A stretch of DNA of 64,000 nucleotides from Pseudomonas cannabina (GTDB lineage Bacteria > Pseudomonadota > Gammaproteobacteria > Pseudomonadales > Pseudomonadaceae). Location: assembly GCF_900100365.1 (NCBI RefSeq), contig NZ_FNKU01000001.1, positions 1,674,001 through 1,738,000 of the forward strand. Reading direction: 5' to 3'. The translations under genes and the position numbers were made by a program. Below, one piece after another: positions 1 through 64,000 of the stretch (position 1 is the stretch's first letter; each line of letters begins with the position of its first letter). The notes under the pieces are model-generated. The model made no database searches. It was not told the origin of the DNA and saw nothing but the letters and a program-made list of their open reading frames with translations.

Positions 1-66
1 TCCATCGGTCCCGGCAAGGTCATTACCGGTAGCTGCTTGACCATCGATAGCGTACAGAGCCTAGGG

Positions 67-90
67 AAAAGCCCGATCGTCGGGCTTTTT
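67..90 (+). terminator. Rho-independent terminator
   Basis: A perfect stem of 10-11 bp (AAAAGCCCGA / TCGGGCTTTTT) with a tiny loop and a T run. It probably ends the gene lying left of the window; only about 60 bases precede it, too few to identify that gene. The stem is symmetrical enough to work in both directions. Confidence 0.8.
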
Positions 91-268
91 AGCGCTCAGG
101 CAAGCCGACGAGCACGTATCTTCAATCTTTTGTTGAAAGTGTTAACGTATTCCCCGCGTTTTTCTTTGCGACCAGCAAGACCAAACTGTCCGCCGTCCTG
201 TCTACCCCATCATGCTTGAGCAGCGTGTCCTGAGGAACGTCATTACACGCTGTGAGCACCAACCGTCC

Positions 269-511
269 CAGACTGTGTAAAAACTACTGCGCTTGGCAAT
301 ACTGCGTTAAAAACAGGCGAAAAATGCTCATTTAGAACACCTAGGGAGACGCTGATTTATTCTAAAACCCAGCTGTTGCCCCCAGATAAATCAAGGCCTC
401 CAGAGCGTTGCAGGGACGAAAAATCGAATAAATCAGCGCCTCCCTAGACTCCGCTTTTTCGCCTGTTTTTGCCTTGTCTTACCTTCGCTCGTAACGTTTT
501 TACACACTCTG
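269..511. repeat. Imperfect inverted-repeat element interrupted by a MITE
   Basis: The left edge reads CAGACTGTGTAAAAAC and the right edge, read backwards, CAGAGTGTGTAAAAAC. Both arms then contain AAAAACAGGCGAAAAA. Without the inner 99-bp MITE and its 4-bp duplication the element is about 140 bp, so it is a short palindromic non-coding repeat. I recall such GGCAAAAACAGGCG repeats as dispersed in P. syringae genomes, but this is from memory. It lies 45 bp upstream of the next gene and may contribute a hairpin to its leader. Confidence 0.6.
345..443. mobile_element. 99-bp MITE with IS5-type ends, copy 1
   Basis: Begins GGAGACGCTGATTTATTC and ends GAATAAATCAGCGCCTCC, flanked on both sides by a CTAG target duplication (341-344 and 444-447). 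A second copy of the same 99 bp lies at 37201-37299. The outer bases GGAGRCGCTG are the same as the ends of the two IS5-family elements in this window, which could mobilise it in trans. It has no coding capacity. It is inserted inside the larger inverted repeat. Confidence 0.85.
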
Positions 512-555
512 GTCCTGTCGATGAACAGCCTGGCTGGCTCATCAGGAGAAAAAAC

Positions 556-1740
556 ATGCATCGAAAAACCCTGTCCGCAGCATTGGCGATCCTTTCGGCA
601 ACCAGTCTTGCAACCTCATTGGCCTATGGCATGACCGCCACCGCACTGCCTGAAAACGCGCCTGCGGACAAACACATTGGCACGCTTGAGCAGGTTCATG
701 CCTTCTATGATGCGATGCCTACCGGCGTGACAGTGTCCGAAACCGGGCGAATCTTCGTCAACTTCCCTCGCTGGGGTGACAAGGTGCCGTTTACGGTGGG
801 CGAGATTCGCGACGGCAACGTGTTGGCTTATCCGGATCAGGCCGTCAATCAGGAAAACCCGAAAGACCCCGGTGACGGTTTGATCAGCGTGCAAAGCGTG
901 GTTGCCGATGGCAAGGGCCGCGTCTGGCTGCTCGACACCGCGGCACCGGAGTTTTCTTCTCCACGGCCACGTGGTGCCAAGCTGGTTGCGGTTGACCTGG
1001 CCAGCAATCGGATCGTCAAACGGCTGGTATTCCCGGACAACGTCATATTGCCTGGCACCTATGTCAACGACATGCGTTTCGACTTTCGCAAAGGCCCGGA
1101 GGGAACGGTCTACGTCACCGACTCGTCGGTGAGCGGTCCGGGAGCGATCATTGTCATGGACATTGCCAGCGGGCATGCGGTGCGGCGGTTGAGCGGGGCG
1201 AAAGCGACGTCCGCAGACCCTGATTTCGTGCCGGTCGTGGAAGGCGTGCAGGTGCTCGGTCAAGGCCCGGACGGAAAGCGCAAGCCTGTCACCGTAGCCT
1301 CTGACGGGATCGCGCTGTCGGCAGATGGCAAAACTTTATATTTCTCGCCCTTGTCCAGCCGTCATCTGTACTCGGTCGCCACCGATCTGCTGAATGATAG
1401 CCAGGTGACCGAGCCGCAACTGGCGGCAGCGGTCAAGGATCTGGGTGAAAAGGGCGCTTCCGACGGCCTTGAATCTGATGCAAACGGCGCTGTATACGCC
1501 GGTGATTACGAGCACAATGCCATTCGCAAGCGTCTGCCGAGCGGCGTCTGGCAGACCGTCGCGCACGATCCGCGCATGCTGTGGCCGGACACGCTGTCGG
1601 TGGGTCCGGACGGATACCTGTATTTCATCGTCAATCAGTTGCACCGTCAGGCGGGTTTTAATGCAGGCCAGGACAAACGTGAGAAACCGTACAGTCTGCT
1701 GCGCGTGAAAATCGACGCCAGGCCCGCGCCGACGCATTGA
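556..1740 (+). CDS. Secreted yellow/major royal jelly-type beta-propeller protein
   Basis: 394 residues beginning MHRKTLSAA, preceded by CAGGAG eight bases upstream; a longer in-frame start at 469 would run through the repeat element and is less likely. The N-terminus is a typical signal peptide (basic start, hydrophobic core, cleavage near ALAYG/MTATA). The remainder carries motifs of the major royal jelly/yellow family and SMP-30-like propellers: SVVADGKGRVWLLD, YVNDMRFD, VYVTDSSVSGPGAI, DGIALSADGKTLYFSPL, SDGLESDANGAVY. Bacterial members are mostly uncharacterised periplasmic proteins, some annotated as gluconolactonase-like. The next gene, 42 bp downstream on the same strand, is a small monooxygenase-like protein, so the pair may be one operon handling an oxidised aromatic or sugar compound. 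Function is not established. Confidence 0.75.
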   Translation: MHRKTLSAALAILSATSLATSLAYGMTATALPENAPADKHIGTLEQVHAFYDAMPTGVTVSETGRIFVNFPRWGDKVPFTVGEIRDGNVLAYPDQAVNQENPKDPGDGLISVQSVVADGKGRVWLLDTAAPEFSSPRPRGAKLVAVDLASNRIVKRLVFPDNVILPGTYVNDMRFDFRKGPEGTVYVTDSSVSGPGAIIVMDIASGHAVRRLSGAKATSADPDFVPVVEGVQVLGQGPDGKRKPVTVASDGIALSADGKTLYFSPLSSRHLYSVATDLLNDSQVTEPQLAAAVKDLGEKGASDGLESDANGAVYAGDYEHNAIRKRLPSGVWQTVAHDPRMLWPDTLSVGPDGYLYFIVNQLHRQAGFNAGQDKREKPYSLLRVKIDARPAPTH

Positions 1741-1782
1741 TCGAACTGAATCAAAACTGAATCGAATAGCGGAGAGTGGATA

Positions 1783-2091
1783 ATGAGCACGCCGACACAA
1801 CAAGTGGTCTTGATCGCGGTACTGAAAGCCAAAGCGGGCAAAGAGTCCGCATTGAAAGACGCGTTATCGGCGCTGGTGCCACCCACCCGGACAGAGCCGG
1901 GAAATGTCGAATACGTGCTGTTCGAACAGCGTGACGAGCCGGGGACGTTCTACATGCGTGAATGTTTCAAGGATCAGGCCGCACTGAATGCCCATGTTGC
2001 AGCACCCCACTATCAACAGTTTGCCGCTGCCAGCAGCGAGTTGCTTGCAGAGCCGCCGCAACTTGTTTTTCTTGATCAGGTATCAGACTGA
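1783..2091 (+). CDS. Antibiotic-biosynthesis-monooxygenase (ABM) domain protein
   Basis: 102 residues, a single ABM/dimeric alpha-beta barrel domain. Recognisable features are the first strand VVLIAVLKAKAGKE, the PPTRTEPGNVEYVLFEQ segment typical of YgiN/quinol-monooxygenase-like proteins, FYMRECFKDQAALNAH and the final strand. GGAG lies upstream of the ATG. Family members act as homodimers without a cofactor on quinols or other aromatics, but many have no known substrate. It follows the royal-jelly-type gene closely and is likely co-transcribed with it. It is followed by a GC-rich hairpin (GGGCCCG...CGGGCCC, 2102-2122) that lacks a T run. Confidence 0.75.
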   Translation: MSTPTQQVVLIAVLKAKAGKESALKDALSALVPPTRTEPGNVEYVLFEQRDEPGTFYMRECFKDQAALNAHVAAPHYQQFAAASSELLAEPPQLVFLDQVSD

Positions 2092-2260
2092 GTCCGTATC
2101 AGGGCCCGGCATGTTCGGGCCCGTCGGGCACTTCCAGCGCTTTGGCGGTATACCCGAACTGGCCGTGAAAACACCTTCGAACGTATGACGGGCAACATCT
2201 CTCAAGAGATAGGTATCATCGCCGATACACGTTTCAATCATTACTTGAGAGAGAACTTCC

Positions 2261-2752
2261 GTGCTTGCTATCAACCCCAATACCCGTACCGGGAATGAGC
2301 TGTCATTGCTCAAGGACGCCGCGAAAGCAGAACCGGCAGAACTGGCAGACCAGGCAATCACGTCTTCGACGAACTCGCAAACCGCCGTAGCGCCAGAAGG
2401 CGTGAAAGTTTCTCTGTCGACTGCCAGCCTCAACAAGTCTGCTGCCGAGAGCGACCCGAACCGTGATATCAAAGAAAGCAATCTGCCGGATAACGTCAAA
2501 AACACGCTGATCCGTATTCGTGAGTTAAAGCAGCAAATTGCTGAAAAAACCGCCGAGTTGCAAGCCGTGATGGCAGATAGCAGCCTCTCGCCTCAAGCAA
2601 AGCAGGCCAAGGCAGGTTCACTGCAAACGGTTCTGGCGACACTGAATGCAGGACTGATGACCGCCAGCGCTGCGCTGGAAAAAGCGTCGAACAGTGGCCA
2701 GATGACTGACGATCAGGTCAGTCAGACTGCCATGTTGTCGATGAAAGGCTGA
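2261..2752 (+). CDS. Hypothetical protein with coiled-coil segment
   Basis: 163 residues from a GTG start with GAGAG a few bases upstream. No signal peptide and no enzyme motif. Residues 1-75 are Ala/Ser/Asn/Thr-rich and look disordered; residues 80-115 (IRELKQQIAEKTAELQAVM) form a strongly heptad-like helix and the rest is helical. The make-up resembles small pseudomonad proteins of unknown role. It is flanked by non-coding DNA on both sides, so it is probably monocistronic. No hrp box (GGAACC-N16-CCAC) was found upstream, so I do not call it an effector. Confidence 0.6.
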   Translation: MLAINPNTRTGNELSLLKDAAKAEPAELADQAITSSTNSQTAVAPEGVKVSLSTASLNKSAAESDPNRDIKESNLPDNVKNTLIRIRELKQQIAEKTAELQAVMADSSLSPQAKQAKAGSLQTVLATLNAGLMTASAALEKASNSGQMTDDQVSQTAMLSMKG

Positions 2753-2854
2753 GCACTTCGACGGTGATGTGGTTTCTATCAATGTCATTGTTTGCAGGTT
2801 TCTTCAAGCAGACAGGGCTTAGTACTGTCCGGGCCTTGTTTTCCGGACCAATGC

Positions 2855-4129
2855 TCAATACCTCGGTTTGACGGCCTTCCAGTCTGGCTGGTACTTCTGC
2901 ATCTGTTTCACATCATCGCGCTGACGAATGCCGCAGCTGTGGTACTGGTCGTTGAGCTTGCCGAGCTGGTCGTAATCCAGTTCAAGGCCCAGGCCGGGCG
3001 CGCGGTTGATGCTGACGCAGCCGTCGACAATCGGCAGTTTGCCGCCTTTGATGACTTCTTCGTCCGCTTCCTGCCAGGGGTAATGTGTGTCGCAGGCGTA
3101 ATCCAGGTTGGGCACCGATGCAGCCACATGAGCCATGGCCATAAGGCTGATACCCAGATGGGAGTTGGAGTGCATCGACACGCCCAGGCCAAAGGTGTCG
3201 CACATTTTTGCCAGCGTCTGGGTGTCGCGCAAACCGCCCCAGTAGTGGTGGTCGGCGAGGACGATCTGCACGCTGTCCAGCGCCACGCTGCGGCGGAACT
3301 CATCGAAATCGGTGACCACCATGTTGGTCGCCAGCGGCAGGCCGGTGCGTTTGTGCAGTGCTGACATGCCGTCCAGGCCTGTGGTCGGGTCTTCGTAGTA
3401 CTGCAGGTCATCGCCGAGCAGTTCAGCCATGCGAATCGAAGTCTCCAGCGACCAGTTGCCGTTGGGGTCGATGCGCAGCGGGTAGCCGGGGAAGGCCTTC
3501 TTCAAGGCCTTGATGCACGAGACTTCGTGTTCCGGGTCCAGTGCGCCGGCCTTGAGCTTGATGCTTTTGAAGCCATAGGCCTCGATCATGCGCCGGGCCT
3601 GAGCGACGATCTGTTCCTCGTTCAGTGCTTCGCCCCAGCTGTCTGGTGTGTAGGGCGCGTCGACGTGTTGCGCGTACTTGAAGAACAGGTAGGCGCTGAA
3701 CGGGATCTGATCACGAATCGCGCCGCCGAGCAGGTCCACCAGGGGCAGGTTCATCGAACGCGCCTGCACATCCATAAAGGCCACTTCGAATGCCGAGTAG
3801 GCGTTGCTCACTGCTTTGCTGGCATGCGAACCCAGCGCCAGTTCCGCACCGGCCAGGCTGGCAGGTTTGTGCGCTGCAACAGTCGCCTGAACGATGCTGC
3901 GCAATTGATTGAGGTTGAAGGGATCAAGGCCAATCAACTGGTGCTGCACCTGTTGTTGAATGGCCAATGCCGGAGCGTCGCCGTAGCTTTCGCCGAGGCC
4001 AATGTAACCGCTGTCGGTTTCTATTTCGATGATCGAGCGCAGCGCAAAAGGTTCATGAATGCCGCTGGCGTTGAGCAGTGGCGGGTCGCGAAAGGCGATG
4101 GGGGTCACGGTGACACGGATGATTTTCAA
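2855..4129 (-). CDS. gudD: Glucarate dehydratase family protein (enolase superfamily)
   Basis: About 424 residues. I place the start at a TTG (residues KIIRVTVTP) because GGGAGA lies seven bases upstream; another TTG five codons earlier has no such site. The sequence has the N-terminal capping domain and the barrel with enolase-superfamily residues: KLK near 192, metal ligands in RIDPNGNW, YYEDPT and ATNMVVTDF (about 221, 246, 269), an Asp in LADHHYWGG and the His of SMHSNSHLG near 320. This layout is that of D-glucarate dehydratases, which give 5-keto-4-deoxyglucarate. Some relatives act on other acid sugars, so the exact substrate is inferred. It lies 26 bp downstream of an MFS transporter in the same direction, a typical gudD-gudP pairing. 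Confidence 0.8.
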   Translation of the reverse strand: MKIIRVTVTPIAFRDPPLLNASGIHEPFALRSIIEIETDSGYIGLGESYGDAPALAIQQQVQHQLIGLDPFNLNQLRSIVQATVAAHKPASLAGAELALGSHASKAVSNAYSAFEVAFMDVQARSMNLPLVDLLGGAIRDQIPFSAYLFFKYAQHVDAPYTPDSWGEALNEEQIVAQARRMIEAYGFKSIKLKAGALDPEHEVSCIKALKKAFPGYPLRIDPNGNWSLETSIRMAELLGDDLQYYEDPTTGLDGMSALHKRTGLPLATNMVVTDFDEFRRSVALDSVQIVLADHHYWGGLRDTQTLAKMCDTFGLGVSMHSNSHLGISLMAMAHVAASVPNLDYACDTHYPWQEADEEVIKGGKLPIVDGCVSINRAPGLGLELDYDQLGKLNDQYHSCGIRQRDDVKQMQKYQPDWKAVKPRY

Positions 4130-4155
4130 AAGGCGGTCTCCCAAGTGTTCAAGAT

Positions 4156-5550
4156 TCAGGGTTTGAGGCTGGAAGGGGTGGCGAGCGGAACAGCTTTGTG
4201 CAGCCCGGCTGATTCGGCGTTTGGCGGGCGACGCGTGCCACTCCGCGGCGTGGTGCGGGCGAAGAAGATCACGATGGCGGCGAGCAGCGAGGTGGCGGCA
4301 AGCCCGTACAGACCGCCCTGAATCGAGCCGGTGGTCTGCTCCAGAAAGCCAAAGGTGGTGGGCGCGACGAAGCCGCCGAGGTTACCGATGGAGTTGATCA
4401 GCGCGATCACCGCAGCAGCGATGCGTGCGTCCAGATAGCCCTGCGGGATCGGCCAGAACAGCGCGGACGCGGCTTTGAAGCCAATCGCGGCGAAACAGAT
4501 GGCAACGAACGCAAAGACCGGGCCGCCAACGGTCGACATGAACATGCCGACCGAAGCGATCACCAGTGTCACCGCAACCCATGCCTGTTGATGCTTGAAG
4601 TGTGCGGCGAGGGCGGCGAAGCCGTACATGGCGACAATCGAGATGATCCACGGCACCGAGTTGAACAGCCCGACCTCGAAGTCACTGAAACTGCCCATGT
4701 TGCGGATCATGCTCGGCAACCAGAAGGTTGCGCCGTAGATGGTCAGCGCTATCGAAAAATAGATGAAGCAGAACAGCATGATCTGCCGGTCCGTGAGCAG
4801 CCTGAGCAGGGTCGGCCGAACGGTTTGGGAGGCTTCGCGCAGCCGTTGTTCTTCGGCGATAGCGCTGGTCAGTGCGGCTTTTTCGTCATCGCTGAGCCAG
4901 GTCGCCTCGTGCGGATGCGACTGCAGCCAGAACCAGACGAAGCCGCAGAGCACGATGGAGGCGAAGCCTTCGATTAAAAACATCCACTGCCAGCCGTGCA
5001 GGTTCAGCCCTTCCACGCCCAGCAGCGCGCCCGACACCGGGCCGGAAATCACAGAAGCAATCGCCGAGCCGCTGAGAAACAGCGCCATGGCCTTGCCACG
5101 ATCACTCGAAGGCAACCACTGGGTGAAGTAGTAAATAATCCCCGGAAAGAAGCCAGCCTCCGCTGCACCGAGTATAAAGCGCAGCACGTAGAAGCTGGTT
5201 TCGCCCTGCACGAAGGCCATCGCCATGGCGGCCGCGCCCCAGGTGAACATGATGCGGGTCAGCCAGGCGCGGGCGCCGTAACGTTGCAACAGCAGGTTGG
5301 ACGGTACTTCAAACAGCGCGTAGCCGACGAAAAACAGGCCCGCGCCCAGCCCGTAGGCTGCAGCGCCGATGCCCAGATCGGTTTCCAGATGGCTGCGTAC
5401 AAAGCCGATGTTGACCCGGTCGATATAGTTGACGATGAACATCACCACAAACAGCGGCAGTATGTGGCGTTTCACCTTGGACGCGGCGCGAGCAAGCACT
5501 GCGGTGTCTGTAGCGTGAGGGGCGGTATTCAAGAGGCGACTCCCATTCAT
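4156..5550 (-). CDS. MFS transporter, anion:cation symporter family (glucarate/tartrate type)
   Basis: About 464 residues with twelve predicted membrane segments. The first helix carries FIVNYIDRVNIGF, the hallmark of the ACS family (GudP, TtuB, ExuT relatives), followed by GLFFVGYALFEVPSNLLL and the RFILGAAEAGFFPG motif. The ATG at 5550 (MNGSRLL) is chosen; a second in-frame ATG at 5577 would leave only 38-62 bp to the divergent regulator, and neither has a strong ribosome site. It sits upstream of the glucarate dehydratase gene, so it most likely imports the acid sugar. Confidence 0.8.
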   Translation of the reverse strand: MNGSRLLNTAPHATDTAVLARAASKVKRHILPLFVVMFIVNYIDRVNIGFVRSHLETDLGIGAAAYGLGAGLFFVGYALFEVPSNLLLQRYGARAWLTRIMFTWGAAAMAMAFVQGETSFYVLRFILGAAEAGFFPGIIYYFTQWLPSSDRGKAMALFLSGSAIASVISGPVSGALLGVEGLNLHGWQWMFLIEGFASIVLCGFVWFWLQSHPHEATWLSDDEKAALTSAIAEEQRLREASQTVRPTLLRLLTDRQIMLFCFIYFSIALTIYGATFWLPSMIRNMGSFSDFEVGLFNSVPWIISIVAMYGFAALAAHFKHQQAWVAVTLVIASVGMFMSTVGGPVFAFVAICFAAIGFKAASALFWPIPQGYLDARIAAAVIALINSIGNLGGFVAPTTFGFLEQTTGSIQGGLYGLAATSLLAAIVIFFARTTPRSGTRRPPNAESAGLHKAVPLATPSSLKP

Positions 5551-5615
5551 TGTTTTTTTTGGGGATGAGCCGATCATGGACGCCCTGATTATTCCCGTCT
5601 AATCTAGTTTTTGAC

Positions 5616-5640
5616 TTGATTGATACCTGGAATGAATCAA
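5616..5640. promoter_or_regulatory. Candidate LysR operator in the divergent region
   Basis: TTGATT and AATCAA form a perfect dyad separated by 13 bp, ending at the start codon of the LysR gene. This fits a LysR-type regulator site placed for autoregulation and control of the divergent transporter-dehydratase operon. Binding is inferred from symmetry and position only. Confidence 0.4.
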
Positions 5641-6539
5641 TGTTCGAGCTTTCTCAGCTTCGATGTTTCACCACCGTTGCCACTGAGTTGAATTTCCGGC
5701 GCGCCGCTGAAAGGCTCAACATGACCCAGCCACCGTTGAGCCGACAGATTCAGTTACTGGAACACAACCTGGGCGTCGAACTGTTCACGCGCAGCACCCG
5801 CAGCGTGGCGCTGACCGCCGCAGGCCGGGCTTTTTTCATCGAGGCGCAGACCTTGCTGGAGCGCGCGCAGCAGGCAGCACTTTCCGCCCGGCGCTTTGCG
5901 GAAGGCGACATCGGTTCGGTGACCATCAGTTTTGTCGGCAGCGCGGTATACGAATTTCTGCCCAGAGTGATTGCCGAAGCGCGGCTCAAGCAGCCGCAGG
6001 TAAAGATTTCCCTGACTGAAATGAATACCTATCAGCAGCACGAAGCGCTCAGGGCGCGGCGTATTGATCTGGGTGTCGTGCGTGCGCCGCTTTTTCAACC
6101 GGGTTACGAGAGCGAGTGCCTGGTGCGCGAGCCCTTCGTGCTGGCGGTGCCGGGCAGTCATCCGCTGGCCCGTGCGCAGTCGGTCAGGGTTGAGGACCTC
6201 GATGGCGCGCCGTTTCTGATGTATTCGCATTCGGCCTATCCACCGTTCAACGAACTGCTGACCGGTATGTTTCGTTCCGCACGAGTTGCGCCGGAGTATG
6301 TCCAATGGCTTGGATCGTCACTGACCATTCTTGCCCTGGTCAACGCCGGGATGGGCCTGGCACTGGTTCCGCGTTGCGCTACCAATGTGGTGTTCAAAGA
6401 TGTGGTGTTCCGCGACATCGATCTGGGCGAGGGCGTACAGAGCGAGCTGCACCTGGTCTGGCGCTCCGACAATGACAACCCGGCCTGCAGGATGCTGCTT
6501 GAAGCGATTCGCGCAGCGGTCAGGGCGGATGAAAGGTGA
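5640..6539 (+). CDS. LysR-family transcriptional regulator
   Basis: 299 residues starting MFELSQLRCF; the codons upstream are not LysR-like. The N-terminal winged helix-turn-helix is clear (FTTVATELNFRRAAERLNMTQPPLSRQI), followed by the linker helix and a periplasmic-binding-like effector domain (DLGVVRAPL, PGSHPLAR, VNAGMGLALVP). It is divergent from the transporter/glucarate dehydratase operon and is the likely activator of that operon with the acid sugar or a product as inducer. The effector is not visible in the sequence. Confidence 0.85.
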   Translation: MFELSQLRCFTTVATELNFRRAAERLNMTQPPLSRQIQLLEHNLGVELFTRSTRSVALTAAGRAFFIEAQTLLERAQQAALSARRFAEGDIGSVTISFVGSAVYEFLPRVIAEARLKQPQVKISLTEMNTYQQHEALRARRIDLGVVRAPLFQPGYESECLVREPFVLAVPGSHPLARAQSVRVEDLDGAPFLMYSHSAYPPFNELLTGMFRSARVAPEYVQWLGSSLTILALVNAGMGLALVPRCATNVVFKDVVFRDIDLGEGVQSELHLVWRSDNDNPACRMLLEAIRAAVRADER

Positions 6540-6677
6540 AGCGAAAGGCCATGCGCGGTGCTGGCATCAACTATCATTGGTCCAGTCGATAGTCATCATC
6601 AAGCAAGGCAAGTTCTGTTTTTCCGGCAAAGGAGGAGTATGGCGTCATAGCCACTTGCTCCAAAGGGAGACGATGCG

Positions 6678-7370
6678 ATGAGAATGCTCAATCTGTTGAC
6701 GCTTGCTGCCGTATTAAGCACAGGCTTTGCGGTCAGCGCGCCAGTCAATGCTGCCGTTTCTCCCGCGTTTGTCTCCGCCGGACAGTCCTGCCATTTCATG
6801 CCGGTGGCCGACAGCGCCGCGACGCTTCAGCACAGGCAGTCGGTAGGCGTGATGTACAGCGAAAACACGCTCAGCAATCTGCAATACTTGAACAATTACC
6901 ACTCGGTTGCGCTACGCAGCGGTCAGAACGGCGCGCTGGATTCGCGCATTCGTAATGCATTCATCAACAGTTCTGATCCGAAGCTGGCGACTGACTGGCT
7001 GATTGGCTCACTGCAAAAAGAATTTGCCACGGTGACCGTCTACGACACGCTCGACGCGTTGATGCAAGCGCGCCCGGACGTGATCGTAATGCTCGACACT
7101 TACAACCGACTGGTGAGTAAACGCAACAGTCAGGTCGAAGCGCGCTTCATGGCCCGTTTCTACGATAACAACCTGCAATACATCGGCAAGGCAGAAGGTG
7201 AAGTGGTGCGGGAGCTGACGTCGGTCTGGGTGCAAGGCAAGGCTGCCCCGGAAATCGCTGCGCAGATCGACCAGCAACGCGAGTTGCAGGTGAATGCCTT
7301 GAAACAGTTCGATGCGTCGCTCAAAGCGCTGGTGGTGCAGGCGGATCGTGATCAGGTGGCGGCGAACTAG
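6678..7370 (+). CDS. Hypothetical exported protein
   Basis: 230 residues with a good signal peptide (MRMLNLLTLAAVLSTGFA..., cleavage near PVNA/AV). GGGAGA precedes the ATG. The mature part includes MYSENTLSNLQYLNNYHS, a DWLIGSLQKEF segment and PDVIVMLDTYNRLV, which suggests a mixed alpha-beta fold like lipoprotein-type outer-envelope proteins, but I cannot name a family. A single Cys (in GQSCHF) follows the cleavage region and is not in a lipobox. It stands alone between the LysR gene and the GGDEF-EAL gene. Confidence 0.6.
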   Translation: MRMLNLLTLAAVLSTGFAVSAPVNAAVSPAFVSAGQSCHFMPVADSAATLQHRQSVGVMYSENTLSNLQYLNNYHSVALRSGQNGALDSRIRNAFINSSDPKLATDWLIGSLQKEFATVTVYDTLDALMQARPDVIVMLDTYNRLVSKRNSQVEARFMARFYDNNLQYIGKAEGEVVRELTSVWVQGKAAPEIAAQIDQQRELQVNALKQFDASLKALVVQADRDQVAAN

Positions 7371-7545
7371 CTGGCACCTCTATCCCACTCGAGCACGCGC
7401 AATGAGTTGCGCCCGGATTTGCTGTTTATCCAGTCAAACCGATGCACGGCTACTTTTCACTGTAAAGAATAAGCCACACCCGCCGACAGTATGACGAGCA
7501 GCATGCCACTTGCGCGCCTTGAATGTGGTAATGAGAAGCCTTGCG

Positions 7546-9516
7546 ATGCCGAAAAAAGTATTGGGTGCCTTGCGCACCTTGATGTCCGTGCCCCACGATA
7601 ATCCCAGGCTGTTGGAGGCCCAATATGTAGCGCTGTCCCGTCAACTGCCGTTGATGTACTTCGTGCTGCTGGTCAATACCTGGGCGTTGGCTTTTACCCC
7701 TTGGTCGACTGCCCCGACATGGCTGACCCTGCTGATACCCGCGCTGCTGACGATTATCTGCGGTATCCGGGCGCGCAAATGGCTGCGCACGGTCAATAAA
7801 CCACCGCCGTCGCCGCAGATCATCCTCAAGACACTGCGTGGCACCAATAGTCTGGCGGGCGTGATCGCGGCCGGATTCGCGGCATGGTCGCTGTCGCTTT
7901 ACCCCTATGGCGATGCCTACGCTCAGGGACATGTCGCCTTTTTCATGGGCATCACCGTTATTGTGTGCATCTTCTGCATGATGCACCTGCGACCCGCAGC
8001 CCTGACGACTGCGGTAGTCGTCAATACCGCGTTCGTGATCTTCTTTGCCTCCACGCACAACCTGACGTTTATCGCCACTGCCGTGAACATTGTGTTGGTG
8101 TCGATCGGCATGTTGATCATTCTTCAATATCAGTACCGCGATTTCACCAGCCTGGTGGATGTACAGGTCAAGACCGAACAGCTCAGTAATGAAAACCTGC
8201 TTTTGGCCAATCAGGACAGCCTGACCGGCCTGCCTAACCGCAGGCAGTTTTTTCATACGCTGGACACGGCGATGCAGGAAGCCATGCAACAGCAGACAGG
8301 GCTGGCGGTGGGTGTTCTGGATCTGGACGGGTTCAAGCCGGTCAATGACTTGTACGGGCACCGCACCGGCGACCGGCTGCTGATACTGGTGGCCGAGCGC
8401 CTGATGACGGCGGCGAGCGACACGGTGCATGTGTCGCGCCTGGGCGGTGACGAGTTTGCGCTGGTCATAAAAGGGGATGTCGGCAAGGACGCACTGCTGA
8501 ACTTCGGCAAGCATCTGTGCAGGCTCATGCACGACAGTTTCGAACTGTCGGACATGCCGATCCAGATTGGCGCGACGCTGGGCATCGCGACCTTTCCCGG
8601 CACTGCCGATAACGCGACGCAGTTGTTCGAATATGCCGACTACGCGCTGTATCAGGGCAAGAACCATAATCCCGGAGCGACCTGCCTGTTTTCCGCCGCT
8701 CACCGCGAGCAACTGCACGCCGATGGCGTCACCGAGCAGGCGTTGCGCCGGGCCAATCTCGACACCGAGTTCCACGTGCTGTTTCAGCCGATCATCGAGA
8801 GTTGCACCCGTGAAACCGTTGCGTTCGAAGCGCTGGCACGCTGGAACAGCCCGGAGCTGGGCTCGGTATCGCCTGCGCATTTCATCCCGATTGCCGAGCG
8901 CATCGGCATGATCAACAAGCTGACCGGGCCGTTGCTGACTCACGCGTTGCAAAAGGCGCTGTTCTGGCCGGCGCCGATCAGGTTGTCGTTCAATCTCTCG
9001 GCGCATGACTGCGCGACCTGCGAGAGCGTAAATCTGATTGTCGGGATCATCGAGAGCAGCGGCTTCGATGCCTCTCGCCTCGACCTGGAGATCACTGAAA
9101 CGGCCATCATGCAGGACATCGCGCAGGTGCAGCAGGCGATTACCCAGTTTCGCCAGTTGGGCTGCGGTATTTCGCTGGATGACTTCGGCACGGGTTATTC
9201 CAGCCTCAGCCAATTGCACGCGCTGGCGCTGACCAAACTGAAGATCGACCGCAGTTTCGTGACCGGTGTACACAACAACCCGGCCAGCTACAAGATCGTC
9301 AAATCGCTGGTTGCGCTGAGTCTGGACATGTCTCTGGGCTGCGTGATCGAAGGTGTTGAAACCCAGCATGAGCTCAACGCGCTGACCTCGCTGGGCTGCA
9401 CCATGGTGCAAGGCTTCTTCTACAGCCCGCCGATCAGTTTCGAAGAAACCCTGATCTGGCTCGACACACCGGACGAGGAGCGCACATTCGGTTATGCCGC
9501 GTCCTGTCGTATCTGA
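7546..9516 (+). CDS. Membrane-bound GGDEF-EAL cyclic-di-GMP protein
   Basis: About 656 residues. The start at 7546 has AGAAG eight bases upstream; 7531 is also possible. Residues 40-200 contain about six hydrophobic segments, making an integral membrane sensor. A GGDEF domain follows with an intact active site RLGGDEF near 300 and the substrate loop around DLDGFKPVND. The EAL domain begins EALARWN near 428 and keeps NLSA, EITE, DDFGTGYSS, KIDRSFV and EGVE. Both diguanylate cyclase and phosphodiesterase catalytic motifs are complete, so it may be bifunctional or switched by the membrane sensor. The input signal is unknown and the gene is not in an operon. Confidence 0.85.
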   Translation: MPKKVLGALRTLMSVPHDNPRLLEAQYVALSRQLPLMYFVLLVNTWALAFTPWSTAPTWLTLLIPALLTIICGIRARKWLRTVNKPPPSPQIILKTLRGTNSLAGVIAAGFAAWSLSLYPYGDAYAQGHVAFFMGITVIVCIFCMMHLRPAALTTAVVVNTAFVIFFASTHNLTFIATAVNIVLVSIGMLIILQYQYRDFTSLVDVQVKTEQLSNENLLLANQDSLTGLPNRRQFFHTLDTAMQEAMQQQTGLAVGVLDLDGFKPVNDLYGHRTGDRLLILVAERLMTAASDTVHVSRLGGDEFALVIKGDVGKDALLNFGKHLCRLMHDSFELSDMPIQIGATLGIATFPGTADNATQLFEYADYALYQGKNHNPGATCLFSAAHREQLHADGVTEQALRRANLDTEFHVLFQPIIESCTRETVAFEALARWNSPELGSVSPAHFIPIAERIGMINKLTGPLLTHALQKALFWPAPIRLSFNLSAHDCATCESVNLIVGIIESSGFDASRLDLEITETAIMQDIAQVQQAITQFRQLGCGISLDDFGTGYSSLSQLHALALTKLKIDRSFVTGVHNNPASYKIVKSLVALSLDMSLGCVIEGVETQHELNALTSLGCTMVQGFFYSPPISFEETLIWLDTPDEERTFGYAASCRI

Positions 9517-9590
9517 TCGCTTCGCTTGCAGCATTCGCTCGCGTGTTCGTGGGTTAAGATGCGCCTTTCGACGCTCTGAGAATCCCGTTC

Positions 9591-10301
9591 ATGACCAAGC
9601 CCGGACAGACTGTCCTTGTCGCGCTGCGCAAGATGATTGCCTCCGGCGAGCTGGCGGCTGGCGCACGATTGATGGAAGTGCCGACTGCCGAACTGTTTGG
9701 TGTTTCGCGTATGCCGGTGCGCATGGCGTTCCGCACGCTGGAGCAGGAGGGGTTGTTGGTGCCGTCTGGCGGCCGGGGCTTTCAGGTCCGTTCGCTCAGT
9801 GCGCAGGAAATTGCCGGGGCGGTGGACGTCCGTGGTGTGCTGGAAGGCCTGGCGGCGCGGCAGATGGCCGAGCGCGGGGTCACGCCGCAGGCCAGGGGCG
9901 AGCTGGAACGGTGCCTGGTGCAGGGTGATGAGTTGTTCGACAAGGGTCACGTCACCGAAGACGACCTTGAGGTGTATCACGACATGAACATACGTCTGCA
10001 TCGGATCATCGTCGAGGGCAGTGGCAACCGGGCAATCGCGGACGCACTGGCCCGTAACGATCATCTGCCGTTTGCGTCGGTTACCGCGCTGGCGGTGGAT
10101 CGGAACAATCTGATTCGCGAGTACCGCCGCTTCAATTTCGCGCACATGCAGCATCACGCCGTGGTCGATGCCCTGATCAATGGCGAGGGTGCGCGTGCCG
10201 AAGCGATCATGCGCGAGCATGCCAATGCGACGCTGCGCTACGCCGAGATTTTCGGCACCGGCCTGCATGAACGCATCAGGGTCATCCAGCGCGCCGAGTG
10301 A
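9591..10301 (+). CDS. vanR: GntR/FadR-family repressor, VanR
   Basis: 236 residues: winged helix-turn-helix (MIASGELAAGARLMEV, ELFGVSRMPVRMAFRTLEQEGLL) then an all-helical FCD effector domain whose metal-binding residues lie in DMNIRLHRIIVEGSGN and AHMQHHAVVDAL. It converges end to end with vanB (adjacent bases 10301/10302). In pseudomonads and Caulobacter, VanR represses vanAB and is released by vanillate. The two GGATCC-centred palindromes upstream of vanA support this role. Confidence 0.85.
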   Translation: MTKPGQTVLVALRKMIASGELAAGARLMEVPTAELFGVSRMPVRMAFRTLEQEGLLVPSGGRGFQVRSLSAQEIAGAVDVRGVLEGLAARQMAERGVTPQARGELERCLVQGDELFDKGHVTEDDLEVYHDMNIRLHRIIVEGSGNRAIADALARNDHLPFASVTALAVDRNNLIREYRRFNFAHMQHHAVVDALINGEGARAEAIMREHANATLRYAEIFGTGLHERIRVIQRAE

Positions 10302-11252
10302 TCAGAGGTCGATGACCAGCAATGGGGTCTTCGAGCGCGAGCAGCATGGCGTGAACTGATCGTTGAGCGCCTGTTCTTCCTCAGTCAGAAACAGGTCGCG
10401 GTGATCCGGGACGCCTTTCAAGACCCGTGTCAGACACGTCCCGCAGACACCTTGCTCACACGACAAAGGGATATCGATGCCCTGGCTTTCCAGCACTTGG
10501 GCGACGGTTTTGTTGGCCGGGATGGCAATGACCTGGCCGGTGCTGGCGATTTCGATCGAAAAGCTGCCGTCGGCACTGGTATCGATCGGCTCGGCAGTGA
10601 AGTACTCGCGGTGCAGCGTGTCTTCAGGCCAGCCAGCCGTGCGCGCGGTGTCGAGAATATGTTGCATGAAGCCGTTCGGTCCACAGACATACAGGTGGGT
10701 GCCGGGCTGCGGGGCGGCGAGCACGTTCAGGGCGTTCAGCGCAGTTTGCGGTTGCTCGTCCAGATGCAGTGTTACCCGTTCGGCGAACGTCGATTGCTGC
10801 AAGCGTTGAATGAAAGCACCTCGTTCGGCGGAACGAACGCAATAGTGCAGGTCGAAATCAGCGTGCTCCATGGCCAGTTGTTCAGCCATGCACAGGATCG
10901 GCGTAATGCCGATACCACCTGCGAACAGCACGCTGCGGCGCGCGTCTTGTGCAAGCGGGAACAGGTTGCGGGGTTCGCTGATGCGCAACCGCGCGCCGGG
11001 ATAAATGTGCTGGTGCAGGCTTCTGGACCCGCCGCGAGAGGCCGGGTCGTTGAGGACTCCGATCAGATAGCGATGCCGCTCGCCGGGCGAGTTGCACAAC
11101 GAATACTGCCGGATCAGGCCGTCAGGCAGGTGGACGTCGATGTGCGCACCGGCGGTGAAGGGCGGCAGTGGTTGGCCGTCGCTCTGCACCAGTTCATAGC
11201 TGCAGATATCCAGCGCTTCGTCATTACGCGATGACACGGTCACGTCAAGCAT
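10302..11252 (-). CDS. vanB: Vanillate O-demethylase reductase subunit
   Basis: 316 residues from an ATG with GAGGAA eight bases upstream. Order of domains: flavin-binding ferredoxin-reductase domain with RQYSLCNSPGE, NAD-binding region with FAGGIGITPI and YVCGPNGFM, and a C-terminal plant-type [2Fe-2S] domain with CEQGVCGTC and a final Cys in TPCCSR. This is the phthalate-dioxygenase-reductase-like arrangement of VanB, which passes NADH electrons to VanA. It lies 67 bp downstream of vanA in the same direction, forming the vanAB operon that converts vanillate to protocatechuate and formaldehyde. Confidence 0.92.
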   Translation of the reverse strand: MLDVTVSSRNDEALDICSYELVQSDGQPLPPFTAGAHIDVHLPDGLIRQYSLCNSPGERHRYLIGVLNDPASRGGSRSLHQHIYPGARLRISEPRNLFPLAQDARRSVLFAGGIGITPILCMAEQLAMEHADFDLHYCVRSAERGAFIQRLQQSTFAERVTLHLDEQPQTALNALNVLAAPQPGTHLYVCGPNGFMQHILDTARTAGWPEDTLHREYFTAEPIDTSADGSFSIEIASTGQVIAIPANKTVAQVLESQGIDIPLSCEQGVCGTCLTRVLKGVPDHRDLFLTEEEQALNDQFTPCCSRSKTPLLVIDL

Positions 11253-11319
11253 GGTGTTTCCTCGGGTGACCGCAGCAAGGGTCACTTCTGATTGTTCTAT
11301 AGCCGTTTCGGCGTGACTG

Positions 11320-12384
11320 TTATTTGGTCGCCATCACCGGAATCTGTTCGCCAGTGGCATGCTGTTCGGCATCGATCAAGCGTTGCAGAATCTTGCGCGA
11401 CTGTACGCCGCCCGCGTCGATATTGAGCTTGAGCAGATTGCGCTGCGGGTGCTGGAGCAGGTTCTGCTGCTGGCGCTCAAGCATTTCCAGGTCTTCGCTG
11501 AAAATCTTGTGTTGGCCTTCGCGGATGGTTGTGGTCAGCGCTTCATCGCTCGGGTTGAAGTTGCGCGCCATGCCCCAGAAGTACCAGATCGAGGTGTCGG
11601 TTTCCGGGGTGATGAAATCCACGACGATGCTCGAGGCCTTGACGTCGTTCGGCGCGTGATAGCCACCTTTGCCCGCGTGAGCCACACCGACTTCGATCAT
11701 GACGTGGCTGGGCGGGGTGAAACGGCAGATCTGCCAGCGATCGACCGGCACGTCATCTGCCAGGTTGTTGCCACGTAGCGCCATTTTCCAGAACGGCGGC
11801 GGCATGATGTTTTCCATGTGCCGTGCGGTCACCACTTCCTCGCCTTCAACGGTGGTAACGGGCGGCGCTTCGTCGATTTCCTTCTGGCCAATGCTCGTTG
11901 CATGCACATAGGTTTCGTGGGTGAGGTCCATCAGGTTGTCGATCATCAGGCGATAGTCGCACTGAATATGAAACAGCCCGCCGCCATACGCCCAGTCATC
12001 GCTGACCGCCCAGTGCAGATGATGAATGAGTGCGGGATCGGCGTTTTCCCGGTCGCCCGGCCAGACCCAGATAAAGCCGTAGCGCTCGACCGCCGCGAAC
12101 GTCTTGTTGCACGGAAAACCGCGCACGCGCTGTCCAGGCATAGAAGCCGTCTTGCCGTCGCTGCCCATCACCAGGCCGTGGTAGCCGCACACCAGTTGGC
12201 CGTTTTCGATATAACCCAGGGAGAGCGGCGCGCCGCGATGCGGGCAGAAGTCCTCGACGGCAGCGATCTGCTGATTCTCATCACGATAGAACACCATCTT
12301 TTCGTTGCAGATCTGGCGTCCCAATGGCTTGTCGGTGACTTCATCCGCTGTACAGGCGACGTACCAGGCGTTTTTCGGATGCAT
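11320..12384 (-). CDS. vanA: Vanillate O-demethylase oxygenase subunit
   Basis: 354 residues with GGAGA before the ATG. The Rieske cluster ligands are Cys47, His49, Cys66 and His69 (CPHRG and CGYHG). The mononuclear iron site follows in DNLMDLTHETYVH (His ligands), and the C-terminal part is typical of VanA. With VanB it demethylates vanillate, an intermediate of lignin phenol breakdown. It is first gene of the operon, with candidate VanR operators upstream. Confidence 0.93.
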   Translation of the reverse strand: MHPKNAWYVACTADEVTDKPLGRQICNEKMVFYRDENQQIAAVEDFCPHRGAPLSLGYIENGQLVCGYHGLVMGSDGKTASMPGQRVRGFPCNKTFAAVERYGFIWVWPGDRENADPALIHHLHWAVSDDWAYGGGLFHIQCDYRLMIDNLMDLTHETYVHATSIGQKEIDEAPPVTTVEGEEVVTARHMENIMPPPFWKMALRGNNLADDVPVDRWQICRFTPPSHVMIEVGVAHAGKGGYHAPNDVKASSIVVDFITPETDTSIWYFWGMARNFNPSDEALTTTIREGQHKIFSEDLEMLERQQQNLLQHPQRNLLKLNIDAGGVQSRKILQRLIDAEQHATGEQIPVMATK

Positions 12385-12414
12385 GAGGGTTCTCCACGGC
12401 TCGGTTATTAGTCT

Positions 12415-12426
12415 TATGGATCCACT
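12415..12426. promoter_or_regulatory. Candidate VanR operator, proximal to vanA
   Basis: TATGGATCCACT, centred on GGATCC, about 31 bp upstream of the vanA ATG. It matches 9 of 12 positions of ATTGGATCCAAT, the VanR operator I recall from Caulobacter. Position fits repression of the vanAB promoter. Confidence 0.5.
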
Positions 12427-12509
12427 GGTGAAAAGCTTTCTATGGCTCTGGTTTTATTAATGCCACAACAGAAGATTAAAGCCAATGATTAATTAAGTTA
12501 ACTATTTTT

Positions 12510-12521
12510 AATGGATCCATC
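12510..12521. promoter_or_regulatory. Candidate VanR operator, distal
   Basis: AATGGATCCATC carries the palindrome ATGGATCCAT and repeats the core of the site at 12415, 95 bp further upstream of vanA and just past the stop codon of the LysR gene. Two copies in one short intergenic region make chance less likely. Confidence 0.5.
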
Positions 12522-12524
12522 GAC

Positions 12525-13424
12525 TCACTTATTGCGTGGAGCAATGCCGATTGGCAGGAGTGCTTCGCGGAGCAGCGGCGCTAGCGCCTCAAGCAGGGTC
12601 TGCACCGAGCGCAGTGCGCGGCAATCAGGGCGCGTCAGCAGCCAGAGGTCCGTGCGGCAGCCGATCAGTGGTTCACTGAGACGAACCACGCCCTCAAGCC
12701 CGCGAGCCGCGAAATCGGTGACGGCTGCGACGCCCAGTCCTGCGGCCACCAACTGCGAGACAGCTGACATGCTGCTGTAGCGATAGCGTGGCACGACCGC
12801 CGGGAACGCCTGTTTGCGCCAGATCACTGAGGTGTGTTCCGGCATCGAGTCGTCAGGGCTGATCCATGGTACAGACGCGGGGTTGTGCTCCAGCGCCTGG
12901 CGAAATTCTGGACGACCACAGATAACGTAGTCGGCGCTGCCCAGACAGCGGCCGATCAGGTGTTCGGGCGGTGTGTTGGTCAGGCGCAAGGCGATGTCGG
13001 CATCGCGACGACTGAGGTTGGCGAAAGCATTGGAGGTGGCCAGTTCCAGCGTGATGGCGGGGTAGTGCGGCATGAATCGCGCCAGCGCCGGTAACAGCAG
13101 GCTGTGCAGTACCGCGTCGGTACAGGTAAGGCGCACCGTGCCGCTGACCACCTGCTGACCTTGCTGCAAGGCCACACGCGCAGCGGCGAGTGCCAGTTCG
13201 GCGTGTTCAGCCTGCTCGGCCATCGCCTGCGCGGTGTCGGTGGGCATGTAACCGCGTCGGTTCTTTTCGAACAGCGCCGTGCCCAGTGCCGCTTCGAGGC
13301 GCCGGATCGAGCGAAATACCGTGGAAACATCGACCTGCAGCAGCCCGGCGGCGCGCGCCAGTGTACGACCGCGTACCAGTGCCAATACCAGCGCAAGGTC
13401 GGCGTGACTGATTTCATATTGCAT
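12525..13424 (-). CDS. LysR-family transcriptional regulator
   Basis: 299 residues. The N-terminal helix-turn-helix differs slightly from the consensus (LARAAGLLQVDVSTVFRSIRRLEAALG), as in the subgroup that regulates aromatic or transport genes. The effector domain has DADIALRLT, SADYVICGRPEF and VAAGLGVAAVTDFAARG. It is upstream of vanAB in the same direction but separated by an operator-containing gap of 140 bp, and divergent from the amidotransferase gene by about 130 bp, which is the more likely target. Confidence 0.85.
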   Translation of the reverse strand: MQYEISHADLALVLALVRGRTLARAAGLLQVDVSTVFRSIRRLEAALGTALFEKNRRGYMPTDTAQAMAEQAEHAELALAAARVALQQGQQVVSGTVRLTCTDAVLHSLLLPALARFMPHYPAITLELATSNAFANLSRRDADIALRLTNTPPEHLIGRCLGSADYVICGRPEFRQALEHNPASVPWISPDDSMPEHTSVIWRKQAFPAVVPRYRYSSMSAVSQLVAAGLGVAAVTDFAARGLEGVVRLSEPLIGCRTDLWLLTRPDCRALRSVQTLLEALAPLLREALLPIGIAPRNK

Positions 13425-13553
13425 CGCTGCACAGTTCCTTTGCCAGATTGCCTATGTAGATTGCGCTGACGACTATCCTAGACTGGTTTCACTCGTATCG
13501 GTTAGCAGCGCGTCTGCAGACCATTGACCAGATTTTTCAGACAGGGCCCAAGC

Positions 13554-14309
13554 ATGTCGCGTCTCCCTTTGATCGGTGTCACCGCCTGCCGCCAGCAGCT
13601 AGGCAAGTATTCCTCCCACACCGCAGGCGATAAGTACGTTGAAGCCGCCGCGTTCGCAGGTGTGCCGGTGATTCTTCCGGCACGCACTGTGCCGAGCGAA
13701 CCCGAGCAGCTGTTGGCGTCGCTCGACGGGTTGTTGTTCACCGGCTCGCCGTCCAACGTCGAGCCACGCCATTACGGCGGTACACCGAGCGCAGAGGGCA
13801 CCGCGCATGACATGTTTCGGGATCGCACCACGCTGCCATTGCTCAAGGCCGCTATTGCGCAGGGCGTCCCGGTGTTCTGCATCTGCCGTGGTTTTCAGGA
13901 GCTGAACGTGGCTTTGGGGGGCAGCCTTCATCAGCGCGTGCAGGAATTGCCGGGCTATCTGGACCATCGCGAGCCGCAAAGCGAGTCGCTGGCCGTGCAA
14001 TATGCCCCGCAACACGCCGTTTCAGTGCAGCCGGGTGGTGTGCTGGAGGCGCTGGGTCTTGCGCCGGGCTTCGAGGTCAACAGCCTGCACAGCCAGGGCA
14101 TCGACCGGCTGGCGTCAGATCTGCGTGCCGAAGCATTGGCACCGGATGGCCTGGTGGAAGCGGTTTCGCTGCCGGGTGCGCCCGGGTTCGTACTGGGCGT
14201 GCAGTGGCATCCGGAGTGGGAATTTCTCGACAATCCGGTATCGCTGAGCCTGTTCACGGCGTTTCGTGCGGCCTGTCTGGCCTACGCCCAGCGCCCTCGG
14301 GGCGTGTGA
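13554..14309 (+). CDS. Class I glutamine amidotransferase-like hydrolase (peptidase C26, PuuD-like)
   Basis: 251 residues starting MSRLPLIGVTACRQ; upstream codons are not conserved in type. The nucleophile elbow FCICRGFQELNVALGG and the catalytic His-Glu in QWHPEWEF are complete, and LLFTGSPSNVEP is typical of gamma-glutamyl-gamma-aminobutyrate hydrolases (PuuD/SpuA) of polyamine breakdown. A PuuR-like regulator follows 125 bp downstream. Together they suggest putrescine/GABA metabolism, although other pathway genes are not here. Confidence 0.8.
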   Translation: MSRLPLIGVTACRQQLGKYSSHTAGDKYVEAAAFAGVPVILPARTVPSEPEQLLASLDGLLFTGSPSNVEPRHYGGTPSAEGTAHDMFRDRTTLPLLKAAIAQGVPVFCICRGFQELNVALGGSLHQRVQELPGYLDHREPQSESLAVQYAPQHAVSVQPGGVLEALGLAPGFEVNSLHSQGIDRLASDLRAEALAPDGLVEAVSLPGAPGFVLGVQWHPEWEFLDNPVSLSLFTAFRAACLAYAQRPRGV

Positions 14310-14434
14310 AGCGATCATCTGCTGAGCGTTGTTGGCAAACGTGATTTAATATCTGCATCGAGGCTCCCGGCCAAGGGTCAAACCTTTGCCGGGCGCCTGC
14401 TCATTTCATCAGATACTTTTCGCATAAGGCAACT

Positions 14435-14983
14435 ATGGATACGGGAGCACGACTGAAGCTGGTGCGTGAAAGCTACAAGCTGTCGCAACGCGAACTCGCC
14501 AGACGCAGTGGTGTGACCAATGCCACGATCTCCCTGATAGAACAGAATCGTGTAAGCCCTTCGATCAGTTCCCTCAAGAAACTGCTTGAGGGCATCCCCA
14601 TGACACTGGCGGATTTTTTCACCTTCGACCAGCCGCCCGGTCAGGATCAATACGTTTTCCGCGCAGGCGATCAGCCCGATCTGGGCCGCAATGGGGTGCG
14701 TCTGCTATTGGTCGGTGCGACGCTGCCCAGTCGGCAGATGCGTTTTCTGCGCGAGCAGTACGCGCCGGGTGCCGATTCGGGTGAAGAACCGATTGTCCAC
14801 AGTGAAGGCGAGGAGTGCGGGCTGGTGATCCGCGGCACTGTGGAATTGACCATCAATGGTCAGGTCAACATTCTTGGCCCCGGTGACGGTTACTATTTTC
14901 CGACCACGCTGCCGCATCGCTTCCGCAATATCGGCCAGGATGAGGCCGAGATTGTCAGTTCCAATACGCCTGCGAACTTTTAG
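14435..14983 (+). CDS. XRE-family regulator with cupin domain (PuuR-like)
   Basis: 182 residues: an N-terminal Cro/CI helix-turn-helix (LSQRELARRSGVTNATISLIEQNRVSPSI in two stretches) and a C-terminal cupin with EEPIVHSEGEECGLVIRG and GDGYYFPTTLPHRFRN holding the His/Glu pocket residues. This is the layout of PuuR, the putrescine-responsive repressor. It follows the amidotransferase gene in the same direction and probably controls polyamine degradation genes. Confidence 0.8.
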   Translation: MDTGARLKLVRESYKLSQRELARRSGVTNATISLIEQNRVSPSISSLKKLLEGIPMTLADFFTFDQPPGQDQYVFRAGDQPDLGRNGVRLLLVGATLPSRQMRFLREQYAPGADSGEEPIVHSEGEECGLVIRGTVELTINGQVNILGPGDGYYFPTTLPHRFRNIGQDEAEIVSSNTPANF

Positions 14984-15024
14984 GCCGCTTGATCGGTTTG
15001 CAACATTGCCTGTTTCATCCCTCC

Positions 15025-16053
15025 TTAGCCCGCCAAAGCCTTTTGCGCATAGCCTTGCGGGTTCATGCACTGCCAGCGCCAGGCATCGGTGAGCATTGAG
15101 TCCAGGTCATGACAGGCTCGCCAATCCAGCTCACGCGAGGCTTTTTCCGGATTGGCCCAGCAGGCTGCGATGTCACCCGGCCGCCGGGGCTCGAAGACCA
15201 GCGGCACGCTTTTCCCGGTGATACGTTCGAAGGCCCGCACCACTTCCAGCACCGAGTAGCCCTGGCCCGTGCCCAGATTCCATATGGATACACCGCGTTG
15301 GTCACGGATCCTGTTCAGCGCCTTGAGGTGACCTGCTGCCAGATCCAGCACATGGAGGTAATCGCGCACGCCCGTGCCGTCGTCAGTCGGATAGTCGTTG
15401 CCGAAAACATGCAGGGCAGGGCGCTGCCGGTTGGCTACTTGCAGCAGAAACGGCAGCAGGTTGTTGGGCGTATTACGCGGTGACTCGCCCAGCAGCCCGG
15501 TCGGATGGGCGCCAATCGGATTGAAGTAGCGCAACAGGCCGATCGCCCAGCGCGGGTCGGAGCGGGCCAGGCTCTTCATGACGTGCTCGGCCATCTGTTT
15601 GGAGTGCCCGTAGGGGTTGGTTGGCAGACCCAGAGGGCTGTCTTCGTCGAGCGGCATACGTTCGAACTCGCCGTAAACGGTTGCGGACGAGCTGAACAGC
15701 AAGTCGAACACACCTGCTTCGGCCATCGTCTGGCACAGGGTGACGCTGCCACTCACGTTGGTGTCGAAATAGCGCAGTGGCTCCCGGACGCTTTCACCGA
15801 CCGCCTTGAGCCCGGCACAGTGCACCACCGCATTGATCGGGTAGTGGGCGAACAGCCTGTGCAATGTGGCCTTGCTGCGAATATCACCGTGGATGAAATC
15901 GAAATGCCGTCCGCTGATTTTCGCCACCCGCTCAAGCGTCTCTCGTGAGCTGTTGCAGAGGTTGTCGAGCACCAGCACGTCGCTGCCGTCTTCGAGCAGC
16001 TCCAGCACAATATGAGCGCCAATGTAGCCCGCACCACCGGTCACCAGAATCAT
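15025..16053 (-). CDS. galE: UDP-glucose 4-epimerase
   Basis: 342 residues from an ATG with AAGGAACG seven bases upstream; longer in-frame starts would add an unrelated 54-residue tail. NAD-binding GGAGYIGAH at the N-terminus, catalytic SSSATVYG and YGHSK (Tyr-x3-Lys), then IWNLGTGQGYSVLEV, the usual C-terminal epimerase segment. Interconverts UDP-glucose and UDP-galactose. It is divergent from a glycosyltransferase/glf/glycosidase operon and would supply UDP-galactopyranose to the mutase. Confidence 0.92.
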   Translation of the reverse strand: MILVTGGAGYIGAHIVLELLEDGSDVLVLDNLCNSSRETLERVAKISGRHFDFIHGDIRSKATLHRLFAHYPINAVVHCAGLKAVGESVREPLRYFDTNVSGSVTLCQTMAEAGVFDLLFSSSATVYGEFERMPLDEDSPLGLPTNPYGHSKQMAEHVMKSLARSDPRWAIGLLRYFNPIGAHPTGLLGESPRNTPNNLLPFLLQVANRQRPALHVFGNDYPTDDGTGVRDYLHVLDLAAGHLKALNRIRDQRGVSIWNLGTGQGYSVLEVVRAFERITGKSVPLVFEPRRPGDIAACWANPEKASRELDWRACHDLDSMLTDAWRWQCMNPQGYAQKALAG

Positions 16054-16438
16054 GGTTGTCGTTCCTTTGATTTTCGCCATCTCGGAAGGAGACGGGCTAA
16101 TGGCTCCCTGCCGCGTTTTATGAAAAACAGGCGGCATGGGGGCATTGCTTGCGAAAATCAGAACCAGATGACTTGTTGCAGGTACCAAAAAGCATTCGCT
16201 TGAGAATAGGGGCATTTCGTTCAGGCGAGTTCAACGATTGTTCTCAACGGCACAGACCCTTCATCGGAACCCTTGAACGGCGTGCCTGAAAAGACCCTCG
16301 ATAGTTCTGCGAGCGTTGAAATTCGTCTATTTCATACATGACGGACGCTGCCGCTCTTCACTCATGAATGCAGTCGAAGCTCAGCCATCGATGGCGCCCT
16401 TCAGTTTCATCCGGGACTTTTTATAGAAGGGAAACTCC
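16054..16438. other. Intergenic region between galE and the glycosyltransferase operon
   Basis: 385 bp between divergent genes. It must hold both promoters. I see no open frame of note, no convincing sigma-70 pair and no terminator; the only clear element is the AGAAGGGAAA ribosome-binding sequence just before 16439. Confidence 0.5.
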
Positions 16439-17623
16439 ATGAACGGTCTACAAACGATCAATTCTGATGCACCGACTGCAACGAGAGTCGAGACTGCGAT
16501 CCGCCCATTGCTTTTGTGCCTTTCCCATCTCCGGTGGGGATTTGTCTATCAGCGACCTCAGCACATCATGTCGCGGTTGGCAAAAGACTACGACGTACTG
16601 TTTTTCGAGGAACCGGTGCTGTCGGATTCACCTGACATCTGGCTGGAGCAATCGCAGCAGTCCTCCGGCGTCAGCGTGCTGGTCCCTCATTTACCCCGAA
16701 ACCTTGCGCCTGAGGCTGTCAATGCGGCCCAGCGCAGGCTGATCGACGAGATGCTCGGAGAACGTCGATTCAGTGAGTTGATGCTCTGGTATTTCACGCC
16801 GATGAGCCTGGCGTTCACTGATCATCTCACTGCGCAGGTGACGATTTTCGACTGCATGGACGAACTGTCGGCCTTCAAAGGTGCACCGCCGGAACTGGTC
16901 GGGCAGGAACGTGAGCTGATGAAGCGCGCGGATGTAGTGTTTACCGGTGGTATCAGTCTGTGGGAGGTCAAGCGGTTGCAACACGCGAACGCGCACGCCA
17001 TGCCCAGCAGCGTCGATATCGGGCACTTCGCCACGGCACGTCAAGGCCTGAGCGAACCGCTCGATCAGCAGCACATACCCCATCCACGTCTCGGTTTTTT
17101 CGGTGTCATCGACGAGCGCTTCGACATCGGGCTGATTCGCGAACTGGCTGAGTCACAGCCGCAATGGCATATCGTGCTGATCGGTCCGGTGGTCAAGATC
17201 GACCCGCAAAGTTTGCCGCAACTGGCCAATATTCATTATCTGGGCGGCAAACGCTATGAACAGTTGCCGGCTTATCTGTCTGGCTGGGACGTGGCATTGA
17301 TGCCGTTCGCCCTGAATGAATCGACCCGTTTCATCAGCCCGACCAAAACCCCGGAATACCTGGCCGGCGGTTGCCCGGTGATCTCGACACCGATTACTGA
17401 CGTGGTCAGGAGCTACGGCGCTTGCGGTGCAGTCCGCATCGCCGAGGATGCGCGAGGATTTGTGGTGGACATCAACGATGCGCTGGGGCAAAAAGGCACC
17501 GCCCGGTTCCTGCGTGAGGTCGACGCGGCGTTGGCTGGCATGTCGTGGGACAGCACCTGCGCCGCCATGAAAGCGCAAATCAGCCTGGTGGCTGTGCAGG
17601 AGCAGATCCAATGCCTCGGATAA
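16439..17623 (+). CDS. Glycosyltransferase (GT-B type)
   Basis: 394 residues. N-terminal CLSHLRWGFVYQRPQHIMSRLA is typical of glycosyltransferases seen beside UDP-galactopyranose mutases in pseudomonads and rhizobia. The C-terminal half has LGFFGVIDERFD, the nucleotide-binding region IHYLGGKRYEQLPAYLSGWDVALMPF (two stretches) and SPTKTPEYLAGGCPVIST. No membrane segment. It overlaps glf by 13 bp, so the two are translationally linked. It may transfer galactofuranose or galactose, an inference from context. Confidence 0.8.
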   Translation: MNGLQTINSDAPTATRVETAIRPLLLCLSHLRWGFVYQRPQHIMSRLAKDYDVLFFEEPVLSDSPDIWLEQSQQSSGVSVLVPHLPRNLAPEAVNAAQRRLIDEMLGERRFSELMLWYFTPMSLAFTDHLTAQVTIFDCMDELSAFKGAPPELVGQERELMKRADVVFTGGISLWEVKRLQHANAHAMPSSVDIGHFATARQGLSEPLDQQHIPHPRLGFFGVIDERFDIGLIRELAESQPQWHIVLIGPVVKIDPQSLPQLANIHYLGGKRYEQLPAYLSGWDVALMPFALNESTRFISPTKTPEYLAGGCPVISTPITDVVRSYGACGAVRIAEDARGFVVDINDALGQKGTARFLREVDAALAGMSWDSTCAAMKAQISLVAVQEQIQCLG

Positions 17624-18807
17624 CGCTTGAATCAGCGTCTCAGACAGACGCGCGCTATGACTTTTTGATCGTCGGCGCAGGTTTTGCCGGCAGCGTGCTG
17701 GCCGAACGGCTGGCGGCAGGCCTGGGCAAACGCGTGCTGCTGATTGATCGACGCCCGCATATCGGCGGCAATGCCTACGATCAACTGGACAGCGCTGGCG
17801 TGATGGTTCATCAGTATGGACCGCACATCTTCCATACCAATGCCGAGCGCATTGTCGAGTACCTGTCGCGGTTTACCGAATGGCGCAACTACGAGCACCG
17901 GGTGTTGGCCAGGGTGGACGGTCAACTGGTGCCCATCCCGATCAACCTCGATACGCTCAACAGCCTGTACGGCCTGCAGATGAACGAGCAGCAAGCCGAA
18001 GCCTTTCTTGCCAGCCGTGCCGAGCCGGTGGAAACGATCCGCACGTCGGAAGATGTCGTGATCAATCAGGTCGGCCGCGAGTTGTATGAAAAGTTTTTCC
18101 GTGGCTATACCCGCAAGCAATGGGGGCTTGATCCCTCTCAGCTGGATAAGTCAGTCACGTCGAGAGTGCCGACCCGGACCACCACCGACAGTCGATATTT
18201 CACCGATACTTTTCAGAAAATGCCGCTGCACGGTTACACCCGCATGTTCGAACGGATGCTGGATCACGAACTTATCGATGTGCTGACAGGCGTCGACTTT
18301 GCTCAGGTTCGCGATGCGGTGAACTACCGGCATCTGGTGTATTGCGGGCCTATCGACGAGTACTTCAAGCACCGTTACGGAAAGCTGCCCTATCGGTCAT
18401 TGCGTTTCGAGCACAAAACCGTTGATCAGGAACAGTTTCAATCGGTTGCGGTGGTCAATTATCCGGACGAAGCGACGCCGTACACGCGCATTACGGAATA
18501 TAAACACCTGACCGGGCAACAACATGCCCGGACCAGCCTGACCTATGAGTTTCCGAGTGCCGAGGGCGACCCGTATTATCCCATCCCCCGGCAGGAGAAC
18601 ACCGAGTTGTACAAGCGCTACAAGGCGCTGGCCGACGAGTCTGATGAGGTGACGTTTCTCGGGCGGCTTGGCACGTACAAGTACTACAACATGGACCAGG
18701 TGGTGGGGCAGGCTTTGGCGCTCTATCAACGTTTGGTGGACGCTCAGACAGTCACCGTGTCTGAGCCAGCGCCGGGCGAGTCTGCCGAACAGCCTGTGCG
18801 GGGTTGA
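17611..18807 (+). CDS. glf: UDP-galactopyranose mutase
   Basis: 398 residues from an ATG inside the end of the glycosyltransferase gene, with AGGAG upstream. FAD-binding DFLIVGAGFAGSVLAERLA, RRPHIGGNAYD, then HQYGPHIFHTN, FFRGYTRKQWG, and C-terminal GRLGTYKYYNMDQVVGQAL are all hallmarks of Glf. It isomerises UDP-galactopyranose to UDP-galactofuranose via a flavin adduct. With galE nearby, the locus can make UDP-Galf from UDP-glucose. Confidence 0.92.
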   Translation: MPRITLESASQTDARYDFLIVGAGFAGSVLAERLAAGLGKRVLLIDRRPHIGGNAYDQLDSAGVMVHQYGPHIFHTNAERIVEYLSRFTEWRNYEHRVLARVDGQLVPIPINLDTLNSLYGLQMNEQQAEAFLASRAEPVETIRTSEDVVINQVGRELYEKFFRGYTRKQWGLDPSQLDKSVTSRVPTRTTTDSRYFTDTFQKMPLHGYTRMFERMLDHELIDVLTGVDFAQVRDAVNYRHLVYCGPIDEYFKHRYGKLPYRSLRFEHKTVDQEQFQSVAVVNYPDEATPYTRITEYKHLTGQQHARTSLTYEFPSAEGDPYYPIPRQENTELYKRYKALADESDEVTFLGRLGTYKYYNMDQVVGQALALYQRLVDAQTVTVSEPAPGESAEQPVRG

Positions 18808-18809
18808 GC

Positions 18810-19934
18810 GTGCCTCGCGTGTTCAACAGTTTTGTCATGGGCGGCTTCGAATGCGCCAGTCAACGCCGTCGTGACGGCGTAAGACTGGACCTGCTGCACT
18901 CCACCGCGCATGACCGCTGGGCCGACGAGGACTATGCGGCCATGGCGGCCTGCGGAATACGCACCGTCCGTGACGGGCTGCGTTGGCATCTGATAGAAAC
19001 GTCGCCTTACCACTACGACTGGAGCAGTTTTTTACCCATGTTGCGCGCCGCGCGGCGTCAAGGCACACAAGTGATCTGGGACCTGTGCCATTACGGCCTT
19101 CCTGATGACATCGACATCTGGAGGCCGCAGTTCGTGGAGCGCTTCGCGCACTTTGCTGCAGCGGTCGCGCAGTTGATCAAGGACGAAGGAGAGACGGCGC
19201 CGTTTTATTCGCCGATCAACGAAATCTCGTTCTGGAGCTGGGCCGGCGGTGAGGTTGCTTACTTCAACCCGTGCGCGACGAGTCGCGCGATGGAGCTCAA
19301 ACAGCAACTGGTGCGGGCCAGTATCGCGGCAATCGAAGCCATCCGCGAGGTCGAGCCCAATGCGCGCTTTATCCAGGCCGAGCCGCTGATTCATGTGGTA
19401 GCGGCCAGCCGCCGTAGCAGTGACATCGAGGCTGCGGAACGTTATCGGCGGGCGCAGTTCGAAGCCTGGGATCTCTTGTCCGGGCGTCTCTGGCCCGGGT
19501 TGGGAGGGCAGCCGGACTACCTCGATGTGCTCGGGGTCAACTTCTACCCACACAACCAATGGGTGCTCAATGGCAGGCGCTTGACGCCTGATGAGCCGGA
19601 GTACCGACCCTTTCGGGGCATGCTCAGGGAACTGTCGACGCGCTATGGCAAACCGTTGTTGATTTCCGAGACAGGCGCCGAGGGCGACCAACGTTTACCC
19701 TGGTTGAGGTACGTCAGTGAAGAAGTCAGAAAAGTCATGATCAATGGCGTGCCGATAGAGGGCATGTGCTGGTATCCGATACTGGACTACCCCGGTTGGG
19801 ACGATAACCGCCATTGCCCGGCCGGCTTGCTGGGTTATGCGGACAGCCAGGGGCAGCGCGCCGTGCTCCAGTCGTTGCAGGAGGGTTTGAACAACAGTGC
19901 GGAACTGTTTGGTGCGCTGATCCTTCCCGACTGA
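18810..19934 (+). CDS. Glycoside-hydrolase-like TIM-barrel protein
   Basis: About 374 residues; GTG at 18810 just after the glf stop, with TTG 18804 an alternative that overlaps it. RLDLLHSTAHDRW and YAAMAACGIRTVRDGLRWHLIE resemble GH1/GH5-type barrels. Candidate catalytic acids are the Glu of YSPINEISFWSW (like the NE acid/base) and of PLLISETGAEG (nucleophile). No signal peptide, so cytoplasmic. In other genomes similar genes accompany this glycosyltransferase and glf. The true substrate is not known. Confidence 0.7.
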   Translation: MPRVFNSFVMGGFECASQRRRDGVRLDLLHSTAHDRWADEDYAAMAACGIRTVRDGLRWHLIETSPYHYDWSSFLPMLRAARRQGTQVIWDLCHYGLPDDIDIWRPQFVERFAHFAAAVAQLIKDEGETAPFYSPINEISFWSWAGGEVAYFNPCATSRAMELKQQLVRASIAAIEAIREVEPNARFIQAEPLIHVVAASRRSSDIEAAERYRRAQFEAWDLLSGRLWPGLGGQPDYLDVLGVNFYPHNQWVLNGRRLTPDEPEYRPFRGMLRELSTRYGKPLLISETGAEGDQRLPWLRYVSEEVRKVMINGVPIEGMCWYPILDYPGWDDNRHCPAGLLGYADSQGQRAVLQSLQEGLNNSAELFGALILPD

Positions 19935-20110
19935 ACCATTCCAAATGGATAGCTAAATTCTATGCAAACGGGTTGTTCTGATCTGTTTCGGCCGCGTAAT
20001 GAATATATATTTGGCTTTTATCAGATAATTTAGAACCCTTTTGAGGGGCATCAGTCCTAGCTTCAAGAGTATTGGCTCTAATTTACCCAACATTTCTTGG
20101 AGTTTCTGGC

Positions 20111-21715
20111 GTGTCGGAAAATAAAGCCCGTGTCGACAATGATGCAACAGGGAACATTGAGCATCAGGGCCGGGATATCTTCTTCGCGGCGGTAGAAACG
20201 ACGCGCATGCCGATGATCGTGACCGACCCCAATCGTCCGGATAACCCCATCATTTTTTCCAACCGTGCCTTTCTGGAAATGACCGGTTATTCGTCTGACG
20301 AAATCATCGGCACAAACTGCCGGTTTCTGCAGGGCCCGGAAACCGACCAGTCAGTGGTGCAATCGCTTCGTGATGCGATTCGGGAGCGCACGGACATCTC
20401 CGCAGAAATCCTCAATTACCGTAAGGACGGTTCGTCGTTCTGGAACGCGTTGTTTATTTCTCCGGTGTATAACGACGCGGGGAGTCTGATCTACTTTTTT
20501 GCCTCGCAGCTGGATATCAGCCGCCGCAAAGACGCCGAGGAAGCATTGCGCCAGGCTCAGAAGATGGAAGCGTTGGGGCAGCTCACTGGAGGCATCGCTC
20601 ACGACTTCAATAACCTGCTTCAGGTTATGGGCGGTTATATCGATCTGATTGGCAGCGCCGCAGAGAAACCGAATATTGATGTGCAGCGCGTCCAGCGCAG
20701 TGTTCATCACGCCAAATCTGCGGTGGAGCGTGCCAGCACCTTGACCAAGCAATTGCTGGCGTTCGCTCGCAAACAAAAACTGCAGGGCAGGGTGTTGAAC
20801 CTCAACGGTCTGGTTTCGACGACCGAATCATTGCTCGAACGCACGTTCGGGCCGGAAGTCCTGATCGAGACCGACCTTGAGCCGGCGCTCAAGAACTGCC
20901 GCATCGATCCTACCCAGGCGGAAGTTGCCCTGCTGAATATCTTCATCAACGCCCGTGATGCACTGATTGGCAGACCCAACCCCAAGGTATGCATCGAGAC
21001 GCGTAATCTGGTGGTGGATGAACTGATCAATGTGTCTTATGACGGCTTGCTGCCGGGACGTTATGTCAGCATTGCGGTGACCGACAACGGTATCGGCATG
21101 CCCGCCAGCATTCGTGATCGGGTCATGGACCCGTTCTTCACCACCAAGGAAGAGGGCAAAGGCTCCGGGCTGGGCCTGTCTATGGTGTACGGCTTCGCCA
21201 AGCAGTCGGGTGGTGCCGCGCGTATTTACACTGAAGAAGGTGTCGGGACGACGCTGCGTCTGTATTTTCCGGTCGATGAAGCCGGGTTGACCCATACCGA
21301 GTTGCCACAGGCAACAGAAAGGCATCGCGCTAGCAGCGAACGCATTCTCATTGTGGAAGATCGCGCTGACGTCGCCGAGCTGGCAAAGATGGTGCTGGAC
21401 GACTACGGCTATGTGTCCGATATCGTGCTGAATGCGCGTGAGGCGCTGAAGAAGTTCGAGTCCGGCAGCCATTATGACTTGCTGTTTACCGACTTGATCA
21501 TGCCAGGCGGGATGAACGGAGTGATGCTGGCCCGTGAAGTCAAACGCCGTTATCCAAAGGTGAAGGTGCTGTTGACCACCGGTTATGCAGAAAGCTCGAT
21601 TGAACGAACCGACCTCGGAGGTTCGGAGTTCGAAGTGATCTCCAAACCGTGTATGCCCCACGATCTCGCCCGGAAAGTTCGCCAGGTGCTGGACGGGCCG
21701 AACGGTATCGCCTGA
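20111..21715 (+). CDS. Blue-light LOV-domain histidine kinase with receiver
   Basis: 534 residues from a GTG with GGAG upstream, the length I recall for the P. syringae LOV histidine kinase. The LOV domain at 20-140 contains GTNCRFLQG with the photoactive Cys near 70. Next come the phosphoacceptor region GGIAHDFNN (His near 164), ATPase motifs ([29 protein letters not shown]), and a C-terminal receiver with phospho-Asp near 461 ([11 protein letters not shown]). So it is a hybrid kinase sensing blue light through FMN. In P. syringae this protein is reported to influence motility, attachment and virulence. It stands alone and ends in a terminator. Confidence 0.9.
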
Positions 21716-21746
21716 CGATTGTCCTTCGGTTAATTGAACAGCTATT

Positions 21747-21783
21747 AAACAGCCTGGGTTGCATGCGGCACAGGCTGTTTTTT
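21747..21783 (+). terminator. Rho-independent terminator of the LOV kinase gene
   Basis: AAACAGCCTG pairs with CAGGCTGTTT across a 14-base loop and is followed by further T residues. Confidence 0.75.
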
Positions 21784-22089
21784 AATACTGATTAACGGTC
21801 GAGTCAGCATGAGCGGATTGGCGTGTCCGTTTAAGTGCAGTTGATATCAACGGACAACAGACAACTCTCAGCGACGATACATATTGAATGGCCGGGCGCC
21901 TGAATTTCAGGCAAGTCTGGAACATCAATGAAGCGTTACGTTCCGTTAACAGTCAAGGTTGTCGTGCTTTTTTTTAACGGTCGAAAAAAAGTGAATAAAA
22001 GTTTTAAACTTCTTGAGTGGTGCTCGGGTCATTGAACTGTACGCCAAACAATTTCGCGTTCACTGCCAATGACTCAAAGGACTCTTATT
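21784..22089. other. AT-richer leader upstream of a membrane protein gene
   Basis: About 300 bp with no gene. It is richer in A/T than its surroundings and includes T7 and A7 runs near 21970-21990. A sequence resembling an AlgU-type promoter (AAACTT then a TC about 17 bases later, 22003-22030) was seen but is too weak to call. AAAGGA lies nine bases before the ATG of the next gene. Confidence 0.35.
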
Positions 22090-23109
22090 ATGATTCGCGA
22101 CGACCGTATCGCCCCAGGTGCCTCCGTGTACCAAGAAACTAATGCAATGGCTCCGCTGCTTAAACGTATTTCCTGGAGTGCGATTCTGGCCGGTGTGGTA
22201 CTGGCCATGGTTGTTTCGCTTTTACTGAATCTGTTGGGTACGGCCATTGGTAGCGCCAGTATCGATCCGATGCAGGAAGCCAATCCACTGTCCGGTATCG
22301 GCACCGGTGCAGGTATCTGGGTAGTGGTCAGCTCAGTGATCTCACTGTTTGTCGGTGGCTGGGCTGCCGGTCGTCTGGCTCAACGCGAAGGCGCTTTTCA
22401 TGGTCTGCTGGTATGGGCCTCAGTGTCGCTGATCACCGTTTATCTGGTCTCTAGCGCAGTGACGGGTGTCGTTCGTGGTGGTCTCAACCTGGCCGGCAGC
22501 GGCATGTCGGCACTGGGCAGTGGTATTGCTCAGGTCGCTCCGGCAGTGGGCAGCAAGATTCAGGACCAATTGCGTGCTCAAGGCATCGACTTCAATCTGG
22601 ATGATATCCAGGGCGAAATCGAAACTGCGATGCGTCAGACCGGCAAGCCTGAGCTGAACCCGGACAACGTCAAGCAAGAAGCACAAGCCACTCAGCAAGA
22701 CGCCCAGAACACAGCCAGACAAAGCGCGCAAAACCCTCAGCAAGCCGACGAGCAGTTGGGCGGCCTGATGGATCGCATCAAAGCCAAAGGCGACCAGGCT
22801 TGGGACGCTGCTGACCGTCAGGCGCTGGTTAACCTGATCAAGGCACGTGGTAACAAAACCGATGCTGAAGCCAATCAGATCGTCGATCAGGCCCAAGCCA
22901 GTTATCGTCAGGCTTATGCCAAGTATCAAGAGCTGAAGGCTCAGGCAGAACAGAAAGCCCGTGAAGCGGCTGAAGTCACCGCCAAACGTGTTTCCCAAGG
23001 TGCCTGGATTCTGCTGATCACGCTGGTGATTTCGGGGCTGGTCGCTGCCGGTGCCGGTGTACTGGGTCGTCGCACTCAGCCGCCAGCCAAGGTTGTTGCT
23101 GCGATCTGA
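22090..23109 (+). CDS. Membrane protein with long soluble loop
   Basis: 339 residues from the ATG with AAAGGA nine bases upstream. Three hydrophobic segments lie in residues 22-140 (WSAILAGVVLAMVVSLLLNLL, GIWVVVSSVISLFVGGWAAG, VYLVSSAVTGVV). A long, Gln/Ala/Asp-rich helical region of about 150 residues follows, and a fourth membrane segment lies near the end (WILLITLVISGLVAAGAG). The loop is charged and heptad-like. The family is one of small-glycine-rich envelope proteins of unknown function; possibly stress-related, but nothing in the sequence proves it. Confidence 0.65.
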   Translation: MIRDDRIAPGASVYQETNAMAPLLKRISWSAILAGVVLAMVVSLLLNLLGTAIGSASIDPMQEANPLSGIGTGAGIWVVVSSVISLFVGGWAAGRLAQREGAFHGLLVWASVSLITVYLVSSAVTGVVRGGLNLAGSGMSALGSGIAQVAPAVGSKIQDQLRAQGIDFNLDDIQGEIETAMRQTGKPELNPDNVKQEAQATQQDAQNTARQSAQNPQQADEQLGGLMDRIKAKGDQAWDAADRQALVNLIKARGNKTDAEANQIVDQAQASYRQAYAKYQELKAQAEQKAREAAEVTAKRVSQGAWILLITLVISGLVAAGAGVLGRRTQPPAKVVAAI

Positions 23110-23153
23110 TGTTCTGACACAATACAGTCAGACTTGAACTGATATATAAAAAT

Positions 23154-23183
23154 GGGGAGCGTCTATCGCTCCCCGTTTTATTT
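23154..23183 (+). terminator. Rho-independent terminator
   Basis: GGGGAGCG pairs with CGCTCCCC across a five-base loop, followed by GTTTTATTT. It ends the membrane protein gene 45 bp after its stop. Confidence 0.85.
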
Positions 23184-23332
23184 CAGAACCCGCAGGGCTG
23201 ATGCAGAAAGCGGTTGAGTTGCAATAGTTAAAGCGCGCTATCCACCTCATCGTGCGGCAGATGAAGTGTATGGCGCACATTGGCCACTGATGCAGTGGAC
23301 TGTTCCGATCAAGGTTCCATTCCTTCACACCA

Positions 23333-24642
23333 TCAATCTTCCACCCCCTCATCGTCCCGCTGCACGGCCTGCTCGATAAAAGAGCGTTCAAAGAGCAAGT
23401 GATCTGCCAAAGAGCTACCTGGAATATGACTGATCTCAAGAGTGGCCCCTGTGTCATCGATATGGCTGACAGTGATCCGTTTTCCCGACAATACGTCGTC
23501 TGCCGACGCACCTGGACGCAAAGGGGCGTCACTCATGCCATGTATACCTGTTGGCGTCGTGTCTACGAGCGTGTTGGAAACGGAGTTGCCACTAAATCGA
23601 GCTATTCTTACAATCACGCCATTGACGAATGGATCATCGGCGGGCCAGTTTTCAGAGCCCGGTGAAGGCGTGCGCAATTCCAGCGTAAGGTAACTGCCAT
23701 CGCTACGAAACAAGCGTAAGCCTTTGACAACCGTGGCATTGGCTTTTTTAAACAACGGTGCAATTTCATAGGTGCCATTGTTTATCACTTCAGGGAATTG
23801 CTCATCAGTAAGCCAGCCTGCGTAATACAGATAAGGAATGGGGTAAAGACGTGAGCCTCCGCCATCAAGGTATCCGATGGATCATCCGCGGCAGTGACTG
23901 CGCACCCACTGCCACTGATTTGCACTACTTCTCGATTATCATTCGGGCAACGTTCCAGCGATTTCGCATGCGGTCCGCCGAGGCTATGACCGAATTCGTG
24001 TTGCCCCATCCATGGTTACCAACCCACACCGTTACCCATGGCCCACAGACCGGCATCGCAGCAAGGCCGCCCCAAGAACACGAAGTAGAAGGAATCTCGA
24101 CGGCAACATAATCGTAAATTCCTGTCAAATCCCTTATCGCGTGCGAGGTCTCTCGCCTTGTTCCTCAACTCAGTTGAAGGGCAACCTGGAGGTTTTGGGC
24201 CCAGGTCAAGATCGGTTATCGCATCCCCTGTGAACTCCAGATGATCACCGGAGGAAAAAGTGACTGCGTTGACAAATAAATAATTGTCACGAGGCTCTCC
24301 GAAGAAGGCTTGCTTAACAGGATCGAAGCCGGTTTCCGGCTTATCACTGTACTGGGTATGCAGCAGTAGAACTTTTCTATCGCCAACGATGGGGCGCGTG
24401 GTGATCATAGGTACCGCTAATTCAAGGTTCCACGTCACTGCATTTGACCGTGACTCCGGCACCATCTGAACAGTGTTTCCTGAAAAGCCCAGAACCTCCT
24501 TGTCGCCAGCGAGGTCGTTGCGATATTTATTGGCCAGAATAAGACCTTGTGTGGACGGCACGAAGTTCCTGCTGTAGCTCCAGGAACGCTCTGAGGTATA
24601 CCCGGTACCTTGACAGTTGATTCCTGAAATAAAAGTTCGCGG
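23333..24642 (-). pseudogene. Zinc metallopeptidase-like pseudogene with several frameshifts
   Basis: One protein can be followed in pieces on the minus strand. The frame entered at 24642 runs GINCQGTGYTSERSWSYS to about 24125 (DKGFDRN). It shifts to IYDYVAVEIPSTSCSWGG...GNHGW until about 24005, shifts again to MGQHEFGHSLGGPHAKSLERC, and near 23860 shifts to DGGGSRLYPIPYLYYAGWL, then VINNGTYEIAPLFKKANA to the stop at 23333. HEFGH is a zinc-peptidase motif with a later Cys-rich segment, as in M66/M12-like secreted proteases. A start codon and signal peptide are not visible, so the 5' end is lost as well. At least three small indels make a functional product very unlikely. Confidence 0.7.
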
Positions 24643-24767
24643 TTAACACAGGATTGACTGACGCGACCAGGTTATGACTGAGCATGACGTGCGTCAAGTT
24701 GGCTTATCTATCAGATTAGTAGACCTGCCCAGAGATTTATTTTGCCCGATTGCCGGTCGTATCCGAA

Positions 24768-24875
24768 ATGTCGGACGCGTCCTTGGCCACGGCGGATCTG
24801 CGCCAAGTCAGGCGTTTTCGCGGAATTGTGAACCCTGAAGACTGGAAGCAACTGGCGCAACTGAACCTGCGTTGA
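24768..24875 (+). other. Possible remnant of a gene 3' end
   Basis: A 35-codon plus-strand frame ending LRQVRRFRGIVNPEDW...LAQLNLR and stop, with a normal amino-acid balance. It lies in the otherwise empty 350 bp between the metallopeptidase pseudogene and the glycosyltransferase gene. It may be the tail of a lost gene or chance. The rest of 24643-24991 shows nothing recognisable. Confidence 0.2.
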
Positions 24876-24991
24876 ACGGTTGCCTGATATGCCGGCGGTT
24901 AACAACTCTTCAACATTTGGCGACATATAATTCTTGTTAGACTGACTCGTTTCTTTGCTTGCCACCCCCCGTCAACCCGGTGCCTCCCTTG

Positions 24992-26439
24992 ATGACTTCT
25001 CGTGTGCGTTCACCGTTGCTGTTGCTGCTGAGTGCCTTGTTGTTTTTCCTCGCGCTGGGCAATCATCAACTGCAAAATTCAACAGAACCGCGAGTTGCCG
25101 GTATTGCCATGGAGATGCACCTGAGTGACAACTGGGTAACGCCAAAGCTGAACGACCAACCCTTTCTTGAAAAGCCGCCGCTGAGTGTCTGGCTGGACGC
25201 GGCGGCTATTCTTGTATTCGGCGCTACACCGTGGGCGGTAAGACTGGCTTCCGCATTTGCCGGATTGTTCAGCGTGTTGTTGCTGTACAAGATGTTGCGA
25301 CTGCTGGGGCGGCGCGCATCGCTGGCCTGGCTTGCCGCCTTCATGCTTGCCACGCAGGCCAGTTTCTGGAGCAACTCGCGGCAGGTGGGCGAAGACGCTC
25401 TGTTGGCGTTAGGCGTCAGCACTGCGCTGCTGGCGTTTTTTTATGCCAGTGCCGGTCACAAGGGCGCGCCGAGGATCGGCGTATGGCTGCTGTTTTCGCT
25501 TGGCATCGCAATCTCCACTCTCAGCAAAGGGGTGCTGGGGCTGGCCATGCCTGGCGTGGTGATTTTCGCCTGGCTTGTCTGGGACGCTGTGCAGCACAGG
25601 CGTCTGGTCATTGCCGACTGGCTGCGTCCTGCAATGTTTACTGCCCTGGCACTTCTACCGTTGTGTACCTGGCTTTATCTGCTGTACGGGCAGGGCGGAA
25701 CTCAGTCGCTGAAAGACGTACTCTGGATCAATAGCGTCGGCCGGTTCAGTGGCTCTTTCGAGGAAGCGGGTCATTACGAACCTTTCTACTATTACCTGGC
25801 AAAACTGCCCGAAGCATTTTTGCCCTGGAATATCCTGGTGTATCTGGGGCTGTGGCATTTCCGTAAGCAACTGGCCGCCAATCGTTACCTGTTTTTTTTA
25901 GCCTGTGGCTGGTCGTTCAGTTTTTGCTGCTGACCCTCGCCTCCAGCAAGCGCGTGGTTTACTTGATGTCGCTGGCGCCTGCCGCCGCCGTGATCGCGGC
26001 AGAATACGCGTTCGTGCTGGGCGAGAAGTTGCGGGCACAGTCTGCTTTTCCCGGGGTTATCACGAAAAACCGCAGGGTACTGAGCGCCGCAGGCGTGTCG
26101 CTGATCGTGATCTGTTACCTGAGCGCAGCGCTGTGGCTGGTGCCGCGAGCGGATAGCCAGTATTCGTTCGTGCCGTTGACTGACAAAACCCGCGCCCTGC
26201 AGGTTCAAGGGCGTCACGTCGCGCTGTTCCGGCCCACTGAACGGTTGGCGGGAGCCAGCGTGTTCTATGGCCAGAGCGTGCTGGACGCCTTGATGTCCAG
26301 CGCTGATCTGAATACGTATCTTGATCGCTCAGTCGATAACGTCGCCATCCTGGAAAACCTGTCAGCCGCTGCGCCGCCGTTACGGGTCGTCGACCAGGTG
26401 AAAGTCGGCGAACGCACCTATTATTTCGTCAGCCGCTGA
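24992..26439 (+). pseudogene. ArnT/PMT-type membrane glycosyltransferase, frameshifted at a T tract
   Basis: The N-terminal frame starts MTSRVRSPLL and shows the GT39/GT83 layout: first helix, an ExR-type loop (NSTEPRVAGIAMEMH), EKPPLSVWLDAAA and many membrane helices. After FRKQLAANRYLFF it runs into SFCC and a stop at 25933. The continuing frame SLWLVVQFLLLTLASSKRVVYLMSLAP runs to 26439. One missing T in the run of eight at 25892-25899 explains the break; nine would restore about 482 codons. It resembles ArnT, which adds aminoarabinose to lipid A, and lies just outside the arn operon on the other strand. Polymorphic or phase-variable inactivation, true decay or a sequencing error are all possible. 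Confidence 0.75.
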
Positions 26440-26502
26440 CGAGGACGCGAACAATGCACCCTGAGCTGCCCGGCTACAGCATCAGGTACGCAGGGAAAAA
26501 GC

Positions 26503-27897
26503 TTATAGATGCTGGACGCCGGCCACGGGTTGGAAAGCAGTCCACTGCTTCTGTGGAATCGGCAAATCACAGGATTCACCCCGGCCGATGGGAAAGTAGT
26601 GAAAACCGTGTTTCGCAAGCCGTTCGGTGTCATACAGGTTTCGACCGTCGAAGATGACCGCTGCGCCCAGGCGCTGCTGGATCAGCTCGAAATCCGGAGC
26701 CTTGAACTGCTGCCACTCGGTGCAGATGATCAATGCATCGGCCTCGTCGAGCGCCGATTCCGGCGTGCCCATTAGAATCAGATCCTTGCGATGGCCATAA
26801 ATACGCTGGGTCTCCTGCATGGCTTCTGGGTCAAATGCCCTGACCGTGGCACCGGCCTGCCAGAGTGCTTCCATCAGCACCCGGCTGGGCGCATCGCGCA
26901 TGTCATCGGTGTTTGGCTTGAACGCCAGACCCCACAACGCAAAGGTCTTGCCGCGCAGATCGCCCTGATAGAAGGCATTGACCCGCTCGAACAGTTTGCT
27001 CTTCTGCCGTTCGTTGATGGCCTCGACCACCGACAGCAGGTCGTTGGAGCAGTTGGCTTCTTTCGCGCTGTGGATCAGCGCGCGGATATCCTTGCCAAAA
27101 CACGAGCCGCCGTAGCCGCAACCAGGGTAGATGAAATCGTAGCCGATGCGTGAGTCGGCACCAATTCCCAGCCTGACGGATTCGACGTCCGCGCCGAGGT
27201 GTTCCGCCAGTTCGGCTATCTGGTTGATGAAGCTGATCTTGGTCGCCAGCATGCAGTTGGCGGCGTACTTGGTCAGCTCGGCGCTGCGCAGGTCCATGAA
27301 CATGATGCGGTCATGGTTGCGGTTGAACGGCGCATACAGTTCGCGCATGACTTTCTGCACCGCCTCGTTTTCGCAGCCTATGACGATTCGGTCCGGACGC
27401 CGGCAGTCATTGACCGCCGAACCCTCTTTGAGAAATTCCGGGTTGGACACGATATCGAACTGCAGCAGACGACCGGCCTGGCGCAGGGCCTTGTCAATGT
27501 GTGCGCGCAGGGCGTCGCCGCTGCCGACCGGCACAGTGGACTTTTCGACGATGATCAGCGGTTCGCGGCGATGCCTCGCAATCGCATCGCCAACCGCAAA
27601 AAAACCGCTCAGATCGGCCGATCCATCGGCTCGGGAGGGCGTGCCGACGGCGATGAACAGCACTTCCGCGTGTTCCACGGCGACGTGTTCGTCGGTGGTG
27701 AAGTGCAGGCGTTCGTGATCCAGGTTTTCACGCACCAGGTTCGCCAGCCCCGGTTCGTAAATGTGCACCTGACCCTGACGCAGTTGCTCGATCTTTACTG
27801 GATCGATGTCCATGCAGACCACGTCGTGGCCCACCTCGGCAAGCACGGTCGCTTGTACCAGGCCAACATATCCACTACCGAAAACGCTGATTTTCAT
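26503..27897 (-). CDS. ugd: UDP-glucose 6-dehydrogenase
   Basis: 464 residues from [16 protein letters not shown] with AGGA nine bases upstream. NAD-binding GSGYVG, SNPEFLKEGSA, the catalytic Cys in YPGCGYGGSCFGKD, and C-terminal WGLAFKPNTDDMRDAPS are complete. It converts UDP-glucose to UDP-glucuronate, the first precursor of 4-amino-4-deoxy-L-arabinose. It is the last gene of the arn operon and overlaps arnF by 23 bp. Confidence 0.93.
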   Translation of the reverse strand: MKISVFGSGYVGLVQATVLAEVGHDVVCMDIDPVKIEQLRQGQVHIYEPGLANLVRENLDHERLHFTTDEHVAVEHAEVLFIAVGTPSRADGSADLSGFFAVGDAIARHRREPLIIVEKSTVPVGSGDALRAHIDKALRQAGRLLQFDIVSNPEFLKEGSAVNDCRRPDRIVIGCENEAVQKVMRELYAPFNRNHDRIMFMDLRSAELTKYAANCMLATKISFINQIAELAEHLGADVESVRLGIGADSRIGYDFIYPGCGYGGSCFGKDIRALIHSAKEANCSNDLLSVVEAINERQKSKLFERVNAFYQGDLRGKTFALWGLAFKPNTDDMRDAPSRVLMEALWQAGATVRAFDPEAMQETQRIYGHRKDLILMGTPESALDEADALIICTEWQQFKAPDFELIQQRLGAAVIFDGRNLYDTERLAKHGFHYFPIGRGESCDLPIPQKQWTAFQPVAGVQHL

Positions 27898-28309
27898 GGG
27901 AAACATCCTGAAGTTGGTGGCCCGGATTGCGCCGTAGGTTGATAATCAAGACACCTGCCACGATCAGCGTGACACCGACAGTTTTCGATACCGTGAACGT
28001 CTCGTGGAAAAATGGCAGGAGGGTGGCCAGCGCATACACCAGCGCATAGCTGAGGCTGAGCAGCGAATAGGCACGGCTCAGCGACAGGTCGCGAAGCGCC
28101 AGCAGCCAGGCGAACATGGAAAGTGCATAGGCCATCATCGAGGCGCCAATTACCGCGACGGCGCTTGCATCGATCTGGCTCCAGATCTGCATATCGAGCC
28201 ACTGGCCGGGCGAGGGCAGGCGGCTCATGCCCCAACGCATGCCCAGTTGTGCCGAACTGACCAGTGCAACGCTGGTCATCGCCCGGCGTATGCCTTGGCG
28301 ACGGCTCAC
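27875..28309 (-). CDS. arnF: Undecaprenyl-phosphate-aminoarabinose flippase subunit ArnF
   Basis: 144 residues. A GTG start overlapping the arnE stop (GTGA) gives [19 protein letters not shown]; starting at a later ATG is possible. Four hydrophobic segments of the EamA/small-multidrug-resistance type: [69 protein letters not shown]. Forms with ArnE the heterodimer that flips the lipid-linked sugar across the inner membrane. Confidence 0.85.
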
Positions 28310-28644
28310 GCCTGATACCCCAGCAGAAAGACGCCGATAATGATCAGCGCTACCCCTGTCCAGTGCCGCGCGTCTACGGGCTCGCTGAAAAGAAAGTGCC
28401 CCACCAGAGTGATCAGCACGAAGTTGATGCCCAGCATCGGGTAAGCAATGCCGACGTCCATTCGCTGCAAGACCACCAGCCAGCTCAGCAGCCCCAATGC
28501 CAGGCAAGTTACGGCCAGCCACAACCAGGCGGAACGAAGGGCCGCGAGCACGCCTGCGCTTTTCCAGCGTTCTGCCGTGTATTTCTGTGCAATCTGCCCC
28601 ACGCAGGTGAGCAGGCACGTGGCTGCAAGCATCAACCAGGTCAT
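28306..28644 (-). CDS. arnE: Undecaprenyl-phosphate-aminoarabinose flippase subunit ArnE
   Basis: 112 residues with four membrane segments ([21 protein letters not shown] at the start, [16 protein letters not shown] at the end), the EamA-like small transporter fold. The start overlaps the arnT stop (ATGA) and the stop overlaps arnF. Confidence 0.88.
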
Positions 28645-30293
28645 GGCGCTGACTGTTCGTAGATGAGAATGACCAGATTGCCTTCGTCGTAGCGCTTACA
28701 ATCGCTGGGCAATGACTCGAGTTCACGCAGTTCGTCGTCACTTTTGCCGCGCATGATCACGCCGACCTGACCTTCACGTCGGGCCCTGGTCATCCATTCG
28801 TCTATATCCTGAAGGCGGACTTCTCGCTTTTCGACGTCGGGATAACCAAGTCCGTACTCAAGTTCGCCCCAGGTATTGAAAAACGTAACGTCTGGCCGCT
28901 TCAGTTGCCAGGCTAGCGCCGAGGCCGCACCCAAGTCGTTACTCAGCAGAGACGTGCTGTCTGCCAACTCCGCCTGATGCCTGGCGATGAATGAATCGGG
29001 TGTTTTGTTGTACACCACGGCATTGGGCAACGCCGCTGGCAGCAGTGCGATCAGCAATCCGCTACCCGCAGCGGGCAAGGCCCAGAGGGTCAAGGGTCGT
29101 ACGACCTGGAGGGCGTTGGCAAGAATCCATCCGCCAAGTAGTGCGATTGCCAGTAACAGATGCAGCGGTTCATCTTCATACACGGCGTGTTTCGATTGCA
29201 GATACAGCAACGTTGCCAGCCCGACGACAGCTGCGGCCACATTGAATAGCCCGTTCGCACGCAGCGCGGTAACGCGGCGATGCTCAAGACGCTGGACCAG
29301 GACATCGGCCATTAACAGCGCCAACGGCAACAGACAGGGCAATAGATAGGTCGGCAGCTTGCCCTTGCTCAGGCTCAAAAATGCCAGCGGTACCAGCAAC
29401 CACAGCGCCAGAAAGGCCGTATCAGTTCGGTGTCTCTGAAGCCATATCTGCTTGAATGTAACTGGCAGCAATAGCGTCCACGGCACGCAGGCCGCGATCA
29501 GCAGCGGCGCATAGAACCACCAGGGTTCGGCGTGCTGAGCGTTCTCCGCGGCGAAGCGATGGATGTGCTCGTGCCAGAAGAAATAGCGCCAGTAGTCGGG
29601 CTCCTGGACATGCACCGCCAATGCCCAGGGCAGGCTGACTGCGACGGCGATGACCACCGCGAGCGGGCCGAACCGGAATAACTCCGTCAGGCGTCGTTGC
29701 CAGATCATGTAGGGCACAACAACGATTGCCGGCAGCACCCAGGCGAGTAAACCCTTGGTCAAAAATCCCATGCCGCAGGCCACGCCGATCAAGGCCCAGG
29801 CTGTGAGGCGGGCTCGACCGACACGGTGACTGGCATGCCAGAACGCTGCCAGTGTCAGGTTGGTCCACAGCGTGAACTGCGGATCAAGGTTGCTGTAACC
29901 CGCCTGGCCGGCCACAAAAGCAAAACTCATGAACAACAGCGCGCTGGCAATGCTCTTGCGCGGGTCGTTCCACATTTTTTCGGCCAGCCAGTAGGCGAGT
30001 GCGACGCTCAAGCCGGTGCTTAGCGCCGACGCGATCCGTACACCGAACAGGTTCTCCCCGAAAACCGCCTGCCCCAGGGCGATGAACCAGTAGCCGGCAG
30101 CCGGTTTTTCGAAGTAGCGCAGGCCCATGAAGTGAGGTACGACCCAATCGCCACGGTGGAGGATTTCCTGACTGATCTGTGCATAGCGGGTTTCATCGGG
30201 AATCCACAAGCCATGAAAACCGAGCGGTACAAGGCAGACGAGGGCAAAGGCCAGTAGCAACAGCGCGATATGAAGCGTTCTGCTGCCGTTCAT
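28641..30293 (-). CDS. arnT: Lipid A aminoarabinosyltransferase ArnT
   Basis: 550 residues, integral membrane GT83 enzyme. [20 protein letters not shown] holds the catalytic-site acidic residues, and [24 protein letters not shown] and further helices follow. Its C-terminal periplasmic domain includes the final [15 protein letters not shown]. It transfers L-Ara4N from undecaprenyl phosphate to lipid A on the periplasmic face, giving polymyxin and cationic peptide resistance. Linked by a four-base ATGA overlap to arnD and arnE. No frameshift seen. Confidence 0.92.
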
Positions 30294-31171
30294 CGCTGCA
30301 CGCCCAGCCAGCCCTCGCGACCGGCGATGGTGCCACGAATAATCTGTCCGGCAGGCAGTTGTTCGATGGATTCAGGCAGCAAATCGCCCAACGGATTGAA
30401 ATGAATGCCTCGGGCATTGGCCTGCTCTAACAACCGCCGGAACGCGTCGGCCATGACAATGCCTTCGACTTCGGCATGGATGGTGTAGATGTTGAGGTTC
30501 TGCTCAGCGAAACGCGCCAGGATGAAGTCGTTGAAAGTTTCCACCTTGAGGTGCGGCCCGGTTACTTCGTCGAAGGTTGGCAGATCCACCGGAATCTGCG
30601 GCGTGCCCAGACTGCCATCGGCCAGTAGGGGGCGGAACAGCGAAGTGCCGCGACAGTCACTGTTGTAACGCAGGTTGAAAGGCTGTTTGGCGCGCACGAC
30701 ATGCTCATCGGCGCGCCAGCCTGCAGCCGCGGAGCAGGTGACCGGGCAATCCAGAATAGTGCTCAGGCAGTCCAGACCGAGGCGTAGCTGTTCGCTCAAC
30801 TGTGCGTTGCTCCAGCGCCCGGCGTTGGCTTGCCAGCGGTAATGATCCCAGGCATGCAGCCCGATCTCGTGCCCGGCATCGCGTGCGCGGCGTATCAGTG
30901 GCCCCAGATCACGACCAATCGGCCTGCCTGGCCAGGCAGTGCCCGCCAGCAAAATGTCCCAGCCATACAGACTGGCCGCGCGCGACCTGATCATCTTCCA
31001 GAAAAACCGGGGACGCGCGAGGCGCCATAGATGACGGCCCATGTTGTCGGGGCCGACGCTGAAAAAGAACGTTGCCTTGACCTGCGCTTCGTCGAGCATG
31101 TCCAACAGCCGTGGCACGCCTTCCCGGGTACCACGATAGGTGTCGACATCGATTCTCAGGCCTGCCTGCAT
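30290..31171 (-). CDS. arnD: 4-deoxy-4-formamido-L-arabinose-phosphoundecaprenol deformylase ArnD
   Basis: 293 residues; the ATG overlapping the arnA stop is chosen over a GTG two codons earlier. NodB/polysaccharide-deacetylase fold with [13 protein letters not shown] near the start (metal-binding acid pair), [11 protein letters not shown], and [14 protein letters not shown] with the metal His. It removes the formyl group before transfer to lipid A. Confidence 0.9.
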
Positions 31172-33163
31172 CAGCACTGATCCGCTTTTTCAGCCATGGC
31201 TTCCCGGAGGAAGAAATCCAGTGTTTTGCCGATGGTTTCGCTCAGCGCAATGCCCGGGGCCCAGCCAATCAACTGACGCGCATTATCGATGCCAGGTTTG
31301 CGGTGGCTGACGTCCTGATAGCCCTTGCCGTAGAACGACTGACTTTCGACGTCGCGAAAGCCGGCAAAGGGAGGGAAGTTATCGCGCAGCGGATGGGCCT
31401 CGAACTGACGCAGCAATTCCTCACCCAATTGGCGAATACTGGCTTCGTTGTCCGGATTTCCGATGTTGATAATCTGACCATTACAGCGCCCATCGCGATT
31501 TTCAATGATTCGCGCCAGTGCCTCGATACCGTCGGCTACATCGGTGAAACAGCGCTTCTGGGCGCCGCCATCCGCCAGTCGAATCGGTGTGCCTTCTACC
31601 AGATGCAGAATCAATTGGGTGATCGCCCGGGAACTGCCAATGCGTGCAGAATCCAGCCGGTCCAGACGCGGGCCCATCCAGTTGAACGGCCGAAACAGGG
31701 TGAATTGCAGGCCTTTCTGCCCATACGCCCAGATCACGCGGTCCAGCAACTGCTTGGAAACCGAATAGATCCAGCGCTGTTTGTTGATCGGGCCGACCAC
31801 CAGGTTCGACGTGTCTTCGTTAAAGCTTGCGTCCTGGCACATGCCATACACTTCGGACGTCGACGGGAAGATCACGCGCTTGTTGTATTTAACGCAGCAG
31901 CGAACGATTTTCAGATTTTCTTCAAAATCCAGCTCGAATACGCGAAGGGGATTGCGGGTGTACTCAATGGGTGTCGCAATCGCCACCAGCGGCAGGACCA
32001 CGTCGCATTTCTTGATGTGGTATTCGATCCACTCGGTATGGATGCTGATGTCGCCTTCAATGAAGTGAAAGTTCGGCTTGGCGCGCAAGCGCTCTATGGC
32101 ATCCGAGCCGATGTCCATACCGTAGATTTCGTAACGGTCGTCCTGCAACAGCCGTTCCGACAAATGATTGCCGATGAAGCCGTTGACGCCCAGAATCAAC
32201 ACACGCGTACGCCGAACCGGGCGCTGCATCTTCGCGTCGCGCAGCTGCGAACCTTGTACCAGGCCGAACTCGCGGGCCAGTTGCGCGCCGCTGAGGTACA
32301 AGCCTTCATTGCCGCGTTGTCCGGCATGGATGATCAGCGAACCCTCACCACACGCGATGCGTAACGGGTCGTGGCTGATGACCGTGCCCGGCGCGGCACC
32401 GTTATTCGACGGTTCGACACGGGCGGCCCAGATGATCAGCTTGTGATCGCCCACCGGGAAAAACGCGCCGGGGTAGGGCTGTGTGACCGCGCGAATCAGG
32501 TCGTACAGGCGAGCCGCCGGAAGTGACCAGTCGATCAGACCGTCAGCCGGAGTGCGCCGGCCGAAACAGGTTGCCAGAGACTCGTCCTGAGGCGTGCCTG
32601 ACAGCTGATCCCGGGCGAGTGAAGGCAAGGCGTCCGAAAGCAGCGCGATGGCGGCTTCACGCAACTTGCCGTGAAGCGTCAAAGCAGTGTCAGTGGCGCT
32701 GATCGAGATGCGTTGCTGAGCGAAAACGGGGCCCGCGTCGGCGCGTTTGACCATCTTGTGCAAGGTCACACCGGTTTCGGTTTCGCCGTTGACCAGCACC
32801 CAGTTGACCGGTGCCCGACCGCGATAGCGCGGCAACAGCGAGCCGTGCAGATTGAACGCGCCTCTTTTTGCGCAGGCCAGCAGAGGTTCACTCAGAAGCG
32901 CGCGGTAATAGAAGGAAAAGATGAAATCCGGGGCCAGTTTACTGACACGTTCTATCCACAGCGGATGGTTGGGGTCTTCGGGCGCATGCACCGGAATATC
33001 ATGCCGGGCACACAGTTGCGCCACAGAGCCAAAGAAGGTTTTTTCCTCTGGGTCATCGGCATGCGTGAATACCGCAGCGATTTCGTAATCCGCGTCCAGC
33101 TAATGCTTGCAGACCCGCGCAACCAATATCGTGATAAGCAAAAACGACCACTTTAGTGCTCAT
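31171..33163 (-). pseudogene. arnA: Bifunctional UDP-aminoarabinose enzyme ArnA, with a one-base frameshift near codon 21
   Basis: The intended start is the ATG at 33163 overlapping the arnC stop, giving [20 protein letters not shown]. The next bases read GCATTAGCTGGAC where the frame continuing downstream ([19 protein letters not shown]) needs GCATTGCTGGAC, so one extra A (a T at about 33101 on the plus strand) breaks the gene. Everything after is intact for over 600 codons: formyltransferase domain with [16 protein letters not shown], and C-terminal decarboxylase with [16 protein letters not shown] and YSVSK. ArnA oxidatively decarboxylates UDP-glucuronate and formylates UDP-Ara4N. Internal initiation could still give the decarboxylase part. 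An assembly error is a live alternative. Confidence 0.85.
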
Positions 33164-34164
33164 GGCGCAACCCTGTTCATATGGGGAGTTACAACGCTGT
33201 CGGTGGCAGTCTCGGACGAACTGCGCACGACTTTCTCGATGAAGAAACGCGGACGCGCACGGACATCGCTGTACATCCGGCCGAGGTATTCGCCCAGCAA
33301 ACCCATGCCGATGAATTGTCCGCCGGTAAAGACAAACAGCACGGCGAACAGCACGAAGGTGCCATCACCGGCCCAGGATGCCCCGAACATCAGCCGCAGG
33401 ACGATCAGCAAGACGGCGAACAGGCCACCCAGGAGCGCCATGCTGAAGCCGATAATGCTCAGTAACCGCAGAGGCGTGGTGGTCATGCAGGTGATAAGGT
33501 CAAACATCAGATTGACCAGCCGCATCGGGCTGTATTTGGAGTCGCCGTGCTCACGTTCGGCATGCTCGACCAACACTTCGGTCGTATGCCGCGCGAAGCT
33601 GTTGGCCAGAATCGGGATGAAGGTGCTGCGCTCCCGGCAGGCCAGCATCGCGTCGACGATCGTTCGGCGGTAGGCCCTGAGCATGCAGCCGTAATCGTTC
33701 ATGGCCACGCCGGTAGAGCGCTGCACAGCCAGGTTGATGAGTTTCGATGGCCAGCGCCGCCAGGCCGAGTCCTGCCGATTGCTGCGCACAGTGCCGACTA
33801 CGTCATATCCTTGCTCGGCAAGCGCTACCAGACGGGGGATTTCCTCGGGAGGATTTTGCAGGTCAGCGTCGAGGGTGATCACCACGCCACCGCTGCATTG
33901 CTCGAACCCGGCCATGATCGCGGCGTGCTGACCGTAGTTGCGGTTCAGGATCACCGCAACAAAAGGGCTGCCGCTCCGCTCGGCTGCGTGCTGCAGAATC
34001 TCCGCCGAGTCGTCACGGCTGCCATCATCCACCAGGACGATTTCGTACGCGTGACTCAGCTGTGCGCAGGCCGCTTCGGTCCTTCGCAGTAGCTCCGGCA
34101 AACTTTGCTGCTCGTTGTAAACCGGAATGACGACCGACACACAGTTGATTGGGTAAGGTTTCAC
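33160..34164 (-). CDS. arnC: Undecaprenyl-phosphate 4-deoxy-4-formamido-L-arabinose transferase ArnC
   Basis: 334 residues. GT2 domain with [28 protein letters not shown] and [15 protein letters not shown] (DxD), then two membrane helices near 235-300 ([40 protein letters not shown]). It moves formylated Ara4N from UDP to undecaprenyl phosphate. Overlaps both neighbours by ATGA. Confidence 0.92.
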
Positions 34165-35309
34165 TGGCGGGTTTCCAGAATGGATTCAATGGCACAGACC
34201 ACCCGCTCGACATCATCGAGGGTCATGTCGGGGAACAGCGGAATGGAGCAAAGCCGCGACGAATTCCATTCGGTATCAGGCAAACGAACATCCGGAAATC
34301 GCTTGCGGTAGTAGCTGTGCAGGTGCGTTGCGATGAAATGGATGCCAGTGCCGATGTTTCGCGCCTGCAAGGCTTTCATGAACGCATCGCGATCCAGCCC
34401 GCAGCGCTCGGGATCGATGCGCAAAATGAACAGGTGCCAGGCGTGTTGTTGCGCGTAACGGGGCAGGGCGAGGGGCAGAACAGCGCTCTCGGCGAGACGC
34501 TGAAGGTAATGTCGGGCAAGCATCTGGCGTTTGGCGTTGATTGCATCCAGACGTTGCAACTGCACCCGCGCAATACTGGCATTAAGGTCTGCCAGGTTGT
34601 ATTTGAAGCCAGGTTCGATGACCTCGGCCTGGGGTTTTCTGCCCAGTGTCAGACGGTCGTACGCATCGACACCTAAACCGTGAAACTTCAGCTGCCGAAC
34701 GCGATCTGCCAACTGTGGGTCGTGGGTTACCAACATTGCGCCTTCGGCACAGGTCATGTTTTTGATCGCGTGAAACGAGAAAATCGCCGTGCCATGGCTT
34801 CCGATCGGACGGCCTTTGTAACCGGTGCCAACGGCGTGGGCGGCGTCCTCAATCACCGCAATCCCGTGCCGCTCGGCCAGCGTATAAAGCGGATCAAGAT
34901 CGAACGCCGCGCCAGCGTAGTGAACCGGAACGATAGCTTTGGTACGCGGGGTTATGGCGTGTTCGATCTGCGCTGCGCTGGTCATCAGAGTGTCGCGATC
35001 TACATCGACGAACACAGGAGTGGCACCCAGCAGACAGATCATGTTTGCCGTCGACACCCAGGTTTGCGACGGCGTAATCACCTCATCACCGGGGCCGATA
35101 CCGAGCGCAAGCAGCGCGACATGCATCGCTCCGGTGGCCGAAGACAGCGCAACAGCATGCCGGGCACCCACCCGTTCAGCGAATTGCTCTTCCAGTTTCT
35201 GACATTCAGGCCCGGTGGTGATCCAGCCGGAGCGCAGCACGCGAGTGACCGCGGCAATTTCTTCATCGCTCATGGAAGGGCGCGAAAAAGCCAGAAAAGC
35301 TTCGCTCAT
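34161..35309 (-). CDS. arnB: UDP-4-amino-4-deoxy-L-arabinose aminotransferase ArnB
   Basis: 382 residues from the ATG giving [17 protein letters not shown]; codons upstream belong to IS5. DegT/DnrJ/EryC1 fold with [21 protein letters not shown], the PLP Lys in [14 protein letters not shown], and the C-terminal [13 protein letters not shown]. First gene of the arn operon. An IS5-family element abuts at 35318 with its CTAG duplication from 35314, so only four bases of non-IS sequence precede the start codon and no purine-rich ribosome site remains (the IS end reads GCGCCTCCCTAGCGAC). Confidence 0.92.
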
Positions 35310-35317
35310 GTCGCTAG

Positions 35318-36526
35318 GGAGGCGCTGCAAAAATAGCCAACTGTCCCCACCCTTGGCACACTAAGTTCCTTCAACAGCCTCCCTCTCCGTGAGCGTTACG
35401 CGCGTGCAGAAGACCTTCTCCGAACTCGAATATACCGGCAAGAAAAAGCAGACTCGCCGAGATCGCTTCCTGGCTGACCTTGAACAGTTGGTGCCCTGGG
35501 CCCTGCTGGAGGCGCAAGTGGCGCCGTTTTATAGCAACACCGCAGGCAAGCGCGGACGCCCTGCGATAGGGGTGTCGCGCATGTTGCGCATGTACGTCGT
35601 GCAGCAGTGTTTCGGTTTCTCCGATGAAGGTTGCGAAGATGCCGTCTACGACAGCCAGGCCATCCGCGGTTTTATGGGTATCGACCTGGGTCGCGAGTCT
35701 GCACCGGATGCCACCACCTTGCTGCGTTTTCGCCGCTTGCTGGAAGTCCATCAGCTAACCCGGCTGCTGTTTGAAACGATTAACCAGCATCTGGCCAGCC
35801 GGGGGCTGCTGCTCAAGGAAGGCACTATCGTCGACGCTACTCTGATCGCCGCGCCGCCCTCGGTCAAGAACCGAGAAGGCAAGCGTGATCCTGAGATGCA
35901 TCAGGCCAGGAAAGGCAATCAATGGCACTTTGGGATGAAGGCCCACATTGGTGTAGACGCCACGTCGGGGCTGGTGCACAGCGTAGTAGGGACGGCCGCT
36001 AACGTGGCGGATGTCACCCAGGTTGGCCAGTTGCTTCACGGTGACGAAACCTATGTTTCGGGTGACGCTGGATACACCGGTGCGGCCAAGCGACCGGAGC
36101 ATGCTGAACGGGACGTTATCTGGTCGATTGCAGAACGGCCAAGCAGTTACAAGCAGCACGGCGAAGGCAGCGTGCTGTATCGGGTCAAGCGCAAAATTGA
36201 ATATGCCAAGGCGCAACTGCGTGCCAAGGTCGAGCACCCCTTCCAGGTAATCAAGGTGCGCTTCAATCATCGCAAGGTTCGCTACCGTGGGCTGGAAAAG
36301 AATACAGCGCAGTTGTTCAGTTTGTTTGGGTTGGCCAATCTGATGCTGGCCAAGCGGTATTTACAACAGACGGCAGGATAAATCCGTCTGAAAGGCGGGA
36401 CTGGCCCGCCTTTCAGCAAAATGAGGGCAGAAATCTGCTCGAGAAACGTAAAATAAGGCCGGCAGGTTGAAAAAAACCGGCTTGGAAATGGGGACGGTGC
36501 GAACGGGTTAATTGTTCAGCGTCTCC
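35318..36526 (+). mobile_element. IS5-family element, copy 1 (1209 bp)
   Basis: Ends GGAGGCGCTGCAAAAATAG (left) and GAACAATTAA...CAGCGTCTCC (right, reading GGAGACGCTG inverted), flanked by CTAG at 35314-35317 and 36527-36530. CTAG fits the YTAR target of the IS5 subgroup. The same 1209-bp element lies inverted at 38476-39684 and encodes an identical transposase. Its left flank is arnB; its right flank cuts the TnsE-like gene. Confidence 0.92.
35389..36381 (+). CDS. IS5-family transposase, copy 1
   Basis: 330 residues from a GTG (a second GTG five codons later gives the more usual QKTFSELEY start). Contains the N-terminal domain with SRMLRMYVVQQCFG and the DDE domain: DATLIAAPPS, VSGDAGYTGA, and a YrREK-type region KRKIEYAKAQLRAKVEHPF with the catalytic Glu. 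Intact and identical in sequence to copy 2, so probably active and recently spread. Confidence 0.9.
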   Translation: MSVTRVQKTFSELEYTGKKKQTRRDRFLADLEQLVPWALLEAQVAPFYSNTAGKRGRPAIGVSRMLRMYVVQQCFGFSDEGCEDAVYDSQAIRGFMGIDLGRESAPDATTLLRFRRLLEVHQLTRLLFETINQHLASRGLLLKEGTIVDATLIAAPPSVKNREGKRDPEMHQARKGNQWHFGMKAHIGVDATSGLVHSVVGTAANVADVTQVGQLLHGDETYVSGDAGYTGAAKRPEHAERDVIWSIAERPSSYKQHGEGSVLYRVKRKIEYAKAQLRAKVEHPFQVIKVRFNHRKVRYRGLEKNTAQLFSLFGLANLMLAKRYLQQTAG

Positions 36527-36530
36527 CTAG

Positions 36531-37200
36531 CCTTCCCCATTACAGGGTCGGCACCATTTGGCGCAATGGTCGCTGCATTTCTGACACCGAGCTCGACACC
36601 GAGAGGCTTGCGGTCAACTTCAATGCAGGGAAGTGGCGGACTACCTCACGCAGAGCGCTCATCGCTTCAGGTCAAGGGCACCTCTTTGCAGATGAGGAGT
36701 ATCCGCTAATCTTGGGAAACGACGATCGCTGCAAACTTCTCAACTTCTCAACTTCTCGCTCGATGATGGTCGCAATCTGCTGATCCCGTGCACCGAATAC
36801 TTTGTACGTGCCTATGCCAGAAACATGGAGATTTGCAGGGCTTTAGCCAATTTGCGCTGGAGCGATGTTTCTAACGTTCTTTTTCAGAACCCGGTAGCAG
36901 AACGTAATCTGCCAGTCTGGCTGGTTCGCCCCGGCCCGAGAATGCGTTTCTTCGATGCGGTGTTTCTGGCTCATATACTTTATGACCCACGCACAACCAG
37001 CGCTGTAAAGAGAGTGAATTCGCAGTTTATTTCCCAGTCACCGGGCAAGCCCATACTCCTCGAATGCCGACCCTGGCTCGAAGGCCCTGGTGAAATCCTC
37101 GCCCGGGGTAAATGGCTGAATGGCGGGAAAACGTTTTTGTGCTTGGATCTTATGGGAACGAACATGCCCAAAGGTCCGGAAGTTGAATTTCAGAAGCTAA
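36531..37200 (+). pseudogene. TnsE-like gene, fragment 1 (5'-truncated)
   Basis: Reads from the IS5 border as LPHYRVGTIWRNGRC..., then KLLNF, where an extra AACTTCTC (8-bp tandem duplication near 36742-36757) shifts the frame. It resumes SLDDGRNLLIPCTEYFVRAY, RPWLEGPGEILARGKW, FLCLDLMGTNMPKGPEV and ends at EFQKL, where the MITE/IS block enters at CTAA. No in-frame start codon exists between the IS border and the duplication, so the 5' end is missing. Compared from memory with Tn7 TnsE, the IP-x2-E helix, the RPW/GPxxxxxG segment and the C-terminal part line up. Details of the whole are under fragment 3. Confidence 0.65.
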
Positions 37201-37299
37201 GGAGACGCTGATTTATTCTAAAACCCAGCTGTTGCCCCCAGATAAATCAAGGCCTCCAGAGCGTTGCAGGGACGAAAAATCGAATAAATCAGCGCCTCC
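37201..37299. mobile_element. 99-bp MITE with IS5-type ends, copy 2
   Basis: Same 99 bp as copy 1 at 345-443, here flanked by CTAA (37197-37200 and 37300-37303). The neighbouring IS5 copy 2 shares the same CTAA target, showing stepwise insertion into one spot. Confidence 0.88.
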
Positions 37300-37303
37300 C
37301 TAA

Positions 37304-38472
37304 GAGGGTGTAGACAAAATCATGTAGTGAGTCGGCGCGCGAGTATTCGAGCCTCGGCCAACCAAACCCATGCCTCGCTTACCGCAAAAAGGCGATCATG
37401 ATGCATGATCAGTCGCCGAGCTCTCTCATTCCAGGCATGAGTTCGCTCCACTACCCATCGCTTGGGCATGACCACAAATCCAGTCTGAACAGGCTCCACG
37501 GAAAATAGATCGCCTTGTTCAGAGTGCCATTGCCCTGTTCTTCTGTTATTCGGGCCACGGATCACTTGAACATCGATAGCGTGCAGTTGATGGGTGCGCT
37601 GTGCCCATTTTCCTGCGTACGCACTATCAACAAAAAGCGTGCTCAGTGACGGATATTTTTCCTTCGAGTACGCCACCGCATCATCCGCCGCGTCACGATC
37701 CTGCACGCTTGCAGCACTGATACTGACAGCCAGCAGCAGGCCCAATGTATCGACAATCAGACTTCGTTTACGCCCCTTCACTTTTTTGCCTGCGTCGTAG
37801 CCGCTGTCACCGCCTTGAGGAGAACTGCGGGTCGACTGTGAATCCAGGATCGCTGCTGACGGGCTGTCAGCGCGTTCTTCCCGCTCACGCCATTGAGCTC
37901 GCAAGCGATCATGCATTTGCTCGAACTTGCCTTGAGCGCTCCACCGGCGGAACGTTTTGTAGACATTGTCCCAATGAGGAAAATCGCGGGGTAGCATTCG
38001 CCATGAGCACCCCGTGCGTACGACATAGCAACAGGCTTCCAGCAACGTGCGCCGAGAGTGAAGCGGTGGCACTCCTCGTCCGCCCTGGCTTTCAAACAGG
38101 TCGGCGACCAGTGCCCACTCGGTATCTGTCAAGCAACTCGGATATAGCTGCTCCGGCAGTTGGCGGCGGTGGGTTTCATTGTAGCCATAGGCTTTATTAG
38201 GTTCAGGTGACTGAAAACTTCCCTTGGCCCGCTGCTTTACACGCGTAATCCCTGCCATTTTCAACGCTTTTGCAAAGGTGTCGGGATGCGCAGTGATACC
38301 GGTTTCGGCGAAGAATACGAGCGCCAATTCGGCCTGGCTGGAATAGGGCTGTGCATGAGCGAGTTTCACCAGCACGGGATAGTGCTCGGCGGCAATCGAG
38401 CGAGGACGTCCGGTTTTAGGCATGGCTTGAGGGCAAGGGAGTGAAAGTTTAATTTATTTTGTCTACACCCTC
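37304..38472 (-). mobile_element. IS5-family element of the IS1031 type (1169 bp)
   Basis: Perfect terminal inverted repeats GAGGGTGTAGACAAAAT / ATTTTGTCTACACCCTC, flanked by a TAA duplication (37301-37303, 38473-38475), which fits the TNA targets of the IS1031 group. It entered the CTAA between MITE copy 2 and IS5 copy 2, so it is the youngest of the three. Confidence 0.9.
37320..38423 (-). CDS. IS1031-type transposase
   Basis: 367 residues: an N-terminal helix-turn-helix-like part (TGRPRSIAAEHYPVLVKLA) and a DUF4096-type segment (LTDTEWALVADLFES, RTGCSWRMLPRDFPHWDNVY). The DDE domain follows: AAILDSQSTRSSPQGG, LFVDSAYAGKW and WVVERTHAWNERARRL with the catalytic Glu. Full length, no frameshift, so likely functional. 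Confidence 0.85.
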   Translation of the reverse strand: MPKTGRPRSIAAEHYPVLVKLAHAQPYSSQAELALVFFAETGITAHPDTFAKALKMAGITRVKQRAKGSFQSPEPNKAYGYNETHRRQLPEQLYPSCLTDTEWALVADLFESQGGRGVPPLHSRRTLLEACCYVVRTGCSWRMLPRDFPHWDNVYKTFRRWSAQGKFEQMHDRLRAQWREREERADSPSAAILDSQSTRSSPQGGDSGYDAGKKVKGRKRSLIVDTLGLLLAVSISAASVQDRDAADDAVAYSKEKYPSLSTLFVDSAYAGKWAQRTHQLHAIDVQVIRGPNNRRTGQWHSEQGDLFSVEPVQTGFVVMPKRWVVERTHAWNERARRLIMHHDRLFAVSEAWVWLAEARILARRLTT

Positions 38473-38475
38473 TAA

Positions 38476-39684
38476 GGAGACGCTGAACAATTAACCCGTT
38501 CGCACCGTCCCCATTTCCAAGCCGGTTTTTTTCAACCTGCCGGCCTTATTTTACGTTTCTCGAGCAGATTTCTGCCCTCATTTTGCTGAAAGGCGGGCCA
38601 GTCCCGCCTTTCAGACGGATTTATCCTGCCGTCTGTTGTAAATACCGCTTGGCCAGCATCAGATTGGCCAACCCAAACAAACTGAACAACTGCGCTGTAT
38701 TCTTTTCCAGCCCACGGTAGCGAACCTTGCGATGATTGAAGCGCACCTTGATTACCTGGAAGGGGTGCTCGACCTTGGCACGCAGTTGCGCCTTGGCATA
38801 TTCAATTTTGCGCTTGACCCGATACAGCACGCTGCCTTCGCCGTGCTGCTTGTAACTGCTTGGCCGTTCTGCAATCGACCAGATAACGTCCCGTTCAGCA
38901 TGCTCCGGTCGCTTGGCCGCACCGGTGTATCCAGCGTCACCCGAAACATAGGTTTCGTCACCGTGAAGCAACTGGCCAACCTGGGTGACATCCGCCACGT
39001 TAGCGGCCGTCCCTACTACGCTGTGCACCAGCCCCGACGTGGCGTCTACACCAATGTGGGCCTTCATCCCAAAGTGCCATTGATTGCCTTTCCTGGCCTG
39101 ATGCATCTCAGGATCACGCTTGCCTTCTCGGTTCTTGACCGAGGGCGGCGCGGCGATCAGAGTAGCGTCGACGATAGTGCCTTCCTTGAGCAGCAGCCCC
39201 CGGCTGGCCAGATGCTGGTTAATCGTTTCAAACAGCAGCCGGGTTAGCTGATGGACTTCCAGCAAGCGGCGAAAACGCAGCAAGGTGGTGGCATCCGGTG
39301 CAGACTCGCGACCCAGGTCGATACCCATAAAACCGCGGATGGCCTGGCTGTCGTAGACGGCATCTTCGCAACCTTCATCGGAGAAACCGAAACACTGCTG
39401 CACGACGTACATGCGCAACATGCGCGACACCCCTATCGCAGGGCGTCCGCGCTTGCCTGCGGTGTTGCTATAAAACGGCGCCACTTGCGCCTCCAGCAGG
39501 GCCCAGGGCACCAACTGTTCAAGGTCAGCCAGGAAGCGATCTCGGCGAGTCTGCTTTTTCTTGCCGGTATATTCGAGTTCGGAGAAGGTCTTCTGCACGC
39601 GCGTAACGCTCACGGAGAGGGAGGCTGTTGAAGGAACTTAGTGTGCCAAGGGTGGGGACAGTTGGCTATTTTTGCAGCGCCTCC
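38476..39684 (-). mobile_element. IS5-family element, copy 2 (1209 bp, inverted)
   Basis: Same ends and length as copy 1 but in opposite orientation. Flanks are the TAA/CTAA at 38473-38475 and CTAA at 39685-39688. It interrupts the TnsE-like gene together with MITE copy 2 and the IS1031-type element. Confidence 0.92.
38621..39613 (-). CDS. IS5-family transposase, copy 2
   Basis: 330 residues, identical in protein sequence to the copy at 35389-36381, including all DDE residues. Identity of both copies suggests recent transposition or gene conversion. Confidence 0.9.
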   Translation of the reverse strand: MSVTRVQKTFSELEYTGKKKQTRRDRFLADLEQLVPWALLEAQVAPFYSNTAGKRGRPAIGVSRMLRMYVVQQCFGFSDEGCEDAVYDSQAIRGFMGIDLGRESAPDATTLLRFRRLLEVHQLTRLLFETINQHLASRGLLLKEGTIVDATLIAAPPSVKNREGKRDPEMHQARKGNQWHFGMKAHIGVDATSGLVHSVVGTAANVADVTQVGQLLHGDETYVSGDAGYTGAAKRPEHAERDVIWSIAERPSSYKQHGEGSVLYRVKRKIEYAKAQLRAKVEHPFQVIKVRFNHRKVRYRGLEKNTAQLFSLFGLANLMLAKRYLQQTAG

Positions 39685-39688
39685 CTAA

Positions 39689-40285
39689 AGTTCGACAGCA
39701 GCGAAGGTGTGGATGGCTTGGGAAGGCTCGTGCTGCCACGCCCAATCAAAAGCGCCGCTCTCGAAGAGTTTCTCCAAGAACGATCCACGGTTGAGCCGGA
39801 TCGGCATGCCGAAATCTATGAGGCGAAAGCGGCGCCTTTTAAAGTACTCGGCGCAAAGCGCCCAGTGAAGAAAACAAAATCCGTGGTGAAGGCCAACAAA
39901 AGCCGCCTTGGGCCAGCACCACCTGAGGCAGATGGAGTTTCCGCAGGTACCGGCACGGGAAGTGGAAAGCAAGTTGGCAAGTTAGAGACGGTATCGGATG
40001 AGGAGCATGAGGCTGCGCTCGACGTGGTGCTCGAAACCCAAGGCTTTTTCATGGACATCTGGAAAGCGCTCAAGTCGATTGGCGCTGAAAATCCGAAACA
40101 GATTCTGCGCGTGGACTGGTACACACCCGTGGCGCGATTCAGCAGTAAGCCGCCCCTCGGTATTGTTGAACTCGCGGTCGAAAATGAAGAGGATCTGCCA
40201 TCAGATGTGCGGTCCTGGCTGTATCTGGACCGGAGCGCTGGACTGCGACGAGGCATACTGATCGTGCGCATCAAAACCATCAAGG
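39689..40285 (+). pseudogene. TnsE-like gene, fragment 2
   Basis: Begins at the base after the right CTAA duplication and continues the frame of fragment 1 exactly (CTA AAG TTC: L-K-F). Reads DSSEGVDGLGRLVLPRPIKS, a low-complexity Lys/Pro/Gly linker (KRPVKKTKS, GTGTGSGKQ), then LETVSDEEHEAALDVVLE and SDVRSWLYLDRSAGLRRGIL up to VRIKTIK. There an IS1182 element inserted at AAGG. A stop just inside the IS would end a truncated product. Confidence 0.65.
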
Positions 40286-40321
40286 CAGACTGTGTGAAAA
40301 CACACTGATGAAGGCCCAAGC

Positions 40322-40353
40322 AAACGCCCCGACTTGTTCGGGGCGTTTTTTTT
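40322..40353. terminator. Terminator inside the IS1182 left end
   Basis: AACGCCCCGA pairs with TTCGGGGCGTT around a short loop, followed by eight T residues on the plus strand. It lies beyond the transposase stop and would stop plus-strand transcription coming from fragment 2. Confidence 0.75.
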
Positions 40354-40383
40354 GTATTGGCAGCAGACGAAAAAAATGTCCGC

Positions 40384-41808
40384 TCAGCCCATCAAAGCCA
40401 TCAGATGGCGCACACCGAGCACTTTAATCGCTCGTTTCAGGTTATAGGCATTCACCGCCAAGGCCATTTCAGCTTTTGTACCCTCCAGTTGTCGCAGCAA
40501 GAAACGGCCATTACCAAATAGCCATTGCTTGAGGTTGCCGAAGGGGTGCTCAACGATGGATCTTCGGTTGGCCATCATCTCAGGATGCGCCTGCATTCTT
40601 TGCTCCATCCGCTCGAAAGCCTCTTCATGGGCATGTCGTGAGACATAACGGCGCCGGGCTCGAGTGCATTGCGTTTTCAGCGCGCAGTTGGCGCAGTCAT
40701 CGACCTCAGCCTGATAGATCCGATCACCTTTGTTGTGCTGTTTTAGCGTTAACCATTTGCCTGCCGGACACTGGAAACGATCGTGTCCGGTCTCATAGAT
40801 AAAGTCTTTTCGCTCAAAGAGCTGCTCTTCCTGACTGCCAGGGTTTTTCGAACGATTGGGCGGTACATAGGCCGTAATCGAAGCATCCTCGCAGGCCTGA
40901 AACTGCTTGCCATTGGAGTAGCCGGCATCGGCAGTGACCGTCAGATCATCTTGCTGTAACTCTGCTTTGGCGGCCTTGGCCATCGGCTCCAGTTGCTTTC
41001 GGTCATCGCCATCTTGGGTGACCTCATGATGCAAAATCAGGCAATGCTCGGCGTCCACGACGGTTTGCACGTTGTAGGCCACACGTGGCCCTTTGGCCGT
41101 GCGCATCATTCGGGCATCGCTTTCATGGGTGTTGAACTGCTCGATGCCCATCGAACGCATCAGTGCCTGGCAACTCTGATTATCCTGTTGTCGAGCCTCA
41201 AGCTGTGCCAGGGCTACCTTGATTGCGCTGCGATCAATTGAATCTGTGGTTTCAGCCTTGTCGGCCTCATCCAGCTCGGCCAGATACTGAGCGATGCGCT
41301 TATCCAGTTTTTCTTCCTGGCGCTTGAGCTGCTTCAAATTCACATGACGCCGTGAGGATGCGACCGCCTGAAACTTGCTGCCGTCGATGGCCACCAACTC
41401 ACCGGCGATCAAGCCTGCCGTGCGACAAAACCGAACGAAAGCACGGCAGGTCGCGATGAAGGCGGGTTTATTGTTCTTGCGAAAATCGGCGATGGTCTTG
41501 AAGTCGGGCTTGAGCCGGTTGATCAGCCACATCACTTCGATGTTGCGCTGACACTCGGCTTCAAGACGTCGCGATGAGCGAATCCGCTGAAAATAGCCGT
41601 AGAGGTAGAGTTTTAGCTGATCGGCGGGATCATAAGCAGGGCGCCCCGTGCTTTTTGGAATCGCTTTATCGAAGCCCAGTTGCACCAGATCGAGCCTGGC
41701 AACGTACAGGTCAATGACACGAACGAGGTGATCCTCGGGGATCAACTCTTCCAGCGAGACCGGGAATAGGCTGGTCTGGCTGCGGGACTCACCTTGGATG
41801 TAGGCCAT
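40384..41808 (-). CDS. IS1182-family transposase
   Basis: 474 residues beginning MAYIQGESRSQTSLFPVSLEE in two stretches; 12 upstream codons would run into the hairpin. DUF772 N-terminal region (STGRPAYDPADQLKLYLYGY), catalytic motifs VAIDGSKFQAV, TVTADAGYSNG and a C-terminal Cys-rich part (DCANCALKTQCTRARRR) followed by NRRSIVEHPFGNLKQWL with the last acid. Full length and apparently intact. Confidence 0.88.
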   Translation of the reverse strand: MAYIQGESRSQTSLFPVSLEELIPEDHLVRVIDLYVARLDLVQLGFDKAIPKSTGRPAYDPADQLKLYLYGYFQRIRSSRRLEAECQRNIEVMWLINRLKPDFKTIADFRKNNKPAFIATCRAFVRFCRTAGLIAGELVAIDGSKFQAVASSRRHVNLKQLKRQEEKLDKRIAQYLAELDEADKAETTDSIDRSAIKVALAQLEARQQDNQSCQALMRSMGIEQFNTHESDARMMRTAKGPRVAYNVQTVVDAEHCLILHHEVTQDGDDRKQLEPMAKAAKAELQQDDLTVTADAGYSNGKQFQACEDASITAYVPPNRSKNPGSQEEQLFERKDFIYETGHDRFQCPAGKWLTLKQHNKGDRIYQAEVDDCANCALKTQCTRARRRYVSRHAHEEAFERMEQRMQAHPEMMANRRSIVEHPFGNLKQWLFGNGRFLLRQLEGTKAEMALAVNAYNLKRAIKVLGVRHLMALMG

Positions 41809-41813
41809 AACGA

Positions 41814-41847
41814 AAAATGCTCTGTATCTTTCGATACGGAGCATTTT
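41814..41847. promoter_or_regulatory. Long hairpin directly upstream of the IS1182 transposase start
   Basis: AAAATGCTCTGTATC pairs with GATACGGAGCATTTT (15 bp, one G-U pair) with a TTTC loop, six bases from the ATG. In transcripts entering from outside, the stem would cover the ribosome site, a known way for insertion elements to avoid activation by host transcription. Effect here is inferred. Confidence 0.6.
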
Positions 41848-41888
41848 CTTTGAGCGCTGCGCAGATTGCTAGGTTTTCACACAGTCTG

Positions 41889-42179
41889 AAGGGCAACTAT
41901 TTTTGCGTCGAGGTTCAGCGCAAGGACGGCAAAAAAGGTGAAATACCCCCCGGATCTGCCGGACTGTTGATGAAATTCAGCGAAAATGAAGAGGCGTTCA
42001 AAAATTTCGTCAACGAGCTGTGCCGAAGAATCGTTGGCTACAGAGGGGTGTTCAGCAAGCTCAACAAGCTCTACCCAGCAGACTACGTCACCTTCAACCA
42101 CGGCAAACACGATAAAGAAATTCTTTACCGGAGCATCCTCATCAACAAATTCAGCGAGCTTGGGATCACGCTCAGCTAA
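41889..42179 (+). pseudogene. TnsE-like gene, fragment 3 (C-terminus)
   Basis: After the AAGG duplication the frame of fragment 2 continues as GNYFCVEVQRKDGKKGEIPP, MKFSENEEAFKNFVNELCRR and ends KFSELGITLS. Joining the three fragments without the duplications gives 1545 bases, exactly 515 codons with stop. This is close to the 538 residues of Tn7 TnsE, with about 30-50 residues missing at the 5' end. The C-terminal block (PRV-like strand, Arg/Lys strand, FCVEVQRKDG strand, helix EAFKNFVNELCRRIV) resembles the TnsE C-terminal DNA-binding domain as I remember it. It converges on the transposition genes, unlike in Tn7. Confidence 0.65.
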
Positions 42180-42339
42180 CCTGGATCTCTGTCCCGTCAC
42201 CACTAGTGTCCCGCGGTGGTCAAGCGCGAGAGGATTGAGGTTTCAGCAAGCTTTTTCCAAGGAAGACCGCCATGCCTGTAAATCTCCACGTGGCAGTCAG
42301 GTCGAAAGCAAACAGCAGGTCAGCCTCCATGACTCACCA

Positions 42340-43785
42340 TCATTCTTCTATGGTTCGCTCATAGGTGCTCGCTGATGGCACCCAGAGCCCCCTTTGTGAG
42401 CATTCGATGTTGAATCCAGCAGTCCCCTGGTAGGTTGCCGGCGTATATACCAGCCCCTTGCGACTGACCCTGCCAATCCCATGGAAATAAGCCAAGGCTT
42501 TAACGATCCATCGTGACTCAAAATCGCTAGTCTCGTCGCGTTGTGGCAGCAATTCGACAAGCTCTCTCTCGCGCTTCGCTTGTTTCTGTTGCCTTGCCCA
42601 CCTCGGATCCGGGCGAGAGTTCAGCCCTGCGTTGTAGACCTGATTCAAGTACCCGACGAACCCCGTGACACTTGCCACATGCCCCGGCGACTTACGCCAA
42701 TAGCCGTCGAGTACTTTCTGGTCAATCATGGCGGCAGCCTTCAGTCGCGAATGATCCAGAAGGTCAGAAGCAGATCGCAAGGCGAGCCTGATGGACCGTA
42801 AACTGATGTCACCGGCCGCCAGCCGACTTTGCAACATACGGTGATAACCAGTGATCAACTGCTGAGGCCAAGACTCTCGGGGTTGCTCCATGATGCCCTG
42901 CACACGTCGGTGCTCCGAATCCTCCTCACGGGCTTGTTCGCACACCACTAATCCGTCGAACTCGCTCAGCCAGCTCATCGGCACACGAGAACGGCGCAAT
43001 CCTTCGGCTGAGAAATGCCGCAGCAGCTGAGAGTACTGAGGCACACCCTGCCAGACGTTTTCGAGCTCTTTAAAGAACTTGTAATAGGTGTTGATTTTCA
43101 AGGCCGCAGCCTTGGGTCCGAGCTCAAGCAAAACCCAGTTTCCGAAACGCTCAAATCGCTGCGCCATAGATAGCACGCTTAAACCGCTGGTATTGATTGC
43201 CAGGCGCTTTTGGAAGGTTCGCTCCCAATAGCACCTCTCACATTCCTTGCCTCGCCCGGCTGGTGTGCTGACACCACAAGTCGCGCACGCAAGCACACCC
43301 TGCTCAATGCATACCTTGCAGCGCTTGCGACCATCAAGTTCCGAAATCAGTACGCGATGGCGCCGGCAATCAGGACAGGTTTCGGCAGCAGGGCCGCTGC
43401 ATTTTGGGCAGAGCAATCTGCCGGTCAGCGAGTTCCTCGCTGTTCGCTGAGAAAGCGTTCCACAGGCGTCACAGATTGCCGGTTCACGAAAGTGCACTGC
43501 GCAGGGTTTGCATACAGGCCCATAGGGGGTGATCCGCCCTATCTTAAAATCGACTTTGTTGCATCGGGCACAAGAACCGCGTCTTAAACAGGCACTGCAG
43601 CGAGCGGTCTTATCGAATGTCGGGAGTCTGGCGAAATTGCCACAGGCAGGACATAGTCGACGCTTGAACAGCCGCGGGTAGCAGTTGCCGCAATAGCGCT
43701 TTTCTTGGTAAATCCTCTTAGGCTGCTCAATGGCACGGCCGCAGCCGTCGCATTCACAGCGAGCCAAATGTTCAACGGATACCAC
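42340..43785 (-). CDS. Cysteine-rich zinc-ribbon protein of the Tn7-like element (candidate target selector)
   Basis: 481 residues. About the first 205 residues carry at least ten CxxC pairs (ECDGC, YCGNC, LCPAC, RCSAC, SCARC, VCKPC, ICDAC, LCPKC, TCPDC, RCKVC, ACATC, ECERC), so a string of zinc ribbons. The rest is helical; DLLDHSRLKAAAMIDQKVLD and ASVTGFVGYLNQVYNAGL look like the helical DNA-binding domain of tyrosine recombinases. No Arg-His-x-x-Arg-Tyr catalytic set is visible. It overlaps tniQ by 14 bp. Its place as fifth gene is that of TniE in Tn6022-like elements. A selector related to the recombinase-derived TnsF type is an attractive guess, not shown. Confidence 0.55.
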   Translation of the reverse strand: MVSVEHLARCECDGCGRAIEQPKRIYQEKRYCGNCYPRLFKRRLCPACGNFARLPTFDKTARCSACLRRGSCARCNKVDFKIGRITPYGPVCKPCAVHFREPAICDACGTLSQRTARNSLTGRLLCPKCSGPAAETCPDCRRHRVLISELDGRKRCKVCIEQGVLACATCGVSTPAGRGKECERCYWERTFQKRLAINTSGLSVLSMAQRFERFGNWVLLELGPKAAALKINTYYKFFKELENVWQGVPQYSQLLRHFSAEGLRRSRVPMSWLSEFDGLVVCEQAREEDSEHRRVQGIMEQPRESWPQQLITGYHRMLQSRLAAGDISLRSIRLALRSASDLLDHSRLKAAAMIDQKVLDGYWRKSPGHVASVTGFVGYLNQVYNAGLNSRPDPRWARQQKQAKRERELVELLPQRDETSDFESRWIVKALAYFHGIGRVSRKGLVYTPATYQGTAGFNIECSQRGLWVPSASTYERTIEE

Positions 43786-44893
43786 GTCGTCTGACCTTTC
43801 GTTTCAGTCGCAACCACATACGCAGCGTTTGCGCGGGGCTACTGGGATGTTCACGGTCAACACCGCTCACCAGATGATGCCTGGGCGACTGCAATGCGGC
43901 GACCAGATCCAGCAAAACTGGAGGAGAACCACTGGTGGGTAAATGCAGCGTCGAGGCTGGAAGTGACTCATGCCGTGCCGCTTCGATAAATCTTTGTGGC
44001 CCGGCTGACATTATCACCCACACGATGCTGAGCAGGACAGAGCGCTCAGCGGGAGACAGGTATTCAAGGGGCAACCCCAACGGAATCGGTTGAAGGGACT
44101 CAAGCGGTATACCTAGTGATTCGAAGAATCTTTCAGCCGCAGCGCTATGGCGACGCACTGCTGCCTGAGCAAAGCTCACCAAAGTTCGTGCAACAGTTAA
44201 CCAATCGCGAAAGTCGAGTGGCGATGAGCCGTACAAGGGCCAGCGGCCAATGTTTTCGTCCACGTATATCTGGAAAGCCAGCGCAGCTTCTGCAGCGTCG
44301 CACCGAGCGCCATCGCTTAGCGCAGCACCGCACCTGTAGCAATCACTGAGCGAAGCACCGGCTCTCAGCAGCTCCGGTTGCATAGGCGCCAGACAATGCC
44401 CGCACCGCTCAATCAACTGCACCCCATGTATAGGGCAGCAGGTATGCCAGGCCAAACGCCACTGGATGAAAAAACGTGAATTGGATTGCGCAATGCAATC
44501 CGGGCAGCATTGCAGCCCTCCGCTATGATGACCGCCTCGACAACCCAGTACCGTCAGCCAAGGCCAGCTTGCGCGCAGTAATCTGTGCGGCTGACGCACA
44601 ATCGAAGTCATAACATTTTTGAGGGTAGCAGACTGCAAGCTTGCGCAGGGCACACCCGACTGCTTACTCAGAACCGCAAGCCTACTCACTGAAACAGATC
44701 GATCCAAATCACTTGCCCAAGCCCTAGTGCCAGGCCATGCGATTGCTGTCAACGCTGCTGGTGAGCAGCCGTGAGCCAGAGCCATCCTGATAATCCAGGA
44801 AGTCAGAAGCTCGTCCGTAAGCAGCGGTTTACTAAGAGGCCAGACCGGGTTTACAGAGACTGCTCCCGGATGCCACGAGTAGGACGCAACCAT
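43772..44893 (-). CDS. tniQ: TniQ/TnsD-family targeting protein
   Basis: 373 residues. The N-terminal PLLTDELLTSWIIRMALAHG is the TniQ signature, followed by the zinc segment CCPDCIAQ...WHTCCPIHGVQLIERCGHC (Cys/His pairs). The C-terminal half is helical with no clear helix-turn-helix. At this length it is larger than minimal CRISPR-associated TniQ and smaller than Tn7 TnsD (about 508). It bridges TniB/TnsC to a target recogniser. Overlaps tnsC by 43 bp and the Cys-rich gene by 14 bp. Confidence 0.85.
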   Translation of the reverse strand: MVASYSWHPGAVSVNPVWPLSKPLLTDELLTSWIIRMALAHGCSPAALTAIAWPGTRAWASDLDRSVSVSRLAVLSKQSGVPCASLQSATLKNVMTSIVRQPHRLLRASWPWLTVLGCRGGHHSGGLQCCPDCIAQSNSRFFIQWRLAWHTCCPIHGVQLIERCGHCLAPMQPELLRAGASLSDCYRCGAALSDGARCDAAEAALAFQIYVDENIGRWPLYGSSPLDFRDWLTVARTLVSFAQAAVRRHSAAAERFFESLGIPLESLQPIPLGLPLEYLSPAERSVLLSIVWVIMSAGPQRFIEAARHESLPASTLHLPTSGSPPVLLDLVAALQSPRHHLVSGVDREHPSSPAQTLRMWLRLKRKVRRRGIR

Positions 44894-45741
44894 GACATGC
44901 TCTCGATGAGTTCTATGTCAATGCATTCCTTGCCGGAGACTATGGCCTGCTTCGAGCACTCCATCAGAAGCCGGTGTACATTCCCAAGGTTACCGCCGGA
45001 AATCGCGTGTACACGCCGAGCCTTGTCTGGATGTGCCAGCCCAGAAGGCTTTTTCAAAGGCAGTATCGACTCAAAGCCTTTGAGCATGCGCTGAAATTCG
45101 GGATCGAGCTTCCATTGATCGAGCTTGATAACATCGAAGCGACTGGCATGTTGTGGATCATGATGGAGGATGCGAACAGCATCCGTGGTTCCAACACCAA
45201 TGATTGGAATCACCAGCTCGTTGCAGAGGGACTTCAAAGCGTTCATCACCTCACGCTGCTTGATTGCAGAGCCTGTGAGCAATGAATGGAACTCATCAAT
45301 GATCAGCATTCTGACCTTAAGCTCGCGGAAGGAGTGAATAACCTGGTAGCGCAACGCCAACTTGGTATCCGTGATCCTGTAAGGCATCCATAGCTGTTCC
45401 AAAAGAGCCACATACAGCGCCTTCTCGTCAGCAGTCGATGGGGCCTCTGCCAAAATCAGGGGGCGGACCGGATCATCATTTTCGTCGACGTACCCTTCGC
45501 CATGCGTTTTCTGAAATCGCCTGATAACGGTCGTCTTACCGTTATTGGAATCCCCCACGATCAGCAAATTAGGCATGCGGGCTCGCTTGGGCATGACAAT
45601 CAGATCATTGAGCGTGTCGAGGATTGTGCGAGCCAATGCATAACCTATCCAACGTTCCTCTCCTATGAAGAGGATCCGTTCCCGGTCGCTCAACTGCAAC
45701 ACTGGTCGAAAATCAGGATGGATGTGGTCGTATGTGCTCAT
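44851..45741 (-). CDS. tniB: AAA+ transposition regulator TniB/TnsC
   Basis: 296 residues, a compact AAA+ ATPase. Walker A GDSNNGKT at 63-70, Walker B MLIIDEF at 145-151, sensor GVGTTDA, and an arginine in ASRFDVIKL. At this length it is like TniB of Tn5053 rather than the 555-residue TnsC of Tn7. It polymerises on DNA and links target selection to TnsB. Start overlaps the tnsB stop by ATGA. Confidence 0.9.
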   Translation of the reverse strand: MSTYDHIHPDFRPVLQLSDRERILFIGEERWIGYALARTILDTLNDLIVMPKRARMPNLLIVGDSNNGKTTVIRRFQKTHGEGYVDENDDPVRPLILAEAPSTADEKALYVALLEQLWMPYRITDTKLALRYQVIHSFRELKVRMLIIDEFHSLLTGSAIKQREVMNALKSLCNELVIPIIGVGTTDAVRILHHDPQHASRFDVIKLDQWKLDPEFQRMLKGFESILPLKKPSGLAHPDKARRVHAISGGNLGNVHRLLMECSKQAIVSGKECIDIELIESMSWLRPTRGIREQSL

Positions 45742-47666
45742 TCGACTTCACCTGTCGATTCGACTTCCGAAAGCATAAGCAGGTCAGAATCCTCCTGCAC
45801 GAGATCCAGCACCAGCTTGGCTACGGGCTTTGTGGGTTGGGCCGGTGTACCTTTCTTGCTGTGGGTACGACTCTTCTGAGCGTCTTTGCGAGCTCTCTTG
45901 CTGGTCGCAGAAGCCTCCTCGACTAGCTTTCGGTTTTCGACGGCGTACTCGGCGATCAATGCATCGTCAATGTTCCCCCGCCCTTCGCTGACAGCTTTAT
46001 CCTTGGCAGCGTGATATTCCCAAAGCGTCACCGCAGGGAATGCCTGGTATGAGGCCGGTACGCGAAAATACTGCTTCAGAACAGGGTCATAGAACCAAAT
46101 GACGCTGACATCCCTCGGGTCACGCCTGAAGAGCAACTTGATTGCCTTCCCGGTCGCGGGATCCTTTTGATTGATCCAATGACGCAGCGCTTCGGAATAG
46201 TAGAACAGATCCCACTGCACACCGTACGTCTGCACAGTCCTGCGAACCGATGGTAGGAAATCCAACTGGACAGCCAAAGGATCGGTGGGCCGCGCCGGCA
46301 CACTGACCAGAGGATCAACCTCCCGATTGCCGAAGAACGCCAACTGCCACTTGCGAGCAGGGCTCATGTGGATCTTTTTGTGATAGGTCTGGTGGTACTT
46401 CAAAATTGATCGAACCAGCCATACCTCGAATTCCGCCATCGTGAGAACGGCTTTAGCATCCGAATCATAGCCCTCGCGTTCCTGAGGGTTACTGAAGGTA
46501 GTGCCTGGCAGCTCATGCACCATTCTCATGAAAGTGCCAAGCACCCGCTCAATTCGACCACCGTATTTTGGAACTTTGGATGGCCGGAAGACGCTGTCTA
46601 TCCCGTAGTTCTTACAGGAATCCACGATGTTCTGCGCCCGGAAGTCAGCACCGTTGTCAGTATGAATTGTTCGTGGAAACCCCCAAACAGGCCATTCACC
46701 ACGAATGTCGTGAGCAGCCAGCCAAGCCTCCTTGGGAAGTATTGAATGTGCGATGCACATCGCCACAGATGTCTCGGAAGGCGCCTCGAACGCCAAGTAG
46801 TAACCAACGATCATGCAGGAGTAGACGTCGATGGCGAGGGTGAGCCAAGGCCGGCCAATTGGCTTACGATGTCGTTCGTCCACCACAATGAGGTTGACCG
46901 GGGTATGGTCGATCTGCACAACGGCCAGCGGATAGCCCTCATCCGGAAACTGTCCGACTGAAGGAGTGTGTCTGTTGTTCGCCTGCTCGGCATAACCACG
47001 CCGACGAAGCTTCACCACCTCGGGAATCTGCCTAATCCGCGCCCTGATAGCAGATGCGCCAGGAGGCTGGATATCGAGCGCTCGCGCTCTGCGCTCAATC
47101 TCCGAAATCGTGGACTGAACCGTGTACCTCTGCACCGTCAGGTAGTAATCATCCAGCACGTCCTGTACGAGCTTTTCTCCTTCGACAGAAAGACGTGTGC
47201 TGCCCTCGCGCCAACCGCGCTTGCGCGGAACAAGAGCCAGAACCTCATTCCATCGACTGTAACGATCCAGCCAACGATAAAGGGTTGCCGGGCTGATCCC
47301 GGTGGCCTTCGCACGCGCTGCCACTGTCTCTTTGGACAACACCGTGTTGCCCAATAAAGGCAGAATCGCGGAATAGCGCTTTTGCGCTATAGCCCAGGCA
47401 TCCGAACTGATGCTGCTGATATCGTGGTTAACGTACAGCCCGTCCAGTTTCTCCGGATCTACAGCTCTGAGGTCGATAATTTGAAGGGCCGCACTGCGGC
47501 CCGTCTCGACCTCGGTCCCGATCACCGTTTGTAGATCTAGGATTTGAACGATCCGGTAAATTTCCTTGTCCCGGCGCACCATCGCGCCGACTTCAATGGC
47601 AACGCGTGACCGAGCAGGTTCAAACGGAACCAGGTGCTCGCTGGTGTCGTCTTCATACAGTTTCAT
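45738..47666 (-). CDS. tnsB: DDE transposase TnsB/TniA
   Basis: 642 residues. N-terminal helix-turn-helix domains (ATGISPATLYRWLDRYSRW near 120-140) bind the transposon ends. The RNase H-like core has Asp253 (QIDHTPV), Asp337 (HTDNGADF) and Glu373 (GGRIERVLG). A beta-barrel and Lys-rich tail follow (KRARKDAQKSRTHSKK). It joins 3' ends to the target. The start overlaps the tnsA end by 14 bp. All catalytic residues are present. Confidence 0.93.
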   Translation of the reverse strand: MKLYEDDTSEHLVPFEPARSRVAIEVGAMVRRDKEIYRIVQILDLQTVIGTEVETGRSAALQIIDLRAVDPEKLDGLYVNHDISSISSDAWAIAQKRYSAILPLLGNTVLSKETVAARAKATGISPATLYRWLDRYSRWNEVLALVPRKRGWREGSTRLSVEGEKLVQDVLDDYYLTVQRYTVQSTISEIERRARALDIQPPGASAIRARIRQIPEVVKLRRRGYAEQANNRHTPSVGQFPDEGYPLAVVQIDHTPVNLIVVDERHRKPIGRPWLTLAIDVYSCMIVGYYLAFEAPSETSVAMCIAHSILPKEAWLAAHDIRGEWPVWGFPRTIHTDNGADFRAQNIVDSCKNYGIDSVFRPSKVPKYGGRIERVLGTFMRMVHELPGTTFSNPQEREGYDSDAKAVLTMAEFEVWLVRSILKYHQTYHKKIHMSPARKWQLAFFGNREVDPLVSVPARPTDPLAVQLDFLPSVRRTVQTYGVQWDLFYYSEALRHWINQKDPATGKAIKLLFRRDPRDVSVIWFYDPVLKQYFRVPASYQAFPAVTLWEYHAAKDKAVSEGRGNIDDALIAEYAVENRKLVEEASATSKRARKDAQKSRTHSKKGTPAQPTKPVAKLVLDLVQEDSDLLMLSEVESTGEVE

Positions 47667-48348
47667 TATCGGGGACCCACAGTTCGAGATCGTGGTTCAG
47701 AGGTTCGGTGATGTCGCAGTCGACCTGACGCGTGGCGATCAAGTGCCAAAGCAGCGACACGCCCCGGTCACGGAAAATACCATTGAAGTGCCGTGCCAGA
47801 AGGTAGTGCACTGGGGCGACTTCCATCTCACGCAGCGTCTTCAACACAGCAACGATGTCGCCTTGTTCAAAAATCATTCGCTCGAAACGTTCCAGGAACA
47901 CAATGTTTTCGAGCGGGAGACCGCGAATGCGCGATTCATCATAAATGCGGAACTGCCACCCCTGGCTACGGGCCAACCGGCGAGCCTCCTTCCATTTACC
48001 TGACCAGTCTCGCCAATTTTCTACCCATTGCTCCCTCGGCTTGACCTCCACCAGCAGCGGTTGCATTGCGCCGAAATAGGGCAGGTGCTGCTGGTGATAG
48101 AAAACAAGGTAATCAGGAGTGTAGATCTGGGGACGGCCCAAAGAGTCGGTGAAAGGAACCTCAACCGGTTGGGAGATAACCGACTCGACCTGGTGAGAGA
48201 ACCGCATCCGTTTCAAAAAATCCCTTTCCAACGACGATTCGAAAGCAACACCACCGAGCCCCTTGAAAGCCATCACTCCTGAAATGCTACGGCGAGTCGG
48301 CTTGATCTTCCGGACCGGTTTAATTTGGTCGCATTTATTTCCGATCAT
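47653..48348 (-). CDS. tnsA: TnsA-family endonuclease (5'-strand cleavage)
   Basis: 231 residues. The restriction-enzyme-like catalytic set is present: Glu41 (ESSLERDF), Asp79 (YTPDYLV) and Lys103 in LLVEVKPRE. A C-terminal helical domain with EQGDIVAVLKTLREME follows. TnsA cuts the 5' ends so that with TnsB movement is cut-and-paste, unlike TnsA-less relatives. The first gene of the operon; its start codon lies inside one of the TnsB-site-like repeats at the transposon end. Confidence 0.9.
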   Translation of the reverse strand: MIGNKCDQIKPVRKIKPTRRSISGVMAFKGLGGVAFESSLERDFLKRMRFSHQVESVISQPVEVPFTDSLGRPQIYTPDYLVFYHQQHLPYFGAMQPLLVEVKPREQWVENWRDWSGKWKEARRLARSQGWQFRIYDESRIRGLPLENIVFLERFERMIFEQGDIVAVLKTLREMEVAPVHYLLARHFNGIFRDRGVSLLWHLIATRQVDCDITEPLNHDLELWVPDNETV

Positions 48349-48460
48349 TTTTTATCTGGTCTCATTTATTACCGACATTCTTCTCAGTAATTTCAGAAGC
48401 GTTTTATGGCCAACAAAGGCCTCTAGCCTAGCCCTTTCTCAGTTATTTCGAAAGCCGACA
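48326..48460. mobile_element. Right end of the Tn7-like transposon with TnsB-site-like repeats
   Basis: Two close repeats TGGTCGCATTTATTTCCGAT (48326-48345) and TGGTCTCATTTATTACCGAC (48357-48376), and another pair TTCTCAGTAATTTCAGAAGC (48381-48400) and TTCTCAGTTATTTCGAAAGC (48436-48455). All share TCTCAnTnATT-like cores, as expected for multiple TnsB sites. The end base is 48460: read inward it begins TGTCGGCTTTCG, with the TGT of Tn7-type termini. Five bases outside (CTGGC) would be the target duplication, but the partner end is not present. Confidence 0.75.
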
Positions 48461-48561
48461 CTGGCATCAACAACAATGTTCAGGTCGAAATCATCGACGG
48501 TCTCGCCGAGGGCGACCGCGTAGTGATCGGTGATCCGGCTGCCGCCGTGGCGGGAGCCTGA
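48461..48561 (+). pseudogene. 3' remnant of a macA-type membrane fusion gene
   Basis: Thirty-three codons remain after the transposon end: GINNNVQVEIIDGL, EGDRVVIGDPAAAVAGA and stop, the typical C-terminus of a MacA/RND-like periplasmic adaptor, two bases before the macB start. The 5' 90% of the gene is missing from the window. In P. syringae such a macA stands between the syringafactin synthetase genes and macB. Confidence 0.8.
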
Positions 48562-48563
48562 GC

Positions 48564-50570
48564 ATGAATCAGAAGGTAGACACTGCGGGCCTGCACGATA
48601 CGCGGCTCGACAGCGACCGACCGCTGCCGCACCTGCAAGGCGTCAGCCGCAGCTTCATGGCGGGCGAGCGCGAGTTTCAGGTACTCAAAAACATTGATCT
48701 GGCCATTAATGCAGGCGAGCTGGTTGCGATCATCGGTGCGTCTGGCTCGGGCAAGTCGACGCTGATGAACATCCTCGGTTGCCTGGACCACGCCAGTACC
48801 GGCAGCTATCAGGTCAATGCTCAGGAAACGCGTGACCTCGATGACGATGCGCTGGCAGCACTGCGCCGTGACCATTTTGGCTTTATTTTCCAGCGTTACC
48901 ATCTGCTGCCGCACCTGGACGCTGTGCGCAACGTGGAGATTCCGGCGGTTTACGCCGGCACGCCGCAGTCACAGCGTCATCAGCGCGCTCAGGCATTATT
49001 GACGCGTCTCGGGCTGGGCGGGCACCTGGAGCACCGGCCGAGCCAGATGTCCGGCGGTCAGCAGCAACGCGTGAGTATTGCCAGAGCCTTGATGAACGGC
49101 GGTCAGGTGATCCTCGCCGACGAACCGACCGGCGCGCTGGACACAGCCAGTGGGAAGGAGGTCATGCGCATCCTGCTGGAACTGCACGCCGCCGGGCATA
49201 CGGTGATTCTGGTCACCCACGACCCCAAAGTCGCGGCCCACGCCGAGCGCATCATCGAGGTCAGCGATGGCGAAATCATCAGCGACCGGCGCACCGCCTT
49301 GCAAACGCTGAACGCCGCCGAGCCACAAGAGGCCACTCAGAAGAGCCTGGCGCCGAGACGGCTGGTCGCCGGTTTCGGGCTGTTTCGCGAAGCCTTCAAT
49401 ATGGCCTGGATCGCACTGATTTCGCACCGTATGCGCACGCTGCTGACCATGCTCGGTATCATCATCGGCATCACCTCGGTGGTGTCGATTTCGGCCATCG
49501 GCGAAGGCGCCAAACGCTACGTGCTCAAGGACATCCAGTCGATCGGCAGCAATACCATCGACATTTACGCCGGCAGCAACTTCGGCGACAGCCGGGCCAA
49601 GTCCATCGAGACCCTGCTGCCCGCCGACGTGGCGGCGCTCAATCAGCTGTATTACATCGACAGCGCGACCCCGGTCGTCGGGCGCAGCATGCTGGTGCGC
49701 TACCGCAATATCGACGTCGATGCGCAGCTCAACGGCGTCAGCAATCGCTATTTTCAGGTGCGCAACATCCAGCTGGCGGCAGGCATCACCTTCAGCGAAC
49801 AGGATGCGCGGCGTCAGGCGCAGGTCGTGGTGCTGGATCACAACACCGCGCAACGCCTGTTCGGGGCGGGCGTGAATCCGCTGGGGCAAGTGATTCTGGT
49901 CGGCAAGCTGCCATGTACGGTGATCGGCGTGACCAGCGATCACAAAAACCTGTTCATCGCCGGTAACACCTTGAATATCTGGATGCCCTACGAAACAGCG
50001 GCGGGACGTCTGCTGGGCCAGCGCCATCTGGATAGCATCAGCGTGCGGGTCAAGGACGGCATGCCGAGCAAGGCCGTCGAAGAACAGATAAAAACGCTCA
50101 TGCTGCAGCGCCACGGCACCAAGGACTTCTTCACCAATAACCTAGACAGCGTCATGCAGACCGTGCAGAAGACCAGCCGCTCACTGACCCTGCTGCTGTC
50201 ACTGATCGCGGTGATATCACTGGTGGTCGGCGGCATAGGCGTGATGAACATCATGCTGGTGTCGGTCACCGAACGCACCCGCGAGATCGGTATACGCATG
50301 GCCGTGGGGGCACGCCAGTCGGATATTCGTCAGCAGTTTCTGGTGGAAGCAGTGATGGTGTGCCTGATCGGAGGGGTGATCGGCATCGGCCTGTCCTACG
50401 GCATCGGTTACCTGTTCACCCTGTTCGTAAAACAATGGGAAATGGTCTTCTCTCTGGCCTCGGTGGTCACGGCATTTGCCTGTTCGACCCTGATTGGCGT
50501 GCTGTTCGGCTTTGTACCGGCACGCAATGCCGCACGGCTGGACCCTATCGAAGCACTGGCGCGGGACTGA
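48564..50570 (+). CDS. MacB-type ABC transporter (lipopeptide export type)
   Basis: 668 residues. N-terminal ATPase with Walker A GASGSGKST at 58-66, Q loop FIFQRYHLL, signature MSGGQQQR at 162-169 and Walker B VILADEPTGALD. Then a membrane helix (LLTMLGIIIGITSVVSISAIG), a periplasmic domain, and three C-terminal helices with ERTREIGIRMAVGARQSDI, the FtsX/MacB module. With an adaptor (MacA) and TolC-like channel it exports peptides or lipopeptides. Its partner is reduced to 33 codons and its promoter region is replaced by the Tn7-like element, so function is doubtful despite the intact frame. Confidence 0.88.
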   Translation: MNQKVDTAGLHDTRLDSDRPLPHLQGVSRSFMAGEREFQVLKNIDLAINAGELVAIIGASGSGKSTLMNILGCLDHASTGSYQVNAQETRDLDDDALAALRRDHFGFIFQRYHLLPHLDAVRNVEIPAVYAGTPQSQRHQRAQALLTRLGLGGHLEHRPSQMSGGQQQRVSIARALMNGGQVILADEPTGALDTASGKEVMRILLELHAAGHTVILVTHDPKVAAHAERIIEVSDGEIISDRRTALQTLNAAEPQEATQKSLAPRRLVAGFGLFREAFNMAWIALISHRMRTLLTMLGIIIGITSVVSISAIGEGAKRYVLKDIQSIGSNTIDIYAGSNFGDSRAKSIETLLPADVAALNQLYYIDSATPVVGRSMLVRYRNIDVDAQLNGVSNRYFQVRNIQLAAGITFSEQDARRQAQVVVLDHNTAQRLFGAGVNPLGQVILVGKLPCTVIGVTSDHKNLFIAGNTLNIWMPYETAAGRLLGQRHLDSISVRVKDGMPSKAVEEQIKTLMLQRHGTKDFFTNNLDSVMQTVQKTSRSLTLLLSLIAVISLVVGGIGVMNIMLVSVTERTREIGIRMAVGARQSDIRQQFLVEAVMVCLIGGVIGIGLSYGIGYLFTLFVKQWEMVFSLASVVTAFACSTLIGVLFGFVPARNAARLDPIEALARD

Positions 50571-50648
50571 TGGCGGCCGGCAGGTTTCCATGCCTGCCGC
50601 CCGGCGTGATCGTCAGGCCGAAAAGGCACCCTCGGAAGAAGCATACAT

Positions 50649-51290
50649 TCAGCGCATCAATGCGTTTCGGCCGCTGATCCCCAGCTTGATCGCGGCCCGG
50701 CGCTGGTAGCTGCCGACCGTGTTGACCTTGAGCATCAGCCGCTCGGCCTGCTCAAGTGCGGTACGCCCGGCGAGCAGCCCGAGGCAGACCTGGGTTTCCC
50801 GTTCAGACAGTGTCTGACCGGTTTCGCGCAGCCGTTCGTGAAAGCGCTCCTCGAAACTGTCCGGTCTTATGATTTCAGCAGTGGGCATGGCCAGTTGCAG
50901 CGCATTGACGTGCTTTTCCAGTATCGAAAACAGCAGCGGCGCAATGTCGCTTAGTTGCCGACGCTCGCCGGGTGAAAACGCCTTGGCGGGCAGTGCGCGG
51001 AACACCGTGATCTTGCAGGCAAAACTTTCCGACGCCTGAACCGGATAAAGATGGATCGAGTCATTGAGCAGCAACGTGCCACGCGACGAGGTCACCGTTT
51101 CATTGAAAATCGGCACTTCCGAGCCGGCTGGCGATTGCCAGGGCTGTGGTAACGAGGACAGGTGCGTGGCGTCCACGGCGAGCTGCGTGTCGATCAAGGT
51201 GTGAAACAGGCTGGAAAACTGGCCGCTGCCAATGCTGGCAATGGCCCGCCCTATGTGCGGAAGTAGTGTATGTGGCATGAGGTCATCCAT
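50649..51290 (-). CDS. LuxR-family transcriptional regulator
   Basis: 213 residues from ATG (MDDLMPHTLLPH). The C-terminal domain is a LuxR helix-turn-helix (SERETQVCLGLLAGRTALEQAERLMLKVNTVGSYQRRAAIKLG in parts). The N-terminal part has no autoinducer-binding Trp/Tyr/Asp set of acyl-homoserine-lactone receptors that I can identify. It resembles the LuxR regulators that flank lipopeptide loci in pseudomonads. It converges on macB. Confidence 0.8.
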   Translation of the reverse strand: MDDLMPHTLLPHIGRAIASIGSGQFSSLFHTLIDTQLAVDATHLSSLPQPWQSPAGSEVPIFNETVTSSRGTLLLNDSIHLYPVQASESFACKITVFRALPAKAFSPGERRQLSDIAPLLFSILEKHVNALQLAMPTAEIIRPDSFEERFHERLRETGQTLSERETQVCLGLLAGRTALEQAERLMLKVNTVGSYQRRAAIKLGISGRNALMR

Positions 51291-51503
51291 GAGATCAGGA
51301 ACTGCTGACAAGAGTGTAGACGCGACAAAAGCAAGGCAGTCACATCAACTTAGTCATAAAAAACATTACGACTGAATATTGACGTTAGATGGACGCTTAG
51401 AGCGCGACTATTGCTCACTACAGCAAATCATAACGCCTCGATGTTACCTAAATACTTCATCATCACAAGCAGTGATTATTACTGGTAATTCTGCACAGAA
51501 CTG

Positions 51504-52940
51504 CTAGCTGCCAAGCATCAGCCGGGTCACCAGCCGCGTCAGTCGCCCGTAGGGTGCCGAGACTTTGTCGGACAGGTTGAAGCGACTCAGGGTGAGCACG
51601 CTGCGCGCATGGGATAAGCGGACGAAACCCTCGTAGCCGTGATAGGCACCGGTGCCACTTTCGCCGACGCCGCCAAAAGGCAGGTCATCCTGAGTCGCAT
51701 GCAGCATGGTGCCATTGACGGTCACACCGCCGGAGCGTGTCCGGCTCAGTACCTGATCCACGGACGCCTGCCGGTTGGAGAAACAGTAAAGGGCCAGCGG
51801 GGCCGGGCGGGCGTTGATGAAGGCAATGGCTTCAGCAAGTGTGTCGTAGGCGATGACAGGCAGCAGCGGACCAAAAATTTCCTCCTGCAGGATGAGCGCA
51901 TCCGATGGCACCTGGGTGAAGGCCACAGGTGCAATCTTGCGCTCGCACGGCGTCACAGGCGCGTCGTGCTGCCAGGCCCTGGCACCGACTGCCACCGCCT
52001 GCATGACCATGGCCGACAGCCGCTCATGATGGCGCGGCGAAATGATCGAGGTGTAGTCCTGATTGCCTTCGAGGGTCGGATAGAGCTTTTTCGCGGCCGC
52101 CAGCCACTCGCTGGCAAAGCTGTCCACGAGGTCGCGCGGCACCAGCACATAGTCTGGTGCTACGCAGGTCTGACCGGCGTTGAACAGCTTACCGATCGCG
52201 ATCATGCGCGCGGCCTTGCTGACCGGAAAGTCGGCGCAGACCACCACCGGTGATTTACCGCCCAGTTCCAGCGTCACCGGCGTCAGACTGCGCGCGGCGG
52301 CGGCCATGACCTGACGGCCGACGTGGGTCGAGCCGGTGAACAGCAGGTGATCGAAGGGCAGCTCGCTGAACTGGCTGGCCAGCGTGGCGTCGCCAGTGAC
52401 CACCGCCACCTGATCGGCAGGAAAGGTTTCGCCGAGCAATTGCCTGAGCAGTTCTGATGTTCTTGGCGTCAGCTCCGAGGGTTTGATCATCACTCGATTA
52501 CCCGCTGCCAGCGCTTCGATCAACGGCACCAGCGTCAGGGTCAGCGGGTAGTTCCAGGGCGCAAGAATACCGACCACACCCAGAGGCTGATAGATGACTT
52601 TGGCGCTGGCGGGCCTGAACACGATACCGGCCTTGCGACGCGCAGGGCGCATCCAGCGTTTCAGGTGCGAGCGGATGTGCTTGATGCCATTGATGATCGG
52701 CATCAGCTCGCCAAGCCGGGTTTCGGCGAAGGAGCGATTGCCGAAATCTGCACTGACGGCCTCGAGCAATCGATTCTGATTGCCACTCACCATGCGCATG
52801 ACCGCGTCGAGGTCGGCGATCCGTTGGGCGTAAGCCGGCACGCCCTGCGCGAGAATCGCCGCTTGTTGTGCTGCGAACAGCGCGCGGAGCGCCTCGGCGG
52901 GAGACGTCGTGGGAGGCTGGACCTGTGCTGGCTGGCTCAT
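51504..52940 (-). CDS. Aldehyde dehydrogenase, coniferyl-aldehyde-dehydrogenase type
   Basis: 478 residues. NAD-binding PWNYPLTLTLVPLIEAL and FTGSTHVGRQVM, catalytic Glu in TLELGGKSPVV, catalytic Cys near 259 in NAGQTCVAPD, and C-terminal PFGGVGESGTGAYHGYEGF. The PAYAQRIADLDAVMRMV start and C-terminal membrane-like tail fit CalB and short-chain-to-aryl aldehyde dehydrogenases. Substrate inferred from family likeness; ferulate and vanillate metabolism (vanAB) would fit. Monocistronic, followed by about 190 bp without a gene. Confidence 0.8.
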   Translation of the reverse strand: MSQPAQVQPPTTSPAEALRALFAAQQAAILAQGVPAYAQRIADLDAVMRMVSGNQNRLLEAVSADFGNRSFAETRLGELMPIINGIKHIRSHLKRWMRPARRKAGIVFRPASAKVIYQPLGVVGILAPWNYPLTLTLVPLIEALAAGNRVMIKPSELTPRTSELLRQLLGETFPADQVAVVTGDATLASQFSELPFDHLLFTGSTHVGRQVMAAAARSLTPVTLELGGKSPVVVCADFPVSKAARMIAIGKLFNAGQTCVAPDYVLVPRDLVDSFASEWLAAAKKLYPTLEGNQDYTSIISPRHHERLSAMVMQAVAVGARAWQHDAPVTPCERKIAPVAFTQVPSDALILQEEIFGPLLPVIAYDTLAEAIAFINARPAPLALYCFSNRQASVDQVLSRTRSGGVTVNGTMLHATQDDLPFGGVGESGTGAYHGYEGFVRLSHARSVLTLSRFNLSDKVSAPYGRLTRLVTRLMLGS

Positions 52941-53180
52941 GACGCTGTTCCTGAAAGGGGTTTGGCAAGGAGCATACCGAGCGAATCGATCAGAACGAAG
53001 CAGCTGTAGATCAACTGAGGCGGCTCAAACCCGGATGTACGCTGGCTGACATTGTTTTCTGGCACCGGCAGATTGTCTGCACGCGGCGCAGATCAATGCG
53101 TTGCGAGCCAGTGACCGCCGATTCGCGTAACGAAAACGGGCGTTTTACAAAAAAAGAGCATGGACTCGGGATATAACACT

Positions 53181-53199
53181 AATTAGAATCAGTCTCATT
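53181..53199. promoter_or_regulatory. Candidate Fur box upstream of the achromobactin sigma gene
   Basis: AATTAGAATCAGTCTCATT matches 17 of 19 positions of the palindromic Fur form AATGAGAATnATTCTCATT. It lies 30 bp before the sigma gene, where iron-loaded Fur would block transcription. Confidence 0.65.
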
Positions 53200-53228
53200 T
53201 GGCGCATCCATCGCTCAAGGCTCTTGTC

Positions 53229-53738
53229 ATGATTGACACAGCGACCGTACCTTCGCAGACCCTGCATTCCCTGTACCGCGATCACCACGGCTGGCTTGAA
53301 AGCTTGCTGCGCAAGCGCATGGGCAATGCCTGGGATGCTGCCGACCTGAGTCAGGATACCTTCTTGCGCGTGCTGTCCAGCTCGCAACAAATCGCTGACA
53401 TGCAGGAGCCACGGGCGTATCTGCTGACTGTGGGCAAGCGCCTGCTGAGCAATTTCTACACCCGTCGCAGCCTTGAACAGGCGTATCTGGAGGCGCTTTC
53501 CCGTTTACCTGAAGACAGCGTGCCGTCTCCCGAACAGCGCTGGTTGCTGCTGGAAACCCTGCAGGCACTCGACGAGTTGCTGGACGGTTTGCCGGCGGCG
53601 GTACGCCGGGCGTTTCTCTGGAGTCAGCTCGAAGGCCTGGGCTACCGTGACATCGCCGAGCGCTTGCAGGTGTCCGAACGCACTGTCAAACGCTACATGG
53701 CGCAGGCCTACGAGCACTGCCTGCTGGTGGATTGGTGA
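53229..53738 (+). CDS. acsS: ECF sigma factor, FecI type (achromobactin)
   Basis: 169 residues from MIDTATVPSQ. Region 2 has LYRDHHGWLESLLRKRMGNAWDAADLSQDTFLRVL in two stretches, region 4 has GLGYRDIAERLQVSERTVKRYMAQA. FecI-type sigma factors work with a FecR-like regulator and a TonB receptor having a signalling domain, exactly the next two genes. In P. syringae the sigma factor AcsS drives achromobactin genes. Its promoter carries a Fur box. Confidence 0.88.
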   Translation: MIDTATVPSQTLHSLYRDHHGWLESLLRKRMGNAWDAADLSQDTFLRVLSSSQQIADMQEPRAYLLTVGKRLLSNFYTRRSLEQAYLEALSRLPEDSVPSPEQRWLLLETLQALDELLDGLPAAVRRAFLWSQLEGLGYRDIAERLQVSERTVKRYMAQAYEHCLLVDW

Positions 53739-54700
53739 TCCGCTCGGCACCTTCGAACGAAGAACGCGAGGTGGTCCGCCGGGCAGCTCAATGGCTGGCG
53801 TTGCTGGAATCTGGCGGTGCCAGTGAAGAAGACCACGCCATGCTTCAGCACTGGCGCGACAGTGCGGCGGGCAACGAACGGGCCTGGCAGAAGGCCCAGC
53901 AACTGCGCCAGCGCTTTTCGGCCGTGCCGGCGAATCTGGCGATGGCAACCCTGGACCGTCCCGACAAGGCCCGACGCGCCGCGCTGAAAAGGGTATTGGG
54001 CTTTGCCGCAGTAGCTCCGGCCGTGTGGCTGCTGGGGCGCCAGTTACCCCTTGATGTCTGGCGCGCCGACCTGCACACCGCCGTCGGCGAACACCAGCGC
54101 CTGACGCTGACTGATGGCAGCGTCCTGCAGCTGAATACGGACAGTGCCGTCAATGTCGACCTGGGTGCCCGACAGATAAAACTGCTTCGCGGAGAAATCG
54201 CACTCAAGGTGCCGGGCAGCGCGCCGCTGACCATCGAGGGGCCTTACGGTCGCATCGTCGTCAGTCAGAGTGAAGTCTGTGTGCGCCTCAATGAACGCGA
54301 TTGCCGGGTTTCGGTGGTCAGCGGTGCGGTGCAGATCCATCCGTTGCAGGGCCCTGCGCTGATGTTACAGGCGCAACAGCAGATCAGCCTGCAAGCAAGC
54401 GGGGCGGGGCCTGTCGCAGCCTTTGATGCGATGCTGCCCGGCTGGCGTGACGACATATTGACCGCGCAGAACCAGCCGTTAGGCAACTTTCTGCGCGAAC
54501 TCGGCCGATACCGGCCCGGCCTGCTGCGCTGGGAGCCCGAGCTTGAAGGCTTGCGTGTGACGGGCAGTTTCCGCCTCGACAATACCGACCGGATTCTGTC
54601 GCTGCTGGCAGCCAGCCTGCCGGTAGACGTCCACATGCGCACACGCTACTGGGTCACGCTGGCCCCTCGAAAAAGCACACCACAAAAAAATAATGCGTGA
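53735..54700 (+). CDS. FecR-type anti-sigma/signal transducer
   Basis: 321 residues; GTG start overlaps the sigma stop (GTGA). N-terminal cytoplasmic DUF4880-type part (EREVVRRAAQWLALLESG, HWRDSAAGNERAWQ), a membrane helix near 90 (VLGFAAVAPAVWLLG), then the periplasmic FecR domain with TLTDGSVLQLNTDSAVNV and a C-terminal secretin-like domain (GSFRLDNTDRILSLLAASLPV). It senses the receptor's signalling domain and controls the sigma factor. Confidence 0.88.
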   Translation: MIRSAPSNEEREVVRRAAQWLALLESGGASEEDHAMLQHWRDSAAGNERAWQKAQQLRQRFSAVPANLAMATLDRPDKARRAALKRVLGFAAVAPAVWLLGRQLPLDVWRADLHTAVGEHQRLTLTDGSVLQLNTDSAVNVDLGARQIKLLRGEIALKVPGSAPLTIEGPYGRIVVSQSEVCVRLNERDCRVSVVSGAVQIHPLQGPALMLQAQQQISLQASGAGPVAAFDAMLPGWRDDILTAQNQPLGNFLRELGRYRPGLLRWEPELEGLRVTGSFRLDNTDRILSLLAASLPVDVHMRTRYWVTLAPRKSTPQKNNA

Positions 54701-54768
54701 AGCCTGTCCCTTTTTTTCTTCTCACTGGTCATTCCAGGTAGTGAACAAAATTACGAGAGCTTCCCTTT

Positions 54769-57171
54769 ATGCCTGCAGTTTCTCCTTACCGTTTGCGTCC
54801 GCTGTTGCGTTTCAGTCTGTTGCTGACCCTGAGCTCCAGTCCGCTGTTCGTGTCGACCAGTTGGGCCGACACCGCGAGCAGGCGCGCCTATGAAGTACCG
54901 GCTGGCACCCTGAGTGCCGCACTGACCCGCTTCGCCGGGCTGGCCGGGGTCAACCTGTCCGTCGACCCCTCGTTGGTGAACGGACGCAACAGCGCCGGGC
55001 TGTCGGGCGACTTCGCAGTCGAAGAAGGCTTTGCGCGGCTGCTGCAGGGCAGCGGTCTGCAACTGGTGTCGGTCGGCGATCAGGCCTATACGCTGATCCC
55101 CGCCGTGCAGAGCTCGAGCATGCAGTTGGCGCCGACTTCGATTGTCGGTGACGGCGGTTCGACTGACGGTCAGGAATACGCAGGTGGTCAGGTGGCACGC
55201 AAAGGCTCGCAAGGGATGCTTGGCTCGCGGGATTTCATGGAAACCCCGTTCAGCATGACCACCTACACCAAGGACGCCGTGAAAAACCAGCAGGCCCGGA
55301 CGCTGGGAGACCTGATCGCCAGCGACCCCTCGGTGCGCTCTACCAACCCGGCGGGCGGGCGTTACGAACAGTTCACCATCCGTGGTTTCAGCCTGTTCAA
55401 CAGCGACGTTTCCTACAACGGCCTTTACGGCATTCTGCCCACCTACACGATCGACATGGAAATGGCCGAGCGGGTGGACATCCTCAAAGGCCCGAGCCAG
55501 ATGATCAATGGCATTTCGCCGCGTGGCAGTGTCGGCGGCGGGATCAACGTGGTGCCGAAACGGGCGACCGACAAGCCCATCACCGAATTCACCACCAGCT
55601 ATGCCTCCAAAGGGCAGGTCGGTGCGGCGGTGGACGTGGCTCGCCGGTTCGGTGAGGACGACAAGTTCGGTATTCGCTTCAACGGCGTGAAGCAGTCTGG
55701 CGACACCGAATGGGATCATCAGAGCGTTGATCGTGACATGGCCGTGCTGGGCCTGGATTTCCGTGGTGAGCGCCTGCGCCTGTCGACCGATATCGGCCAC
55801 ACCGAACGCGACACCGATGCGCCGCAGGAACGCGTGCAGGTCGGTGCCAATGCCAAAGTGCCGAACGCCAACGATGTGCGCGACAACTACGCGCAGGCCT
55901 GGAGCAAGGCGCGCACCCGGGACACCTTCGGTGCGGTGAATGCCGAATACGACGTCAATGACTCGGTCATGCTCTACGGCGGTGTCGGCGCTCGTAAAAG
56001 CAACCATGATTTCCTGCGCCATGCGGTGTCGGTGACCAACAATGCCGGCGACTTCAGCGTCCAGCCGCGCGACTTTACCCGTGACGAAAACGTCCGCACG
56101 GCCAACGCCGGGGTGCGCAACTGGTTCCATACCGGACCGGTCAGCCACGAGGTCAATCTGGCCGCCAGCTATTTCTACATGGACTTCGAAAACGGCGGCG
56201 CGCGCTATGCGGCCTCGCCCAGCAACCTGTACGACCCGATCGAGACGCCGACACCCCGTAACCCGACTCGCCAGGACGCGGAGGTCTATACCGAGAATCG
56301 CTTCACCGGCCTGGCGCTGACCGACACCATGGGCTTCTTCGATGACCGCCTGTTGTTGACACTCGGCGCCCGCTGGCAGCGGGTCAAGGTTGATGACTGG
56401 ACTGACAATGTCAAAGGCGACACGTCGTACGATGAGGAAAAGGTCTCGCCGTCAGGCGGCATTCTGTACAAGGTCACCGAAGACTTTTCGGTGTACGCCA
56501 ACTACATGGAAGGCCTGAGCCAGGGCAAGATCGCGCCGTCGACCTCGGTCAACGAAGACGAGATTTTCCCGCCGTTTGTCAGCCGTCAGGTTGAAGTCGG
56601 GGCCAAGTATGACCTGGGATCGTATGCGTTCACTGCCAGCGTGTTCCGGATCAAACAACCGGCTTACGAGACCAATGTCACCTCGCGGGTCTTCGGACCG
56701 AACGGCAAGCGGCAGAACGACGGTGTCGAGCTGACCATGTTCGGCGAACCGCTCAAGGGCTTCCGTCTGCTGGGAGGGGTGATGTACATCGACAGCGAGC
56801 TGACGCAGACCGTCAACGGCGCGTTCGATGGCAACCGTGCACCGGCCACGCCCAAATACAACGTCAACCTCGGTGCCGAATGGGATGTGCCGCAGGTCAA
56901 CGGCCTGACCCTGACCGGGCGGGGCATCTACACCAGTTCGCAGTACCTGGATCAAGCCAACAGTAAAAGTATCGATTCTTCCGAGCGTTTCGACGTAGGT
57001 GCGCGATATGCCTTCAAGGTCGATCAGAAGGACATCACGCTGCGGGCCAACATCGAGAATGTGATGGACAAGCGTTACTGGGCTTCCGCCGGAGCCTCGG
57101 ATGACAGCGAGCCCGGCCTGACGCTGTCGCCCCCCAGAACCTATCTGCTGTCAGCGACCGTCGGTTTCTGA
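54769..57171 (+). CDS. TonB-dependent siderophore receptor with signalling domain (achromobactin)
   Basis: 800 residues. Signal peptide in the first 35, then an STN signalling domain (AALTRFAGLAGVNLSVDPSL, AVEEGFARLLQGSGLQLVS) that contacts the FecR-type protein. Next come a plug domain (TLGDLIASDPSVRSTNPAGGRYEQ in parts) and a 22-strand barrel ending with Phe (TYLLSATVGF). The position in the cluster suggests ferric achromobactin as ligand. It sits 68 bp after the FecR-type gene. Confidence 0.9.
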   Translation: MPAVSPYRLRPLLRFSLLLTLSSSPLFVSTSWADTASRRAYEVPAGTLSAALTRFAGLAGVNLSVDPSLVNGRNSAGLSGDFAVEEGFARLLQGSGLQLVSVGDQAYTLIPAVQSSSMQLAPTSIVGDGGSTDGQEYAGGQVARKGSQGMLGSRDFMETPFSMTTYTKDAVKNQQARTLGDLIASDPSVRSTNPAGGRYEQFTIRGFSLFNSDVSYNGLYGILPTYTIDMEMAERVDILKGPSQMINGISPRGSVGGGINVVPKRATDKPITEFTTSYASKGQVGAAVDVARRFGEDDKFGIRFNGVKQSGDTEWDHQSVDRDMAVLGLDFRGERLRLSTDIGHTERDTDAPQERVQVGANAKVPNANDVRDNYAQAWSKARTRDTFGAVNAEYDVNDSVMLYGGVGARKSNHDFLRHAVSVTNNAGDFSVQPRDFTRDENVRTANAGVRNWFHTGPVSHEVNLAASYFYMDFENGGARYAASPSNLYDPIETPTPRNPTRQDAEVYTENRFTGLALTDTMGFFDDRLLLTLGARWQRVKVDDWTDNVKGDTSYDEEKVSPSGGILYKVTEDFSVYANYMEGLSQGKIAPSTSVNEDEIFPPFVSRQVEVGAKYDLGSYAFTASVFRIKQPAYETNVTSRVFGPNGKRQNDGVELTMFGEPLKGFRLLGGVMYIDSELTQTVNGAFDGNRAPATPKYNVNLGAEWDVPQVNGLTLTGRGIYTSSQYLDQANSKSIDSSERFDVGARYAFKVDQKDITLRANIENVMDKRYWASAGASDDSEPGLTLSPPRTYLLSATVGF

Positions 57172-57360
57172 ACACAGTTGATTGCCTGGCCCAGGGAAGG
57201 GCCGCTGACAAACGGATCAAAACCGGCCAATCCTGCATGAGGGATAACCTGTGTATCTGAATAGCTGAATAGCTGCGCACTACGCCACTTGATAAAAAGT
57301 AGCGGCAGAGGCTGTTACATACATTAAAGCGCCCATTTAGATAATGGCACTTTGAACAAT

Positions 57361-57384
57361 CCCAATAAAACATTGGGGCTTTAG
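57361..57384 (+). terminator. Weak Rho-independent terminator
   Basis: CCCAAT pairs with ATTGGG across AAAAC, followed by GCTTTAG. It lies about 190 bp after the receptor gene. The rest of 57172-57500 holds the Fur box given separately and no gene. Confidence 0.45.
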
Positions 57385-57458
57385 AGTGCCTGTACACTTA
57401 TGGATTTCTTATTTTATTTTCATGTTTTTTTCGACGCAACAGGTTGCACTTTTGGCTA

Positions 57459-57477
57459 AATGATAATAGTTTGCATC
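57459..57477. promoter_or_regulatory. Candidate Fur box upstream of acsF
   Basis: AATGATAATAGTTTGCATC matches 15 of 19 positions of the Fur palindrome AATGATAATnATTATCATT; the left half is perfect. It lies 24 bp before the acsF start. Confidence 0.55.
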
Positions 57478-57500
57478 TCGAACTTAGCGAGGGTTAACAG

Positions 57501-58874
57501 ATGTTGAATGATGGCTTATTGCACTCTACTACGTCGCAGAAAACCAATGCCAATTATCTGGATCGACAGAGCAAGTTTGAATCCAATGTGCGAAGTTATC
57601 CGCGCAAGTTGCCACTGGCAATTGCCAAAGCTCATGGCGTCTGGGTAACCGATGTTGAAGGGACTACTTATCTCGACTGTCTGGCCGGTGCCGGCACGCT
57701 GGCATTGGGTCATAACCATGAAGCGATCATGGCCAGCCTCGACAGCTTTCTGACCTCGGGCATGCCGATGCATACCCTGGACCTGACCACCGCCGTCAAG
57801 GATGCCTTCAGTGAAACCCTGCTGAGTCTGTTGCCGGGGCAAGGGCGCGATTACTGCCTGCAATTCTGTGGCCCGTCCGGTGCCGATGCTGTCGAGGCCG
57901 CAATCAAACTGGCCAAGACCGCGACCGGTCGCCATAACGTCATCAGCTTTTCCGGCGCGTACCACGGCATGACCCACGGCGCGTTGGCGCTGACCGGCAA
58001 CACCGCGCCGAAAGATGCCGTCGCCAACCTGATGCCCGGCGTGCAGTTCCTGCCGTACCCGCACGAATACCGTTGCCCATTGGGCATTGGCGGCGAGACT
58101 GGAATCGAAGCGCTGAGTTACTACTTCACGCAGTTCATCGAAGACGTCGAAAGCGGCGTGTCGCTGCCAGCGGCGGTTATTCTCGAGGCCGTGCAGGGCG
58201 AGGGTGGCGTCAACCCTGCGCCGACCGCGTGGTTGCAGCAAATACGCGAAGTAACCCGCAAGCACGGCATTTTGCTGATTCTCGATGAAGTGCAGGCCGG
58301 CTTCGGCCGCACCGGCAAGATGTTCGCTTTCGAGCACGCCGGGATCGAACCCGACATCATCGTCATGTCCAAAGCGGTCGGTGGTGGTCTGCCGCTGGCA
58401 GTGCTCGGCTTCAAACGCGAGTTCGACGCCTGGTCGCCGGGCAATCATGCGGGCACCTTCCGTGGCAATCAGATGGCGATGGCCACCGGTCTTGCGACGC
58501 TTGAAGTCTTGCAACGGCAGAACCTCGCCGGCCAGGCCGCGAAACGCGGGCAGTGGCTCAAGGAGCAGCTGCACGGCCTGCAACAGCGCTATCCGGCCAT
58601 GGGTCAGGTGCGTGGACGCGGGCTGATGCTGGGTATCGAAATCGTCGACGAGCGCAAGCCAGCCGACCGCCTCGGCAGCTTCCCGACCGATCCGGAACTG
58701 GCGGTGGTCATTCAACAGCACTGCTTCAAACAGGGACTGTTGCTTGAGCGCGGTGGGCGCAACGGTAACGTGATCCGGCTGTTACCGCCACTGATCATTA
58801 CCGAAGAGCAATGCCAACTGGTCGTTCAACGATTTGAAGAAGCACTCAAGGCCGCGTTGATTCAACTGCGCTGA
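57501..58874 (+). CDS. acsF: L-2,4-diaminobutyrate:2-oxoglutarate aminotransferase (achromobactin)
   Basis: 457 residues, class III aminotransferase. [28 protein letters not shown] in parts, [40 protein letters not shown] in parts, PLP Lys near 291 ([11 protein letters not shown]) and [11 protein letters not shown]. It makes diaminobutyrate from aspartate semialdehyde and glutamate, the building block attached to citrate in achromobactin. It is first of the biosynthetic operon after a Fur box. Confidence 0.9.
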
Positions 58875-59091
58875 TTCAATTACGTCAATAAGTACGCCAC
58901 CGCGTGATCAGCAAAGTGAAATTGAATCAGAACTTTCGATGAACAGACAGCGCGACTGCGCTGAGGGCTTATCGGCAATTTTTTGCCCGGCAACGCCCGC
59001 AGAAAGTTTGGCTGTTATGTGGCAGACATTGAAATCAGTACCTGTTACCGCGCCATTAAAACAGTAAGCGTATAGCGACTGTGGAGCAGAC

Positions 59092-60876
59092 ATGACTAAT
59101 ACCGATCGCACCGTTTTATCCAACATGGTGAGCGAGCTGGCGACGACACGTGCCTTACTCAATTGCCTGATCAAGGAATTCGCCCTGCCTGAAAACTGCC
59201 TCCAATACACGTGGCCGCAAGACACGCAGGGCATTGCGCCAGGCAGTTTTGTCGACGGCGGACACTGGAAAGGCATTCCACTGACCATCAGCCTGCCCAA
59301 TCAACAGCAGTTCTTTGTGCTGGTGGATCGCCAGGACCGCCTGGGCAGTCACCGCTACCTTTCCGATGTCTACGCTCGCCATGGTCAGGGCACGTGGCGT
59401 TGCCTGGCATTTCCGGAGTTTGCCCGTCAGTTGCTGACGGCGTGTGAGCACATGACCCGCGCCAGCAACGACGAACTGCTGGATCAGGTGCTGCAAAGCC
59501 AGCACCTGACCGCTGCCATCGTCGCGCATAACATGACCGGTCAGCACCCGGCACCGCTGAGCGGCTATCTGGCCAGCGAGCAGGGCTTGTGGTTCGGCCA
59601 CCCCAACCACCCGGCGCCCAAGGCACGTCTGTGGCCTGCTCACCTGGCTCAGGAAACCTACGCGCCGGAGTTTCAGGCGCAGACCGCGCTGCACCTGTTT
59701 GAAGTGCCGCTGGAGGGCTTGCGTATCACCGCCAATGGTTTGAGCGAAGCAGAGGTGATGGCCGGCTTCGCCGATCAGTCCCGGGCTCGACCCGGGTATG
59801 CGTTGATCTGTATGCACCCGGTGCAGGCGCAGTTGTTCATGCAGGATCGCCGCGTGCAGCGTCTGCTCGAACTGGGCGAGATCGCAGACCTGGGCGCCAG
59901 CGGCCTACTGGCCAGCCCGACAGCTTCGATGCGCACCTGGTACATCGAAGGTCACGACTATTTCATCAAGGGCTCGCTGAACGTGCGCATTACCAACTGT
60001 GTCAGGAAGAACGCCTGGTACGAGCTGGAAAGCACATTGATCATCGACGACCTGTTTCAGCGCTTGCAGCAGAACTGCCCGGAGACGCTCGGCGGCCTGT
60101 CGACGGTTGCCGAACCCGGCTCGATGAGCTGGGCCCCCAAAGGCGCCACTGAGGCAGACGGCCACTGGTTCCGTGAGCAGACCGGGGCGATTCTGCGGGA
60201 AAACTTCTGCCGCCGTTCCGGCGCTGATTGCAGCGTGATGGCCGGCACCCTGTTCGCACGTGATTTGCGTTCAAAGCCGCTGGTGCACGATTTCCTTCAG
60301 CGTTTCAAAGGCAGCGAGCTGGAAGACGACGACCTGATCGACTGGTTCGACGCGTATCAGGCCTTGCTGCTGCGCCCGGTCATGGCGCTGTTCTTCAACC
60401 ACGGCATCGTGATGGAGCCGCACCTGCAGAACGCGGTAGTGATTCACGATAACGGCCAGCCACAGCAGTTGCTGTTGCGCGACTTCGAAGGCGTCAAGCT
60501 GACCGACGAGCTGGGTATCGACGCCATTCAGGTCGGCCTGCACCCTCGGGTGCGTCAGTCGCTACTCTACAGCCGCGAACAGGGCTGGAGCCGCATAACC
60601 TACTGCCTGCTGATCAACAACCTGTCCGAAGCCGTGCTGGCCCTGAGCTGGGAACGCCCGCATCTGGCAGCGCTGATGTGGCAAAAAGTCGAGCAGCAAC
60701 TGCGGCGCATACGCGAAGAACTGGTGCTGTCTGCGCCAGAGCTGGACGCGCTGATTGCCGGCCAGCCGATTGCCTGCAAGACCAACCTCAAGGTGCGCCT
60801 GGCCGCCAAGGCCGACCGGGAGGCCAATTATGTGCGCCTGGCGTCACCGTGGAGCACGGAGGCGCGTTATGCATAA
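59092..60876 (+). CDS. acsD: NRPS-independent siderophore synthetase AcsD
   Basis: 594 residues, IucA/IucC family plus FhuF-like C-terminus. HPVQAQLFMQ, SLNVRITNCVRKN and RDFEGVKLTDELG are typical ATP- and citrate-binding motifs of NIS synthetases. AcsD activates citrate as an adenylate and joins it to L-serine in achromobactin synthesis. It overlaps acsE by 8 bp. Confidence 0.92.
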   Translation: MTNTDRTVLSNMVSELATTRALLNCLIKEFALPENCLQYTWPQDTQGIAPGSFVDGGHWKGIPLTISLPNQQQFFVLVDRQDRLGSHRYLSDVYARHGQGTWRCLAFPEFARQLLTACEHMTRASNDELLDQVLQSQHLTAAIVAHNMTGQHPAPLSGYLASEQGLWFGHPNHPAPKARLWPAHLAQETYAPEFQAQTALHLFEVPLEGLRITANGLSEAEVMAGFADQSRARPGYALICMHPVQAQLFMQDRRVQRLLELGEIADLGASGLLASPTASMRTWYIEGHDYFIKGSLNVRITNCVRKNAWYELESTLIIDDLFQRLQQNCPETLGGLSTVAEPGSMSWAPKGATEADGHWFREQTGAILRENFCRRSGADCSVMAGTLFARDLRSKPLVHDFLQRFKGSELEDDDLIDWFDAYQALLLRPVMALFFNHGIVMEPHLQNAVVIHDNGQPQQLLLRDFEGVKLTDELGIDAIQVGLHPRVRQSLLYSREQGWSRITYCLLINNLSEAVLALSWERPHLAALMWQKVEQQLRRIREELVLSAPELDALIAGQPIACKTNLKVRLAAKADREANYVRLASPWSTEARYA

Positions 60877-62077
60877 GGTGCCGGAAACCGTACTAGCGGC
60901 CATTCACGAGGCCCGTGCTCTTGAAAGCGATCCGCTGGCCGCGTTTATCTACGATCTGGACGCGCTGCAACAGCATGTGAGCGAAGTCATGGCGGCGCTG
61001 CCGGCTGGCGTGGAGCTGTATTACGCGATCAAGGCCAACAGCGAAGCGCTGATGCTGGAAACCCTGGCGCCGCTGGTCAGCGGCTTCGAAATCTCTTCAG
61101 GCGGCGAGATCGAACGGGTCATGGCCTGTCCGACGTGCAAGCCGTATGTGTTTTCCGGCCCCGGCAAACTCGACTCGGACCTGCGCTCGGCGCTGCTCAA
61201 CAAGGTCGAAGCCGTTCACCTGGAAAGCCTCAACGAAATCCAGCGCCTGCAACATCTGGCGGAAGAAGCAGAACGCGTGCAGCCGGTGTTCATCCGCATC
61301 AATCCACAACTGCCGGCAGCACAATCGAGCAAGCTGGCAATGGCCGGCACCGCGACCCCGTTCGGCATCGATGAAGCAGATCTGGCCGACGCCCTGCGCC
61401 TTGTGGACAGCGCCACGCACCTGACGCTCAAAGGGTTCCATGTGCACGCCATGTCGCATCAGATGTCGGTGGAGCGCCACGAGCAACTGCTGGATTTTTA
61501 CCTGCAACGCTGGCAGGCATGGAAAGCGCTGGCCCGTTACCCTGAGCAACTGACCCATTTCAACGTCGGCGGCGGCATTGGCGTCGATTACCTGAACAAT
61601 CCGCAATTCGACTGGCAGCGCCTGTGTCGCTACCTGGAAAAACGCTTGGGCGAGCAGCCTGATGCGCCGATCCTGCGCTTCGAGCCGGGACGCTTCATCA
61701 GTGCGTATTGCGGCTATTACGTCATTGAGGTGCTGGACCGCAAAACCAGTCACGGCGAGCATTTTCTGGTCTGCCGGGGCGGTACGCACCAGTTCCGCCT
61801 GCCGGTTGCGCAGGGCCACGATCATCCGGTTATCCACTTGCCGAGCGTACCACCAATCGCTGCATCGCCGGAAAAGGCCTACACCGTTGTCGGTCAGTTG
61901 TGTACGCCCAAGGACGTGCTGAGCCGCCGTCAGCCCTTCAAAGACGTGAGCATCGGCGACCTGCTGGTCCTGCCAATGGCGGGTGCTTATGGCTACAACA
62001 TCTCGCACGCCGACTTTCTGTGCCATCCCAGACCGGCACAGCACTTCGTGCGCAACGGCGAACGGGTCAGCCAATGA
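60869..62077 (+). CDS. acsE: PLP-dependent decarboxylase AcsE
   Basis: 402 residues; the ATG within the acsD end is chosen. Alanine-racemase-like barrel with the PLP Lys near 55 (YYAIKANSE), GFHVHAMSHQMS, NVGGGIGVDY, EPGRFISAYCGYYV and C-terminal PMAGAYGYNIS. It belongs to the ornithine/DAP/arginine decarboxylase group. It decarboxylates the O-citryl-serine intermediate to O-citryl-ethanolamine. Ends overlapping the next gene by ATGA. Confidence 0.9.
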   Translation: MHKVPETVLAAIHEARALESDPLAAFIYDLDALQQHVSEVMAALPAGVELYYAIKANSEALMLETLAPLVSGFEISSGGEIERVMACPTCKPYVFSGPGKLDSDLRSALLNKVEAVHLESLNEIQRLQHLAEEAERVQPVFIRINPQLPAAQSSKLAMAGTATPFGIDEADLADALRLVDSATHLTLKGFHVHAMSHQMSVERHEQLLDFYLQRWQAWKALARYPEQLTHFNVGGGIGVDYLNNPQFDWQRLCRYLEKRLGEQPDAPILRFEPGRFISAYCGYYVIEVLDRKTSHGEHFLVCRGGTHQFRLPVAQGHDHPVIHLPSVPPIAASPEKAYTVVGQLCTPKDVLSRRQPFKDVSIGDLLVLPMAGAYGYNISHADFLCHPRPAQHFVRNGERVSQ

Positions 62078-63480
62078 GTGTGAAGGTTCCACGCAGTTGG
62101 GTGGTGATCAACGTGCTGCTCGGCACGCTGACGGTCAGCCTCAGCAACAGTTCGCTCAACCCGGCGCTGCCGACGTTCATGGAGGCGTTTCAGATCGGCC
62201 CGCTGCTGGCCACCTGGATCGTTGCAGGCTTCATGACCAGCATGGGCATGACCATGCCGCTGACCAGTTTTCTCAGCCAGCGAATCGGCCGCAAACGCCT
62301 GTACCTGTGGGGTGTAGCGCTGTTTGTCGGCGGCTCGTTGCTGGGCGCGCTGGCCAGTTCCATCGCCTTGGTCATCACGGCGCGAGTGGTGCAGGGCGTG
62401 GCCAGCGGGCTGATGATCCCCCTGTCGCTGGCGATCATCTTCTCGGTGTACGAAAAGCATGAACGGGGCAGGGTGACCGGGTTGTGGAGCGCAGCAGTGA
62501 TGCTCGCTCCGGCGCTGGGTCCGCTGTGCGGCAGCCTGTTGCTGGAGTGGTTCAGCTGGCGCTCGCTGTTCCTCATGAACGTGCCCATCGGCCTGCTGGC
62601 GTTGCTGCTGGGCATCGGCGTGCTGCCAGACTCGGAGCCTGCCGAGCGCAAGCCGTTCGACCTGATCGGCTACCTGCTGATTGCGTCGGGCATCGGCCTG
62701 CTGATGATTGCCATCAGCCGCATGCATCACGCCCAGGCGCTGCTCGATCCGTTCAATCAGGCCATGGTGCTGGTCGCCTTGGCCTGCCTGATCGCTTTTG
62801 TGCGGGTGGAACTGCGCCGTGAAGCGCCGCTGCTCAATCTGCGCCTGTTCAACCTGCGCGGTTACCGGTTAAGCGTGATCATCGCCGTGGTGCAATCGGT
62901 GGGTATGTTCGAGTGCCTGGTGCTACTGCCGCTGCTGGTCCAGACCGTGCTGGGTTACAACCCGATCTGGACCGGTCTGGCACTGCTGTGTACCGCTGCG
63001 TTTGCCAGCCTGTTCGGGCAGTGGGGCGGCAAGGCGCTGGACCGCCACGGCCCGCGCACGGTGGTGGCCATCGGTTTGTTGCTTACCGGGCTGGCCACGC
63101 TGGCACTGGGCATGCTCAACGCCCATGCATCGATCGGCGTGGTGTTCGTGCTGATGATGGTGCGTGGCGCAGGCCTCGGGCTTTCCTACATGCCGGTGAC
63201 CACGGCGGGGCTGAATGCCTTGCCCGAACCGATGGTCACGCAGGGCGCCGCGATGAACAACATCTCCCGCCGTCTGGTCGCGTCGCTGGCCATTGTCATC
63301 GCCTCACTCTGGCTGGAATTTCGCCTCAATAGCGCAGGGCCGCTCGCCACGCCGTCGGCCATCAGCGAAGTATTTATCGTCACCGGCGTGCTAATCCTGC
63401 TGGCGTTGCCCTGTGCGTGGCGCTTCCCCCTTAACGACGAGCGCGCCGAGGCCCAGCCCGACGCGGTCGAACCCCGATAA
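62074..63480 (+). CDS. MFS exporter of the achromobactin cluster (YhcA-like)
   Basis: 468 residues, about fourteen membrane segments, DHA2 drug:proton antiporter type. LNPALPTFMEAFQIGP, RRIGRKRLYLWGVALFVGGS-like motif A, RVVQGVASGLMIPLS and GPLCGSLLLEWFSWRSLFLMN (motif C region). In Dickeya the gene at this place is yhcA, supposed to export achromobactin. Translationally coupled to acsE. Confidence 0.85.
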   Translation: MSVKVPRSWVVINVLLGTLTVSLSNSSLNPALPTFMEAFQIGPLLATWIVAGFMTSMGMTMPLTSFLSQRIGRKRLYLWGVALFVGGSLLGALASSIALVITARVVQGVASGLMIPLSLAIIFSVYEKHERGRVTGLWSAAVMLAPALGPLCGSLLLEWFSWRSLFLMNVPIGLLALLLGIGVLPDSEPAERKPFDLIGYLLIASGIGLLMIAISRMHHAQALLDPFNQAMVLVALACLIAFVRVELRREAPLLNLRLFNLRGYRLSVIIAVVQSVGMFECLVLLPLLVQTVLGYNPIWTGLALLCTAAFASLFGQWGGKALDRHGPRTVVAIGLLLTGLATLALGMLNAHASIGVVFVLMMVRGAGLGLSYMPVTTAGLNALPEPMVTQGAAMNNISRRLVASLAIVIASLWLEFRLNSAGPLATPSAISEVFIVTGVLILLALPCAWRFPLNDERAEAQPDAVEPR

Positions 63481-63501
63481 TTTCTCCTTCGAGGTATGAA
63501 C

Positions 63502-64000
63502 ATGGCGACTCCTTTACCGCTGCAACGTCACGCTGCTTCACCCACAACAGCCACCGGTGACTGGCTGGCTGCTATCGACATCGCGCGTTACGAAAAAGTA
63601 CAGCGCCGGGTCATCGGGCAATTGCTGCAAACCCTGCTGTATGAAGCCGCGCTGCCTTACCGTTGTGAACCACTGGGCGAGCATCTGCATCGTTTCAGCG
63701 TGCCGCTCGGAGATGGCGTGGAGTACCGCTGCAATGGTCTGCTCAGCACCAGTTTCGAGCTGATCCGGCTGGATCACGCCAGCCTTGAACGCGTCGACAG
63801 CGCGGGCCAGCGCTCGACGCCGGACCTGCACCTGGCGTTGACCGAAGTGCTCGCGCCGTTCAAGGACAGTCCGCACTTGGCGCGCTTCATTCAGGAAATC
63901 GAGCAGACCCAGCTCAAGGACCTGCAAGCGCGCAATCAGGGTTATAAACCTGCCATGCCAGCCCACGAACTGGACGTGGATGCGCTGGAGCAGCACTTCA
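63502..64000 (+). CDS. acsC: NRPS-independent siderophore synthetase AcsC, 5' part
   Basis: 166 codons up to the window edge, open at the right. GAGG lies six to seven bases before the ATG. It begins MATPLPLQRHA and continues WLAAIDIARYEKVQRRVIGQ, YRCNGLLSTSFELIRLD and HLALTEVLAPF, the N-terminal pattern of IucA/IucC-type synthetases. In Dickeya AcsC couples diaminobutyrate to the citrate intermediate. Order acsF-acsD-acsE-yhcA-acsC fits the known cluster; acsB and acsA should follow outside. Confidence 0.85.
   Translation, partial: MATPLPLQRHAASPTTATGDWLAAIDIARYEKVQRRVIGQLLQTLLYEAALPYRCEPLGEHLHRFSVPLGDGVEYRCNGLLSTSFELIRLDHASLERVDSAGQRSTPDLHLALTEVLAPFKDSPHLARFIQEIEQTQLKDLQARNQGYKPAMPAHELDVDALEQHF

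Follow-up and report, generated by a model that had tools for sequence, protein, structure and literature searches.

A Tn7-like transposition operon in the window (the whole 64,000-nucleotide stretch of Pseudomonas cannabina DNA analysed here) belongs, with a probability of about 0.93, to a Tn6022-family transposon that usually targets comM, the window copy being a secondary insertion into macA by the same machinery whose left end was later lost through an IS5-linked rearrangement. Given that identical machinery resides in the usual target gene elsewhere in the genome, the window copy most likely represents an off-site jump rather than a novel type of system.

The operon comprises five overlapping open reading frames on the minus strand (42340–48348; ORF list of the window) in the order tnsA–tnsB–tniB–tniQ followed by a Cys-rich gene, as a preliminary description of this DNA had proposed, and Pfam bears out the names of the first four. 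All five core genes are open reading frames. The gene tnsA (47653–48348) encodes a TnsA-like endonuclease of 231 amino acids (Tn7_TnsA-like_N, E = 2.9e-16), confirming a Tn7-like element with TnsA; tnsB (45738–47666) a DDE transposase of 642 amino acids (rve and Mu-transpos_C); tnsC/tniB (44851–45741) a short AAA+ ATPase of 296 amino acids (TniB, E = 1.4e-74), which agrees with the Tn5053-size TniB described earlier; and tniQ (43772–44893) a protein of 373 amino acids (TniQ, E = 9.5e-19). The Pfam matches of TnsB have E values of 5e-7 for rve (30.4 bits, below the cut-off of 32.6) and 2.2e-6 for Mu-transpos_C, and comparison with solved structures gave matches to PseTnsAB (E = 4.5e-44), Tn6677 TnsB (E = 5e-44) and Tn7 TnsB (E = 2.4e-16). 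Motif stretches were located in TnsB (IDHT at 252, HTDNGADF at 335 and IERVLG at 372), TnsC (Walker A at 63 and Walker B at 147) and TnsA (TPDYL at 77 and VEVK at 100). We take these stretches to be those that hold the catalytic residues; the earlier claim that these residues are intact holds for the presence of the stretches, their catalytic role being presumed.

The Cys-rich fifth gene (42340–43785, minus strand; 481 amino acids), for which no family was found in Pfam or NCBIfam, is tnsF, formerly tniE/orf3, and encodes a target-finding protein that is already known. Its Cys pairs extend across residues 11–184, ahead of a tyrosine-recombinase core-binding-like domain (approximately residues 303–391) and a short C-terminal beta sheet; the AlphaFold model matches the fold of tyrosine-recombinase core-binding domains, and 18 cysteines are invariant among its relatives. 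A search for TnsF relatives gave 274 at E ≤ 1e-3. N-terminal zinc fingers joined to a tyrosine-recombinase-like part that lacks a complete catalytic domain are a trait of the family, and the TnsF of this element shares it. Experiments have demonstrated that TnsF guides Tn6022 to comM (Faure et al. 2023, PMC10293859); transposition of AjTn6022 requires TnsF, which pulls down its TniQ and binds and targets comM (PMC10293859). By analogy, TnsF would act here as it does in Acinetobacter johnsonii Tn6022. Tn6022-type tns genes were also seen on a Klebsiella pneumoniae IncA plasmid (L067:5989–11813), where the fifth protein is shorter (390 amino acids, 32% identical to TnsF) and an IS1-like element comes next.

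The operon is present twice in the genome, at 100% identity in both places. Window positions 41889–48460 are identical to the second copy (0 mismatches over 6,572 aligned bp), which splits the ComM reading frame; the intact relative of this comM in G326, the nearest sampled genome, fits the YifB Mg-chelatase-like family, presumably the same as ComM. This comM copy is complete: it is 23,857 bp long, begins with TGTCGG and finishes with CCGACA (TGTCGG read inwards at both ends), and is flanked on both sides by GTGGC, a 5-bp target duplication. Repeats resembling TTCGAAATTAATGAGA (≤4 mismatches) occur twice at its left end and four times at its right end, and match what would be expected of putative TnsB sites.

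The comM copy (locus L004) also carries cargo. An anti-phage dCTP deaminase gene adjoins the left end (L004:10329–11891, minus strand; NF041025, 474.8 bits against a cut-off of 400), and a GajA–GajB pair (Gabija; L004:2950–6842, minus strand) was identified with PADLOC (E = 8.3e-242 and 3.9e-222); both agree with Tn7-like cargo as described in the published work consulted. Another gene (L004:7581–8615, plus strand) resembles a type III effector, with an XopO/AvrRps4-type N-terminal part (201 bits, below the cut-off of 300) and an XopAK-type C-terminal part (217.5 bits; cut-off 150); HopK1 is described as having this build (PMC11116571). A TcmP (three-Cys-motif partner) gene lies in two pieces at L004:209–1316 (minus strand), and a long open reading frame that resembles it, as judged by eye, lies past tnsA in L016, L017 and L028.

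To place the element among its relatives, we searched 398 Pseudomonas genomes, sampled from a larger group, for TnsA (E ≤ 1e-20), which was found in 26 genomes at 28 places. comM adjoins 21 of the 28 places within 1.5 kb of flank (L020 shows only 20 residues of comM) and three more with flanks of 12–15 kb, bringing the total to 24. The remaining four are the window copy, in macA; one place on a 114-kb contig, where 19.9 kb of sequence contained no comM; and two pieces from one genome, both at contig edges. Judged by eye, the join to comM lies at the identical base in 20 of the 24 comM places and within 2 bp in another three. With comM beside 24 of 28 places, and the macA tail beside the window copy only, the usual target of these elements is comM, not macA; the same genome has the identical core in comM, and macA is a secondary site. 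At L049 (G136), comM continues through the usual junction base, and that element may meet comM at another point or have no junction with it. The TnsA on the 114-kb contig (L033/L051; G245 C2) is distant (36% identity), with no comM in the adjacent 19.9 kb; it possibly represents another Tn7-like family, on a plasmid.

The span 42340–48460 singled out in the preliminary description is not a whole transposon. The right end of the window copy does lie precisely at 48460—no difference separates the two genomic copies as far as this base, and they diverge at 48461—and the terminal region (48329–48460, minus strand) has TGTCGG read inwards and four TTCGAAATTAATGAGA-like repeats (≤4 mismatches), located on the identical comM copy. 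By contrast, its left end is missing: a search with 338 bp of the left end matched a single place in the genome, which belongs to the comM copy. Adjoining the right end, CTGGC (48461–48465, plus strand) stands where the 5-bp target duplication is expected, corresponding to GTGGC on both sides of the comM copy, its left-end partner having been lost. Having lost its left end, the window copy is not expected to transpose unaided any more.

Leftward from 42340, the stretch to 35314 is taken up by remnants of tnsE and several insertion sequences. Using tblastn with the full-length relative at L052, we located a C-terminal part of tnsE (41883–42173), a middle part (39685–40290) and an earlier part with matches in two frames (36529–37202), all on the plus strand; the L052 reading frame had no tblastn match in the window copy over its initial ~88 residues. 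The name tnsE rests on the source name of two relatives at 48% identity (TnsE C-terminal domain-containing protein) and on position and strand—opposite to the operon, a Tn6022-family trait—as the intact relative matched nothing in Pfam, NCBIfam or PDB. Within tnsE, the window copy alone has an IS1182-family insertion sequence (40285–41889, minus strand; transposase ORF 40384–41844; NCBIfam IS1182, 424.5 bits), which is missing from the corresponding place in the comM copy, as well as a short repeated element (37195–37303) and two IS5-family elements (37289–38490, with NCBIfam IS5_3 for 37320–38423; and 38472–39687). In the comM copy (element positions 12657–16120), a cluster of IS5-family elements interrupts tnsE, and an early part absent from the window copy is retained on the far side of the cluster; tnsE is thus broken in both copies, with extra insertions in the window copy. 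A further IS5-family element (35315–36530, plus strand; NCBIfam IS5_4, 335.6 bits), next to arnB, forms the left boundary of the window copy, and this element and the adjoining tnsE stretch are contiguous and 100% identical in the comM copy. If, as we infer, the boundary IS5 entered before the copies separated, TnsE was already disrupted at the time the second copy arose; a later gene conversion is possible.

On the right, the element abuts a C-terminal piece of macA (48461–48561, plus strand; recognized by identity with the macA tail of relatives) followed by macB, so the placement of the element in macA was correct. The ORF at 48564–50570 best fits MacB in NCBIfam (934.5 bits, below the cut-off of 966), the gene upstream of macB in a relative fits MacA, and the ORF at 34164–35303, beyond the left boundary, is ArnB by NCBIfam. 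No macA insertion of such an element was found in the literature searched. The junction could have come about without transposition, through a large rearrangement or assembly join that set the right end beside the macA tail. Much of the sequence expected to the left is indeed gone: the left end and the 5′ part of macA are absent (besides the tail, the genome holds just paralogues of ≤40% identity), and the 9.36 kb ahead of macA on its G326 contig, most of which is an NRPS gene, have only short matches here, with identities of up to 88% and almost all confined to a single other region. In G326, arnB lies ~43 kb past macB in the opposite orientation, which indicates that the segment beginning at macA is inverted here next to arnB, and near-identical IS5 copies are plentiful. 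Compared with G326, the inversion involves window positions 35315–48460 and flanks to 88475, with breakpoints at arnB, upstream, and at the macA insertion. However, the right breakpoint coincides precisely with the element's terminal base, from which macA runs on in the order of the intact, collinear gene of G326 (96% across the macA tail and macB); recombination between IS5 copies could give the left boundary but not a break exactly at the right terminus. We consequently regard a junction formed without transposition as improbable, and infer that macA was hit by transposition.

Transposition into macA raises the question of whether the site was chosen. A distinct Tn7-like lineage dedicated to macA, its fifth gene being a selector for macA of a new sort, would account for an intact operon in that gene, yet identical machinery sits in comM of the same genome, comM adjoins 24 of the 28 related places and the macA tail just the window copy, and the two sites show no resemblance. 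For this comparison, a position matrix was built from 22 comM sites (of the 24 comM places, L020, in which comM is cut short, and L049, in which it is uninterrupted, were left out, together with six repeat loci of the same places) and scored at 327,546 positions on both strands of the G000 sequence. The macA flank ranked 3.6% from the top over its first 8 bases, 14.5% over the first 20, 6.8% over all 76 and 45.9% over the Walker-B part, and its best local alignment with comM was equalled or exceeded by 4,613 of 4,986 random stretches. On these grounds macA was rejected as a TnsF-like site. The flank is least like the comM site at the Walker-B stretch, the stretch of comM that TnsF needs (PMC10293859). 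In Escherichia coli without a target plasmid, 96.7% of AjTn6022 insertions were on comM (Faure et al., PMC10293859), leaving ~3% elsewhere, and in the present genome comM is occupied; together with the Tn6022-type AbaR islands found at diverse sites, this makes an off-target event sufficient to explain the macA copy, and a macA-dedicated lineage is very unlikely. We give hardly any credence to a replicative Tn5053/Tn402-type element that acquired tnsA. The size and family of TniB would suit such an origin, as would the matches of TnsB to type V-K CAST TnsB (8rdu and 7svw); type V-K CASTs are not known to carry TnsA, nor are Tn402 and Tn5053, whereas TnsA is present here. In a TnsC tree of 12 rows, with long branches flagged and no Tn7 row, the protein grouped with Acinetobacter and Klebsiella Tn6022-type rows, apart from Tn402-like TniB (95/94). 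The corresponding TnsB tree, of the same size and with the same flags, gave no firm branching at its deep fork (70/74); the two trees are the phylogenetic check proposed earlier. Moreover, TnsF, the position of tnsE and residence in comM are Tn6022 features, and TnsF and comM residence, which would argue against a Tn5053/Tn402 origin, were both found in relatives.

The secondary insertion by Tn6022-family machinery can be pictured as follows. TnsA and TnsB would cut and join the ends, and TnsC would connect them to TniQ. TnsF, which combines zinc fingers with a tyrosine-recombinase-like part that is inactivated, would bind the target and recruit the machinery. A complete copy occupies comM, the usual target, and the same machinery would have inserted at the unrelated macA site; a later IS5-linked rearrangement would then have deleted the left end together with upstream sequence and the 5′ part of macA. 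This order of events is the one we favour. A more tentative idea, which we consider possible and rather doubtful, is that, with comM already filled and tnsE already broken by the IS5 common to both copies, TnsABC–TniQ–TnsF inserted at a site without likeness to comM through overflow or relaxed targeting for which the TnsF attachment site and TnsE are both dispensable. Mildly interesting in what remains is the arrival at a non-comM site of machinery that homes to comM, although neither copy has an unbroken tnsE. One chromosome offers a natural comparison, the same machinery being found both at its proper target and off target, and the off-target site may help to define the limits of Tn6022 specificity. 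The analysis also identifies the Cys-rich fifth gene as a target selector that is already known, and it locates a Tn6022 insertion at the boundary of a genome rearrangement, with most of macA gone.

Among known systems, Tn402/Tn5053 shares a TniB-size ATPase and TniQ with the element and differs in that no tnsA or tnsF is annotated in the L061 copy and in the separate branch of TnsC. The AbaR-type islands of Acinetobacter baumannii are Tn6022-derived and lie mostly in comM, with others at diverse sites and on plasmids (PMC7253598); they differ in host and cargo, and macA is not among the sites described in the parts of that account drawn on here. In Pseudomonas syringae pv. tomato DC3000, a 24-kb element resembling Tn6022 carries hopK1, according to a review (Horton and Gassmann 2024, PMC11116571) that cites Peters et al. 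2014. Given the matching size and the XopAK-type and XopO/AvrRps4-type protein of HopK1 architecture, the comM copy is probably this element; the excerpts of the account used here leave a second, macA copy unmentioned. Tn6022 itself (from Acinetobacter; AjTn6022, PMC10293859) has the same tnsA–tnsB–tnsC–tniQ–tnsF order, tnsE on the opposite strand and insertion into comM, where the comM copy has matching ends and a target duplication; TniQ is short in both (373 amino acids here, 369 in Tn6022), and TnsF (481 and 498 amino acids) has a Cys-rich part followed by a tyrosine-recombinase-like part in both (PMC10293859). The element is unlike Tn6022 in that TnsF is 31–34% identical, over 94–98% of the query, to Acinetobacter plasmid copies among the matches listed (40 of 71 records), tnsE is broken in both copies, and one copy is truncated and in macA. 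The Tn6022 likeness proposed earlier is thus upheld by gene order, TnsF, the strand of tnsE and the comM residence of the identical copy. The suggestion of a less-described system falls, as TnsF was characterized in 2023, the family target is comM and a complete copy with an identical core lies there; a characterized family with known targeting largely accounts for the element. It is a real, ordinary member of the Tn6022 family, and its only unusual point is a second, truncated copy at a non-comM site.
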